47,221 bases of DNA from a virus: the IMG/VR virus record IMGVR_UViG_3300030099_004051, positions 1 to 47,221 of that record. One strand, 5' to 3'. The stretch's first letter is position 1, and every line of letters begins with the position of its first letter. Shown here piece after piece: positions 1-47,221 of the stretch. The translations under genes were made by a program, and so were the position numbers. The notes under the pieces were generated by a model, which worked only from the letters and a program-made list of their open reading frames with translations, was not told the origin of the DNA and did not search any database.

Positions 1-760
1 TGGTGTGGTTGTAAATGAAACTGTACTTAAAGACAGAACATTTGAAAACGGAGATGCAGGAATATATGCAGCTCCACACAATATTCCTTCTGAAACTCTT
101 GAGTCAGCTATGATGTTTAGAAAAGAAAATAAAGAAGATAATACTTTACGAATTGTTCTAGCAAGTACTCCTGTATCTGAGATAGGAATCTATGATGTGA
201 CAATAGGTACAGCATATACCTCATCAACTTTGCCATCAGGTAAAACTGAAGCAGTACTAGTTGAGGGAACAGATGTGTCAGGTGGTACGGCTACTAGATT
301 AGAAATCGGGGAATTAGTTATAGAAAAATCACGATGCAAGTCTATGGATTTTTCAGATATAAATGCACACACAATTAATATTATTGGCAATGCAAGTGAT
401 GGACAATCTATATCTCAAACGGCAGGTACTGCACGAATGAGAGCAATAGGTGGTGGACATCATCAAGCACAAGCTATGGTAACTAAAGGTGGAACATACG
501 ACAGGATATGGATTGATGCTCCTAATAGTGGGGTAAACGGAAAGGTAGATAAACTTATACTATCTAATCTTTGGACAAAAGGAGGAAGTTGTACCTTAAG
601 ACAAATGGATATAGGTACACTTACTATACAACTAAATGAAGTAGGTCAAGGTAATGGCTTTGACTCTAAAGAATTTACTGTAGCCACAACTGTGACAGCA
701 CAGGTGTGGAACGTGACAGGAAACGTGGAGGTCAGCATAGCCGAGCCTACTACACAATAA
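1..760 (+). CDS. C-terminal part of membrane-anchored beta-rich tail-region protein, module A copy (5' cut by window edge)
   Basis: The reading frame is open from the first base, so this is the 3' part of a gene; the GTG at position 5 is not a believable start. It aligns without gaps to 40062-40821, the last 253 codons of the complete gene at 39517. By hand I count about 61 mismatches in 760 bases, roughly 92 % identity, mostly silent. The protein is rich in Gly, Thr and Val with alternating hydrophobic residues, suggesting a beta-rich fold, and has no transmembrane segment in this part. No family is recognised. The neighbour downstream is a small membrane-protein gene 90 bases away, after a hairpin. 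Confidence 0.85.
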   Translation, partial: GVVVNETVLKDRTFENGDAGIYAAPHNIPSETLESAMMFRKENKEDNTLRIVLASTPVSEIGIYDVTIGTAYTSSTLPSGKTEAVLVEGTDVSGGTATRLEIGELVIEKSRCKSMDFSDINAHTINIIGNASDGQSISQTAGTARMRAIGGGHHQAQAMVTKGGTYDRIWIDAPNSGVNGKVDKLILSNLWTKGGSCTLRQMDIGTLTIQLNEVGQGNGFDSKEFTVATTVTAQVWNVTGNVEVSIAEPTTQ

Positions 761-767
761 AAATAAT

Positions 768-834
768 GGGAGAGAGACTTTAGTTTCCATGAATTAATAA
801 TTAATAATTAGCCTTCTACTTATTACTCTCTCCC
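768..834. promoter_or_regulatory. Long-range inverted repeat after the tail gene (module A)
   Basis: GGGAGAGAG at 768-776 pairs perfectly with CTCTCTCCC at 826-834 over a 49-nt A+T-rich loop. The second copy of this locus has the equivalent helix at 40829-40908, with one compensatory pair change (A-T here, G-C there). There is no T-run after it, so it is not a standard intrinsic terminator. It sits between the tail gene stop and the start at 850 and may be an RNA processing or stability element. Confidence 0.55.
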
Positions 835-849
835 TATATAAAGGACACA

Positions 850-1002
850 ATGAAAAAGAAAATTAAAATAGGACTAGGGACAATCATACTTACTACTGCA
901 GTAAGTTACCTCACACAGTATTGGTTTAAGCATAGTGGCTTAGAAGATAAGATGCTTAATAAAATAGACGACATCAAAGATGTGTTTAAAGGAGACAAGT
1001 AA
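850..1002 (+). CDS. Small membrane protein, 50 aa (lysis-region type)
   Basis: The 50-residue protein has a basic start (MKKKIKIG), one hydrophobic segment at about residues 8-24 and a charged C-terminus rich in Lys and Asp. ATG at 850 follows AAAGGACACA. The stop overlaps the next start as TAATG, so translation is probably coupled. A clear homologue sits at 40928-41080 with the same length and the same overlap. A role in lysis (holin or spanin accessory) is inferred only from size, topology and position after the tail genes. Confidence 0.7.
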   Translation: MKKKIKIGLGTIILTTAVSYLTQYWFKHSGLEDKMLNKIDDIKDVFKGDK

Positions 1003-1160
1003 TGCAATGGCTAGGAAAATTTAGACCACAAATATTTTTATCTATTGTGGTTCTAGGTGTGCTCTCAGTAGCAGGGATTCTAAACGGATATAACGAAATA
1101 GCTTCGGGTTGTATCGGAGGGATCATTGCTCTTGGAATGAAAATCTTGGAAGCTGAATAA
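1002..1160 (+). CDS. Small hydrophobic protein, 52 aa, holin-like candidate
   Basis: The protein begins MQWLGKFRPQ and has two hydrophobic stretches (about residues 11-27 and 35-46), then a short charged tail ending EAE. Its start overlaps the stop of the 850 gene (TAATG). The homologue at 41080-41238 keeps the length, the FRPQ/IRPQ motif and the ALGMK motif. Two membrane passes, very small size and position before the convergent terminator fit a small holin, but no lysin gene is recognisable nearby, so the role is unproven. Confidence 0.65.
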   Translation: MQWLGKFRPQIFLSIVVLGVLSVAGILNGYNEIASGCIGGIIALGMKILEAE

Positions 1161-1176
1161 ATTAAAGGAGGGACCA

Positions 1177-1362
1177 ATGAAAACTTTTGCTATGGCATTA
1201 AAGCTTGTAAGAAGTTACAGTGCGACTATCGTATTAGCATACGAATTACTTGTCATGATAGAAGAGACCGGTAGGGACAAAAGAATAACCCCTAAAGAAA
1301 GATCTATACTCATGAAAAAGTTTTGGGAAATAGTTGCATCTGTTAAATTAAACATGAAATAA
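1177..1362 (+). CDS. Small helical protein, 61 aa, unknown
   Basis: ATG at 1177 follows a good ribosome site (AAAGGAGGGACCA). The protein is amphipathic and probably all-helical. The homologue at 41947-42129 shares the pattern LVEIxExxGxDKKxTxKERSxxMKxxWxIV. In module A it directly follows the two membrane genes, whereas in module B a thermonuclease gene and an unknown gene separate them. It is the last plus-strand gene before the convergent minus-strand operon. No known family is recognised. Confidence 0.7.
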   Translation: MKTFAMALKLVRSYSATIVLAYELLVMIEETGRDKRITPKERSILMKKFWEIVASVKLNMK

Positions 1363-1426
1363 AAAAACTCTTAGCTTGTGAAAAGAACATTTTGAATATA
1401 ATTTCAGAGGGCTAAGAGTTTTTTTA
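1361..1426. terminator. Bidirectional terminator between convergent operons (module A)
   Basis: A run of seven A precedes CTCTTAGC (1368-1375). A 35-nt spacer follows, then GCTAAGAG (1411-1418) and a T7 run. Read on either strand this is a stem followed by T residues. It lies immediately after the 1177-1362 stop and would end the plus-strand transcript, and possibly the minus-strand one that comes through RusA. The long loop is unusual. Confidence 0.6.
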
Positions 1427-1601
1427 TGTTGAGAAATCAGGCTCCCCTATTTTATTTACCCTAAATAGATTTAATAATAATAACAGGATCATGGCACTGA
1501 TTTTTCATATTACAAATTAATACCTTAAGGCTAAGGTAAAAATTAGAATTACAATGATATTAAAATTATATATTAAAACTAAACTTTAGTCAACTATTTT
1601 A
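1427..1601. other. A+T-rich intergenic stretch, no gene seen
   Basis: No ORF with a ribosome site is seen here. The only local structure noticed is a small inverted repeat, TACCTTA and TAAGGTA, around a 4-nt loop in the middle of the stretch. It separates the plus-strand terminator from the tandem repeat block at 1602. Confidence 0.4.
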
Positions 1602-1682
1602 ATGTCATTGATGTCATTGATGTCACTCTTAGAAGGGATATTGTATGAAGGGAGTGTGACGTTTGTGACGTTTGTGACGTTA
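1602..1682. repeat. Mirrored 9-bp tandem repeats (3 + 3) at the end of the RusA gene
   Basis: Three direct 9-mers, ATGTCATTG, ATGTCATTG and ATGTCACTC (1602-1628), face three direct 9-mers on the other side, GTGACGTTT, GTGACGTTT and GTGACGTTA (1656-1682). The right block is the approximate reverse complement of the left, with G-T differences, so the unit can form a long helix around a 27-nt spacer. The last repeat includes the RusA stop codon. It could be a terminator-like RNA hairpin or an iteron-type protein-binding site. Confidence 0.6.
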
Positions 1683-2072
1683 TATTTCTTTTATAGAAAT
1701 AATTACTCTAGAGTTGTTATCTTTCTTTTGCTCCTTGAAAAACTCAGCTTCTATCTTTGCTAAATGAGGAGCATCATCTAACACGATACCACTGTCAACT
1801 ATTCCATCTAGTGTAGACTTCATACCAAAGATAAGGTTATCTAGGTCAATAGGTTTCCAATGATAAAACTCATAGCTTATTAATACCCTTGATTCTATAG
1901 GAGTAATAGATGTTTTTTCATCTGTCTTTTGTGCAGTTTCTATAGCCAATAACCTAGCACTCTCTCTTCTTTCCCTGTTAATCTTCCTAACAGTTCGCCA
2001 ATGAGCCCTTGAGTTACCCCTTATTTCTTTAGGAGGAACCTCTTGTATAGTAAACGTATATTCTCTCGTCAT
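1680..2072 (-). CDS. rusA: RusA-family Holliday junction resolvase (module A)
   Basis: The product is 130 aa, close to the roughly 120 aa of the E. coli enzyme. RusA dimers cut four-way DNA junctions and remove recombination branches before packaging. The family signature is clear: PPKEIRGNSRAHW near residues 13-25 and a carboxylate cluster D76, D78 in IDLDNLIFGMK, then D89, D99 and D100. The start overlaps the upstream gene by 44 nt in another frame, an arrangement also kept in the second copy (42864-43250, 38 nt). It is the last gene of the minus-strand operon and ends in the mirrored repeat block. Confidence 0.9.
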   Translation of the reverse strand: MTREYTFTIQEVPPKEIRGNSRAHWRTVRKINRERRESARLLAIETAQKTDEKTSITPIESRVLISYEFYHWKPIDLDNLIFGMKSTLDGIVDSGIVLDDAPHLAKIEAEFFKEQKKDNNSRVIISIKEI

Positions 2073-3087
2073 CTTTTAATTTTACCACACTATTTTTAAC
2101 ATTGTTCATTGCAATGTCTTTAATTTTCTTTTTTAAAATAGTTACTTTTTTATTTCCAAATTTGTTTTCATATTCTAATTCATTTAATTTTTTTGTTATT
2201 AATTTTTTAACCAAAGGTCTTATAACAGAGAACTCTTTTCTTTTTTGTAGGGCTTTTTGTTTTTTCTTTGCATAATATTCTCTTATTTTTTTAGTCATCA
2301 TGCTAAAGAAATACCCATTTGTTTTGTGCTTATAGTCTCCAACCTTTACCCATCTACCATTTTCCCCTACCCCACCACGTACAAGCTTCTCATATGACAC
2401 AGATTCATGCATAGGAATAGCCATGTCTATATACTTATCATCTTTCCATACAAAGTCCACGTAATCATGCGTTCTCGCAACAAATTTGGCACTTTCATTG
2501 GGCATTAAAGGTTTAACTTCTTCGCTTTCAGGTAAAAACCTTGGAGGTCTTGCGTTTTTTGCTCTTACTCTTAAAAAGTTTTGAAAATCAGATCTTTGTT
2601 TAACCATACCTACAGCAACTGAAGATCTTCTTCCTGTTTTTCTACTAATTAATTCAAACTTTACCATTATATTTCTTATAGGAGTATCCCCTATATTTTT
2701 AATAACACCGGTTACTATTTGTTGATGCCCACTTGGAATCTTGTTTAATTTTTTTTGATGACTAGGTCTACTATATACCTTTTTTAATTTTATACTTCTT
2801 ATATCAGCCCACATAGAATCCCCATAAGATTTTATACTTTTTCTTTCTTTCATTTCTCTAGCTATGTATTCTCCTGTAACAAGAGCATCTCTTGTAGCAA
2901 GACTTCCCCATATGGCATACCCTTGTGTCTTTACATACCTTGGTCCTTCAGCTTGTAAAGATTTTCTAATTACTGTTCCTATAAATTCTTGTAATGCTTT
3001 AGTGGTAGGAAGATTTAATAAAGGCTTTCTGTTTTTTTTGTAAGCTAAAATCTTACCATCTTCTCTTTCGTAATAATCTTTTTTCAT
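2029..3087 (-). CDS. Unknown basic protein, 352 aa, N-terminal domain shared with module B
   Basis: ATG at 3087 follows AAAGGACTAAT. Residues about 25-110 match the short module B protein at 43213-43524 in pattern (AEGPRY against QEGPEY; YGDSMWADI against YCGSYWTDV) at the same position just upstream of RusA. The following 240 residues are absent from B and very Lys-rich, ending in a long basic helix region (about 270-330). The high charge suggests DNA or RNA binding. No family is recognised. Its 3' end overlaps RusA by 44 nt. Confidence 0.7.
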   Translation of the reverse strand: MKKDYYEREDGKILAYKKNRKPLLNLPTTKALQEFIGTVIRKSLQAEGPRYVKTQGYAIWGSLATRDALVTGEYIAREMKERKSIKSYGDSMWADIRSIKLKKVYSRPSHQKKLNKIPSGHQQIVTGVIKNIGDTPIRNIMVKFELISRKTGRRSSVAVGMVKQRSDFQNFLRVRAKNARPPRFLPESEEVKPLMPNESAKFVARTHDYVDFVWKDDKYIDMAIPMHESVSYEKLVRGGVGENGRWVKVGDYKHKTNGYFFSMMTKKIREYYAKKKQKALQKRKEFSVIRPLVKKLITKKLNELEYENKFGNKKVTILKKKIKDIAMNNVKNSVVKLKDDERIYVYYTRGSS

Positions 3088-3115
3088 ATTAGTCCTTTAA
3101 ACTATAGCTACTTTA

Positions 3116-3200
3116 TTGCAAAGCTATTATAGCTTTGCAATTAATAGCAATTGTTAATATTATTAATAGCTATTATAATAGCTATTGTAATAGCTAAATA
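3116..3200. repeat. A+T palindrome island: perfect 11-bp-arm palindrome plus TAGCTATTATAGCTA-type repeats
   Basis: TTGCAAAGCTA (3116-3126) and TAGCTTTGCAA (3130-3140) are perfect arms around TTA. The stretch after it to about 3200 repeats AATAGCTATTA and TAGCAATTG words in overlapping palindromes. It is the only sizeable gap in this operon, between the genes at 3087 and 3212. The same words recur at 13616-13766 beside the terS promoter. It could be an operator, a hairpin that limits transcription, or a recombination joint. Confidence 0.6.
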
Positions 3201-3211
3201 TAAATAACCTT

Positions 3212-4534
3212 TCAAGCTTTAACCCCATACTTACTTGTTCCATCTTGTTGAACAAACTTATCTATTTTATTTTGTGCTTTAAGTCTAGATAATTCGGGAG
3301 CAATTATTTCTTTAGAAACACCCAACTCTTTAACAATAACTTCTACACTCATAGGCTCGTAAGTTTTAAGCAAGTTTAATATCTTTTGTTTATTAGACAA
3401 CTCCTTACCTAACGAAGGGTCTGCGTCAACAGATGTCTCTTTGAACCTAACGCTGTTTGTATTTTTAAAATCACTTACCTCAAATGAAAGTGTCATACCT
3501 ATAGGATTCTCTAACATACCCTCGTTGTTTTTTCTATGATGAAACGCAACTGTCATATTGTTAGCCCCTTGTTCTTGGCTCTTATTTATCTGCCATATAT
3601 TTCCGGCATCATTTATTTTAAGAACACTCCCTATAGGATCGACTCCTCCTTTAGCAATGTGATCTATGATTAAAGAGTTTTCGACTTTCAACTTTCTGAT
3701 TTCTTCAAACAAAACCTGTACTGATTCAGCATCATTAAATGCTCCCCCTACAGACTTGGCTGCACTGTCAACAATAATTGTTTTAATTTTATGCTCACTT
3801 ATCTCAGCTATTATTTCGGGTATAGAATTTTTAAAAGTCTTTGATAGTGATTTGTATCTTAGCTTAGGGTTAGGTAATCCTATTCCTTTAGCGACAGCTT
3901 TAACTCTTTTGTCAAAGTCATACTTGTTGCTTTCCCAATCAAGATATATCACACTTGAATCATGATCTAAAGCTTGGCAATCTGTTACCTCGGGAGGACA
4001 GTGTCCACACAAATACTCTGAGGCAAAAGGTTTAACAGGACTTACCTCGTTGTACCCCCTGTTACTTAACATAAGTGCCATGAGGATAGCAAAGTATGAC
4101 TTGCTTGACCCTCCTTGACCAAACAATATGTTCGGTCTTCCTTTTCTTATGAAAGGATAAAAAGTGTAAGGGTAAACTTCTTGTACATCAAGGTTCCCTA
4201 CTATGACAGAGGGTTCTCCTCTCATCATATGCTCATCTACTTTATACGTGAGCTGTTCAATCATAGTGGACCAATGAGAATGAATAGGCTGTGCGTCATA
4301 CATCTCAGCCGTTTTATCTAGAATACTAGACAATCCTTTCTTACCGGAGGCACTATGAAAGTTTAATCTTGAGGAATGTAATAACAACTCTCCTTCATCA
4401 GTACGAAACCATCTAACTATAGCTGTAGTGCTATCATTTTTATTTGATATCCTATCAACAATAGCTTTGATGCTATCCTTCTGCCAATTGAGAGTATAAC
4501 TCCCCCCTATTTCTTCAAAAGTGTAATCACTCAT
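3212..4534 (-). CDS. RepA/KaiC-like P-loop ATPase with C-terminal winged helix (module A)
   Basis: The product is 440 aa. A Walker A-like loop GQGGSSKS lies at residues 139-146, followed by VIYLDWES (195-202) and a Walker B-like TIIVDS (252-257), then IDHIAKGG. This layout is typical of RepA/AAA_25-type replicative ATPases of phages and plasmids, which act as hexameric helicases or loaders. Residues about 380-440 look like a winged helix, probably for DNA binding. The module B homologue (43796-44923) lacks that winged helix and an inserted Cys-rich loop (C176, C179, C186). It overlaps the upstream gene at the start. Confidence 0.8.
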   Translation of the reverse strand: MSDYTFEEIGGSYTLNWQKDSIKAIVDRISNKNDSTTAIVRWFRTDEGELLLHSSRLNFHSASGKKGLSSILDKTAEMYDAQPIHSHWSTMIEQLTYKVDEHMMRGEPSVIVGNLDVQEVYPYTFYPFIRKGRPNILFGQGGSSKSYFAILMALMLSNRGYNEVSPVKPFASEYLCGHCPPEVTDCQALDHDSSVIYLDWESNKYDFDKRVKAVAKGIGLPNPKLRYKSLSKTFKNSIPEIIAEISEHKIKTIIVDSAAKSVGGAFNDAESVQVLFEEIRKLKVENSLIIDHIAKGGVDPIGSVLKINDAGNIWQINKSQEQGANNMTVAFHHRKNNEGMLENPIGMTLSFEVSDFKNTNSVRFKETSVDADPSLGKELSNKQKILNLLKTYEPMSVEVIVKELGVSKEIIAPELSRLKAQNKIDKFVQQDGTSKYGVKA

Positions 4535-4866
4535 ACAGAAATTCCTTTTTGTTTTCCATTTCCATTTTCTTTTTTCTTAGGTTTGTTAATGAGAAATTCA
4601 AAGTTCTTTTTGTTTCTCTCTACTAACTTTTCCATTTTTTCTTTAGACTCTAATGCGTTACCAAAAGCTAAACGTGATCTCATGTCGGCACTACCTATCA
4701 TGTCAGCTAAGTAACGATTCTGTCTTAACGATTGGCACAACAATCTTACTATCATCTCATTAAATGTATAAGTTTTTTGTACCCATGGCTCAGATAGATT
4801 CTTTTCTATCTGAGCTATTTGTTCGTATGTTAAAGTGTCTAAAGATAAAGGTTCTTCTCTAACCAC
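4531..4866 (-). CDS. Unknown helical protein with conserved ADMRSRLAFGNA motif, 111 aa
   Basis: The start is GTG at 4866 after AAAGGAGAAGAT; the ATG two bases upstream is in the exonuclease frame. The C-terminal half (SADMRSRLAFGNA, then a charged helix and a basic tail) is nearly the same as the module B protein at 45121-45405, while the N-terminal half differs. It always sits immediately upstream (in transcription) of the P-loop ATPase (with one small gene between in B), so it may be an ATPase partner or loader; that is inference. It overlaps both neighbours. Confidence 0.7.
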   Translation of the reverse strand: MVREEPLSLDTLTYEQIAQIEKNLSEPWVQKTYTFNEMIVRLLCQSLRQNRYLADMIGSADMRSRLAFGNALESKEKMEKLVERNKKNFEFLINKPKKKENGNGKQKGISV

Positions 4867-5672
4867 ATCTTCTCCTTTAACTTGTAATAAAGTTTTGTAG
4901 CATTTTCAAAAGCCCTATAACTTGGAAGAGTTATAACTTTATCTATTTCTACGTTAGCATTTTCTTTTCCTAACTTAACTACCCATGCCATATCAAAAGG
5001 ACTTCGTTCTCCTATTAAGTTAAGATGTTTTCTGTTAAGTCTTTGTAAGGCATGGCTGTATGCCCCTACTTGTAATCTGTGTTCGTCATAAATTCCTTTA
5101 CTTGTTTTAAAATCTACAACAACAGTATTATTTTCGTGAACAATAACTGCATCTACAGTACCTGCGTATGCATAATACATACTATCAGAACATACTTGCA
5201 CTTCACTCCCTATAAACACAGGGTTGTATTGTTCACAAAACATTTCAAAAGATTCCATAACAAATTTGAAATCAATAGGAATTACAGGATCTTTTTCATT
5301 GTTTATTCTAGCATTGATAACCTTTTCAATCAGTGCATGAGCATGACTCCCGAAGTCTCCTGCTGTTTGCAAGACTTGATCGGGAGTTTTACTAGCTTCA
5401 TTTATGATTGCATCTATGTCATCAGAGTTTTTAATCTCAGGTAAAGTGCCGTTCATTACATGATTCTGTAATACATACTTCACTTTTTCTAGAGATTGTT
5501 TCTTAGCCCATGGAATCAAGGCAGGTTTGTTAATGACGTTAAGGATTGTAGTTACTGAAGTGTACTGTTTCCCAAGTTCGTCAACATAAACCCTCCCTCT
5601 TCCTTTAGCTTTAACTTCTAAAGGAGGAGCAAGTTCTAATAATTTACGAGTATTATTTACAAGTGTCTTCAT
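4839..5672 (-). CDS. Cas4/RecB-like PD-(D/E)XK exonuclease, 277 aa
   Basis: ATG at 5672 overlaps the upstream stop (TAATG); an in-frame GTG three codons earlier is less likely. The nuclease core is visible: GSHAHALIEK with H110, E157 in IGSEVQV, D174 in GTVDAVI, D187-x-K189 in VVDFKTSK, and the QVGAYSHAL motif (Q201, Y205) characteristic of the RecB/Cas4/lambda-exonuclease-like group. Such enzymes resect DNA ends for single-strand annealing. It follows the SSB-like gene and precedes the ATPase genes, as expected for a recombination-replication operon. Module B lacks this gene. Confidence 0.85.
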   Translation of the reverse strand: MKTLVNNTRKLLELAPPLEVKAKGRGRVYVDELGKQYTSVTTILNVINKPALIPWAKKQSLEKVKYVLQNHVMNGTLPEIKNSDDIDAIINEASKTPDQVLQTAGDFGSHAHALIEKVINARINNEKDPVIPIDFKFVMESFEMFCEQYNPVFIGSEVQVCSDSMYYAYAGTVDAVIVHENNTVVVDFKTSKGIYDEHRLQVGAYSHALQRLNRKHLNLIGERSPFDMAWVVKLGKENANVEIDKVITLPSYRAFENATKLYYKLKEKMWLEKNLYL

Positions 5673-6283
5673 TAATTCCACTCATCATAAATTACATTTA
5701 CTAATTCGGCTACCATTACCAAGGCTTGACCAAGGTCATCTCTGTCCCATGTATCAACAGGTTTACTATGGTTTTCCATTAAGCTTTTTAACATAGCTGT
5801 TCTAGAAATTACCATGTCTCTTGACATTTCTTGAGACACCTCTTGTTGTACGACAGGTTGTGGCTGAGGCTGTGCAACAGGCTGAGGTTGAGGCTGAACA
5901 GGTGGCGTTACTTGAGGTTGAGGTTGGACAGGTGTTTCATTAGAAACATTCCAATCTATTATCTCCCAATCCCATGCCCAATTAATCATCTTGCCGTCAG
6001 GATAATATCCTGCTTTAAGATTTCCACTTTGGTCTTGTTGTAATCTTCTTCTTCTAAACGTACAAGGAATTGCGTCTCCTTGATTAGCTTGTTTATCTCT
6101 AGCTACCCAAAACGTTACAGGGTATTGTCCAATTTCAGAACAATCTCCTATAATTTTATTTTGTTCAGCTCCCCAAGAAGAAACTACCGGTTCAACAGAC
6201 TTGATAGTTAGAGTCCCCGTCAATTCGGGTACTGAAGATTTAACTTCTTGAGTGTTTGCAATGAATGAAGGTTTCTTATTCAT
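5672..6283 (-). CDS. Putative single-strand-DNA-binding-like protein with PQ-rich linker (module A)
   Basis: The product is 203 aa. Residues 1-115 look like a compact beta-rich domain with aromatic and basic residues (FWVARD, CTFRRRRL, WAWDWEII). A linker of PQPQ repeats follows at about 118-150 and a helical C-terminus ends DEWN. The module B homologue (45857-46471) keeps the RRRRL and HNWDWEI segments but not the PQ linker. OB-type domain plus flexible linker is how many phage SSBs are built, and the gene precedes an exonuclease, but the family call is inference. The ribosome site is AAGAGGTG before ATG at 6283. Confidence 0.55.
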   Translation of the reverse strand: MNKKPSFIANTQEVKSSVPELTGTLTIKSVEPVVSSWGAEQNKIIGDCSEIGQYPVTFWVARDKQANQGDAIPCTFRRRRLQQDQSGNLKAGYYPDGKMINWAWDWEIIDWNVSNETPVQPQPQVTPPVQPQPQPVAQPQPQPVVQQEVSQEMSRDMVISRTAMLKSLMENHSKPVDTWDRDDLGQALVMVAELVNVIYDEWN

Positions 6284-6287
6284 CAGT

Positions 6288-6566
6288 TTACACCTCTTTT
6301 ATTTGTAAATGTTTTATTTTAAACTCTTTAATAACTCTTCCTTTTATATAATGTGTTATACAATCACGTTTAGAATAATTATTAAAGAAATCTTTAGTCA
6401 TTATGTATGTGCTAGGGTATGGTTGATCTAACTGTAGATTCTCATACCCTATCTGTATCCATAATGTGTCAAACGTATCGAAATGGTGGGTACTTACACC
6501 GATCTTTTCGTTGCTATTCACACCATTCCAAATAGGTTCTTTAATTGTTAGTAGACCTATTGCCAT
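6288..6566 (-). CDS. Small protein with PIWNG motif, 92 aa, unknown (module A)
   Basis: Its homologue in module B is the protein starting at 46823: both have an N-terminal PIWNG, a middle DTLWIQI/DELHVQI, and YPSTYIMTK/YPDTYVFTK followed by a phenylalanine-rich stretch. It lies immediately before the SSB-like gene in both modules, so the two probably work together. The start overlaps the upstream gene by 26 nt and the ribosome site is weak, but the start aligns with that of the homologue. No known family is recognised. Confidence 0.65.
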   Translation of the reverse strand: MAIGLLTIKEPIWNGVNSNEKIGVSTHHFDTFDTLWIQIGYENLQLDQPYPSTYIMTKDFFNNYSKRDCITHYIKGRVIKEFKIKHLQIKEV

Positions 6567-6978
6567 CTAAGTACACTTCTGAGTGTCCATGAATGTAATC
6601 TTTATCTACTCTTTTAAACTTTGTTAATTTGTTTTTTCTAAGATATTCAACAGGAATTTTCTTCAAGTATTTTTTTACTTTAGAAGTGAATCCTAATTCA
6701 GTCTTAGCTTCTTTAACTTCTTTAACAAAGTCTCCATAAAGCTCATTATCAACAAGCATTTTAGTTAGCATTTTCATATCAGTTATTTCTACATTACTAA
6801 TAAATGTAAGAACTGAAGCAACTAATAGCTTGGTCTTAAGCTTAGTGTTAGGCAAGTCTTGTCCTGTTATATAAGGAGGACTCTCCTTTTTAACAGTAGC
6901 TACTTTCTTCTTCTTAGTAACTTTAGGTGTTGGCTTTTTACCAACACCCTTAGTTTTTTTCTTTGTATTTGTAGGCAT
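6541..6978 (-). CDS. Unknown protein with very basic N-terminal tail, 145 aa
   Basis: ATG at 6978 follows a strong ribosome site (AGGAGGAAATTT). Residues 1-32 are mostly Lys, Thr and Pro (TKKKTKGVGKKPTPKVTKKKK), a histone-tail-like disordered segment likely to contact DNA. Residues 45-145 are helical. No homologue is seen in module B. It may be a DNA-binding accessory of the replication operon. Confidence 0.65.
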   Translation of the reverse strand: MPTNTKKKTKGVGKKPTPKVTKKKKVATVKKESPPYITGQDLPNTKLKTKLLVASVLTFISNVEITDMKMLTKMLVDNELYGDFVKEVKEAKTELGFTSKVKKYLKKIPVEYLRKNKLTKFKRVDKDYIHGHSEVYLDGNRSTNN

Positions 6979-7018
6979 AAATTTCCTCCTATTACTATTG
7001 TACTATAGCTGTCAAGCC

Positions 7019-7618
7019 CTAGTTATTTAGTAACTGATCCCAATCTGTTCCTTTCCTTTCAGTCTTATCTTCTAGTAAAGGAGCTATCACAGGAGAATTA
7101 GGACTTAGAGTGTAATGCCCATACCTTAACGCAAAAGTTAGTACATTATGTGGTATGTAAGCAAGGTCTCCGTAACTTATGTCGTCATTAAAAGTAGAAA
7201 GCAATGTTAACCAATCACTATTTCGTTTCCCTATCAAGTGGATAAACTCCGGACAAGATCCTTTAGGATATTCCACATTAAATTTATCAGGATCCCCAAT
7301 TTCAAAATTAACTCTTATAAATTGCCCCATAGAAAACATTTTGTTTCTAAGGCTATACATAAAAGCATCTTGACAAGTGATTTCAAGATCGTTAATTGCT
7401 AAGTTTTCTAAGAAAGTATCTTCTCTAGGGCTGTGCTCAGTATTGTGCCTAGGATTACTACTTGGTTGAATTTTAAACTGCACAATATCTGTAGCCCCTA
7501 ATAATCCTTTATTCATAAAGGCACTCAATGGATAAGTAGTCTCCTTCCATTGAGGATTACTTTCTTTATGCTCTACGTTAGTGTAGAAAATTGTGTGAGG
7601 TAAGAAGACTTCACTCAT
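7019..7618 (-). CDS. Unknown protein, 199 aa
   Basis: The start is an ATGA overlap with the upstream stop, so it is translationally coupled to the 7615-8133 gene. The sequence is neutral to acidic, without membrane segments or Cys clusters, and has mixed alpha-beta character. It is absent from module B. No family is recognised. It belongs to the minus-strand operon that probably starts at the promoter at 9092-9120. Confidence 0.6.
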   Translation of the reverse strand: MSEVFLPHTIFYTNVEHKESNPQWKETTYPLSAFMNKGLLGATDIVQFKIQPSSNPRHNTEHSPREDTFLENLAINDLEITCQDAFMYSLRNKMFSMGQFIRVNFEIGDPDKFNVEYPKGSCPEFIHLIGKRNSDWLTLLSTFNDDISYGDLAYIPHNVLTFALRYGHYTLSPNSPVIAPLLEDKTERKGTDWDQLLNN

Positions 7619-8133
7619 TTAACTTCCTTGACTACAGGATTAACTTCTATATGAAAACCATGTTCATAGTTTTCGTCATAGAAATCCATAGAAGCGTCTT
7701 CTCTTACGTTTGTAGAGTATCCTTCTACATATCCATTCCAAAACTCTTCCCATGCCATGTTATAAATCTGATCTGAATTATTATCAATTACTTTTTTATA
7801 CATTTTATTTATTTCTTCATTGATTTTGTATTCTTTATCAGACTTCTTAGTTCCTGTGTCTATAGCATCAGAAATTGTAGTGTCTTCTAAAATCTTTGCA
7901 ATTTTACCTGACAATTCATATATAGTTTCATTGTCAAAAAGATCTGCAAACATTCCGTCAGTAAAAACATCTCCTAAATCTATCTCTATTCCTTGAGAAA
8001 AACTTAGGTCAACTTGTACTGTTACAAACCCTATACCAACGTGTGGGTCTTGGTTCTTGATCGTAATCGATCTGTCATGCCCTCCTGCTTTCAGAAGGGC
8101 ATTTAAAAGTTCTATTTTATTTTTATCTTTCAT
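7615..8133 (-). CDS. Unknown acidic protein, 172 aa
   Basis: The protein is rich in Asp and Glu, with a beta-like core around residues 20-60 (ITIKNQDPHVGIGFVTVQV) and helices after residue 90. The C-terminal half has many aromatic and acidic residues (WEEFWNGYVEGY). It starts two bases after the DUF932 stop and overlaps the next gene as ATGA. It has no module B counterpart. An acidic DNA-mimic role is possible but unsupported. Confidence 0.6.
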   Translation of the reverse strand: MKDKNKIELLNALLKAGGHDRSITIKNQDPHVGIGFVTVQVDLSFSQGIEIDLGDVFTDGMFADLFDNETIYELSGKIAKILEDTTISDAIDTGTKKSDKEYKINEEINKMYKKVIDNNSDQIYNMAWEEFWNGYVEGYSTNVREDASMDFYDENYEHGFHIEVNPVVKEVK

Positions 8134-8135
8134 GT

Positions 8136-8999
8136 TTAGTTTGTTACAGGAGAGAATTGTTCGCCTGTATATTCACTTGCGTATTGTAATAAACTGTCAG
8201 TAATCTGAGAGTTTTGTACAAAGTGTGCGTTAGTAATTTTCTTTTCGTGCCATAGTACATTAGTACAGGCATTGTAAAAGTCCCATAGATTAGTGTGACC
8301 TTGAGCAAATGAATGAGGGTCATACTCATCTAGGAATTTGTCTACACATTTACCAAATGTAGTAACAGGAAGTGTAGGAAATGATTTCTTTCTGATTTCG
8401 TGTAATGTATTCACATCAAACGGAACCTCAGTCATATTTCTAAGACCCGAAACAAATCTTTCTAAAGGCACTTCACTGTTGTTAATAAAGTCAACGGCTG
8501 ACATCACTTCATCTTGGAATCCTTCCATGTTTTTATCATGTCTGAATTTAAATCTCTGTAAGTTTTGTTTGGAAATCATTCCGTTCTTGCAAATTAATCT
8601 CATTGCAAAGAAACTAACAGAGAATGAAGTAGACCCGTCATAGCTGTTTTGAAAAGCTAATCCTAACCCTATGTCATCTCCTGCTTTAACCTCTTTAGTT
8701 AAAGTTTTAGTGGTAAAAGATTGAAAGTATCTTCGTCCATCAAAGAATAACTTATCTTTATCCCACACGTACCGAGAGTTATCGGTAAGATTTAAAGCCA
8801 ACTCATTGACCTCACTGTTTGGTACTAAAAGGTATTCCTTTCCTACTGTACCAACTTCGTCCCAATAAGGAACATTATCTTTATTATACTTCTGAAGCTG
8901 TACTGACCACGCACTTGACTGCAAGTCATTAGCTCTTGAAAATAAAGGTTCCTTTTGAATAGGACTAAATGCATTAAATGGATCGATTTGAATGTCCAT
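8136..8999 (-). CDS. DUF932-family protein, 287 aa
   Basis: The central block GLGLAFQNSYDGSTSFSVS followed by FFAMRLICKNGM is the hallmark of the DUF932 family (phage and plasmid proteins of unknown function, usually next to recombination genes). Family length is typically 250-400 aa, so this is complete. It is the first gene after the promoter at 9092-9120, with an 80-90-nt leader and an AGGAG ribosome site 11 nt before ATG. It is absent from module B. Function remains unknown across the family. Confidence 0.8.
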   Translation of the reverse strand: MDIQIDPFNAFSPIQKEPLFSRANDLQSSAWSVQLQKYNKDNVPYWDEVGTVGKEYLLVPNSEVNELALNLTDNSRYVWDKDKLFFDGRRYFQSFTTKTLTKEVKAGDDIGLGLAFQNSYDGSTSFSVSFFAMRLICKNGMISKQNLQRFKFRHDKNMEGFQDEVMSAVDFINNSEVPLERFVSGLRNMTEVPFDVNTLHEIRKKSFPTLPVTTFGKCVDKFLDEYDPHSFAQGHTNLWDFYNACTNVLWHEKKITNAHFVQNSQITDSLLQYASEYTGEQFSPVTN

Positions 9000-9091
9000 A
9001 TGTTAATGTTTCTCCTTTTGCTATGCCGAACTTGTGGTGTCGGACTATACCTGTTAAGTAAGAGTAAATATTAATCTACCCTTCATAAAAT

Positions 9092-9120
9092 ATTGTAACA
9101 CTTGTTACCTAAGAAGTCAA
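9092..9120 (-). promoter_or_regulatory. Sigma70-type promoter with embedded operator, upstream of DUF932 operon
   Basis: On the minus strand, TTGACT (9120-9115), a 17-nt spacer and TACAAT (9097-9092) form a near-consensus promoter reading toward the DUF932 gene. The inverted repeat GTAACA-CT-TGTTAC (9095-9108) overlaps the -10 element and fills most of the spacer, exactly where a repressor would block. The leader also has a small CCGA/TCGG hairpin. Confidence 0.7.
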
Positions 9121-9137
9121 GTTTTACCTTATATCAT

Positions 9138-9422
9138 TCATTCCTCCCATTTTGGTAATTCTTTTAAAACAGTTTTTTCTTCACAATCTTTGCAATTAAA
9201 CTCTCCATAATTATCTTCATGTTTTTTACAAGGGAATCTTTCATAGTAATCTTCTCGATTCTCATTTAGTTCTTCTAAATCTAACCTTCCTTCTTTAGTG
9301 CTTGTGTAAAATCCACAGTATAAACATTGATGTTCTACTATATCGTATGGTCTGTTTTCTGACCATGAATCCATGCTTTTGTTACACTTAGGGCAGGTTG
9401 AATCGTAACTATGACTAGCCAT
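9138..9422 (-). CDS. Zinc-ribbon-type protein, 94 aa
   Basis: Eight Cys are arranged as CPKCNKS, CLYCGFY, CKKH and CKDCEE, enough for two zinc sites. The protein is otherwise very acidic (EELNENREDYYERF). It follows the 9423 gene with ATG directly after its stop. Such proteins may bind nucleic acid or host RNA polymerase, but nothing more specific can be read. It is one of a run of Cys-rich small genes in this early region. Confidence 0.7.
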   Translation of the reverse strand: MASHSYDSTCPKCNKSMDSWSENRPYDIVEHQCLYCGFYTSTKEGRLDLEELNENREDYYERFPCKKHEDNYGEFNCKDCEEKTVLKELPKWEE

Positions 9423-9818
9423 TTATTTCTCTTTAGCTATTGCAATTCGCAATAATGCATTAGCAATTTTCTCAAGATAAATGTTTGTTTCACTTATTGT
9501 TTCGTCAAGAATGGCAAAGTTAATGCTTACAGTATCCTCTAAACTTGTTTTTATTTTAGGGGCAACGTATTCGTAACATTGTCCAAACCTAGTGCCAAAA
9601 GCTTTGTTAATTTCATCTAACTCTGAAGGGCTAAGTTCGTCAAGATTACTTCTTGACAAATCTACTTCACTTATCTCGTTAAGATTAAACTTATTATCTC
9701 TACTTATTGGCATGACATATAAAGTTTTTTGTCCTTGTTTGTTTTCAGAAACTCCGAAGAGTTGTCCTGTTATTAACTTGGTATGCCATTTAATGTGATT
9801 GAAGTCTTTTGTCTTCAT
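9423..9818 (-). CDS. Unknown protein, 131 aa
   Basis: ATG at 9818 follows AGAGGAGAAGTAA. The N-terminal half is beta-like (LITGQLFGVSENKQGQKTLY), the middle is acidic and the last 40 residues are helical. There are no Cys clusters or membrane segments. No family is recognised. It is in an operon with the zinc-ribbon gene downstream. Confidence 0.6.
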   Translation of the reverse strand: MKTKDFNHIKWHTKLITGQLFGVSENKQGQKTLYVMPISRDNKFNLNEISEVDLSRSNLDELSPSELDEINKAFGTRFGQCYEYVAPKIKTSLEDTVSINFAILDETISETNIYLEKIANALLRIAIAKEK

Positions 9819-9843
9819 TTACTTCTCCTCTATTTTTTTTAAA

Positions 9844-10095
9844 CTATTTGCTATATCTTTCATAGTAATCTCCTCTTTCTTTTTCTGTTGCAAACCACAT
9901 TGCATCTTCAACTTCGGTATAACCATTCTCTTGATAATTAAATCCTCCGTTTATTTTGTCTTTAATTAATGTTGGTTTGTCGTAAGATTTCATAAAGTAC
10001 AAGCCATGTATGAGTCCGTTGTTGTCTCCTTCAAGCTCTTCGTCATACCAATTAACTTTCTTCATAAAACTGTATGGTCCATATATCTTGCCCAT
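9844..10095 (-). CDS. Unknown small acidic protein, 83 aa; shared by modules A and B
   Basis: ATG at 10095 follows GGAGGCGAGATAAGTT. The C-terminal part (GYTEVEDAMWFATEKERGDY) is encoded by 79 bases identical to the last 79 bases of the window, where a homologue with a different tail (VIDSIESE) is cut by the edge. This is the only long exact repeat I found between the two modules. Function unknown. Confidence 0.65.
   Translation of the reverse strand: MGKIYGPYSFMKKVNWYDEELEGDNNGLIHGLYFMKSYDKPTLIKDKINGGFNYQENGYTEVEDAMWFATEKERGDYYERYSK
9865..9943. repeat. 79-nt exact repeat, copy 1 (matches window end)
   Basis: Identical base for base to 47143-47221. The base before it differs (A here, C at 47142) and copy 2 ends at the last base of the window. 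It lies inside the 9844-10095 gene. Its length is within the k-mer range of metagenome assemblers, which suggests an assembly branch point. Confidence 0.9.
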
Positions 10096-10135
10096 AACTT
10101 ATCTCGCCTCCTTTAAATTGTTAATTTTTCCTTAT

Positions 10136-10333
10136 TTATTCGTCAATTTCAAAATGTTCATGAGCTATGACTTTTAACTCTAACCCGATTAAGTCAGTAT
10201 CGCAAATTGGATTTCTGCCTTCGCATTTAAGTTTTCGCATTATGCTATGCCATAATTCACTATCCACTTCGTCTTTGTAAATATGAACATACTGTGTCTT
10301 CACAGGTTGTTTATTCCATTGGTGGTTACTCAT
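10136..10333 (-). CDS. Unknown small protein, 65 aa
   Basis: The start overlaps the stop of the upstream Cys-His gene as ATGA. The sequence has mixed charge, two Cys far apart and an acidic tail ending EIDE. It has no known family. It lies between small early genes of the same strand and is probably co-transcribed with them. Confidence 0.55.
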   Translation of the reverse strand: MSNHQWNKQPVKTQYVHIYKDEVDSELWHSIMRKLKCEGRNPICDTDLIGLELKVIAHEHFEIDE

Positions 10334-10479
10334 TTCTTACACCAATGATGTATACTGTTCACTTTTTTGCCACATAGCATACACTTGTATTTTTTGTTAC
10401 CAAACTGAGTCAAGTCAATACTTGGTTCATTCGCTATGTAATGAGTTGGATTATCTCCTCGTCTCAGCTTATTTGCCAA
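10330..10479 (-). CDS. Zinc-finger-like mini-protein, 49 aa (TTG start)
   Basis: The frame ends in KYKCMLCGKKVNSIHHWCKK, a Cys2-His2-Cys arrangement typical of a small zinc finger. The stop overlaps the ATG of the next gene (ATGA), which supports a real coupled gene. No ATG start exists in frame, apart from one inside the Cys motif. TTG at 10479, with a GAAGGA site 13 nt upstream, is the best start, but the frame stays open further up. Function is unknown. Confidence 0.4.
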   Translation of the reverse strand: MANKLRRGDNPTHYIANEPSIDLTQFGNKKYKCMLCGKKVNSIHHWCKK

Positions 10480-10511
10480 GACGAAGAGTTTTTCCTTCAG
10501 TGTAGTGAAGT

Positions 10512-10826
10512 TTATCTCACTTCTCCTGTTTTCACTTGTTCTAGGGTAGTGTTAGAGTCCCAAAGTATATCTCTCTCAACACCAAGTCCTAAAACTGTAG
10601 TGTTCTCTAACTCAGTGAGAGAAACATATCCTAGCTCATCATACCCTAACCCTGTAACATAAGCAAAAAATTCCTTCCACTCTTTGTTATACTCTATGGC
10701 ATACCAAGTAGCAGACCCTACAGGGTGGAAAAATTTTGCTATGACTTTTTTTTCACTATCGGGTTTCCCGTCAGTGTTGCCTTGTCTATCAAAGCCTTCA
10801 GTAATTGCTTTTGTTAACAATTTCAT
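10512..10826 (-). CDS. DUF2958-family protein, 104 aa
   Basis: The family pattern is nearly complete: LLTKAI at the start, VIAKFFHPVGSATWYAIEY, then FFAYVTGLGYDELGYVSLTEL, and GLGVERDILWDSN. DUF2958 proteins are about 100-120 aa, found in plasmids and phages, with no established function. ATG at 10826 has no good ribosome site upstream, which is unusual here. It precedes the Cys-His mini-gene. Confidence 0.8.
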   Translation of the reverse strand: MKLLTKAITEGFDRQGNTDGKPDSEKKVIAKFFHPVGSATWYAIEYNKEWKEFFAYVTGLGYDELGYVSLTELENTTVLGLGVERDILWDSNTTLEQVKTGEVR

Positions 10827-10844
10827 AATTTTATTTTTTTCGCT

Positions 10845-11018
10845 CTACTGAGCAAGTAATCCTTCGTCTCCTAATGCAAACTGTTCACATCTGTAACAGT
10901 TTTTGCATTTCCCTACTCTATAAGGGGCCTCCCCTGTCCTAGTGGATAAGTGGTCATGTCCACTATCTCCACATTTACACACATAATCTAGCTCTGATCT
11001 CTCTTCTTGTGTCAGCAC
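10845..11018 (-). CDS. Cys-rich mini-protein, 57 aa (GTG start)
   Basis: GTG at 11018 overlaps the upstream stop as TAGTG, so translation is likely coupled. The protein has CKCGDSGHDH near residue 14 and GKCKNCYRCEQF near residue 36, a C-x-C / C-x2-C-x2-C pattern that could bind one or two zinc ions. It ends EGLLAQ. It is one of five neighbouring Cys-rich mini-genes. Function unknown. Confidence 0.6.
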   Translation of the reverse strand: MLTQEERSELDYVCKCGDSGHDHLSTRTGEAPYRVGKCKNCYRCEQFALGDEGLLAQ

Positions 11019-11275
11019 TATCTAACCTGTGTACCCTTAGGAAACTGAATGGCATTGAACACATTGTGTATGCTCTTACACTCATCACAGTGTATCTTCG
11101 GGGATTTGTAATTTGGGTTACTAAAATGCCTTGTTGACTTATACTTGAACTCAAGTCCTGTCTTGTAAAGTTTACCTTCCCAAGACTGTCCACATCTAAT
11201 GACTTTGCCATTAAACTTAAACAAGGGCTTTCTACAACGAGTTTGAGATTTTTTTCTCATTCTTTTGCTCATCAT
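11018..11275 (-). CDS. Basic zinc-binding-like protein, 85 aa
   Basis: The N-terminus is very basic (MMSKRMRKKSQTRCRKPLFK) and a second part has CGQS and CDECKSIH, giving scattered Cys and His that may bind zinc. The start lies after AGAGAGGTCAAAT. The stop overlaps the GTG start of the 10845 gene. A basic tail plus metal site suggests nucleic-acid binding; this is inference. Confidence 0.6.
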   Translation of the reverse strand: MMSKRMRKKSQTRCRKPLFKFNGKVIRCGQSWEGKLYKTGLEFKYKSTRHFSNPNYKSPKIHCDECKSIHNVFNAIQFPKGTQVR

Positions 11276-11314
11276 ATTTGACCTCTCTTTACTGAGGGTT
11301 AATAAAACACTACC

Positions 11315-11518
11315 CTAAAAGTCAAGGATAGCCTTAGCGACAACGTCAACTTTGTGACGTCTGTAATCTTCCCCACTCGGAGAGTAGGGAGAACTTGTGT
11401 AGTGAGCATAACAGCACAAGGCATTATGCTCTTTACAAGGACAAAGACCTGCTTTTTCGTAAAGAGTTCCTTTTGTGTCCTTCGTAAGACAACTACAACT
11501 CAGATCTAAATCTGACAT
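11315..11518 (-). CDS. Cys-rich small protein, 67 aa
   Basis: ATG at 11518 follows GAAGGAGAAATT. Cys are clustered as SCSCLTKD, LCPCKEH and LCCYAHY, six Cys plus two His in the first 40 residues, consistent with a small zinc-stabilised fold. Upstream are two strong hairpins (11578-11642). No family is recognised. Confidence 0.6.
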   Translation of the reverse strand: MSDLDLSCSCLTKDTKGTLYEKAGLCPCKEHNALCCYAHYTSSPYSPSGEDYRRHKVDVVAKAILDF

Positions 11519-11577
11519 AATTTCTCCTTCGACTAATGGTTAGTAAAACTGTTTCGGCTCTTTTAAGCCTTCATCAG

Positions 11578-11642
11578 TGAGAGTACACACTCTCAGACAG
11601 TGAGGAGAACATCTCTCAGAGGACGCAAAATCCTCTGAGAGA
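11578..11642. repeat. Two consecutive hairpins before the 11315-11518 gene
   Basis: Hairpin 1: TGAGAGT (11578-11584), loop ACAC, ACTCTCA (11589-11595). Hairpin 2: TCTCTCAGAGG (11612-11622), 9-nt loop, CCTCTGAGAGA (11632-11642), an 11-bp perfect stem. Neither has a T-run on either side. They fall between two minus-strand genes and would lie in the leader of the 11518 gene. Confidence 0.6.
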
Positions 11643-11665
11643 ATCGGGATATTTCGTGTGAAGAG

Positions 11666-12043
11666 TTAACCGATTTTAACTCCTGCCTTCTTCAGCAACA
11701 CCATTGCGTCAAGCAAAGCTTGAGTATCGGCATTCACTTCAGGTACGACAAGGCTAGACTTCTTAGCTTTTGCCTTCACTTTAGCCTTAGGCTTGGTTTC
11801 CTTCTTCGGCATGGAGTAAACACCTGCTACGAGTCTGTACTCACGTGTAGGGTCTGCACCTTCAACGTATCTCGGGTCTATAGCGACACCTGTTCTCACT
11901 GACGGCACGTCACTTGATCCGTTTACGTTAGAGTGAATAAGGATTTTCCCGTTTTTCGACTTTTTCCCTTTAGTCGTAACAGGTAATGTAGTTTTAAGGG
12001 TATTCCCCTCATAAGAAATGGCACGTATTTTTTTTGTAACCAT
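11666..12043 (-). CDS. Unknown basic protein with Lys-Ala linker, 125 aa
   Basis: The start is ATG at 12043, which follows GAAGGAGGGACTAGCATT; a longer frame upstream has no ribosome site. Residues 1-80 are beta-like and residues 82-100 are a KPKAKVKAKAKK linker, followed by a short helical domain (ALLDAMVLLKKAGVK). The build resembles small DNA-binding proteins with a basic hinge. It lies near the upstream end of the early minus-strand gene string. Confidence 0.6.
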   Translation of the reverse strand: MVTKKIRAISYEGNTLKTTLPVTTKGKKSKNGKILIHSNVNGSSDVPSVRTGVAIDPRYVEGADPTREYRLVAGVYSMPKKETKPKAKVKAKAKKSSLVVPEVNADTQALLDAMVLLKKAGVKIG

Positions 12044-12145
12044 AATGCTAGTCCCTCCTTCGGAACTTTGCACAGCTTGATCTCTGCAAGTCGCAGAGTA
12101 GGACACTATGCGATTTACCTAGTGGACACTTGGTTCGGGTAGTCC

Positions 12146-12244
12146 GTATGCATATGCATACACCCGTTAGCTAGGGGAAATGCTCGTACACCCTTCGCTA
12201 GACTAAAGGCAATGCCTTTAGTGAGTTATTTCACTTGCAGTGAA
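12146..12244. repeat. Cluster of three perfect palindromes
   Basis: GTATGCATATGCATAC (12146-12161) is a perfect 16-bp palindrome. ACTAAAGGCA (12202-12211) and TGCCTTTAGT (12213-12222) are perfect arms around one A. TTCACT and AGTGAA (12230-12244) surround TGC. They lie between the first two genes of the minus-strand early cluster and overlap the 3' end of the 12226 gene. They may be operators or replication-origin elements. Confidence 0.6.
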
Positions 12245-12459
12245 GGGGCTTTCCATACGCATACACTGTGCGTTAGGGAATCCTTCTCTTGCTGTCGAGC
12301 CTCTCGCTTACACACGTGTACCGTGCGTTCCCACCTCTTGATTTTGCTATATCTCGTCCCTCGCTTAGTAGCGTCTATCGGTTTACTCTCACTAGAAAAG
12401 TCTAGATGAGTAGCCTTGTAGCCCTTCAGTGAGTTCTGAGGTTTATACCTTCTCGGCAT
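12226..12459 (-). CDS. Unknown basic small protein, 77 aa
   Basis: ATG at 12459 follows GGAGGTTTGAAGTT, a strong site; the frame is open to an ATG at 12549 but without a ribosome site there. The product begins MPRRYKPQNSLKGYK and is rich in Arg and Lys with no clear domain. It is the most upstream minus-strand gene I can support and sits at the border of the repeat-rich control region. Its 3' half contains the palindromes and GTGCGTT words, so coding status is only moderate. Confidence 0.45.
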   Translation of the reverse strand: MPRRYKPQNSLKGYKATHLDFSSESKPIDATKRGTRYSKIKRWERTVHVCKREARQQEKDSLTHSVCVWKAPSLQVK

Positions 12460-12535
12460 AACTTCAAACCTCCAAAATTTATTTTCAAAATGTTGGGAGT
12501 ATAGTAACATTTTTTCAAATATTTTGTCAAGTTTT

Positions 12536-13306
12536 CCTTCAGTAGCCATGCAAACAGACTTTACTGAGATGAATCGTGGTCATACAGGGCAAAAAATGGC
12601 TCTAAAGGTATACACTGAGACTATATAAAAATGACCAAAAATTTTACTGAGATCATTTGTGGTTATAGACACCCAAAAAATGCCACTTTTAAGGTTTTTT
12701 TACGAAGGAGGTAAGAAGGGGCAAATTTTCCCATTTTTGCTTATATATCTCAGTATAAGAGCTAAATCCAATGTCAAATCCCTATTAGTCTCAGCTATAC
12801 TGAAGGAAGAGCATTGTATACAGTGAGAGGTATAGTGAAGGTATATGGGGATAGTATCACTGAGACCTATAGGTTAACTCCCCTTCACACTACTGAGATA
12901 AAATTTTTTCCAACAGTAAAAGTTTTGTCCTCAGTATAGCATCTCACTTATAGCACTAAATCTATTCGGGATAGCAATATGAAGAGAATCAATGCAGGTG
13001 GCAAAATTGCAATTGCCCTTCAGCATAGCTATCCCGTATGGCTATCGAAGGGGCTATGAAGGGGGTTTATCTTATATTTGTGGACAAACAAAACAGCTAA
13101 AAAAACACATAGCTCTCATGGTATGGCAATCTTTAGCCCTATAGCTCTCATACATAGCAATTTCCCTTCAGTAGCTCTTACGCACATGGTAGCCTTCAGT
13201 AGCTCTAGGGCAACTCAATATACCTGTGCGTGTGCGTTCCTAGTCCCCTTCAGTAGCTCGTGCTAAATACGTGTGCATATGCGTAGCTCTGTCCTTCAGT
13301 GGCTCT
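12536..13306. repeat. Interspersed short repeats: CCTTCAGTAGCTCT and ACTGAG families
   Basis: CCTTCAGTAGC(TCT) or a close form occurs at 12536, 13165, 13193, 13247 and 13293 on the plus strand, with weaker forms at 12423 and 13017. The related ACTGAG/ACTGAA core appears at 12563, 12614, 12646, 12799, 12859 and 12892, and inverted (CTCAGT) at 12749 and 12930. TAGCTCT also recurs without the first half between 13100 and 13290. Spacing is irregular, so this is not a CRISPR or a simple tandem array. One more copy lies in the other module at 42772. Confidence 0.65.
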
Positions 13307-13534
13307 TCAGTGCGACTCTAGGGCGACAAAAAAACGTGTGTGGCTCTAATAATGGAGTTGCTCGTACAACAGTAATAACGCAACCATTATATACAACGAG
13401 GGGGCATGGCTTAGAAAAACAACAAAAGAACGGTAGATACCCTTGACAGAATTTTTTTTACAAAAAAGGGGCTGTTTGGTATGTGTCACATTGTATCTAA
13501 AGCCGTAACTTCATTTTGTGGTATAGGGTTGGCA

Positions 13535-13592
13535 GGGGTAGGAACATATTGTTACTTTACAAAAGGAGAAATGAAAGCGTTTTCCCTACCCC
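13535..13592. repeat. Inverted repeat GGGGTAGG / CCTACCCC upstream of terS
   Basis: GGGGTAGG (13535-13542) and CCTACCCC (13585-13592) are perfect arms over a 42-nt loop. They form the only G/C-rich helix in an otherwise A+T-rich stretch. It is about 210 nt before the terS start. It could be a packaging or replication landmark or an mRNA leader stem; there is no T-run after it. Confidence 0.5.
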
Positions 13593-13615
13593 CAAGTTAA
13601 TTATACATTAATTGC

Positions 13616-13766
13616 AATGCAATTGTACTTGCAATTGCATATGCAATTGCAGTTGCAAACAGAAGGGAGAGCAATATAAGTTGCAATTTGATATTCATAA
13701 TATATATATAATAGCTATTATAGCTATATATAGCAATTGCATAATATTTATTTATTATGCAATTGC
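13616..13766. promoter_or_regulatory. GCAATTGC palindrome array (operator-like) before terS
   Basis: The perfect octamer palindrome GCAATTGC occurs at 13631, 13643, 13733 and 13759, with near copies (GCAATTGT, TTGCAA) between, and one distant copy at 13009. The block also contains AATAGCTATTATAGCTAT, the same vocabulary as the island at 3116-3200. Its position just upstream of the terS promoter suggests binding sites for a regulator of late genes. Confidence 0.6.
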
Positions 13767-13786
13767 AATGTAGCAATAGGAAAGTA

Positions 13787-13795
13787 TGTTATACT
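13787..13795 (+). promoter_or_regulatory. Extended -10 promoter for the late operon, probably leaderless
   Basis: TGTTATACT is an extended -10 element (TGn followed by TATACT). It ends only 6 bases before ATG at 13802. Transcription would start at or next to the A of the ATG, giving a leaderless message, and indeed no ribosome site is seen before this ATG. No good -35 is found, as expected for the extended -10 class. Confidence 0.5.
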
Positions 13796-13801
13796 AGATC
13801 T

Positions 13802-14224
13802 ATGGCATATTCAGAAAAAGATAAAGAACGATTAAAGAAACTATTTTTAGAGTCTTATGAGTTAAACAAGACAGTTTCCCGTGCAGTTAGGGCTGTTAGA
13901 GGGTTAAGTCGGAGTTATTTTTATCAGTTAATAGAGGAAGATCCACAGTTTAAGCAGGATTATAACGATATTCGGATAGGGATAGGGGAAGATTTAGAAG
14001 CTTCTGCCTTCCAATTGGTAGAAAAGATGGTACAAAACGAGGATTATTCTAAACCGGTACTACTTATTACTCTGTTAAATGCTAACCTTCCTGATAAATA
14101 TAGGAATAATGACGCACAATCTGATGATGCAAAGACAATTGTGTCAGAATTACGAAAAATGGCAGCCAAAAAATCCAAAGTTGTTAAACAAGCTGAGGAA
14201 ATTTTAGATAATGACAACAAATGA
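13802..14224 (+). CDS. terS: Terminase small subunit-like protein, 140 aa
   Basis: ATG at 13802 is chosen over 13757 because the latter lies in the palindrome array without a ribosome site and would add 15 residues of odd composition. The protein begins MAYSEKDKERLKKLFLESYE, with a helix-turn-helix-like N-terminal part (about 15-45: TVSRAVRAVRGLSRSYFYQLI) and a helical remainder ending in a charged tail. Small terminases recognise phage DNA and hand it to the large subunit. The gene overlaps terL by 14 nt. The call rests on this position and the N-terminal fold. Confidence 0.7.
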   Translation: MAYSEKDKERLKKLFLESYELNKTVSRAVRAVRGLSRSYFYQLIEEDPQFKQDYNDIRIGIGEDLEASAFQLVEKMVQNEDYSKPVLLITLLNANLPDKYRNNDAQSDDAKTIVSELRKMAAKKSKVVKQAEEILDNDNK

Positions 14225-15548
14225 TTTAGAAAATTACCTGTATGGGAAGGTAGATTTCTCCCCTACAGAAGAACAAAAGGTAATATTAGACTCAGATAAG
14301 CGATTTATCCTTGTAGCAGGGGGAGAACAGGCAGGAAAAAGCATGATTGCTAGTAAATTCCTGTTAAAAAAGACATTTGAAACAGAAGAAGCAGGGTTAT
14401 ATTGGTTGGTTGCAGCCGATTATGAGAGAACTAGGGCAGAATTTGAGTACCTTGTTAGTGATTTTGCACAACTTGGGATACTAAAGAAAGCTTCTAAGAG
14501 AGTAGACCCCGGTAGGATAGAACTTGCTGATGGTACTGTGATAGAAACCAAGTCTGCCAAGGACCCTAGAACCCTTGCTATGAAAGCTCCCAACGGAATT
14601 ATTGGTTGTGAAGCAAGTCAGCTAGACCTTGAAAGCTTTTACAGACTACGAGGTAGGTGTGCCCCAAGAAAAGCATGGCTATTTCTTGCAGGAACTTTTG
14701 AATCTTCACTCGGTTGGTACCCACAAATGTTTCAGTCATGGAAATACGGGGTTAATAATGAACAATCTTATTCTCTCCCTTCATGGACTAACAAACATCT
14801 ATACCCTGAAGGAAAGAATGATCCTGAAATATTAAGATTAAAAGAATCTTCTAGTGACGATTTCTTTATGGAAAGAATAGAAGGGGTACCTTCCCCTCCA
14901 AGAGGGATTGTGTTTCCTGAGTTCCGTCCTGACATACACGTCTCTGAGAATATAGAGTATGTGCCTGACGAACCTGTCCATGTGTGGATAGACCCCGGTT
15001 ATGCAGGGGCGTATGCTGTCTGTGCTGTGCAAATTATCAATGATCAGGTAAGAGTATTTGATGAAATATACGAACAGAATTTAATTACAGAAGAAATTAT
15101 AAACATTGCACAAAATAGACCATGGTACAAAGATTTAACATATGGAGTTATTGATATTGCAGGGTATCAACATCAAGCAATGTCTGCTCCTGCAGAAGTT
15201 TGGCTAGATAGTACAGGATTATACTTGGATTCTGAAAAAATAAATATCAATGACGGGACTGAAAGATTAAAATCTACACTAAAACTAACAGGGAAAGGAG
15301 AACCTAAACTTATTATTTCCTCTAAATGTAAAGGCTTGTTATCAGAGTTCGGAGCTGCAGCAAATCCGTTTGATGGACAGACAAAAGTTTATCAATGGAA
15401 AGTGGATAGGGACGGAAACGTGGTTGGCAATCAGCCACAAGACAAGTATAATCATGGAATAAAAGCTTTAATATACGGATTGATTAATCATTTCGGGTAT
15501 AGCTTTGTAACAGGAAGAAGCACAATTCAGGTAAGAAGATGGAGCTAA
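14211..15548 (+). CDS. terL: Terminase large subunit (packaging ATPase-nuclease)
   Basis: The product is 445 aa, normal for TerL. The Walker A variant GGEQAGKS is at residues 37-44, GIIGCEAS with a likely catalytic E134 follows, and the C-terminal nuclease begins at VHVWIDPGYAGAYAV (D261) with a second acidic motif GVIDIAG (D315). TerL pumps DNA into the prohead and cuts the concatemer. It overlaps terS and is followed directly by the portal gene, the standard packaging order. Confidence 0.92.
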   Translation: MTTNDLENYLYGKVDFSPTEEQKVILDSDKRFILVAGGEQAGKSMIASKFLLKKTFETEEAGLYWLVAADYERTRAEFEYLVSDFAQLGILKKASKRVDPGRIELADGTVIETKSAKDPRTLAMKAPNGIIGCEASQLDLESFYRLRGRCAPRKAWLFLAGTFESSLGWYPQMFQSWKYGVNNEQSYSLPSWTNKHLYPEGKNDPEILRLKESSSDDFFMERIEGVPSPPRGIVFPEFRPDIHVSENIEYVPDEPVHVWIDPGYAGAYAVCAVQIINDQVRVFDEIYEQNLITEEIINIAQNRPWYKDLTYGVIDIAGYQHQAMSAPAEVWLDSTGLYLDSEKININDGTERLKSTLKLTGKGEPKLIISSKCKGLLSEFGAAANPFDGQTKVYQWKVDRDGNVVGNQPQDKYNHGIKALIYGLINHFGYSFVTGRSTIQVRRWS

Positions 15549-15549
15549 T

Positions 15550-17349
15550 ATGGCAAAGAGAAAAAAATTAAAAGCATCTGACATTATCGATAAAGTAGAT
15601 GTACATTACGACAATACAGAACAATTAAGACAAAGAATGGAAGATGATTATTCTTTGTACAGATTAGATCCTTATGATGCAGGGGACGGATATCAATCAT
15701 ACACATCTAATGCCCCACAAACTTATGCAGATAAAGTTATATCATGGATAGTATCTTCTGAAATGGTAGCACGAATACCTAACATACATGAAAACGAAGA
15801 AATAAGATTTGCTAATAACAATAAAGAAAAAGTTTTTCTAGGAATGTTAAGATCTGCAGATGAAAGATTAAAAAATTCTTTAAGCCCTTCTATTAAAAAC
15901 CAACTTGCATTTTATATTGCTATTCGTGGTTGGTATGCAGGGAGAGCCTTGTTAACTAAAAGAAATGACGGGACAACGTATGTAGATATAAGTCCGTGGG
16001 ATCCTATGCACACTTATTGGGGAGTCGGGGCTGACGGATTAGCTTGGGCTTGTCACAAGATACAAAAAGGTAGAGCTGAAATAGAGGAAGAATACGGAGT
16101 AAGAATAAATGGAGAGGCTACAGACAGAGCTGATGAAGATTGGCTATATGTTTACGATTACTATGACAAAGAAGAAAACATTGTAGTAATAGGGAATGGG
16201 CAAGTAGTGAAAAAAGCAACAGCTCATGGATCTCCAAGAGTCCCTGTATTTATTGGACCTGTAGGGTCAACACCTCCTATTCAAGCTTTAGCAGAACACA
16301 CAGACATAGAAAGTACTGTTGAAGATTTTGGAGAATCTGTATTTAAATCTTCTAGAGATATATATGAAAAAAATAATTTAATGATGTCAATAATGTTAGA
16401 GCTTACTGCTCGTGCAAGAAGGCAAGGGTTAAAAATTAAATCAAGAGATGGAAGTAAAACCCTTGATGAAGATCCCTATAAAGAAGGGACAGAAATTTCT
16501 CTTGCTCAAGGAGAGGACATAGAACCATTAGGGTTACTAGAAATGTCTAGAGAAACTCAAGGGTTTATGGGAGTTCTTACAGGAGATATGCAAAGAGGGA
16601 CATTGCCTCACAGTATATATGGAGACTTACAATTTCAATTGTCAGGATTTGCAATTAATACTTTAAGGCAAGGAATTGATAGCGTACTACAACCTAGAAT
16701 GGAAGCATTAGAAGATGCTTATATGAAAATGTGTATGTTATTGTGCGATCAATATATGTCAGGAAACTTTAGACCTATGGAATTATCGGGAAGAGATATG
16801 AACAGAGCTTATTTTAATGAAGTTATTACCCCTGAAAGTATTGAAATGGCTAAAGATATAGAGATTAGTTTTGTTGGACAACTACCACAAGATGATATGT
16901 CTAAGATGAGCATGGCACAAATTGCTAGAGAAGGACCTAATCCTTTACTTCCTGATATATTTATTAGAGATAAAATTCTTGGATTGCAAGATACAGATAC
17001 TATTGATAATGCAATTAAAGAACAGGAAGCAACAGAGCTTTTACCGGAAGCTAAACTATTTACATTGATGCAATCTGCAGAAGAACGTGGTAGAGAAGAC
17101 CTTGCACAATTGTACTTAGGCGAGTTATTATATATACTAAAACAAAAAATGATGATGAGGCAACAACAGGATATGCAAAGTCAACAAATGGGTATGCAAG
17201 GACAAGGAGGGGCAGGACCGACAGCAGACCCAAGGGCTATGCCTAATGCAGGAATGGGAGTACCACCTCCAACTCCAACTCCACAAGCAGGTCCGTTAGT
17301 GCCTCCAAATACCCCTAGACCAAATGCTAGAGGAACGGGACCTTTTTAA
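15550..17349 (+). CDS. Portal protein
   Basis: The product is 599 aa. Position right after terL, and an N-terminal body with Trp- and Tyr-rich segments (ISPWDPMHTYWGVG at about 148-161) followed by a long helical region, match dodecameric portal proteins, the DNA channel of the capsid. The last 90 residues are Met, Gln, Gly and Pro rich and probably disordered. ATG follows GGAGCTAAT. The next gene starts 12 nt after the stop. Confidence 0.85.
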   Translation: MAKRKKLKASDIIDKVDVHYDNTEQLRQRMEDDYSLYRLDPYDAGDGYQSYTSNAPQTYADKVISWIVSSEMVARIPNIHENEEIRFANNNKEKVFLGMLRSADERLKNSLSPSIKNQLAFYIAIRGWYAGRALLTKRNDGTTYVDISPWDPMHTYWGVGADGLAWACHKIQKGRAEIEEEYGVRINGEATDRADEDWLYVYDYYDKEENIVVIGNGQVVKKATAHGSPRVPVFIGPVGSTPPIQALAEHTDIESTVEDFGESVFKSSRDIYEKNNLMMSIMLELTARARRQGLKIKSRDGSKTLDEDPYKEGTEISLAQGEDIEPLGLLEMSRETQGFMGVLTGDMQRGTLPHSIYGDLQFQLSGFAINTLRQGIDSVLQPRMEALEDAYMKMCMLLCDQYMSGNFRPMELSGRDMNRAYFNEVITPESIEMAKDIEISFVGQLPQDDMSKMSMAQIAREGPNPLLPDIFIRDKILGLQDTDTIDNAIKEQEATELLPEAKLFTLMQSAEERGREDLAQLYLGELLYILKQKMMMRQQQDMQSQQMGMQGQGGAGPTADPRAMPNAGMGVPPPTPTPQAGPLVPPNTPRPNARGTGPF

Positions 17350-17361
17350 TGGGAGAATTAA

Positions 17362-18765
17362 ATGAATGACGATCAGATAAGAAAGCTCAAAAATGCAGGG
17401 GCAAGTGATCTTGAAATTGAAAGATTAGTAATTGCAGGTGTAGTAGACAATATGGGGGTTTCTGAAGATCAAGCATACATAATAGCTAATAATACTATTA
17501 AAAATGCTTTGTCTAAAGAAAATAAAGACAAGCCTGTACCTGCTAATACAATAGACCCTAGAACAGGTGGAACAATGACGCTTGAGGATCAGCAAAAAAA
17601 TGTTGCAGAATCTGAAAACGCATTTAAAGAATTTGCTGAAAAAAGCGAAGCAAATGCTAAGTTAAGAGAAGCAGCATTTTCTTCAAACGATCCTGCAGAA
17701 ATAGCTAAAGCAGTAAAATCTTCTGAAGAATTACAAAAAGCAGCTACAAAATTTGCAGACTTTATTGCCGATTCTCCTCTTGGAGAGCAAGGAAGTATGA
17801 CACAAACAGGAATGGAAAGGCCTTTAAGTCCTGCAGAACAAGCACAATGGACTATGCCTACTTGGGTAACAGAAAGCCCAAGTACATTACCTCCTGCAGA
17901 TGATCCTTTTTTTAAAAGTTTACCAAGTTCCCCTCCTAAACCTGCTAATGAAAAGCAAAACGCAAGAAGTACAACAGGAGGGTTACCTCAGATAAATCCA
18001 AGAGAATATTTTGCACAAGCAGGAATGACCCCTACTGCAGCAGCACAAGCTTTAATATCAGCTAACTTACAAAATATTGCCCCTATATTTCAATCTCCAT
18101 TTACAGATTATTTAAACAGACAAGCTACACAGTTTGGTTTATTTAATCCTGCTGCTATGAGAGAAGATGAGCAAGGGATACAGTTTTTAGATTATTTACG
18201 TAAAGGTCCACAAGAAAGATCTGCAGAAAATGTATGGGATCAAGTGCAAGGAATATTAGCAGGGCAATACGCAAACAACCCTGCAGCAACTGCTTACTTA
18301 CAAGACACATACGGATTTGGAGACACATCAGACACAAAAGCTCAAGAAAGACAAATGACTCTTGCTTCAAATTTATTAGCTCAACAAATAAATCCTTTAT
18401 ATAGAAATTCATATAGAGATATAATAGAAAGAGATTTTGCAAGAGCTCAAATGCAAAACCCTGTATGGCAAGGGAATCCTTTAGCTTGGGCTGCATATAC
18501 ACAAACAGGGCAAATGCCAAAATCTATGTTAACTCTTAGCCCTACATTAGAAGGAAGTATAAGAGGAGCATTGCCTAAATTTACTCCTGACGGATCAGTT
18601 TTACTTCCTACTGCATTAACAGCAGCTCAACAATATGATGCAATGAAAACAACACCGGGGCTTACGTCTCAACCTAGTGCTCCTTTTAATATGGGATCGC
18701 AGATTGACATGTCAGAACTATCGGATTTTAATATGGGTATGCCGAGTTGGTTATCAGGGAGGTAA
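17362..18765 (+). CDS. Unknown virion-associated protein, 467 aa
   Basis: ATG follows GGGAGAATTAA. Residues 1-60 form a small helical domain (GASDLEIERLVIAGVV), residues 60-200 are Ala, Glu and Pro rich, and the C-terminal half contains a FTDYLNRQ...QFLDYL pair also present in the next small gene. Gene position between portal and the giant protein suggests an internal or ejected virion protein, which is inference. No enzymatic motif is seen. Confidence 0.6.
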   Translation: MNDDQIRKLKNAGASDLEIERLVIAGVVDNMGVSEDQAYIIANNTIKNALSKENKDKPVPANTIDPRTGGTMTLEDQQKNVAESENAFKEFAEKSEANAKLREAAFSSNDPAEIAKAVKSSEELQKAATKFADFIADSPLGEQGSMTQTGMERPLSPAEQAQWTMPTWVTESPSTLPPADDPFFKSLPSSPPKPANEKQNARSTTGGLPQINPREYFAQAGMTPTAAAQALISANLQNIAPIFQSPFTDYLNRQATQFGLFNPAAMREDEQGIQFLDYLRKGPQERSAENVWDQVQGILAGQYANNPAATAYLQDTYGFGDTSDTKAQERQMTLASNLLAQQINPLYRNSYRDIIERDFARAQMQNPVWQGNPLAWAAYTQTGQMPKSMLTLSPTLEGSIRGALPKFTPDGSVLLPTALTAAQQYDAMKTTPGLTSQPSAPFNMGSQIDMSELSDFNMGMPSWLSGR

Positions 18766-18772
18766 GTAAATT

Positions 18773-19096
18773 ATGGCTATAAATGAATACTCTCCATTTA
18801 GTGATTTCTTAGAATATCAGCCACAAGCTGCATATTTTAGCTCCCCTACAGGACAATCTTTTGGACAAGGAAGTCCTAATAGAAGAAGATATTTTCAAAG
18901 TTCTTTTCAAGATTATTATAACCAATACCTTGGAGAGTTAGGAGCACAGCTTAGATCAGGAAGAGCCCCTACATTAAGGTTCCAAGATTACTTGGCAACA
19001 GATCCTTTTACTGAAAGATATACAGCAATGACCCCACAATCAAGGGGAGAATACTCACAACAATACAACCCTAGAACTAGATTCTTATTCTACTAA
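18773..19096 (+). CDS. Small virion-type protein, 107 aa
   Basis: ATG follows GGGAGGTAAGTAAATT. The protein is rich in Tyr, Phe, Gln and Arg, with FQDYYNQYLGELG and FQDYLATDPF, repeating the F-x-D-Y pattern of the preceding protein. It carries no Cys, signal or membrane segment. It lies in the tight series portal, 17362, this gene, giant gene, so it probably works with them in the virion. No family recognised. Confidence 0.6.
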   Translation: MAINEYSPFSDFLEYQPQAAYFSSPTGQSFGQGSPNRRRYFQSSFQDYYNQYLGELGAQLRSGRAPTLRFQDYLATDPFTERYTAMTPQSRGEYSQQYNPRTRFLFY

Positions 19097-19105
19097 GGAG
19101 ATGTA

Positions 19106-22100
19106 ATGACAGCTCCTAGAGAAACATTTGAAGATTATAATCCTTTAGGTTATAAAAAAAGATTTGTTCCATATAAAACTAAATTTGAAGAGTTAGTTCC
19201 TGAAGAATATCGAGGTTCTATAACAGGACCTTTTGTAACTTCAGATTTTAAAAGCCTTACCTACCCTAAAACTTCTAGCGAAATTTTAAAAGCTTTTACA
19301 GATTTTACAAATCCATTAAGTTGGGCAACAGAATCAGCTTTTATAGGGAGTGATACATTTGAAAAATACTATGACCAACTTATATTAAAACCTCAAGGAA
19401 GAGAAGGGCAAGGAATGGATCTAGCTCCTTGGCAATTGCCATTTGATATAGCATCTAAACACCCCTCTGTACACCCTACAGCAAGACATCTTTCAGGGAC
19501 TTTATCTGATGCAACAGATGTTAATGATTTGCTTTTGGCTTATGCGTTTGGAAAAGGTCCAAGTATAAAGCCTATGGGAACAAGTGCAGGACCATGGGCA
19601 TCATATTTTAATATTAATCCTGTTATGCCTTCAAATTTATTACAGCAAGGTATAAAAATCCCTACTAAATTTCCTGCTCCAATGGCAGCATTAGGAGGAG
19701 CTATTAGTCAACCAATTAAACAAGTAGGAAAAACTTTATCAGATTTAAACGAGTTATCTCGTATAAAACCTTTTAGAAATACTTCTGTAGATTCAGGAAT
19801 AGGAGCTTCAGGTTATTCTCCTTTTTCACAATTTAATAAAGGAGTTAGAGATCTTGACAATTGGACGTTAGGAAATATAGGGAAAGGAGCTGTTAATATA
19901 TTGGAACCTATAGTTCCAAAGAATGCAGGGTATTCTTCATTAGCAGAATGGGGATTTGAAGCTCAAATGGCTAGTGCTCAAAGAACAATGGATAAACAAA
20001 AAGATCCATCTTTTTGGACTTATGCTAAAGTGTACGGATTAGGAGGAGTTGGAGGAGGTTTAGCACAAGCAAGGCAGTTAGCATTAGATGCTAAAAAAAT
20101 ATCTAGTGTTCCTCAAATAGGGAAGTTTAATTTTAATGATTCAGTACAGTTAGTTGGTAAAAAATTAAACAAAACATTAAATAGATGGTGGAGATCAGGT
20201 AGTGTTGGAAAGTCTGAAGCTCATGTTATGGATTCTATAGCTGACTTAGATAATGTTTTCACAGTAGGTAAGCAAGATAAAGATTGGACAGTAGCAGATT
20301 TTACTGATAACGATTTAATATTATTAAACCACCCTAAAAATACAAGCGAGTCTATAGTTCTTAAAGATTTGAAAGATGTTGTAGGGGCTCCATTAATTCT
20401 TAAAGATATAAAAGATTTTGCTAGTCCTATTGCAAAAGCAAAAGATTCAAAATTTAGTGCAGTTCCTATAGGGTCTAGAAATAAAAAGTTTGATTATAAA
20501 GTAACAAATAACAAAGTATTTGTTAATATAAATGACATAGATAATTTTAAAGAATATTTTTATTGGATTAATACAAATGTAGAGCCTAAAGAATTTAAAA
20601 ATGAATCTACTCCTAAATTAAAATCTATTTTAAATATGTTTGACCAAATGAATTTTGATGAAATTGTAGATGATGTTCAAAAATATAACATAGATGGAAA
20701 ATCATATTTTAATTTAGCAGATGTTATTCCTGCAATGGATAATACTAGTAGGGCTATAAGAATAAAAACAATAGAAAATCAAGGGGCATTTGGTATAGGA
20801 GAAAATGTTGCTGATACAACAATTGTGTACTCACAAATTAGAGCATTAAAAGATTATCTTTTAGGACTTACAAACCAAATGCAAGGAGTAGTTTCTGAAA
20901 TAAGTAATAAAGAAGCAGAGGATATAGAAGTTGCTAGTAATTTAATTCATAAAATATTAGATGCTAGAGATGCTTATACATACGAAACTTTAATAATACC
21001 TTTATATAAAAGAACTTTAGAGTTTGATAAAGTTAAATTTAATACTTTACCTAATCGTCAAAAAGATTTAATAATAGAAGATTGGGAGACTAGATTCCCT
21101 CAATCTTTTGATGAGTTATCTAATTTATACGTATATAAAGATGATCCCTACAAAGATGGAAAGCCATACTCCGGAGGACCTAGAGCCTATCAAGGTAATG
21201 CTTTGAATGTACTTAAACGAAAAAACCCTAATTATTACTATGAATTGTGGGAAGAGTTTTTATTCCACCCTTATAATTATTTAGAACCTAGAAGTTCTGT
21301 AGGGGATTCAAGAATATTTCCTGCTCCTTTTATACAAGGTGGAACTTCTGCTTTACGAGGATTAGACTTTAGATCGTTTAGTCCAAGAAAAGAACAAGTA
21401 TTAACTGATACCATATTGCTTGATGAACTAGAAACAGATGTAGATATGTGGGGATTCCCTCCTTTGGTTAAAGACATGGTATTAGATGACATGGTAATTG
21501 AAGAATATTTAAAAAATCCTTGGCTTAAGTTTTTAGCTTTGTCAAAAACTTTAAGAGCTAATAAAAATTTATTAAAACCTAAACCAAGTACATTAAATAA
21601 AGAAATATTATTAGGAGATTATGGCAGATACCCAATGCCTGAAGACCCTAGATTTGAAATGAATCAATATTACGGAGCATGGAAAATAAATGAAGAAGAT
21701 AATTTTATTAATAAGAACGATCATGTACGTGATGCATTACAACTTTTAAAAGAAATAGGGCAACAACAAATTACTGTTAAAATACGAGGAGTAGATACTC
21801 CGATATATCCGTATTTAGATTTTCCTGATTTTATGTTACATTATGGGCAACCTAGTTTTGGCATGGGAAATGTAAAAAATTTAGAACTTGCAACACAGTA
21901 TAATATGAATGTTTTAACTAGTAAAACTGATTATGGATTAGGAATGTTTGCTACAAAACATGGTCAACTCAAAGGGATCCCACAAGGAATGATTCCTGAT
22001 ACAGAAGGACTTACTTTTGAAAAAGGAGTAGATCCTGAAATGGCTATGTTAAATAGTTTTGTTTCTGCAAGAGAATTGCTTGAATTAAATACTCAATTTA

Positions 22101-25100
22101 GAGGGTTTCATGATATGACTATAATGTCAGGAACTCCTACCCTAGGAGACTCAGGGAAAATAAGAAATGTACAAGCATATGATTATCAACTTTTATCTCC
22201 TAATTTAGATATAGATACTGTTTTTTCTGCTAATGATCCTGCATATAAAGAAATAATAAGGCTTATAGATTTTAATAAAGATTGGCAAGACTTTATTCCT
22301 GTGTATAAAGATAAATTATCAGGAGCTCATACCTCATCTATTAAATTAAAAGATTCGTTTGAAAATTCTCCTTCTAATATGGGGAGATTAGTTGAAGAAT
22401 TAGAAAAACTAAAACAAAGAGATGCAAGTATTTCAGAACAAGAAAACATGATACGAGATTGGGGAATAAAAAATCACAACGACCCTGATGCTTATCATAA
22501 ATTTAAACACGAACCTTCTTTTAGGTTATCTTCAGCAGAAGCTATCGTATCAATGGATCCTAATAGCCCTATGTCTCTTGTAAATAGACTTCTTAAACGT
22601 TCAGGATATGGTAAAGGGCACAAAAACAATATCCCTAATAGAAATACCACAGAGCATTTGTTAACAAATCCTAATGATGGATTGAAATTATTACATTACA
22701 GATATGAAATAGCAAAAAATAATGGAGGTAGTACTAGTTTTATTCTTAGTGAAATGCAAAAACCTAATTATACAGTACCTAAAGTTACAGATGAAATTAA
22801 AGCACATCTACCTTTTAGGGCAACAAAGATTTTTACTGCAAGTAATGCTGCAGATGCAGTAAAAGAAGCTAAAAGATTAGAAAATGTTATGACACCTTTA
22901 GCTTATACGGCTGCAAAAAACAGTGGTAATAAATTAGGAGCAGGGTTTGATATTCCTATTATAAATGATAGGCATGGTTATGGAATGGTAGATATATTAA
23001 AAAGTATAAGATCTTCTGCAGAATCTAAATATATAAAAGCTAATTACAAAAACGAAAGTGAACAATTTTCAACATTATCAGCATCAAAATTTGATGCTAG
23101 TTTGTATGGTCCTTTGTTGTATTTTAATAAAGATAAATATGTTGTAACAAAATTGTCACAAAAATTTAATAACTATTATAAAGAACCTAATGAAGTATTT
23201 ACTGATAATCCTTTTGATGTAGAAGCAATGAAAAACATAGGGGAAGGATTAGATCAATTAAGTTGGTCCGGTGGAGAAGATAGAAATTTAGATATGGTAG
23301 TTGAAGCAAGAACTTTAGCTGTATTAGAGCATTGGTTTAAAAGCACAATTGCAGGAAGAGATATTGGGTTTTCAGAAAAACCATCTAAACCTGTATTTAG
23401 AAAAATGGTAAATACATATAACCCTAAAGAGGATATGCTTACTTTAGAAGGAATAGAAGAAGTTTTTCCTGATATTTATACTAAAGATTATTGGGTTAAA
23501 AATGATTTTATAAAAGCAGGGATTAATGATGGAACTTTGTTTGACGATTTTATAGATTTATTTTTAAAAGATGTTCCAAAACCTGAAGTAAATCAAACTG
23601 AAGAGTGGGAAAAATTCGCAAGAGGAAATTGGGCTGAGAATTGGGACAAAGGTTATAGAATACAAAATTATTGGCTTCAAGGAATTCAGTTTGAAAAGCA
23701 CACAACAGAAGAAGGGGAAACTTTTTACAAAGCATTTATGCCTGAAGACAAGGTAATAGGTGGGGAACGAGTGATAGTAAACGGAGGAGCTGATAACCAA
23801 ACAGCAAAAGATATAACTGATTCTAATATTGTTTTCCATGAAAATATTCTTAAACAATTATTTGCTTCTCCTGAAAGCAAAGGTTATGATTCAAAACAAT
23901 TTTGGGAAGTTTACGATTACGTAAGAGATAGAATGAGACACTCTACTTTTGATCCTGTATCAGAAAAATCTTTCAGTCCTGCTGTAGAAAGAGAAACTTT
24001 AAATACGATATTAAATAAAGCTATAGAAGGGGGACATAGTAATATTGTACTCCCTACATCTCTAGAAATAGCAATAAGAAATAGTAACCAAGCAGAAACA
24101 GTAAGAGGAATAAGGCAGTTTAAAAATTATGATGATTATCCTAAAATGATGGCATCAATAATGGATCAAAGATTAAAAAGTAAATCATTAAAAGAACCTT
24201 ATAAAAAAGGGGATATTAAAGTAATTCCTTTTGATATTAATAAAAGACATCTTGACTATAATCAAGACGGAGTATTTTGGCAACCTAATGAAAGAAGTTG
24301 GAATGTAAAAATACCACAAAAATTAATTGATAACTATTGGGATTTGAAAAACGACCCTGCTACAGAAGCATCATTTAGGATAGATAACGGAGAAGTTAAA
24401 GCATTAGTTGAACACGGACCCAATGGAGACGGAAATGTAGTTCATGTTTTTCTTAAGCCAAGAGATACTGCTGATATAAGATTAAGAACTTATGTTCATG
24501 AATTATCTCATATGTTAAGAAGAGATTTAGATGATGACGAATTAAGAATAGTTAATGAATATTACGGAGTAAAAGATGGAAGATGGGATACAGAAGCTGA
24601 AGAAGCTTTTGCTCAGGGAATGGAAGATTATTATATAAAAAATAAAACTCCTGATCCTTCTTTAGTAGCTCCATTTAAAAATATGTTAAGAGCACTTCTT
24701 TATTTATTTAAAGTTCATGTATGGGCTGACTTTATTCATGGTAAAAATTTAAATGAATTAAACAAATTATTTAAAAAATTATGGGACGAAATTCCTGATG
24801 ACGTATCTGATGAAAATATAAAAGAATTTTTAAAATCATCAGATATGGAAAGTTTGTCAGACAAAATAGTAGATGCATTTGGTGTTTCTAAACAACAAGC
24901 AGAATCAGGATTAGCTTCAGTACAAGCAAGAGCTGCAAGTTGGTCGAAAAAAACAGGGAAACCTATGTCAGAATGGTGGAACAAAAGAAGTTTTGATGTA
25001 GTAAAAGGAGATGAAAAAACTTTAGATCAATATAAAATACAAGCAGGGGTAGACATAGTTACAAAACAAAATGACAATGCTCTTCCTAATACTATAGGAA

Positions 25101-28100
25101 GTGCAAGAACCGAAGCTGTTTTAGATAAAGTAATAGAAAGAGTTGTAGCAGCTCCAAAATATAGAGATGAAATAGAATCAAATATAAGTAAACAAAGAAG
25201 TATAGAAGCAGGGAGAATTAATTCAGCAATACAATCTTCTCGTCCTATGGCAGGTGGTATAGATGATCCTTTAGAAACAGCATCACGAGCACAAGAATCA
25301 TTAGGAGGAGTTAAACAATCAACTGTTTATTACGAACCATTAGTAGGGTTTAATAAAGAAAAACCTTATTGGGTAGAACCTTTAAATGAAGAAGGGTCTA
25401 TGTTATCAGATGAAATACAAGTTTTATTTAATGAAATTCGTTTACAATATCACGCAAATAAAATAAAACCTTATGATTATACTAATACTAATACAGCATT
25501 AAGAAGAATATTATTTGGAGAAGTTCCTAATAGATATGAAATAGATTTGCTTAAAAAAGTTTTTGGTAAAAAAGGAGAGCAGTTAGGAATAGCTGCTTCT
25601 AAAAAGAAAAATACTACATTAGCAAAGAAAACATGGAATATAGCAACTGAACTTTTATTTCAAACTCCTAAAACTTTAATGTCATCTTTAGATCTTTCAG
25701 GATTGTTAAGACAAGGGTGGTTGTATGCAGTTAACCCTATGCTTTTGCCACAAACTTTAAGAGCTACATCAAATAGTATGTTGTCATTTATTAGTTCTAG
25801 TAGAACTAAATTAATACATGATGCTTTAGTAGACCATGAGTTATTTGAAATGGCAGAGCAATCAGGACTTCAAGTAATTACCCCTGATTCTAAATCACTA
25901 TCAGAAGAATGGGCAACAGTAACTAATAAAAATAAAAGAGCTTTAACTAATTATTTTAATCCCGAATTTAAAGCAGCAGAAGGAGAAGAATTATTTGGTT
26001 CTGAAACAGTAGCTGCTAGATTAGTTCCTTGGGCAAAGATGTCTGAAAGAGGATACACAACTGTATTAAATTGGTTAAGATTCCAAAGGTTTGAACAACA
26101 AATAATGGCAGCTAGAAGGAAAGGTTGGATTCATAAAAGCGATCCGTTTTTGCAAAACAAAGATGGAACTTGGAGAACTCCTGAAGAATCAGGGTTCCAA
26201 GAAATGTCAGACATGGATTTGTATGCAATAACTGACGGAATTAATACTGCTACAGGAGCAGGAAGACTTAACTTTATGTTTGAAAGAAATCCTGATACAG
26301 GGAAACTTGTTCCAAAATCGGGACCTTTTAATAAATTATTTGAATCTACTGTTAATAATATTTTTTGGGCATTTAAATTAGCAGTATCAAGATTTAAAGT
26401 AGTATTGGGAGTTCCTATGATAATACAAAAAGGGAAAAAAATAGGGGGGAGTTCAAGTATTGACAGTAACCTTACTATGACAGGATTTATTGATGCACAT
26501 TTAAAAAGAACAAAATCAGGAAAACCTTATTGGGTAAACATAGAAATGGGGGGAACTTCTTTTTTAAGTAATTCTCCTCTTGCAAAAAAATTAGGGCTAA
26601 CTAAATATTATAATGGAGAAGGATTTGATGTTACATTACCTAATGGAAAAAAATTCGTAATACCTGATTGGGGATTAAAATTAATGCATATCCCTGATTT
26701 TGTAGCAAGTGTAAGTACTTTAGGAGCAGCCTTGTATGGATTGCATCAAACATTTAAGCATTATGAAATTGATGCTTATGTAGGGTATGATCCAAAAAGT
26801 TCTGACTTTGGTAAAGTTGTAGTTGGTCCTGCAAGAGTAGATGTAATAGGAGGGTATGGTCCTTCAATAAGATTTATAGCAAACTTAATAACAGGACAAA
26901 CAGTAACAAGTGGAACAGATAGAGAGTATGAAATTAATAGATTAGAAAGTGCAATGAGATTTTTAAGAAGCAAAGCAAACCCTATACTAGGAAAGTTAGC
27001 AGACTTTATGGAAACAGAATTAGGTGGAGAAGGATTTATGGGGGAGAAGTTTGATTGGACAGAAGATCTATGGGATTTAGTTATAGGTATGAACGCAAAA
27101 GAAAGTGCTGAAATACTTATGAACTCTTTACCTCCTGAAGATGGTGGTAATGCTTTTGTTCCTTGGGCAATGATGGGATTAAGCACATTTGGAGCAGGAG
27201 CTAATCCTTATTTTACTGCTGATACAGTTACTCATACTTATTTTGTAGGGAAAGATGGAACAAGATATAGATTTAGCGAACTAGAACCTTATATGCAATC
27301 ATTAGCAGGGCAACTTGTACCTGATACAGAAAGCATTATTCCTAATACTGAAAGAACTATAGAAGAAGTTATGGATATATACAATGGTAAGTCAGGAAGT
27401 AGAGATGATTTAACTTATCAAGAAGTATTAAAGGCTAGACTATTTAAATTGTCAACATTAGTAGTAGTAGATGAAAATAATAAATGGAAAATTAATGATC
27501 CTAATATAATAGATGCAGTTAAAAGAGGAGATATAACCGGTAGCTCTACTCCACAAGGACCAATCTCTGCAAGTTTATCATGGGAATTATATAAAAAAGT
27601 AATAGATATAGAAAAAGAATGGAACGAAAGAACAGACACTATATTTAATATAAAGTTTGGTCCTAGTCCTGATAAAGATATTAGTAAAATAGAAGATGAT
27701 AATGAAAGAGCTAATGCAGAATATATAGAAGCTATTAAAAATGCAGAATATGAATTAGGAATAAACTCTACTATATACAACGAAAACAAAAAACAATGGG
27801 AAAATAAATATGCTCCTAGATTATCTGAATTAAAAGACAAAGAAGAAGGAAAAAGATTTACAGATGAAGCTATTAAAGCTATAGAAAAAAATCCTAATAT
27901 ACTTAACAAATATGTTACAGAAGAATGGAAGTATACAATGAGAAATCAACACAATAAATCTATACCTTTTGGAGTATTAAGAAATATATTTGCTTACGGA
28001 TATAACAAAGACGGAACTTACAGTAGTGGTTATGTTGCTGCATGGGAAAGATATAGGTTGCCACAAATACTTAGAGAACAGCATATAAAAACATACAATT

Positions 28101-28243
28101 TTGATTCTTTCCGAAGTGGTGTATTAGACATACCTGTACAAGAGGATCGTAAGCTAACACCCGAATTGTTACAAATGATGATATACTATAATATAGACAT
28201 GGACATGAATGGGACGACAAGGAAGGGGTTGCCAATTGAATAA
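19106..28243 (+). CDS. Giant virion-type polyvalent protein, 3045 aa, with HELSH metallopeptidase motif
   Basis: One uninterrupted frame takes up about a fifth of the window; ATG follows AAGGAGATGTA. A zinc-peptidase motif RTYVHELSHML gives H1798, E1799 and H1802, with E1832/E1833 in TEAEEAFA as likely third ligand. The region around residue 2200-2700 (GLLRQGWLYAVNP, SERGYTTVLNWLRF, VDVIGGYGPSIRFIANLITGQ) resembles the C-terminal associated domains of phage large polyvalent proteins, from memory. Such proteins are packaged and ejected into the host. The gap-free position between portal and scaffold supports this. No lysozyme or polymerase motif was recognised. The sequence is even in composition, so no recent fusion is evident. 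Confidence 0.75.
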   Translation: MTAPRETFEDYNPLGYKKRFVPYKTKFEELVPEEYRGSITGPFVTSDFKSLTYPKTSSEILKAFTDFTNPLSWATESAFIGSDTFEKYYDQLILKPQGREGQGMDLAPWQLPFDIASKHPSVHPTARHLSGTLSDATDVNDLLLAYAFGKGPSIKPMGTSAGPWASYFNINPVMPSNLLQQGIKIPTKFPAPMAALGGAISQPIKQVGKTLSDLNELSRIKPFRNTSVDSGIGASGYSPFSQFNKGVRDLDNWTLGNIGKGAVNILEPIVPKNAGYSSLAEWGFEAQMASAQRTMDKQKDPSFWTYAKVYGLGGVGGGLAQARQLALDAKKISSVPQIGKFNFNDSVQLVGKKLNKTLNRWWRSGSVGKSEAHVMDSIADLDNVFTVGKQDKDWTVADFTDNDLILLNHPKNTSESIVLKDLKDVVGAPLILKDIKDFASPIAKAKDSKFSAVPIGSRNKKFDYKVTNNKVFVNINDIDNFKEYFYWINTNVEPKEFKNESTPKLKSILNMFDQMNFDEIVDDVQKYNIDGKSYFNLADVIPAMDNTSRAIRIKTIENQGAFGIGENVADTTIVYSQIRALKDYLLGLTNQMQGVVSEISNKEAEDIEVASNLIHKILDARDAYTYETLIIPLYKRTLEFDKVKFNTLPNRQKDLIIEDWETRFPQSFDELSNLYVYKDDPYKDGKPYSGGPRAYQGNALNVLKRKNPNYYYELWEEFLFHPYNYLEPRSSVGDSRIFPAPFIQGGTSALRGLDFRSFSPRKEQVLTDTILLDELETDVDMWGFPPLVKDMVLDDMVIEEYLKNPWLKFLALSKTLRANKNLLKPKPSTLNKEILLGDYGRYPMPEDPRFEMNQYYGAWKINEEDNFINKNDHVRDALQLLKEIGQQQITVKIRGVDTPIYPYLDFPDFMLHYGQPSFGMGNVKNLELATQYNMNVLTSKTDYGLGMFATKHGQLKGIPQGMIPDTEGLTFEKGVDPEMAMLNSFVSARELLELNTQFRGFHDMTIMSGTPTLGDSGKIRNVQAYDYQLLSPNLDIDTVFSANDPAYKEIIRLIDFNKDWQDFIPVYKDKLSGAHTSSIKLKDSFENSPSNMGRLVEELEKLKQRDASISEQENMIRDWGIKNHNDPDAYHKFKHEPSFRLSSAEAIVSMDPNSPMSLVNRLLKRSGYGKGHKNNIPNRNTTEHLLTNPNDGLKLLHYRYEIAKNNGGSTSFILSEMQKPNYTVPKVTDEIKAHLPFRATKIFTASNAADAVKEAKRLENVMTPLAYTAAKNSGNKLGAGFDIPIINDRHGYGMVDILKSIRSSAESKYIKANYKNESEQFSTLSASKFDASLYGPLLYFNKDKYVVTKLSQKFNNYYKEPNEVFTDNPFDVEAMKNIGEGLDQLSWSGGEDRNLDMVVEARTLAVLEHWFKSTIAGRDIGFSEKPSKPVFRKMVNTYNPKEDMLTLEGIEEVFPDIYTKDYWVKNDFIKAGINDGTLFDDFIDLFLKDVPKPEVNQTEEWEKFARGNWAENWDKGYRIQNYWLQGIQFEKHTTEEGETFYKAFMPEDKVIGGERVIVNGGADNQTAKDITDSNIVFHENILKQLFASPESKGYDSKQFWEVYDYVRDRMRHSTFDPVSEKSFSPAVERETLNTILNKAIEGGHSNIVLPTSLEIAIRNSNQAETVRGIRQFKNYDDYPKMMASIMDQRLKSKSLKEPYKKGDIKVIPFDINKRHLDYNQDGVFWQPNERSWNVKIPQKLIDNYWDLKNDPATEASFRIDNGEVKALVEHGPNGDGNVVHVFLKPRDTADIRLRTYVHELSHMLRRDLDDDELRIVNEYYGVKDGRWDTEAEEAFAQGMEDYYIKNKTPDPSLVAPFKNMLRALLYLFKVHVWADFIHGKNLNELNKLFKKLWDEIPDDVSDENIKEFLKSSDMESLSDKIVDAFGVSKQQAESGLASVQARAASWSKKTGKPMSEWWNKRSFDVVKGDEKTLDQYKIQAGVDIVTKQNDNALPNTIGSARTEAVLDKVIERVVAAPKYRDEIESNISKQRSIEAGRINSAIQSSRPMAGGIDDPLETASRAQESLGGVKQSTVYYEPLVGFNKEKPYWVEPLNEEGSMLSDEIQVLFNEIRLQYHANKIKPYDYTNTNTALRRILFGEVPNRYEIDLLKKVFGKKGEQLGIAASKKKNTTLAKKTWNIATELLFQTPKTLMSSLDLSGLLRQGWLYAVNPMLLPQTLRATSNSMLSFISSSRTKLIHDALVDHELFEMAEQSGLQVITPDSKSLSEEWATVTNKNKRALTNYFNPEFKAAEGEELFGSETVAARLVPWAKMSERGYTTVLNWLRFQRFEQQIMAARRKGWIHKSDPFLQNKDGTWRTPEESGFQEMSDMDLYAITDGINTATGAGRLNFMFERNPDTGKLVPKSGPFNKLFESTVNNIFWAFKLAVSRFKVVLGVPMIIQKGKKIGGSSSIDSNLTMTGFIDAHLKRTKSGKPYWVNIEMGGTSFLSNSPLAKKLGLTKYYNGEGFDVTLPNGKKFVIPDWGLKLMHIPDFVASVSTLGAALYGLHQTFKHYEIDAYVGYDPKSSDFGKVVVGPARVDVIGGYGPSIRFIANLITGQTVTSGTDREYEINRLESAMRFLRSKANPILGKLADFMETELGGEGFMGEKFDWTEDLWDLVIGMNAKESAEILMNSLPPEDGGNAFVPWAMMGLSTFGAGANPYFTADTVTHTYFVGKDGTRYRFSELEPYMQSLAGQLVPDTESIIPNTERTIEEVMDIYNGKSGSRDDLTYQEVLKARLFKLSTLVVVDENNKWKINDPNIIDAVKRGDITGSSTPQGPISASLSWELYKKVIDIEKEWNERTDTIFNIKFGPSPDKDISKIEDDNERANAEYIEAIKNAEYELGINSTIYNENKKQWENKYAPRLSELKDKEEGKRFTDEAIKAIEKNPNILNKYVTEEWKYTMRNQHNKSIPFGVLRNIFAYGYNKDGTYSSGYVAAWERYRLPQILREQHIKTYNFDSFRSGVLDIPVQEDRKLTPELLQMMIYYNIDMDMNGTTRKGLPIE

Positions 28244-28273
28244 TAATATAGTATATATAATAAGGAGAATATT

Positions 28274-29068
28274 ATGGTAAACGAAAACAATACAGATCAA
28301 TTAAACTTATTTTCTGATGACATAGTCAACACAACGGCTGAGTCTACAACAGAAGCTGTGCCTTCTGATACAACGCCTGTATCAGAAAGTAACACAGAAA
28401 CTTCTACAGAAAATACTACTGTTGAAACTAGCAGTACAGAAACTACTACAACTGAAGAGACTGCTGTTGTTTCTGATAATGCTCAAAAAGAATCAAGTAC
28501 TACCCAAGAAAAGACAGAAGCTCCTAAGTGGGACGGGATATCTAAAGAGCAAGAAAATTATTACAAACAACAAAACGAAAGAATTAAAGAGTTTGAAGAA
28601 AAACAAAGACAAGATGATGTAATACGACAAGCAGATACTTATAGAAAACAATTAGAAGAACAAGGGTATATGCCCGAACAAGCTCAACAAATTGCTAATA
28701 TGCAAGTCCAACAAATTAATAGAGAATACGAAGTACAAAAGCACTATAATACTCAACTAGAACATATGAAAGGAAAGTTTAATGCAATAACGCATTTTCA
28801 AAAAGAGTATGGAGTAGATCCCGAACAACTAATGCAATTTGAAGATCCAAAATCTATGGAAGCATTTGCAAAAAAAGAAAAGAAAATTAAAGATCTAGAG
28901 AATGAACTTGCAAAATACAAGGACAAGCAAGTTCCTCCTCAGAGTTTTGACAATAGTCAGGCAGAACCATCTGCTTCAACGAGTGAGGACAGGTTACTCG
29001 ATCTTTACAACCAAGGTGTTAGAAATGCTGACACTGAGGCTGCAGCTAGGAGGGCAACAGGTCTATAA
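28274..29068 (+). CDS. Capsid scaffolding protein
   Basis: The product is 264 aa. Residues 1-80 are almost only Thr, Ser, Glu and Val (low complexity, acidic), and residues 90-215 are a long Gln/Glu/Lys-rich coiled-coil region (EEKQRQDDVIRQADTYRKQL). A short mixed C-terminus follows (DLYNQGVRNADTEAAARR). This disordered plus helical build and the position directly before the major capsid gene are typical of scaffolds, which guide prohead assembly and leave before DNA entry. ATG follows AAGGAGAATATT. Confidence 0.8.
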   Translation: MVNENNTDQLNLFSDDIVNTTAESTTEAVPSDTTPVSESNTETSTENTTVETSSTETTTTEETAVVSDNAQKESSTTQEKTEAPKWDGISKEQENYYKQQNERIKEFEEKQRQDDVIRQADTYRKQLEEQGYMPEQAQQIANMQVQQINREYEVQKHYNTQLEHMKGKFNAITHFQKEYGVDPEQLMQFEDPKSMEAFAKKEKKIKDLENELAKYKDKQVPPQSFDNSQAEPSASTSEDRLLDLYNQGVRNADTEAAARRATGL

Positions 29069-29102
29069 TTTATCAACATTGTTGTAAATTGGGAGGTCTA
29101 TA

Positions 29103-29978
29103 ATGGCACAAACAGCAACAACAGGTAGTTTAGAAAATGCGAGTAAGATTATAATCGCAGCAGCTAGATATACCGAGGAGCACAATGCTCCTGCAATGGC
29201 TTTAATTGAGAAGTTTAATCTTCCAAAAGGAGCTAAACAAGTAACTGTCCCTAAAGTAGGGCAGATGCAAGTTGACGATCTCACTGATGGAGTAGACATA
29301 GTTGATGAACAAGAAATTGGAATGACCACTGTTGATTTAACAGCAGCAGAGGTAGGGGCTAAGGTTATACTTACCGACAAGCTTGTTCGTGAACAACAGA
29401 ATAATGTCTTTTCCATTATAGGGAGACAACTTGGAGATGCAATGGCAAGAAAGAAAGATACAGACGTTCATTCTTTGTACTCTTCTCTTAACGGAGGAAC
29501 TCTATTAGGAGCAGCTACAAAGTACATGAAATCTAGTAACCTTCATGGAGCTATTACATACGCAAAAGCAAACAAATTTGGTAGTCAGATTTATATCTTA
29601 CACCACCCAAATTCTGTTGCTTATTTATCAAAAGAGGTAGCTACTGTAGCAGCAGCAGCATCTAACGCAATTCCTGATGGTTGGTCAGCAGATCTTCTTA
29701 AAAACTTTTGGAGTGGACTAAGACCAATGAACGGAGTTCCAATCTTTGAAGATGGTAACTTAACAGTTGATTCTTCAGATGATGCGACAGGTGTTATAGC
29801 TGATAAATCTGCTATGGCAGTACTTAGTTCTGTAGAAACTAGAACAGAGAGACAGCGTGATGCGAGTTTACGTGGGACAGAGGTCGTCATTACGTCAGAC
29901 TATGGTGTCTTTGAGTTAGATGATTCTAGAGGAGCAGGACTTAAGTTTGATGCTGCAGCTTTAGCAACTAATAACTAA
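29103..29978 (+). CDS. Major capsid protein (HK97-like fold expected)
   Basis: The product is 291 aa, with ATG after GGGAGGTCTATA. It follows scaffold and has the mixed alpha/beta character of phage capsid proteins: an N-terminal helix (LENASKIIIAAARYTEEH), a beta-rich part (QVTVPKVGQMQVDDLTDGVDI), a helical spine-like section (NNVFSIIGRQLGDAMARKK) and a C-terminal beta part. Size is compatible with an HK97 fold without a large insertion. The identification rests on order and character, not on a database hit. Confidence 0.8.
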   Translation: MAQTATTGSLENASKIIIAAARYTEEHNAPAMALIEKFNLPKGAKQVTVPKVGQMQVDDLTDGVDIVDEQEIGMTTVDLTAAEVGAKVILTDKLVREQQNNVFSIIGRQLGDAMARKKDTDVHSLYSSLNGGTLLGAATKYMKSSNLHGAITYAKANKFGSQIYILHHPNSVAYLSKEVATVAAAASNAIPDGWSADLLKNFWSGLRPMNGVPIFEDGNLTVDSSDDATGVIADKSAMAVLSSVETRTERQRDASLRGTEVVITSDYGVFELDDSRGAGLKFDAAALATNN

Positions 29979-29997
29979 TAGTTAAGGAGAGGACCAA

Positions 29998-30357
29998 ATG
30001 GTAAATCATTTTTACGGACATAATAAAAAAGAATTAAGAACTCAGATTAATGAACAACGAAGGAATGTTGGGTTAAAAGGTTATGATGTTTCCTTATTAG
30101 GATCAGACCAACCTAAGTCAACTTATTATAATCATATTCCTAAGTTTAATGTTGATGGAGGACTTGAGGTTAAATGTGGAAGTGAATATCCAAATTTACC
30201 AAATGATCCTGAAACACAAAGAAAGAAAGGGTTAATAGGATTATTCCCTATACCTTGGGATAACAGGTGTAAGCTTGAAGCTCGAGGTAAGAAATGCATT
30301 TGCAATCCTAAACAAGAAAAGGTTGAGGAAGTTAAGAAGGAATCAAAAACTTCTTAA
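29998..30357 (+). CDS. Unknown small protein, 119 aa
   Basis: ATG follows TAAGGAGAGGACCAA. The N-terminal 25 residues are charged and helical (KKELRTQINEQRRN). Later parts include KCGSEYPNLPND and RCKLEARGKKCICNP, with four Cys that could bind a metal. The tail is Lys/Glu rich. Lying between capsid and decoration genes, it may be a head accessory protein. No family recognised. Confidence 0.6.
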   Translation: MVNHFYGHNKKELRTQINEQRRNVGLKGYDVSLLGSDQPKSTYYNHIPKFNVDGGLEVKCGSEYPNLPNDPETQRKKGLIGLFPIPWDNRCKLEARGKKCICNPKQEKVEEVKKESKTS

Positions 30358-30384
30358 CTCCTTTCTTTAGTATAAGTGTAACGA

Positions 30385-30412
30385 TTGACCGAGCTTATAC
30401 GATTTTAATAAT
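30385..30412 (+). promoter_or_regulatory. Candidate promoter for the decoration-like gene
   Basis: TTGACC (30385-30390), a 16-nt spacer and AATAAT (30407-30412) match the sigma70 consensus at 5 of 6 positions in each hexamer. Transcription would start near 30419, 45 nt before the ATG at 30464. It lies in the largest gap of the capsid cluster. Confidence 0.45.
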
Positions 30413-30421
30413 CGGTTGGTC

Positions 30422-30440
30422 CTAGAGGCTTGTCCTCTAG
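30422..30440 (+). promoter_or_regulatory. 5'-leader stem-loop before the decoration-like gene
   Basis: CTAGAGG (30422-30428), loop CTTGT, CCTCTAG (30434-30440): a perfect 7-bp stem. It lies a few bases after the predicted transcription start, 10 nt before the AGGAGA ribosome site. 5'-terminal stems of this kind protect highly expressed phage messages. Confidence 0.45.
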
Positions 30441-30463
30441 CAGTAAATATAGGAGAATATATT

Positions 30464-31237
30464 ATGGCATTTCCGGCAATTATACAGGGTTCCCCCGGCA
30501 TGGAAAAGACTACTACTTCTGCTAAGAAAAATAGAATTGGAGCAAGAATGATATTACCTGATGGGCGAGAGTTTGTTTACGCATACTCGGGAGAAGCAAT
30601 CACAGCAGGTAAGGTTACAATGCAACCTCAAACAGCTTCAGATCATATTAAAGACTTAGCAATAGCAGGAGCAGTTTCAGCAGGGGCTACACAAATGACT
30701 GTAACAAATGGTGGCTCAACAGCTATAACAGGTTCAGGTTCCTATGATGGAAGTAGTACAACAGTTGGAGATTACGAAGATGGTTACATTTTTGTAAATG
30801 ATGTGAATGGAGAAGGTCAAATTTGGCAGATCAAAAACCATTCATCAGCAGCAACAAGTGCAACTTTAACAGTTAACATATATGATACTGATAAAGTAGC
30901 AACAGCTCTAACTACCTCATCTCAGGTAGGGTTGGCTAAAAATCCACATAATGGAGTAGAAGTATGGGACGTTAACGATATTGATGGTATCGCAGCAGGT
31001 GTTCCTGCTTGTGACATCACAGCTAACTACTACTTTTGGAACCAAGTCAAAGGACCTGCAGCAGTACTAACAAATGGTACTGTAGTACTAGGTAAAAATG
31101 TTATGACAGGTTCTACTACAGATGGTTCAGTTGATGTTGTTGCAGATGACTCAAGTGCCGAATTTATAATCGGTGGAGTTATGGGTGTTGCAGCTACAAC
31201 AGAATACTCTTTAGTATGGCTTAACATAGGAGCTTAA
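30464..31237 (+). CDS. Head decoration-like protein, 257 aa
   Basis: ATG at 30464 after AGGAGAATATATT is preferred to the upstream in-frame GTG at 30416. The product is rich in Thr, Gly, Ser and Ala with alternating hydrophobic residues, as in beta-barrel capsid-coating proteins. One segment (DDYEDGYIFVNDV-like, near residue 110) gives a jelly-roll look. Its own promoter and stem-loop suggest high expression. Function from position (after capsid) and composition only. Confidence 0.6.
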   Translation: MAFPAIIQGSPGMEKTTTSAKKNRIGARMILPDGREFVYAYSGEAITAGKVTMQPQTASDHIKDLAIAGAVSAGATQMTVTNGGSTAITGSGSYDGSSTTVGDYEDGYIFVNDVNGEGQIWQIKNHSSAATSATLTVNIYDTDKVATALTTSSQVGLAKNPHNGVEVWDVNDIDGIAAGVPACDITANYYFWNQVKGPAAVLTNGTVVLGKNVMTGSTTDGSVDVVADDSSAEFIIGGVMGVAATTEYSLVWLNIGA

Positions 31238-31243
31238 TCATAA

Positions 31244-31666
31244 ATGTTAGGATCGGAGATTTATGACAGACGTTTAATACTACCTGCAGGTGTTACTCTT
31301 TTGGGAGAATACGGGGCAGGTAGTATTAAAGTTTTATCTTTTAGGTTTTATGATTCGGTTACAGAAAGAAGATCTATTCTGACAGATGTTCCTTATACCC
31401 CTGCAGACCCTTACTCAGTTAACGCAATAGAAACTATGATAGGAGAAGCATACGAATCTTGGGTTATAGAAGTAAGAGAGCAAGGTAAAAAGAAAGCAAT
31501 GAATAAAGAACAGAAAAAAGAAGTTGGAAAGATTCTTGAAGAAATGAGAGTTAATAAAAATAAAAGAGCAGAAAGTACAAACAATAAAATTTATTATGAA
31601 GGGACCAACAATGAACGAAGAAAAAATAACAGAAGAATTAAAAGAACAAGTAGAAATACCAAGTGA
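31244..31666 (+). CDS. Unknown small protein with basic tail, 140 aa
   Basis: Residues 1-85 are mixed beta (ILPAGVTLLGEYGAGSIK) and the rest is very Lys, Arg, Asn and Glu rich. The ribosome site AGGAG is about 12 nt before ATG. The last 56 nt overlap the next gene in another frame. A head-completion role is possible by position only. Confidence 0.55.
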   Translation: MLGSEIYDRRLILPAGVTLLGEYGAGSIKVLSFRFYDSVTERRSILTDVPYTPADPYSVNAIETMIGEAYESWVIEVREQGKKKAMNKEQKKEVGKILEEMRVNKNKRAESTNNKIYYEGTNNERRKNNRRIKRTSRNTK

Positions 31667-31868
31667 TTTAAATATATTACCTGCAGACATACAAAATGTT
31701 ATGCAAGAAAATGAATATTTTAAATTACTTTGTATAAACAAAGCTCAATCAAGAATAATTGAAAGCTTACAAAATACTTGTAAAGTTTTAAAAAATGAAA
31801 TAGATATTTTAAATCAAAGTAAGGAGGAAAGCAATGCCACCAATGGGAAAAGGGACATACGGAAGTAA
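31611..31868 (+). CDS. Small coiled-coil-like protein, 85 aa
   Basis: The ATG at 31611 after AAGGGACCAACA is better placed than an in-frame ATG 15 nt upstream. The protein is acidic at first (MNEEKITEELKEQVEIP), then helical with hydrophobic spacing suited to a coiled coil (about 35-75). The last part overlaps the AT-hook mini-gene by 35 nt. No family recognised. Confidence 0.55.
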   Translation: MNEEKITEELKEQVEIPSDLNILPADIQNVMQENEYFKLLCINKAQSRIIESLQNTCKVLKNEIDILNQSKEESNATNGKRDIRK

Positions 31869-31923
31869 AAGAGGGAGACCACCTAAAAAGAAAAAAACTA
31901 TGCGAAGAAAAAAGAAGAAATAA
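31834..31923 (+). CDS. AT-hook-like basic mini-protein, 29 aa
   Basis: ATG at 31834 follows a strong site (AAGGAGGAAAGCA). The peptide contains KRGRPPKKKK, the Arg-Gly-Arg-Pro core of an AT-hook, a minor-groove DNA-binding motif, and ends RRKKKK. Fifteen of 29 residues are Lys or Arg. It lies between virion genes, overlapping the previous one, and the next gene starts 3 nt after its stop. A DNA-condensing or packaging role is inferred. Confidence 0.65.
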   Translation: MPPMGKGTYGSKRGRPPKKKKTMRRKKKK

Positions 31924-31926
31924 AAC

Positions 31927-33207
31927 ATGGCTGTAACTTATAGTAAAACAAGAAAAGACTTAAGACAGGCAATAGGTAGAAACTTAGGTAAGATGATTAC
32001 CGGCACTACATCAGGTAGTGGTTCTACTACTACTGCTGTAGATGCTACATTATTTGGAGGAGATGACGAATACATAGGGAATTATATTCGCATTACTTCA
32101 GGAACTTATGATGGCACTACTAGAAGAATAACAGATTACACAGCATCTACAGGAACAATGACATTTGCTGCAGTAGGAGGAACTATTGCAGGTAGTGTTA
32201 CTTACGAATTATGGAGTGACGGATTTGATCCTCAAAATATAGATGAATATATTAATCAAGCTATAATGAAAATTAATGGCAGGGTATATGATCCTGTAGA
32301 AGATTTATCTTTACGAGCAGATAAGATTAATTCTAGGTTTGAAATCCCTTCTACTTTGTCTATGATTCAAGACGTATATTACAGAACAAAGATTACTGAA
32401 AAGTTAATACATAATTGTAGTACCACATTTGACGAAACTACTGACGGAGATATAACTCAGGCAGTAGACACTGAAGAATACAAGAAAGTAAGCAGTTTAA
32501 AACTAACAATGGCAGCAGGATTGTCAGCCGGAGATTTTATTTCCGACTCTATTTCTTCTGCAGATTTAAGTAAATACGATTACTTAGAATTTTGGATCAA
32601 ATCTACAGTGGCTACTAGTGCAGGTAATTTAAAAATACATTTAGATAACGGAACAGTTACATCAGATGGAAATGATTTAGAATCCTTAAATGTCCCTGCT
32701 TTAACGGCAGATGTTTGGAAACATTGTAGAGTTTCACTAAGCAATCCTGAAAAAGATACAGCAATTGTGTCTATAGGATTAGAATATGACAATGATTTAG
32801 GAGCTTGTACTGTTTACTTAGATGATATAAGGGCAGTTAAAAATGACACTGCTACTTGGACTAAGCTTCCAAGACATTTATGGAGAATAGATAGAGAAGG
32901 AACATCTCAAGGAGCAAGTACTGCTGATCTAGTTTTAACAGATGACGGAAGAACTAGTGTTGGAACTTCTTTATTAAAACTAGCAGGAGGAGATTCCCCT
33001 GCATTATTAAGTTCTGATTCAAGTACTACCGAAGTGCCTGAATCATACGTTATTTCTTATGCAACTGCTATAGCTTTACAAGCAGGATCTGTGGGGGTAA
33101 ACCAAGATCCTGATGCTTCAAGACAGTCAGCAGTATTTTGGTTGGCTCAAGCAGCAGAAGATAGAAATAGTTTACCTTTATTAAAAAACATTAGACTAGT
33201 AAGGTAA
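31927..33207 (+). CDS. Head-tail region protein with beta-sandwich domain, 426 aa
   Basis: Residues 1-110 include a Gly/Ser/Thr-rich beta part; residues 110-160 are helical. Residues about 195-310 (YDYLEFWIKST, LKIHLDNG, WKHCRVSL, TVYLDDIRAV) look like a jelly-roll of the carbohydrate-binding type. Position between capsid and tail proteins suggests an adaptor or tail component. The stop overlaps the next ATG (TAATGG). No strong ribosome site precedes its own ATG. Confidence 0.6.
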   Translation: MAVTYSKTRKDLRQAIGRNLGKMITGTTSGSGSTTTAVDATLFGGDDEYIGNYIRITSGTYDGTTRRITDYTASTGTMTFAAVGGTIAGSVTYELWSDGFDPQNIDEYINQAIMKINGRVYDPVEDLSLRADKINSRFEIPSTLSMIQDVYYRTKITEKLIHNCSTTFDETTDGDITQAVDTEEYKKVSSLKLTMAAGLSAGDFISDSISSADLSKYDYLEFWIKSTVATSAGNLKIHLDNGTVTSDGNDLESLNVPALTADVWKHCRVSLSNPEKDTAIVSIGLEYDNDLGACTVYLDDIRAVKNDTATWTKLPRHLWRIDREGTSQGASTADLVLTDDGRTSVGTSLLKLAGGDSPALLSSDSSTTEVPESYVISYATAIALQAGSVGVNQDPDASRQSAVFWLAQAAEDRNSLPLLKNIRLVR

Positions 33208-35090
33208 TGGCTAATAAAAGTGTATCTAAGAATGAAGTATATTTAAACGGAGTTTACTATCCTGTAACCCGTCCTGTTCAAACTGTGCTATCTTCTTTGT
33301 ATCCTCCTAAAGTAACTATAGGAGATACTACAAGAGATTCTCAAACAAGAGCTAGTGTTGTATCGTGGTCTGATTTTTCAGGTGGAATTGGTATTGAAAG
33401 AATGGAAGGGTCTACAGATGTAGATAGAGCATGGTGGAGTAATTTAAGTTTAAGATACAAAAGACATTTAGTATTAGGACCGGAGTCTGTACAAACAACA
33501 AATAGTTCGGCAACATCTGCTTATGCGTTAGATATAATACAAGAATTTAATGGCGATATATATGGAATATGGTCTGACCAAAAAGTTTATAAGTTTAATT
33601 CAGGTTATGGTTCAGCCTCAGATGCTTTTGGTAGTGCGTTAGACACTTTACCTAACAGGGCAACAGATGCATTAGAAGTAAGAATGGGAGGTACTTTATA
33701 TTTAGTTATAGCCCATACAGGAGGATATACTTACACCTCAGGAGATGCTAGTAGTTATACTGATAGCACAAGAGACACTAAATATCTTGCTTGGTGGGAC
33801 GAAAAACTATGGGGAATAGACAATGCAGGACAGCTATGGTACGCAACTACTATAGGAACTGAAGCATTAGATGCTAAATTACCCTTGCCTGACGGATATG
33901 TAACCGATTTATTTGTAGCTAGAAATGCAAATGGAGATCCTATATTATACGCAATGACAAAAACAGGGTTGTACGCACACGATTTTGCTAATGGAAGATG
34001 GGTTGAAACTCAATTAGCTTTACCTTTTCACAACGATAATGGTAAAGGCTCTGTCAGATGGAGAGATTCTGTATATATCCCTGCAGGACTAGGAATATAC
34101 AAGTACATTAACGGCACTAATTCTGCTGTTATCTCTGTAGTCGGTCCTGACAGAGATCATGGCTTACCTGCAGATGAGAGAGGTTCCATAAATAAATTGT
34201 TAGGAACTCATAATGATTTGTTAGCATTTGTAGATGGAACCACTCCTGCAGGAATGGGAGATATGTTTCCATCAACTCCTCAGTCTGATACTATCGCATC
34301 TTCTACAGGATACAGCACTATATTGGGTTGGAATGAAACAGGTTGGGAAGCTAAATGGGTAGCCTCAGATCAAGGGGAAAGAATAACAGCAGCTTATGTA
34401 GCTGATGTTGGAGGAGGAATAAGTACAACAGATTCGTATAGATTATATTGGGGACATAATGGATATATGTATTATATGCAATTACACCCTGATATTATAA
34501 ACCCAACACAAATAGAAACATTTAATTATGCTTCAACAGGAACTCATTTTACTCCTTGGTTTAGTGCTAACCAAGTAGAAATAGATAAGTTGGCATTAAA
34601 ACTTAAGGTAGAAACAGAAGGTTGTAGTTCCTCAGAAACAGTAGCAGTTAGTTATGCTACAGATTATGGAACTACTTACACTTCTTTAGGAACAATTACT
34701 TCTAATGGATTAACAACATATACATTTGGTAGTAGTTTAGGAACTGCTTTTAGATCTATTCAATTTAAATTAGTTTTATCTAGGGGAAGTACTAATACAA
34801 ATAGTCCTGATGTTATTAGCACAACATTTGAATATAGAAAGAAACTAGAAACTAAATTTGGTTGGCAAGTTAATGTTAATATGAATAAAACTTATAAAGG
34901 GAAAACTCCTAAAGCTTTAAGGTCTAATGTATTGTCAGCGATTGACTCTAACACGTTATTAGAATTTACTTTTAGAGATGACTCCGGTGGCACTAGAAAT
35001 TATTATGTAGATATAATTAATGCTCAAGGATTAGAGAATACAGGGTATGACGAAAGAGGATCAACTCAACTCTTATTACAGGAGCCGTAA
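33207..35090 (+). CDS. Propeller-like tail protein, 627 aa (nozzle or hub candidate)
   Basis: The body (about 60-430) has repeated beta blades with Trp and Tyr (GDIYGIWSDQKVYKF, LAWWDEKLWGIDN, ILYAMTKTGLYAHDF), as in beta-propeller proteins such as podovirus tail nozzles. The C-terminal 200 residues are another beta domain (RSIQFKLVLSRGSTN). It overlaps the previous and next genes by one base (TAATG). The nozzle role is inferred from fold pattern and lack of a tape-measure gene. Confidence 0.6.
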   Translation: MANKSVSKNEVYLNGVYYPVTRPVQTVLSSLYPPKVTIGDTTRDSQTRASVVSWSDFSGGIGIERMEGSTDVDRAWWSNLSLRYKRHLVLGPESVQTTNSSATSAYALDIIQEFNGDIYGIWSDQKVYKFNSGYGSASDAFGSALDTLPNRATDALEVRMGGTLYLVIAHTGGYTYTSGDASSYTDSTRDTKYLAWWDEKLWGIDNAGQLWYATTIGTEALDAKLPLPDGYVTDLFVARNANGDPILYAMTKTGLYAHDFANGRWVETQLALPFHNDNGKGSVRWRDSVYIPAGLGIYKYINGTNSAVISVVGPDRDHGLPADERGSINKLLGTHNDLLAFVDGTTPAGMGDMFPSTPQSDTIASSTGYSTILGWNETGWEAKWVASDQGERITAAYVADVGGGISTTDSYRLYWGHNGYMYYMQLHPDIINPTQIETFNYASTGTHFTPWFSANQVEIDKLALKLKVETEGCSSSETVAVSYATDYGTTYTSLGTITSNGLTTYTFGSSLGTAFRSIQFKLVLSRGSTNTNSPDVISTTFEYRKKLETKFGWQVNVNMNKTYKGKTPKALRSNVLSAIDSNTLLEFTFRDDSGGTRNYYVDIINAQGLENTGYDERGSTQLLLQEP

Positions 35091-35470
35091 TGACTACTCA
35101 ACAAAATCTAGAATTTGGAAGTACTCCTGAACAGATGGTTTATTTACAATTACTTGAATTAGGAAAGGTACCTGAGGTAGATTTTAGTTATCAAGCAGCA
35201 CAACTAGGGGGCAGATTACAGAAGGGAGGAATGATAATAGACTTTTTGTTTTACAATCCTCCTGATTTAGCTATAAATGTTCAAGGAACTTATTGGCACT
35301 ATGGCAAGGGAACTATTGTGCGACAGAACGATTTGTTTATTAGAGCACAACTTGCAGGGGAAGGAACACACTTGATATTTATTGATGAAGATGACATAAT
35401 GCAAGATGTAGAGTATTATACTAGAGAAGCTTTACGATATAGGGACCATTCACAACTAGGAAGAGGTTAA
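35090..35470 (+). CDS. Vsr/PD-(D/E)XK-fold nuclease-like protein inside the tail cluster, 126 aa
   Basis: The pattern E14, D51 (GGMIIDFLF), then INVQGTYWH (Q65, H70), D81 and LIFIDEDDI matches the core of very-short-patch-repair-type nucleases (DUF559-like), where the second strand usually has E or Q followed by a His. Full length is close to that family. The location between tail proteins is unusual and suggests a virion or tail-assembly role, or an ejected nuclease. ATG follows CAGGAGCCGTA and overlaps the previous stop. Confidence 0.6.
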   Translation: MTTQQNLEFGSTPEQMVYLQLLELGKVPEVDFSYQAAQLGGRLQKGGMIIDFLFYNPPDLAINVQGTYWHYGKGTIVRQNDLFIRAQLAGEGTHLIFIDEDDIMQDVEYYTREALRYRDHSQLGRG

Positions 35471-35471
35471 T

Positions 35472-36863
35472 ATGGCAATAAAATTACAAGGGTATGTCTT
35501 TAAAGATGACGGAACTGCTGTTAGTGGAGCAACAGTACAAGCTTATGATACTGCTGATGATTCAACAGAAGGAAGTGCTGTTACAACAAATTCAGCAGGG
35601 TTATGGACTTACGGGGATATATCTACAGACGGATTATATGATATAAAAATTAGCAGTGGTGGGTCAGTAAGATGGAGAAAAGGAGCAGACAAAAGTACCT
35701 TTAAAGAATTATATATAAGAAATGATACTGCAGCTACACAATCTCCTTTATATGTAGCTAATGCAACCAACAATGCAAGTGTAAAAGTATTAGATTTATC
35801 TAATAAAAATTCTACTAGAGCTGACGGAGATGAAATATATATGTCATTTAATTTGAATGACTCAGCAGGTAATCCACACGAAATGGCTCGTATAACAGCA
35901 GAGGCAGTAGATGTTACAGCAGGAGAAGAAGACGGGCAAATTAGATTTGGAGTTGCTGTTGATGGAACTATGACAGATGTCTTTACTATTAACTCTAGTG
36001 AATCAGCAGGAACTGATATGAACTTAGACGTGTCAGGAGATTTAACTCTTGATGCTGATGGGGGAGATATATTCTTTAAAGATGGTGGTACTACATTTGG
36101 GTCAGCTACTAACAATAGTGGTAACTTAATAATTAAGTCAGGTACTACAACAGCCCTTACTTTTAGTGGGGCCAATGTAACCTTGGGAGGTACTGCAACT
36201 GTAACAACCTTGGCAGAAGTAGGGAGTGATACTGATAAAATAATAATGTCAGATAGTGGAGTTCTTAAATATGTAACAGGAGCTAACCTAAGAAGCTATA
36301 TAGGAGCAGGTACAGGAGATGGAGATATTACAGGAGTTACGATAACTGCTGATGATACTAATACAGCTTCTGATACAGCAGGTAGTGCAGACTTTACTAT
36401 AGCAGGTGGTTCAGGATTAACATCATCTGTGTCAGGAACTACAATAACTGTAGCAGGAGATGATGCAAGTACATCTGCTAAAGGTGTAGCTCAGTTTAGT
36501 TCTGATAACTTTGCAGCATCTAGTGGTACTATAACCATTAAAGATGGTGGAGTAGTAACAGACGAAATAGCAGCAGATGCTATTACAGGAGCTAAGATTG
36601 CTGATGATGCAATTAATAGTGAGCATTATACAGATGGTTCTATTGATACAGCACATATCGCTGACAACCAAGTAACCCTAGCTAAGATGGCAGGACTAGC
36701 AAGAGGTAAGATTATATATGGAGATGCAAGTGGCGATCCTGCAGCATTGGCAGTAGGAAATGCTAACGAAGTTTTAACAAGTGATGGTACTGATATATCA
36801 TGGGCAGCAGCTAGTAGTGGTGTATCAGCAGGAAAAGCAATTGCTTTTTCATTAATATTTTAA
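35472..36863 (+). CDS. Tail fibre or spike protein, 463 aa
   Basis: An N-terminal carboxypeptidase-regulatory/CnaB-like beta domain (about 1-80: YVFKDDGTAVSGATVQAYD) is followed by Thr/Gly/Ala/Asp-rich repeats typical of trimeric phage fibres (ADGGDIFFKDGGTTFGSATN, DGGVVTDEIAADAITGAKIA). Such fibres bind the host surface. The C-terminus (about 400-463) may be a receptor-binding tip. It begins two bases after the nuclease-like gene. Confidence 0.75.
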   Translation: MAIKLQGYVFKDDGTAVSGATVQAYDTADDSTEGSAVTTNSAGLWTYGDISTDGLYDIKISSGGSVRWRKGADKSTFKELYIRNDTAATQSPLYVANATNNASVKVLDLSNKNSTRADGDEIYMSFNLNDSAGNPHEMARITAEAVDVTAGEEDGQIRFGVAVDGTMTDVFTINSSESAGTDMNLDVSGDLTLDADGGDIFFKDGGTTFGSATNNSGNLIIKSGTTTALTFSGANVTLGGTATVTTLAEVGSDTDKIIMSDSGVLKYVTGANLRSYIGAGTGDGDITGVTITADDTNTASDTAGSADFTIAGGSGLTSSVSGTTITVAGDDASTSAKGVAQFSSDNFAASSGTITIKDGGVVTDEIAADAITGAKIADDAINSEHYTDGSIDTAHIADNQVTLAKMAGLARGKIIYGDASGDPAALAVGNANEVLTSDGTDISWAAASSGVSAGKAIAFSLIF

Positions 36864-36875
36864 AGAGAGGACAAT

Positions 36876-37268
36876 ATGGCAAACCCAAATATAACAGCAG
36901 TAAGTTCAATATACTTTCAAAATGCAGGGTTTCAAGTACAATCTACTGCTGAAGCTATAATAACTGTAGCAGCAGATAAAGCAATAAAAATAAATTCAAT
37001 ATATGTTTGTAATACACAAGCGACAGATGAAACTTTTACTATTGCTTTTACAGGTATAGGAACAAGTGGAGTAGGTACAACATTAGGAAGTAATGCTGTA
37101 GCTACACCAAACTTAACTACTTCTGTATCTATCCCTGCCAACACTACTGTTCAGATCATTGACAATCCAATTTATATGATGGAATCAGATGTAATGACAG
37201 CAGGTGGAGGGGCATCAAACAACGACTTAGAGATGTTTGTGTCATGGGAAATATTTGATGATGCGTAA
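36876..37268 (+). CDS. Small beta-rich tail-region protein, 130 aa
   Basis: ATG follows AGAGAGGACAAT. The sequence is Ala/Thr/Ile-rich with alternating strands and a motif DKAIKINSIYVCNT near residue 34, typical of small jelly-roll appendage proteins that sit beside tail fibres in marine phages. One Cys. It is in the fibre cluster with short gaps. Function inferred from context. Confidence 0.6.
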   Translation: MANPNITAVSSIYFQNAGFQVQSTAEAIITVAADKAIKINSIYVCNTQATDETFTIAFTGIGTSGVGTTLGSNAVATPNLTTSVSIPANTTVQIIDNPIYMMESDVMTAGGGASNNDLEMFVSWEIFDDA

Positions 37269-37276
37269 GGAGTAAT

Positions 37277-38431
37277 ATGAATTACTTAGGAACACACCCG
37301 TTAGAAGGGGCTGTGCTTTTAGCAACTTCAACTTCAGCATCAACTACATCATTTACATTTGATGGGGTATTTACATCTGATTATGATTTTTATTTTATGG
37401 ATTATTACGATGTAGACCAAGATGTAAACAACGCACATTTATATTGGACATGGCGAAATGGCGGATCAGATATGACAGGTTCATATTTTAGAAGTTTATT
37501 TTATGGTATGCTTGACAGTACAGTTTTTAGTGGGTATGGATTAGCAAGTAATACTGAGTATACAAGTAATGATAATCAAATGAAAGGCCCCGAAGCTACT
37601 GTTACAGGTGGTGGTATGCAAGGAACAGCATGGTTATTACCACAAACTGCAAATAGGAAATTATCAAAAACTTCAATCCAACATCTTTACAGTGATAGTG
37701 GAACTGCTAGGGCACATTGGCACACAATGGGTTGGTTACATGATACTAGTACAAAAGCTGATGGAATAAGGATTTTTCCACAATCAAACAACATGAGTGG
37801 AACATTTAGAATATATGGATTGAATAAACAATTAAATAAAATTAAATCTATTAATCAATCTGATAGACAAAGTAATTTTGTACAATCAAATTACATTGGA
37901 AATTCTGCAAAAACAGATGGGCAAGGGTGGGTTAAAGTTGCAAGTACAACTGCATCAAGTGGAGATGCTTCTATTGAATTTCAAAATATTTTTACATCTA
38001 AGTACGATACTTATAAAATAACATTAGAAGATGTAAGACCTGTGTCAGATGGACAAGATTTGGAGTTTCAATACATTGATAACACAACTGCTGATACAAA
38101 TACTTATAACAGTTCTTATCTTGGACAAGGAAGTACAGGGGCATCAGCAACAACAACTGCATTTAATCAGTCACAAGCACAAATATTAGACACTATAGGA
38201 ACTAATGGAACTGAAAGTGGATTTGGTATTTTATATACTACCCCAATGTCAACAAATACTGATAAATGGTTATGGGGGTTAACAATAAGTGAAAATTCAT
38301 CTGCCAATACTAAGTCACAAGTTATATCAACTTACAGAGATTCAACAACTGCTTATTCGGGCATAAAATTTTTATTTGCAAGTGGAAATGTAGAAGCAGG
38401 AAAAATTACAATATATGGAAGGCAAACATGA
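37277..38431 (+). CDS. Tail appendage protein with two repeated domains, 384 aa
   Basis: Two related halves are visible: residues about 1-180 (VLLATSTSASTTSFTFDGVF ... GTFRIYGLN) and 215-384 (VKVASTTASSGDASIEFQNIF ... GKITIYGRQT). Each starts with S/T-rich text, has a TFDGVF/EFQNIF strand and ends G-x-(F/I)-x-I-Y-G. The next gene carries a third copy. This suggests a receptor-binding beta fold grown by duplication. ATG follows AAGGAGTAAT and the stop overlaps the next start (ATGA). Confidence 0.65.
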   Translation: MNYLGTHPLEGAVLLATSTSASTTSFTFDGVFTSDYDFYFMDYYDVDQDVNNAHLYWTWRNGGSDMTGSYFRSLFYGMLDSTVFSGYGLASNTEYTSNDNQMKGPEATVTGGGMQGTAWLLPQTANRKLSKTSIQHLYSDSGTARAHWHTMGWLHDTSTKADGIRIFPQSNNMSGTFRIYGLNKQLNKIKSINQSDRQSNFVQSNYIGNSAKTDGQGWVKVASTTASSGDASIEFQNIFTSKYDTYKITLEDVRPVSDGQDLEFQYIDNTTADTNTYNSSYLGQGSTGASATTTAFNQSQAQILDTIGTNGTESGFGILYTTPMSTNTDKWLWGLTISENSSANTKSQVISTYRDSTTAYSGIKFLFASGNVEAGKITIYGRQT

Positions 38432-38979
38432 GCAATTATTTAGGAGTAGAAAATAAAGGCAATCCTGTCTTGTTAGCTAAAAATCCAATAAGTTCAGCAG
38501 TATCATCTATAACATTTGATGGTATCTTTGATGATGCCTTTAGTGAATATTGGGTAACCTTATATGATATAACTGTGTCTGCTGCAAGTGGAATACAGGT
38601 ATATTTTAAATGGCGAAATAGTGGTAGTGATATAACAGGTACTTATTACAGAGATCAAATCTATGCGAGTATGAATAGTGCCAATAGTGGACAAGTAGGA
38701 AATGCTACTTATACTGATTATAATGCTCTAACAGATTTTTCATTTGGTACTGATGCAACAAGAGAAGCATTAAATAGCATTATGTATTTATTTCCTAGAA
38801 CTGCCAATATGAAATTTGCAATACATGACAACTTGTATACTGCTGATAGTTCTAATACTTATATGAGTTATTTGTTTAATGTATTAGATGACACAACAAA
38901 AGTAGACGGATTTTCAATATACCCAAGTAGTGGAAATATAGCAAGTGGGGAGGTATGTATTTATGGTTATAAAAAATAA
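38428..38979 (+). CDS. Tail appendage protein, single-domain paralogue, 183 aa
   Basis: It repeats the domain of the previous gene: ITFDGIFDD, YFKWRNSGSDITGTYYRD (against WTWRNGGSDMTGSYFRS) and ends GEVCIYGYKK. The stop and start overlap (ATGA), so the pair is co-translated. Probably part of the same host-recognition structure. No enzymatic motif. Confidence 0.65.
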   Translation: MSNYLGVENKGNPVLLAKNPISSAVSSITFDGIFDDAFSEYWVTLYDITVSAASGIQVYFKWRNSGSDITGTYYRDQIYASMNSANSGQVGNATYTDYNALTDFSFGTDATREALNSIMYLFPRTANMKFAIHDNLYTADSSNTYMSYLFNVLDDTTKVDGFSIYPSSGNIASGEVCIYGYKK

Positions 38980-38989
38980 GGAGTAAATT

Positions 38990-39316
38990 ATGGCAACAAA
39001 AGAAGAACATATAACAAGACTTAAAAACGAAAATGCAACACTTAAAAAAAATGTGAATGGTACTGAAGTTCAGTTAACTACTGATGAATATAATGCACAG
39101 ATAGATGAGTGGGCAACTAATGCAGCAGCACAAGATGCTAAAGATACTGTGATTGCAGATGGTGGTAGTCATGCAGATTACAAAGCAATTAGAAAAGATG
39201 CTTACATCTCTGCATTAGGAGATGCTTACGATCAGCTAGATTATATTTACCACAATGGTCTTGATGCTTGGAAGGTAGAGATCAAGAAAGTCAAAGACAA
39301 ATACACTAAGCCTTAA
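38990..39316 (+). CDS. Tail-region protein with DQLD-x-(I/L)-Y-H and KVKDKY motifs, 108 aa
   Basis: ATG follows AAGGAGTAAATT. The C-terminal part (AYISALGDAYDQLDYIYHNG, then IKKVKDKYTKP) is a pattern I recall from small proteins found downstream of tail-fibre genes in many phages, sometimes considered fibre-assembly chaperones. The N-terminus is a charged helix. Role inferred from position. Confidence 0.6.
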   Translation: MATKEEHITRLKNENATLKKNVNGTEVQLTTDEYNAQIDEWATNAAAQDAKDTVIADGGSHADYKAIRKDAYISALGDAYDQLDYIYHNGLDAWKVEIKKVKDKYTKP

Positions 39317-39334
39317 TTCTAAGGAGGTTTCGCT

Positions 39335-39520
39335 ATGAAGCCGAAGAAAGAAGTTACTGAACAAGACCTAGAGCTTTTGCAAAAGCATATCAACACGACT
39401 AAACTTAGGTTGATTGATATGCAAAATCAATTTAATAAATCACTTGGCAGGATTCGTGGTACAATAGTAATACTCACTTTAGTACTTGCAATTATTTCAA
39501 TAATAGGGTATATAATATGA
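39335..39520 (+). CDS. Small coiled-coil membrane protein, 61 aa
   Basis: ATG follows a strong site (AAGGAGGTTTCGCT). Residues 8-40 form a charged amphipathic helix and residues 43-61 one membrane segment (TIVILTLVLAIISIIGYII) at the very C-terminus. This tail-anchored layout is compatible with a spanin-like or tail-membrane protein. The stop overlaps the next ATG (ATGA). Confidence 0.6.
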   Translation: MKPKKEVTEQDLELLQKHINTTKLRLIDMQNQFNKSLGRIRGTIVILTLVLAIISIIGYII

Positions 39521-40821
39521 ACATGAGAATAAAATTTAAAAGACCTAATATAAAAAAAATCTTAAAAGGTATTGGGAAGTTTATCTTAAATACTTTTACA
39601 GCAGTCACTATCATTGGTGGTGGTACATTAGCATTTGCTAGTTATATCAATCCTGTTCCTTACATTGCAGAGTATTTCCCTAATTTACAATACGAAATTT
39701 ATACACTTGAAACTCTTTACAAAGATGTTAAATGGTGGCAAGACCAAGGTTATATAGCATGGTCTATCTCAGGTGGTATGATTGCTTTAGGTTTAGCTAT
39801 ACATATAAGAAGTATAGGTAAGCTACTTAAAGCTATTAAGTCTTCTCCAAAAGCTATACTTAATTTCCCTGTAAATACTTACAGAAAATTAAGAGCTACT
39901 AGGGATTGGATATTTGACAAGGTAGAGTATCTTAATAGTGAAAGTAAGAAGTGGAGAACAGCATTTAATATAGCTAAATCTCCTTATACATTACTTCGTG
40001 CACTTGGATTCAGTCCACAAATGGCTCTTGGTTTATTAACTGTTGGCTCTACTGTGGGTGGTGGTGTAGTTGTAAACGAAACTGTACTAAAGGATAGAAC
40101 ATTTGAAAACGGAGATGCAGGTATATATGCAGCTCCACACAATATTCCTTCTGAAACCCTTGAGTCAGCTATGATGTTTAGAAAAGAAAATAAAGAAGAT
40201 AATACTTTACGAATTGTCTTAGCAAGTACTCCTGTATCTGAGATAGGAATCTATGATGTGACAATAGGTACAGCATACACTTCATCTACTCTGCCATCAG
40301 GTAAAACTGAAGCAGTATTAGTAGAAGGGACAGATGTATCAGGTGGTACAGCAACCCGGTTACAAATTGGAGAATTGATTTTAGAAAAGTCTAGATGTAA
40401 ATCTTTAGACTTTTCAGATATTAATGCACACACAATTAATATTATTGGTAATGCAAGTGATGGACAATCTATATCTCAGACAGCAGGTACTGCACGAATG
40501 AGAGCAATAGGTGGGGGACACCATCAAGCACAAGCTATGGTAACTAAAGGTGGAACATACGACAGGATATGGATTGATGCTCCTAATAGTGGAGTAAATG
40601 GAAAGGTAGATAAACTTATACTATCTAACCTTTGGACAAAAGGAGGAAGTTGTACCCTAAGACAAATGGATATAGGTACACTTACTATACAATTAAATGA
40701 AGTAGGTCAAGGTAATGGCTTTGACTCTAAAGAATTTACTGTAGCCACAACTGTGACAGCACAGGTGTGGAATGTCAGTAACAATGTGGAGGTATACATA
40801 GCAGAACCTACTACACAATAA
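39517..40821 (+). CDS. Membrane-anchored beta-rich tail-region protein, 434 aa (complete copy)
   Basis: The N-terminal half has hydrophobic segments at about residues 22-42, 79-97 and 168-187, and a basic start (MNMRIKFKRP), so it is probably membrane-inserted. The C-terminal 245 residues are beta-rich and repeat, at about 92 % nucleotide identity, the fragment at 1-760. No family is recognised. It comes after the fibre genes and before the small membrane genes, so a role in tail tip, ejection or lysis is possible. Start overlaps the previous stop. Confidence 0.75.
   Translation: MNMRIKFKRPNIKKILKGIGKFILNTFTAVTIIGGGTLAFASYINPVPYIAEYFPNLQYEIYTLETLYKDVKWWQDQGYIAWSISGGMIALGLAIHIRSIGKLLKAIKSSPKAILNFPVNTYRKLRATRDWIFDKVEYLNSESKKWRTAFNIAKSPYTLLRALGFSPQMALGLLTVGSTVGGGVVVNETVLKDRTFENGDAGIYAAPHNIPSETLESAMMFRKENKEDNTLRIVLASTPVSEIGIYDVTIGTAYTSSTLPSGKTEAVLVEGTDVSGGTATRLQIGELILEKSRCKSLDFSDINAHTINIIGNASDGQSISQTAGTARMRAIGGGHHQAQAMVTKGGTYDRIWIDAPNSGVNGKVDKLILSNLWTKGGSCTLRQMDIGTLTIQLNEVGQGNGFDSKEFTVATTVTAQVWNVSNNVEVYIAEPTTQ
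40062..40821 (+). repeat. Homologous copy of window positions 1-760
   Basis: A gap-free alignment to 1-760 (offset 40061) has about 61 mismatches counted by hand, and the reading frames agree. This marks the point where the window begins to repeat its own start with a diverged sequence. Beyond 40821 the same gene order continues with lower similarity. Confidence 0.9.
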
Positions 40822-40828
40822 AAATAAT

Positions 40829-40908
40829 GGGAGAGGGTTTTTTGGTTCATTCCTTTTAAAGTTGATAATCGTTCTAACTTAAACACAAATAGAATTTTTT
40901 CCTCTCCC
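40829..40908. promoter_or_regulatory. Long-range inverted repeat after the tail gene (module B)
   Basis: GGGAGAGG (40829-40836) pairs with CCTCTCCC (40901-40908) over a 64-nt loop that starts and ends with T-runs. The homologous helix in module A (768-834) differs by an A-T pair where this has G-C, and a ninth pair G-C there is G-T here. The loops are unrelated in sequence. This pattern indicates selection for pairing. Confidence 0.6.
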
Positions 40909-40927
40909 TACAAAGCATGGAGGCAAC

Positions 40928-41080
40928 ATGAAAAAGAAACTACAAATAGGGATCACCTCTATTATCTTAGCTACTAGTATTAGTTATCTTGTACAACATT
41001 GGTTTAAACATAGTGGACTAGAGGATAAAACACTCAATAAACTAGATGATATCAAAGACATATTTAAAGGAGGTAAATAA
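40928..41080 (+). CDS. Small membrane protein, 50 aa (module B)
   Basis: This is the homologue of the gene at 850 with the same length. Start MKKKLQIGITS, hydrophobic segment about residues 9-24, then a nearly identical charged tail (WFKHSGLEDK, DDIKDIFKGGK). ATG lies 5 nt after GGAGG (ATGGAGGCAAC). Stop overlaps the next ATG (TAATG). Candidate lysis-region membrane protein, by context. Confidence 0.7.
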   Translation: MKKKLQIGITSIILATSISYLVQHWFKHSGLEDKTLNKLDDIKDIFKGGK

Positions 41081-41238
41081 TGAATTGGATTGCAAAGATT
41101 AGGCCACAGATATTCTTAGCTATAATTATATTAGGAGCTATATCTTTATATGCTCTTAAAGTAGGTTATGTAGAAGTAGCAACTGCTACTATAGGTGGAT
41201 TGATTGCATTAGGAATGAAAGTCTTGGAGGCAGATTAA
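41080..41238 (+). CDS. Small hydrophobic protein, 52 aa, holin-like candidate (module B)
   Basis: This homologue of the 1002 gene keeps N-terminal IRPQIFLAI and C-terminal GLIALGMKVLEAD, with two hydrophobic stretches. Start overlaps the 40928 gene stop, and its own stop overlaps the thermonuclease start (TAATG), so three genes are translationally chained. The conserved length of 52 residues despite sequence change supports a real function. Confidence 0.65.
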   Translation: MNWIAKIRPQIFLAIIILGAISLYALKVGYVEVATATIGGLIALGMKVLEAD

Positions 41239-41597
41239 TGTTTACTTATGATTGCGAAGTAACTTATGTAGTAGATGGTGACACTTGTGATGTCACCATA
41301 GATTTAGGATTTAAAATATTCCACAAAGCAAGGATTAGATTGTATGGTATAAATACTCCTGAATCTAGAACTCGTGACAAGGAAGAGAAGTATCGTGGGC
41401 TACAGGCTAAAGCTAGGTTTAAAGATCTAATTAAAGACAGGCCTACTAGATTAGTTAGCCATGGTAAAGGAAAGTATGGTAGAGTACTTGGGGAAATATT
41501 ATTTGAATCTAAAAATTTAAAAGATAATTGGATTAACATAAACAAACAGCTTGTCAAAGAAGGTCATGCTGTAGAATATTATGGAGGTAAGAGATGA
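41238..41597 (+). CDS. Staphylococcal-nuclease-like (thermonuclease) protein, 119 aa
   Basis: The OB-fold nuclease motifs are clear: VVDGDTCDV (D13, D15), ARIRLYGINTPESR (R34, E42) and KGKYGRVLGEI (R82), matching the catalytic Arg-Glu-Arg and calcium-binding layout of SNase. These enzymes cut DNA and RNA with Ca2+. There is no signal peptide, so it would act in the host cytoplasm unless released by the holin-like neighbours. It is absent from module A. Start overlaps the previous stop. Confidence 0.85.
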   Translation: MFTYDCEVTYVVDGDTCDVTIDLGFKIFHKARIRLYGINTPESRTRDKEEKYRGLQAKARFKDLIKDRPTRLVSHGKGKYGRVLGEILFESKNLKDNWININKQLVKEGHAVEYYGGKR

Positions 41598-41932
41598 AAA
41601 GTAATGATATGGCTTTTGATAGGTTTACATCATGTTTATGGTGTGAAGACAATGATGGTTTAATGAAACCAAATTTATATGATTTTAGTACTATTGATTT
41701 TAGTGAATTAGCATATCGATTTGTAGAGATGTTTCAGCCTAGCACAGTAAACACAAAAGAAAAACGAGAAAAATTTTTAGACAATGAAGAAGAATATTAT
41801 AAGTTTTTTGATGAAGAGGTATTAAAATATGGAGGAAAACTTAAATATTTTTTAAAAGTATTAGAACTGCAATCAAATCAAATGCAAACTCATATGCTAG
41901 AACATATATATTATGAGTTGGAAATAAATTAA
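41594..41932 (+). CDS. Unknown acidic protein, 112 aa
   Basis: It overlaps the nuclease stop by 4 nt (ATGA) and is preceded by GGAGGTAAGAG. Sequence is rich in Glu, Phe, Tyr and Leu and mainly helical; two Cys (CLWCEDND) lie near residue 14. No membrane segment and no known family. It has no module A counterpart. It travels with the nuclease gene, so it may be its partner or inhibitor; that is a guess. Confidence 0.6.
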   Translation: MKSNDMAFDRFTSCLWCEDNDGLMKPNLYDFSTIDFSELAYRFVEMFQPSTVNTKEKREKFLDNEEEYYKFFDEEVLKYGGKLKYFLKVLELQSNQMQTHMLEHIYYELEIN

Positions 41933-41946
41933 ATTGGAGGTAAGAG

Positions 41947-42129
41947 ATGAAGAATCTCATGCAGGCATATAACTTAGTCAAGAGGTATGGTCATGTTATT
42001 GGTGAGGTAATTAAACTTCTAGAGATAGTGGAAGCTAGTGGTAAGGATAAGAAGTTAACTACCAAAGAAAGAAGCCAAATCATGAAACAACTTTGGCAAA
42101 TAGTTTATGCTATCAAAGGTCAAATTTGA
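41947..42129 (+). CDS. Small helical protein, 60 aa (module B homologue of 1177-1362)
   Basis: ATG follows GGAGGTAAGAG. It shares VxxYxxVIxxxxxLLExVExSGKDKK-type spacing and TKERSQIMKQLWQIV with the module A protein. The stop overlaps the TTG start proposed for the nuclease gene. Function unknown, but its conservation next to holin-like genes in both modules hints at a shared role. Confidence 0.65.
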   Translation: MKNLMQAYNLVKRYGHVIGEVIKLLEIVEASGKDKKLTTKERSQIMKQLWQIVYAIKGQI

Positions 42130-42665
42130 TTAAGTTAAAGTTTAATCAAGCATTAATTGACGAAGCTTTAAGTAAGTCAAATAAAATAGGAACTTTAAAA
42201 GACTCTTTTACAAAAGGTAAAGGACAGTCACAGGGATTGCTTGCAGAGTTTGCAGTCAGAGAACATTTTAAACATTTAATAACTCCTAATGAAAATATTT
42301 ATAACAACGATTTAATAATTGCAGGGTATAAAGTAGAAGTTAAAGCTAAGAATTACAAACAAGTTACAGATAATTCTGAATGGTCTATTGCAAAAACAAG
42401 TCAACATCAGAACCCTGATTATTATTTTTTTGTTAGTGTAAATCACAAAGGTACTATCAATAACACTTCTGAAATCTTATTAGCAGGTTATATAACTCCT
42501 CAAGATTTTTATAACAAAGCTAGGTTTTATCACAAAGGATATCAACATGAATATGGATTTACTAATACAGGTGGTAAATCTCCTACAGATCATTACAATG
42601 TGTATCAACACGAATTAGAAAAGTTTAAAACTTCTGAAGAAAAACAATTAAAATTAAGTATATGA
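42126..42665 (+). CDS. PD-(D/E)XK restriction-like nuclease, 179 aa (module B only)
   Basis: TTG at 42126 overlaps the upstream stop (TTGA) and follows AAAGGT; an earlier in-frame TTG at 42093 is possible. Motifs: E41 in LLAEFAVREHF, D62 in NNDLIIAGYKV, and E71-V-K73 in YKVEVKAKN, the D...ExK core of restriction-type nucleases. The C-terminal half contains QHQNPDYYFFVSVNH, a strand-helix typical of such folds. It could degrade host DNA or act in recombination in place of the Cas4-like enzyme of module A. Confidence 0.65.
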   Translation: MIKLKFNQALIDEALSKSNKIGTLKDSFTKGKGQSQGLLAEFAVREHFKHLITPNENIYNNDLIIAGYKVEVKAKNYKQVTDNSEWSIAKTSQHQNPDYYFFVSVNHKGTINNTSEILLAGYITPQDFYNKARFYHKGYQHEYGFTNTGGKSPTDHYNVYQHELEKFKTSEEKQLKLSI

Positions 42666-42684
42666 AGGGAAAAACCATAAAAAA

Positions 42685-42716
42685 CCATCGATTTTAAGGG
42701 GTCTTAAAAGTTTTTT
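42685..42716. terminator. Hairpin terminator after the module B plus-strand genes
   Basis: TTTTAAG (42692-42698), loop GGGT, CTTAAAA (42703-42709), then G and six T. The larger arms CATAAAAAAC (42676-42685) and GTTTTTTATG (42710-42719) enclose it. It sits in the convergent gap between the plus-strand nuclease gene and the minus-strand operon, matching the terminator at 1361-1426 in module A. Confidence 0.6.
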
Positions 42717-42771
42717 ATGTACTAAACTATACTAAAAATTTTTAAGTGGCCTTTATGAAGACCTTATTTTC

Positions 42772-42786
42772 CCTTCAGTAGAGCTA
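42772..42786. repeat. Outlying copy of the CCTTCAGTAG repeat
   Basis: CCTTCAGTAGAGCT matches the short repeat family of the control region (12536-13306) but stands alone in the convergent gap of module B. It overlaps the stop of the small TM gene on the minus strand. Confidence 0.5.
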
Positions 42787-42918
42787 CCCAATTTGCAAAC
42801 ATACAACTGCAAATAAAACTACTACAATCGCTATGTATAATTGAGCACGCCTGATATCTTTTTCTATTTCTTTATTTCGCTTATTGTGATTACTGTTTTT
42901 TGTTCGCCTTTTTTGCAT
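42784..42918 (-). CDS. Small single-pass membrane protein, 44 aa, overlapping RusA (module B)
   Basis: ATG at 42918 follows AGGAGA with 8-9 nt spacing, inside the 3' end of RusA in another frame (55-nt overlap). It begins MQKRRTKNSN, is very basic to residue 24, then has one membrane segment (LYIAIVVVLFAVVCLQIG) to the end. The combination of ribosome site, basic start and clean membrane helix argues for a real gene. The module A locus has no equivalent. Possible holin or antiholin type; not shown. Confidence 0.5.
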   Translation of the reverse strand: MQKRRTKNSNHNKRNKEIEKDIRRAQLYIAIVVVLFAVVCLQIG

Positions 42919-43250
42919 TTTTCAAAATCTCCTGTAATTTTTACATAGCTAGGTGAATCATCTACAATTAGACCGGCATTTACTATGCCGTCTAATGTAG
43001 CCTTCATTCCAAATATAAGATTATCAACATCGACATCTCTATTATTGTGAAACATATATTCAACATGAACCTTTCCATCTAGTTTGTCAATGCCTGCCTC
43101 TCTCATTGCGTCTTTGGTCAACCACATAGCCATCTCTTTTCTCTGTCTTCTAAGGCTATTAAGTGTTTGATAGTGTGCTCTAGTATTACCTCTGATTTGT
43201 GCAGGTGGAATGTCATAGAGAATAATGTTTAATATTTTTGGTGCCTCCAT
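42864..43250 (-). CDS. rusA: RusA-family Holliday junction resolvase (module B)
   Basis: The product is 128 aa. Same motifs as module A: PPAQIRGNTRAHY, D74 and D76 in DVDVDNLIFGMK, D87, D97 and D98. The N-terminus overlaps the upstream gene by 38 nt. Overall similarity to the module A enzyme is only moderate outside the motifs, so the two are old homologues rather than a recent duplication. It resolves four-way junctions during recombination-dependent replication. Confidence 0.9.
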   Translation of the reverse strand: MEAPKILNIILYDIPPAQIRGNTRAHYQTLNSLRRQRKEMAMWLTKDAMREAGIDKLDGKVHVEYMFHNNRDVDVDNLIFGMKATLDGIVNAGLIVDDSPSYVKITGDFEKCKKGEQKTVITISEIKK

Positions 43251-43524
43251 ATTTTGCTGTCCTTTTTATATAAGTATAATCTACTCCTGCAACATCTGTC
43301 CAATAAGACCCACAGTAATATTTATTATACCTGTCACTGCAATTTATGCAAACACCATTAAAATATTCAGGCCCTTCTTGTTGGTACCCACCTTTTAATA
43401 TAGCTCCTAATAAATTAATAATAGGATCATTAGTAGGACAATTAATTACTTTATCTTTTCTAACTTCTTTCCAAGGCTTTAAAGAATATTTATTTCTAGC
43501 TTTATAATTACCACCACTTGGCAC
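43213..43524 (-). CDS. Small protein related to N-terminal domain of the 2029-3087 protein, 103 aa
   Basis: The start is GTG at 43524 just after the upstream TAA, with AGGAGAAGAATAA as ribosome site. Residues 28-85 align in pattern with the larger module A protein (QQEGPEY, YWTDV). Four Cys (CPTN, CINC, YCGSY) give a possible zinc site that the A version lacks. The 3' end overlaps RusA in another frame. No known family. Confidence 0.65.
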   Translation of the reverse strand: MPSGGNYKARNKYSLKPWKEVRKDKVINCPTNDPIINLLGAILKGGYQQEGPEYFNGVCINCSDRYNKYYCGSYWTDVAGVDYTYIKRTAKYGGTKNIKHYSL

Positions 43525-43803
43525 TTATTCTTCTCCTAAATATTTAAAACAAGTTTGTCCGTCATTGTGTCCTGTGTGTCCTATCCCTACTCTGTATTTT
43601 AATACTTGTTGTATATCTTTATCTATTAAAGGTTCTGCATTTTTTAAGAAATTATATACCCAATCTCTTGCTTGTTTCCAACTTGCGTGTGGACTCTTTA
43701 AAGAAATTGGTAGTACTAATTCTAATTTATAAAACTGATCTGTGTCTTTATCTTCATGGATAGGACAGTCATCAATCTCGAAGTCGTAGTAATGATTAGC
43801 CAT
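43525..43803 (-). CDS. Unknown protein, 92 aa
   Basis: ATG at 43803 follows GAGGAGCAAT and overlaps the upstream stop. N-terminus is acidic (YYDFEIDDCPIHEDKD), the middle is helical with Trp (ASWKQARDWVYNFLKN). No module A counterpart and no family recognised. It lies between the ATPase and the RusA-linked gene. Confidence 0.55.
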   Translation of the reverse strand: MANHYYDFEIDDCPIHEDKDTDQFYKLELVLPISLKSPHASWKQARDWVYNFLKNAEPLIDKDIQQVLKYRVGIGHTGHNDGQTCFKYLGEE

Positions 43804-44923
43804 ATTGCTCCTCTATTTCTTTGTGTATAATTTCTTCTAGTAATCTGCTGTTATTATTAGATAAACTTTCTATGCTTACTTTATCTGTAATATTATAAGC
43901 TTGTTCATCTATGTGGAATTTCATATTAAATACCCTAGGATTTTCTTTCTTACTATTCGTTTTAGTATGCTTTAATACAACTTCCATTTGATTATTAATT
44001 TCATCTACTTTACTAGTTACAGACCACAAGTTTCTTGCAAGGTTTACTTTGTATACTGTTCCTATTGGAGAATTTGAGTTACCTTTTGAAACATGATCGA
44101 TACCTAGTATACTAACTCCTAAACTTCTTAAGCAATTAGCTAACTGCATTGAAGCCTCTGAGTCATTAATCTCTCCTGCTAAAGCACCACCAAAACTATC
44201 TATAATAATAAGTTTGATATCGTTTTCTACTATCATGTCAGCTATTGTATCTTCTTCATTAACAAACTTATCTTTAGCTCTGTAATATAAAAATTCTATA
44301 TTAGCTATGTCAGGGTGTACTTCTACCAATCCTTTCTTAACTGCTCTTAATCTTTCATTAAGATCTTCAGGATCACTTTCCCAATCTATATACAATACAT
44401 TACCTTTATCAGGGGCAAGTCCTGCATAAGACTTGCCTGATTGTACTAACAAACCAAACAGCACAGACAAGTATGATTTACCTGACCCACCTGCACCATA
44501 GATAATGTTGATTGCATTTTTACGAATGAATGGAAAGATATAATGTTTCTCTTCGTTTACTACAGGGGTATTACCAATTAATACTGATTCCATATTACCA
44601 CCTTTATATTTAGAAACATTAACTACTAACTGTTCCATTATTCTAGGCCAATCAATATCAGGAAAATAATCATCTGTCATTTCTCTTAATGCTTTTATAA
44701 TAGTATTAAGAGATTGTTGTGAAGTAAGATTAATTTTTCTAATCATTAAATGATTACCAAGATTTGTATCTATTATTTTTTGTGGTAAGTATTCTATAAG
44801 AACTTCTCCTGTAAGACCCGTGCTACTCTTGTCACTTATTTTTCTTACAACCATTTTAATTCCATCACTTTCCCAAGTGAGATATATCTTACTACCTGTT
44901 GATTGTACTATTGGTTTACTCAT
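43796..44923 (-). CDS. RepA/KaiC-like P-loop ATPase (module B)
   Basis: The product is 375 aa. Walker A GAGGSGKS at residues 143-150, VLYIDWES (177-184), and a Walker B-like LIIIDSFGG. Homologue of the module A ATPase but with a canonical P-loop (SGKS against SSKS), without the Cys loop and without the C-terminal winged helix; it ends EEIIHKEIEEQYG. Probable replicative helicase or loader. Tightly packed with overlapping genes on both sides. Confidence 0.8.
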   Translation of the reverse strand: MSKPIVQSTGSKIYLTWESDGIKMVVRKISDKSSTGLTGEVLIEYLPQKIIDTNLGNHLMIRKINLTSQQSLNTIIKALREMTDDYFPDIDWPRIMEQLVVNVSKYKGGNMESVLIGNTPVVNEEKHYIFPFIRKNAINIIYGAGGSGKSYLSVLFGLLVQSGKSYAGLAPDKGNVLYIDWESDPEDLNERLRAVKKGLVEVHPDIANIEFLYYRAKDKFVNEEDTIADMIVENDIKLIIIDSFGGALAGEINDSEASMQLANCLRSLGVSILGIDHVSKGNSNSPIGTVYKVNLARNLWSVTSKVDEINNQMEVVLKHTKTNSKKENPRVFNMKFHIDEQAYNITDKVSIESLSNNNSRLLEEIIHKEIEEQYG

Positions 44924-45128
44924 TTTTTTCTATCTCCTTTCTTAAGTCTTCTAGTATTTTTTCAAAGATAGATATATCAGTAGCAACTCTTTGCATTCTA
45001 TCTTCAAACAATTTATGCTCTGTATCGTGAGTATTCATTAGTGATCTTCTGTCTTCTTTTAACTTATCTATTCTTTCTACTACTTCATCTTCTCTTAATT
45101 GTAACCTTTCTTTATAGTAATTAGACAT
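44916..45128 (-). CDS. Coiled-coil small protein, 70 aa
   Basis: Almost entirely charged heptad-like helix (VVERIDKLKEDRRSLMN, IFEKILEDLRKEIEKNE). ATG overlaps the upstream stop and its own stop overlaps the ATPase start. It occupies a position with no counterpart in module A. Possible oligomerisation partner for the ATPase; inference only. Confidence 0.6.
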   Translation of the reverse strand: MSNYYKERLQLREDEVVERIDKLKEDRRSLMNTHDTEHKLFEDRMQRVATDISIFEKILEDLRKEIEKNE

Positions 45129-45405
45129 CTATCCCTCCTGTCCATTTCTTTTTGTTTTTAAATTTATCAGTTTGTTGTGGAGAATTTAATAGAAACTCAA
45201 AGTCTTTCTTATTTTTTTCCACTAACTTCTGCATTTTTTCATTAGCCTCTCGTGCATTTCCAAAAGCTAATCGTGATCTCATATCAGCACTAGCTATTAG
45301 GTCATGTAGTTTTAATATAGTTTTACTTTGTTCTTGTATTATTCTCAGATGCTCTAAGTTTTCTACAGTACAACTACAATGCTCATGTAATATTAAATCA
45401 CTCAT
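45121..45405 (-). CDS. Homologue of the ADMRSRLAFGNA protein, 94 aa (module B)
   Basis: Residues about 40-75 (ASADMRSRLAFGNA, EKMQKLVEKNKKDFEFLL) are nearly the same as in the 4531-4866 protein, while the N-terminus is unrelated and has three Cys/His (HEHCSCT). The start overlaps the upstream stop (GAATGA). The very high conservation of this one segment between otherwise divergent modules suggests a strict binding function. Confidence 0.7.
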   Translation of the reverse strand: MSDLILHEHCSCTVENLEHLRIIQEQSKTILKLHDLIASADMRSRLAFGNAREANEKMQKLVEKNKKDFEFLLNSPQQTDKFKNKKKWTGGIDV

Positions 45406-45629
45406 TCAAGTGCACCTCCTGCAGGATATCTTTTGTCTAGTTTAGCAATTAATTTATCATTCTCAACCAAACAAATAGTTGCTAATGTTTCTACATCTTG
45501 TATTGTAAGATCTGAATCAACAACATCAATTAATTCTACTGTGCCATCGTAAGTTTTTACTCCTTTAGTAGAAGTACTTACATTGATTCTAACTCTAACT
45601 CTGCTTTCGCCTTTAACTTCGCTTTCCAT
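45402..45629 (-). CDS. Unknown small beta-rich protein, 75 aa
   Basis: ATG at 45629 after ATAGGAGGTAAC is the real start; the longer frame begins inside the terminator hairpin. Residues 5-45 alternate charged and hydrophobic (RVRVRINVSTSTKGVKTYDG), then a short helix. Upstream is the structured 228-nt RNA region (45657-45861), so its expression may be controlled by it. No family recognised. Confidence 0.6.
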   Translation of the reverse strand: MESEVKGESRVRVRINVSTSTKGVKTYDGTVELIDVVDSDLTIQDVETLATICLVENDKLIAKLDKRYPAGGALE

Positions 45630-45656
45630 GTTACCTCCTATTAATAACATTGTAAA

Positions 45657-45684
45657 AATAACGCACCCATTCAAGTGCGTTATT
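45657..45684 (-). terminator. Intrinsic terminator or attenuator before the 45629 gene
   Basis: AATAACGCAC (45657-45666), 8-nt loop, GTGCGTTATT (45675-45684): a perfect 10-bp stem. On the minus strand it is followed by TTTTT. It ends about 28 nt before the ATG of the downstream gene, in the position of an attenuator behind the three-way-junction element. Confidence 0.65.
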
Positions 45685-45729
45685 ATTTTTGTAAAACTTT
45701 TTTATACCTTTTTTCATAACATAAATAAA

Positions 45730-45815
45730 GGAGAGTAAGTACGAGATAAACCTAAGGACAAAACAAATTCAAAAAACCTTAGGTGCTCTGCAACCAACAG
45801 AAGTACCTACTCTCC
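45730..45815 (-). ncRNA. Three-way-junction structured RNA candidate
   Basis: The outer stem pairs 45803-45815 with 45730-45742 over 13 bp. Read on the minus strand all 13 pairs form, with one G-U; on the plus strand the same position is an A-C mismatch. Inside are two more stems: ACCTAAGG/CCTTAGGT (45750-45757 with 45777-45784) and TCTG/CAGA (45787-45790 with 45798-45801). It lies in the minus-strand operon between the SSB-like gene and the attenuator. Strand-specific pairing supports a transcribed RNA. No known riboswitch class is recognised. Confidence 0.55.
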
Positions 45816-45818
45816 GAT

Positions 45819-45861
45819 AATAATTTAATCATCTCTACTTGTTTGAGATGATTAAATTATT
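45819..45861. repeat. Perfect 17-bp-stem hairpin at the end of the SSB-like gene
   Basis: The arms 45819-45835 and 45845-45861 are exact reverse complements with a 9-nt loop. The right arm includes the stop codon of the 45857 gene. There is no long T-run after the stem on the minus strand, so it may block 3' exonucleases or be a processing site rather than terminate. Confidence 0.7.
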
Positions 45862-46471
45862 GAGTTAAATAACCATAAAAGTTATCAGCATTAGTAACTA
45901 TATCTTCCATACTATTGCTACCATCAGCTAATTTATTATCTAACTTTGCAACTTCTATATCAACTGCAGCTTTAAGTGCTACTGATCTAGCTATTTGTTG
46001 ATCTTTATTTGTTACTGTAGTTTGACTTGCTACTTGCATAGGTGCCTCCTTTGGCTCTGTTAAAAAGTCTTTAGGTTCTTGTGTTTTATTTGCTGTACTG
46101 ATTTCTCTAACACCATCATAATCTGTGATAGCCATGATTTCCCAATCCCAATTGTGTTTTATAAAAGAGCCGTCAGCATTGCGACCTTCTTTTATAACAC
46201 CTTCTCTAGTTTGACCTAGTCTTCGTCTTCTCATTGCTACTGTATAAGACTTGCCATTTTCTACTCTTCCCATTGATTGTGGGATCCAATATTTTTTAGC
46301 ATAGTACTTATCTATCTCTTCAACTTTAGCCTCAATTTCAAATTGTTCTTTACCAAAGTTGTTGGAAGGTATACAACTAATGACATCTAACTTTACTTCG
46401 TATAGTTCGGGATCACTAGATTTTGGTTCGGGTGGGTTTGTATTTATTATTGCAGGTATTTGATTTACCAT
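45857..46471 (-). CDS. Putative single-strand-DNA-binding-like protein (module B)
   Basis: The product is 204 aa. Homologue of 5672-6283: MRRRRLGQT, HNWDWEIM and an N-terminal beta domain starting near YEVKLDVIS. The linker here is Thr, Lys and Glu rich rather than PQ repeats. ATG at 46471 follows GGAGTAGTAA and lies 56 nt inside the upstream gene. Its 3' end forms the 17-bp hairpin. Role as SSB is inferred from fold character and neighbours. Confidence 0.5.
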   Translation of the reverse strand: MVNQIPAIINTNPPEPKSSDPELYEVKLDVISCIPSNNFGKEQFEIEAKVEEIDKYYAKKYWIPQSMGRVENGKSYTVAMRRRRLGQTREGVIKEGRNADGSFIKHNWDWEIMAITDYDGVREISTANKTQEPKDFLTEPKEAPMQVASQTTVTNKDQQIARSVALKAAVDIEVAKLDNKLADGSNSMEDIVTNADNFYGYLTQ

Positions 46472-46823
46472 TTACTACTCCTATTTTTTTATTATTAGTA
46501 ATTGTGTATTGAGTAAATTGACCATACTTACTAGCCTCTTTCAGAAAAGTATTATCTTTAGGAATTAAATCATCAATGAAGAAATACTTTAATGTAACTC
46601 CATGCCTACTTACTATTTCTCCTTCGTATGATTCAAACCAAGGCTTAGTAAAGACATAGGTATCGGGATAGATTCTTTCATTATGCTTATTCGTTTGTGT
46701 TATCTGAACATGAAGTTCATCGCAATTTTTTAAACGACTAGTTGCAATACCAATCATTCTTTTCTTTGCACTTCCATTCCAAATAGGGGTGCGAATATCA
46801 TAGTTATGAATAACTTGTGTCAT
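46416..46823 (-). CDS. PIWNG-motif protein (module B), 135 aa
   Basis: ATG at 46823 after AAAGGAGAGAAAG gives MTQVIHNYDIRTPIWNG, matching the module A start; a longer frame upstream is ignored. Shares DELHVQITQT and YPDTYVFTKPWFE with the 6288-6566 protein, then extends 45 residues further, ending in a Lys/Asn/Thr-rich tail that overlaps the SSB-like gene by 56 nt. Function unknown. Confidence 0.6.
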   Translation of the reverse strand: MTQVIHNYDIRTPIWNGSAKKRMIGIATSRLKNCDELHVQITQTNKHNERIYPDTYVFTKPWFESYEGEIVSRHGVTLKYFFIDDLIPKDNTFLKEASKYGQFTQYTITNNKKIGVVNGKSNTCNNKYKPTRTKI

Positions 46824-46840
46824 CTTTCTCTCCTTTATTA

Positions 46841-47077
46841 TTATACCACATTTACTCTTTTCCACCAACTATCTACATCTTCGCCATTTTTGCATTGTTC
46901 TAATGTACTTGTAATACCATTGATTAACAAGTATCTTATCATCGCATCTATCACAGCAAATCTATCTGTTCTGCATGGGATTCCTTGATCGTTTATATCA
47001 CAAGATAATCCTAGTGTAATATCTTTGCCTAATTGTGCTAGTTGTTTTATTTCTTTTTCACTTAAAACACCTGCCAT
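46841..47077 (-). CDS. Unknown small protein, 78 aa
   Basis: ATG at 47077 follows AGGAGGTGTGAC; the ribosome site lies in the loop of a small CACAC/GTGTG hairpin (47080-47099), so its access may be regulated. The protein is helical with three Cys. No module A counterpart and no family recognised. Confidence 0.55.
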   Translation of the reverse strand: MAGVLSEKEIKQLAQLGKDITLGLSCDINDQGIPCRTDRFAVIDAMIRYLLINGITSTLEQCKNGEDVDSWWKRVNVV

Positions 47078-47115
47078 GTCACACCTCCTCTTTTGTGTGA
47101 ACTTGGATTGATAAA

Positions 47116-47221
47116 TTATTCGCTTTCTATACTATCTATTACGTAATCTCCTCTTTCTTTTTCTGTTGCAAACCACATTGCATCTTCAACTTCGGTATAA
47201 CCATTCTCTTGATAATTAAAT
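47116..47221 (-). CDS. 3' part of the module B homologue of the 9844-10095 gene (cut by window edge)
   Basis: Minus-strand frame open to the window end, stop at 47116. It encodes ENGYTEVEDAMWFATEKERG and then DYVIDSIESE, identical to the module A protein up to the DY and different after it. The 79 identical bases (47143-47221) end exactly at the window end. The gene's start lies outside. Confidence 0.8.
   Translation of the reverse strand, partial: FNYQENGYTEVEDAMWFATEKERGDYVIDSIESE
47143..47221. repeat. 79-nt exact repeat, copy 2 (window end)
   Basis: Exact match to 9865-9943. It begins where the two modules converge on the same sequence and stops at the last base of the window, as expected where an assembler halts at a shared k-mer. 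Between the modules I found no other exact match of similar length. Confidence 0.9.

Follow-up and report, generated by a model that had tools for sequence, protein, structure and literature searches.

The analysed window, the whole 47,221-base IMG/VR virus record IMGVR_UViG_3300030099_004051, is an assembled metagenome contig that carries two diverged versions (A and B) of one replication module. Its sequence is of two ancestries with a defined switch point, and in its relatives the two modules occupy the same position, in single copy. We consider it likely (probability about 0.86) that the contig runs more than one lap around a circular or permuted map of about 40 kb, passing from one strain to the other, and is an assembly chimera; the join was most likely made by the assembler rather than by recombination.

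Two versions of one gene order

An earlier note on this DNA had read 40062–47221 as a restatement of the gene order of 1–9943, and protein homologues in collinear order, beginning with the two small membrane proteins and ending at the 9844-type gene, bear this out, far beyond chance. Its figure for the tail gene (about 92%, gapless over 760 bases) agrees with direct measurement: 1–760 and 40062–40821 are identical at 699 of 760 positions (91.97%) without gaps, and the 61 differences comprise 45 at third, 13 at first and 3 at second codon positions. Comparison of the window with itself by blastn extended the tail-gene match to 1–1045/40062–41123 at 85%, a large direct repeat, and returned one further, shorter repeat piece within the ADMRSRLAFGNA gene and an exact 79-base repeat (9865–9943 = 47143–47221). 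Similarity does fall along the copy, as had been noticed, from 92% DNA identity in the tail gene to 28–53% protein identity between the A and B replication-gene pairs. A pattern scan for the exact window start (41 bases near position 20–60) found no match.

1–760, + strand: 3' part of the tail-region gene, A copy, cut by the contig start; counterpart of 40062–40821
850–1002, 1002–1160 and 1177–1362, + strand: A, two small membrane-protein genes and a helical-protein gene, with B homologues
39517–40821, + strand: tail-region gene, intact, B copy (98% amino-acid identity to G001, 99% to G004)
40928–42665, + strand: B, two small membrane-protein genes, an SNase-like nuclease gene, 41594–41932, the helical-protein gene (41947–42129) and 42093–42665

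The small membrane-protein genes pair as 850–1002/40928–41080 and 1002–1160/41080–41238, and the helical proteins (1177–1362/41947–42129) are 42% identical. The SNase-type nuclease (41238–41597) and the genes at 41594 and 42093 are present in B with no counterpart in A. In record G007 an intact tail-region gene runs on into the A module. The product of 39517–40821, which had no family match, shows 87–99% protein conservation in G009, G011 and G015, phages that otherwise have unrelated cores or cores about 70% alike; judged from these sequences, the gene seems to move as one unit.

Two strains in records from other metagenomes

With the Rep proteins, the terminase, the tail gene and a structural protein as queries, about 80 loci were collected; the full sequences of the informative records were taken, and their similarity to the window was scored per 500-base block. 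Strain A records (G007 and G014) are mostly 94–100% similar to the window where they overlap it, from 501 to ~36.5 kb, with some blocks falling to 76–92%. Strain B records (G004 and G025) are mostly 98–99% similar from 36.35 to 47.07 kb (93–100% per block), and 67–80% similar to the window core where they align at all; strain B has a core of its own, about 70–77% like that of the window. G004 and G025 agree at 99.91% over 9,679 bases and hence represent the same strain. The segments of the contig thus match different independently assembled strains, A to 36.5 kb and B from 36.35 kb, as in a chimera, and the earlier suggestion that the contig ends in another strain's module gains support, since separate strains carry A and B.

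10117–36350, no strand assigned: strain-A core (early genes, terminase, structural genes), mostly 94–100% to G007, L010, L011 and G014

The tail end of G014 is 98.8% similar to G007, which has the order tail gene, A module, early genes, terminase (99% amino-acid identity). Together, G025 and G004 give core, B tail, B module, early genes and terminase. A-type (G007) and B-type (G001) records were both found in metagenome 3300030117. The first 500 bases of the A copy are 93% similar to a B record versus 88% to G007, which indicates that the strains are themselves mosaic. None of the relatives matched 20.0–23.5 kb in the block comparison; a single 3,045-aa open frame (19106–28243), with no Pfam or PHROG match, spans this stretch.

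Switch from strain A to strain B

Block similarity changes from A records to B records within 36.0–36.5 kb, and matches at the level of single bases narrow the passage further.

36351–36552, no strand assigned: passage from A to B, inside the tail-fibre-like gene 35472–36863 (base-level match to strain records)

G014 follows the window to 36551, with isolated differences at 35903, 36107, 36173 and 36440, and then diverges, so that it equals 36351–36551 except at base 36440. B records G025 and G018 are identical to the window over the 202 bases of 36351–36552; G025 is diverged upstream of 36351 (about 77% over 33.0–37.2 kb; 67–77% per block) and identical from 36351 to 36811. These 202 bases form the longest exact run between the A part of the window and any B record, and with the independent A record G014 the uninterrupted A/B identity is 89 + 111 bases because of base 36440. 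On either count (202 or 89 + 111 bases), the switch lies in a near-identical stretch of at least k-mer length. The junction had previously been sought at 40000–41000, which is wrong, as independent strain records put the change at 36351–36552. A junction at 40000–41000 is rejected, the tail gene being continuous there and matching B records on both sides; by its record matches, 36.4–40.06 kb already belongs to strain B.

Repeats and weak family matches suggest that the gene 35472–36863 is tail-fibre-like. Within it, a patch at 36210–36552 is 92–100% similar across several lineages, the sequence on either side being diverged. Short pieces of this patch recur at 92–98% in the otherwise diverged G008 and G013, and the G008 contig ends inside it; the patch is likely both a recombination site and an assembly fork. 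Scanning a 65-base piece of the switch stretch retrieved no record with an A core upstream and a B tail downstream.

One module per genome

G007 carries the A module between tail gene and terminase, and G004 carries the B module at the same place. All other records have a single set of the module genes, with the tail gene on one side and the terminase on the other, so A and B are alternative alleles of a single locus. Among more than 20 other records, no tail gene, RusA, Rep, SSB or terminase is doubled, and both modules share a molecule in none of these independent records; the window alone has the tail gene, RusA, Rep and SSB twice, its terminase not being doubled. The relative G009, whose two ends overlap exactly over 77 bases and close it at 36.7 kb, has one each of tail, RusA and Rep genes.

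G004, G008 and G010 have different start points and one gene order. The map is supported as circular or circularly permuted and about 40 kb long, a description that covers a physical circle and headful permutation alike, and relatives with one module at one place uphold the earlier reading to this effect. Lap lengths, obtained as sums of segments with closing pieces from other samples, are 36,573 + 3,329 (from G014) + 75 = about 39,980 for A and 33,592 + 5,317 + 532 = about 39,440 for B.

Gene content of the two modules

1680–2072, − strand: A, RusA-like Holliday junction resolvase (phrog_1682, E 9e-9)
3212–4534, − strand: A, RepA-like AAA_25 ATPase (Pfam AAA_25, E 4e-9)
4531–4866, − strand: A, ADMRSRLAFGNA protein (53% over 68 aa to 45121–45405)
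4839–5681, − strand: A only, PD-(D/E)XK/Cas4-like exonuclease (phrog_298, E 2.5e-35)
5672–6566, − strand: A, putative SSB-like (5672–6283) and PIWNG (6288–6566) proteins (28% and 34.5% to B homologues)
8136–8999, − strand: A, DUF932 protein (PF06067, E 4e-19)
42864–43250, − strand: B, RusA-like resolvase (phrog_1682, E 2e-12)
43796–44923, − strand: B, RepA-like AAA_25 ATPase (AAA_25, E 2e-21; 100% amino-acid identity in G001–G004)
45121–47077, − strand: B, ADMRSRLAFGNA protein, 45402, putative SSB-like protein, PIWNG protein and 46841, collinear with A

The RusA-like proteins (1680–2072/42864–43250) are 38.5% identical, and profile matches to phrog_1682 and phrog_34 confirm the name that both copies had been given from the letters; a Pfam search with the two gave no match, and the only PDB match to RusA was dismissed as chance. 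The RepA-like ATPase name likewise holds for both copies, AAA_25 scoring 36.9 bits (A) and 77.1 bits (B) against a curated cut-off of 27. The ATPases are 30% identical (E 1e-44), and in the PDB they matched RadA only, weakly. The SSB-like name goes back to the earlier reading of the letters and is putative: the pair (5672–6283/45857–46471) is 28% identical (E 3e-13), and neither member matched an OB-fold/SSB profile, a PHROG or a Pfam family. The PIWNG proteins (6288/46416) are 34.5% identical, and the pair 2029/43213 is a weak match (29%, E 0.001).

All genes of both modules are open frames. The B block of the window is shorter than the A block; it is without the DUF932 protein and the genes at 7019, 7615, 9138 and 9423, and protein comparison found in it no counterpart of the exonuclease (4839–5681). 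In G004 and G002 a DUF932 homologue (33%) is encoded past the B module, which indicates that the B block of the window is truncated. B records match it to 47065 and carry other small genes beyond.

The shared gene at the contig end

9844–10095, − strand: small exchangeable cassette gene (98.8% over 9865–10116 in G008 and G010)
9865–9943, no strand assigned: exact 79-base repeat, inner copy (= contig end 47143–47221)
47119–47221, − strand: cassette gene, B copy, cut by the contig end (G008 and G010 carry all 103 bases unchanged)

The first 24 bases of 47119–47221 differ from the 9844 copy and the remaining 79 are equal; the encoded proteins are 100% identical over 26 aa. G008 and G010 are otherwise about 70% alike, yet both contain the 103 end bases followed by sequence onward, and share 9865–10116 as a whole at 98.8%. 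Such near identity in diverged phages points to a shared small cassette. In G007 other sequence occupies its position. The C-terminus of the product is exchanged, DYYERYSK in A and DYVIDSIES in B. That the 79-base repeat is nothing but a k-mer overlap left by the assembler is unproven: the closing overlap of G009 is 77 bases long, and G008 and G010 have a near-identical cassette, so that biology alone can explain the repeat.

Assembly chimera and rival explanations

The contig is strain A from 1 to about 36.4 kb (tail-gene end, replication module and core). In a chimera, the assembly path would then cross to B in the 202-base near-identical stretch of the tail-fibre-like gene, follow the B tail genes and B replication module past the starting point of A, and break off after 79 bases of a small gene, nearly unchanged in several strains and also present at 9844–10095. 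In de Bruijn assemblers a conserved region hides which flank pairs with which (PMC11443906), and virome assembly is hampered by strain heterogeneity (PMC5610896). A literature search for strain joins in tail-fibre genes found no such case. The longest shared run, 36351–36552, is also where homologous recombination is expected, which is a point against a chimera. Counted on the same side are the shortening of the A/B identity to 89 and 111 bases with G014, the closing pieces taken from other samples, the unmatched 20.0–23.5 kb and the mosaic first 500 bases.

Tail-fibre genes are usual sites of recombination, which speaks for a natural recombinant, the main rival though an improbable one. Here an A core with B tail and module would form a ~37.3-kb circle (9865–47142), and 1–9864 would be the remnant of a co-occurring A parent with the same core, so the two modules are still on separate genomes. 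Improbable to the same degree is a viable recombinant in which everything from the tail fibre to the replication module was exchanged as one piece between strains with cores ~25–30% different, through crossovers in the fibre patch and the cassette gene. The contig end would suit this history, for it equals the start of the shared core exactly (9865–9943), as when a second path re-enters the core, and G008 and G010 run on from the end sequence into 9944–10116 at 98.8%; the records also show much mosaicism. However, a small cassette gene recurring in diverged phages explains the shared end equally well, and the scan with the 65-base piece gave no record that joins an A core to a B tail. The recombinant circle would moreover be without DUF932, a gene that G004, G002 and G005 carry no more than about 5 kb past the B module and that G007 and G023 have in the A module itself, and without the 9138-type gene, which follows 47065 within ~700 bases in G001 and within ~1.2 kb in G002.

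That a single genome of at least 47 kb holds two diverged replication modules, one per end, is highly improbable. Both modules do lie on one contig with all their genes as open frames, but the module is single in every relative, the closed 36.7-kb genome included, the locus that holds A in one strain holds B in another, and neither the ancestry switch at 36.4 kb nor the cut gene at the contig start is explained. Terminal redundancy of a headful-packaged genome would place the same genes at both ends, and about 47 kb against about 40 kb is roughly 118% of a unit; such redundancy repeats identical sequence, whereas the copies here range from 92% in DNA to 28–53% in protein and come from different strains, a divergence that refutes it and leaves it next to no probability.

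Relation to known systems

The assembly chimera favoured here resembles described inter-strain chimeric contigs (PMC11443906), in which two strains are joined where k-mers cannot separate them, and differs from them in that the window also overruns its own start and so holds both alleles on one contig. As a feature of one genome the double module is very unlikely, and what remains is ordinary. The record should neither be treated as a genome of 47 kb nor cited in favour of duplicated replication modules, and about 7 kb too much enters any length, completeness or gene count based on it. Useful by-products are the two alleles of a replication module whose locus is fixed and the conserved patches in the fibre gene and in the cassette gene, both of them places where assemblies fork and recombination is likely.

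Lambdoid phages provide a precedent, as replication modules are exchanged in modular (mosaic) fashion between related tailed phages. Common to both cases are non-orthologous or strongly diverged modules at one locus between conserved flanks. Unlike lambdoid phages, the phages here are unclassified, with a terminase only about 25% like those of cultured phages; a host search through the terminase in genome contigs found no relative.

Two smaller features of the window may be added. At 45432–45590 the B module departs from G004 in a variable patch, the remainder being about 99–100% identical. Inverted repeats between genes, at 3087–3168, 13727–13772 and 45819–45861, are 77–84% complementary and could possibly be terminators or regulatory hairpins.
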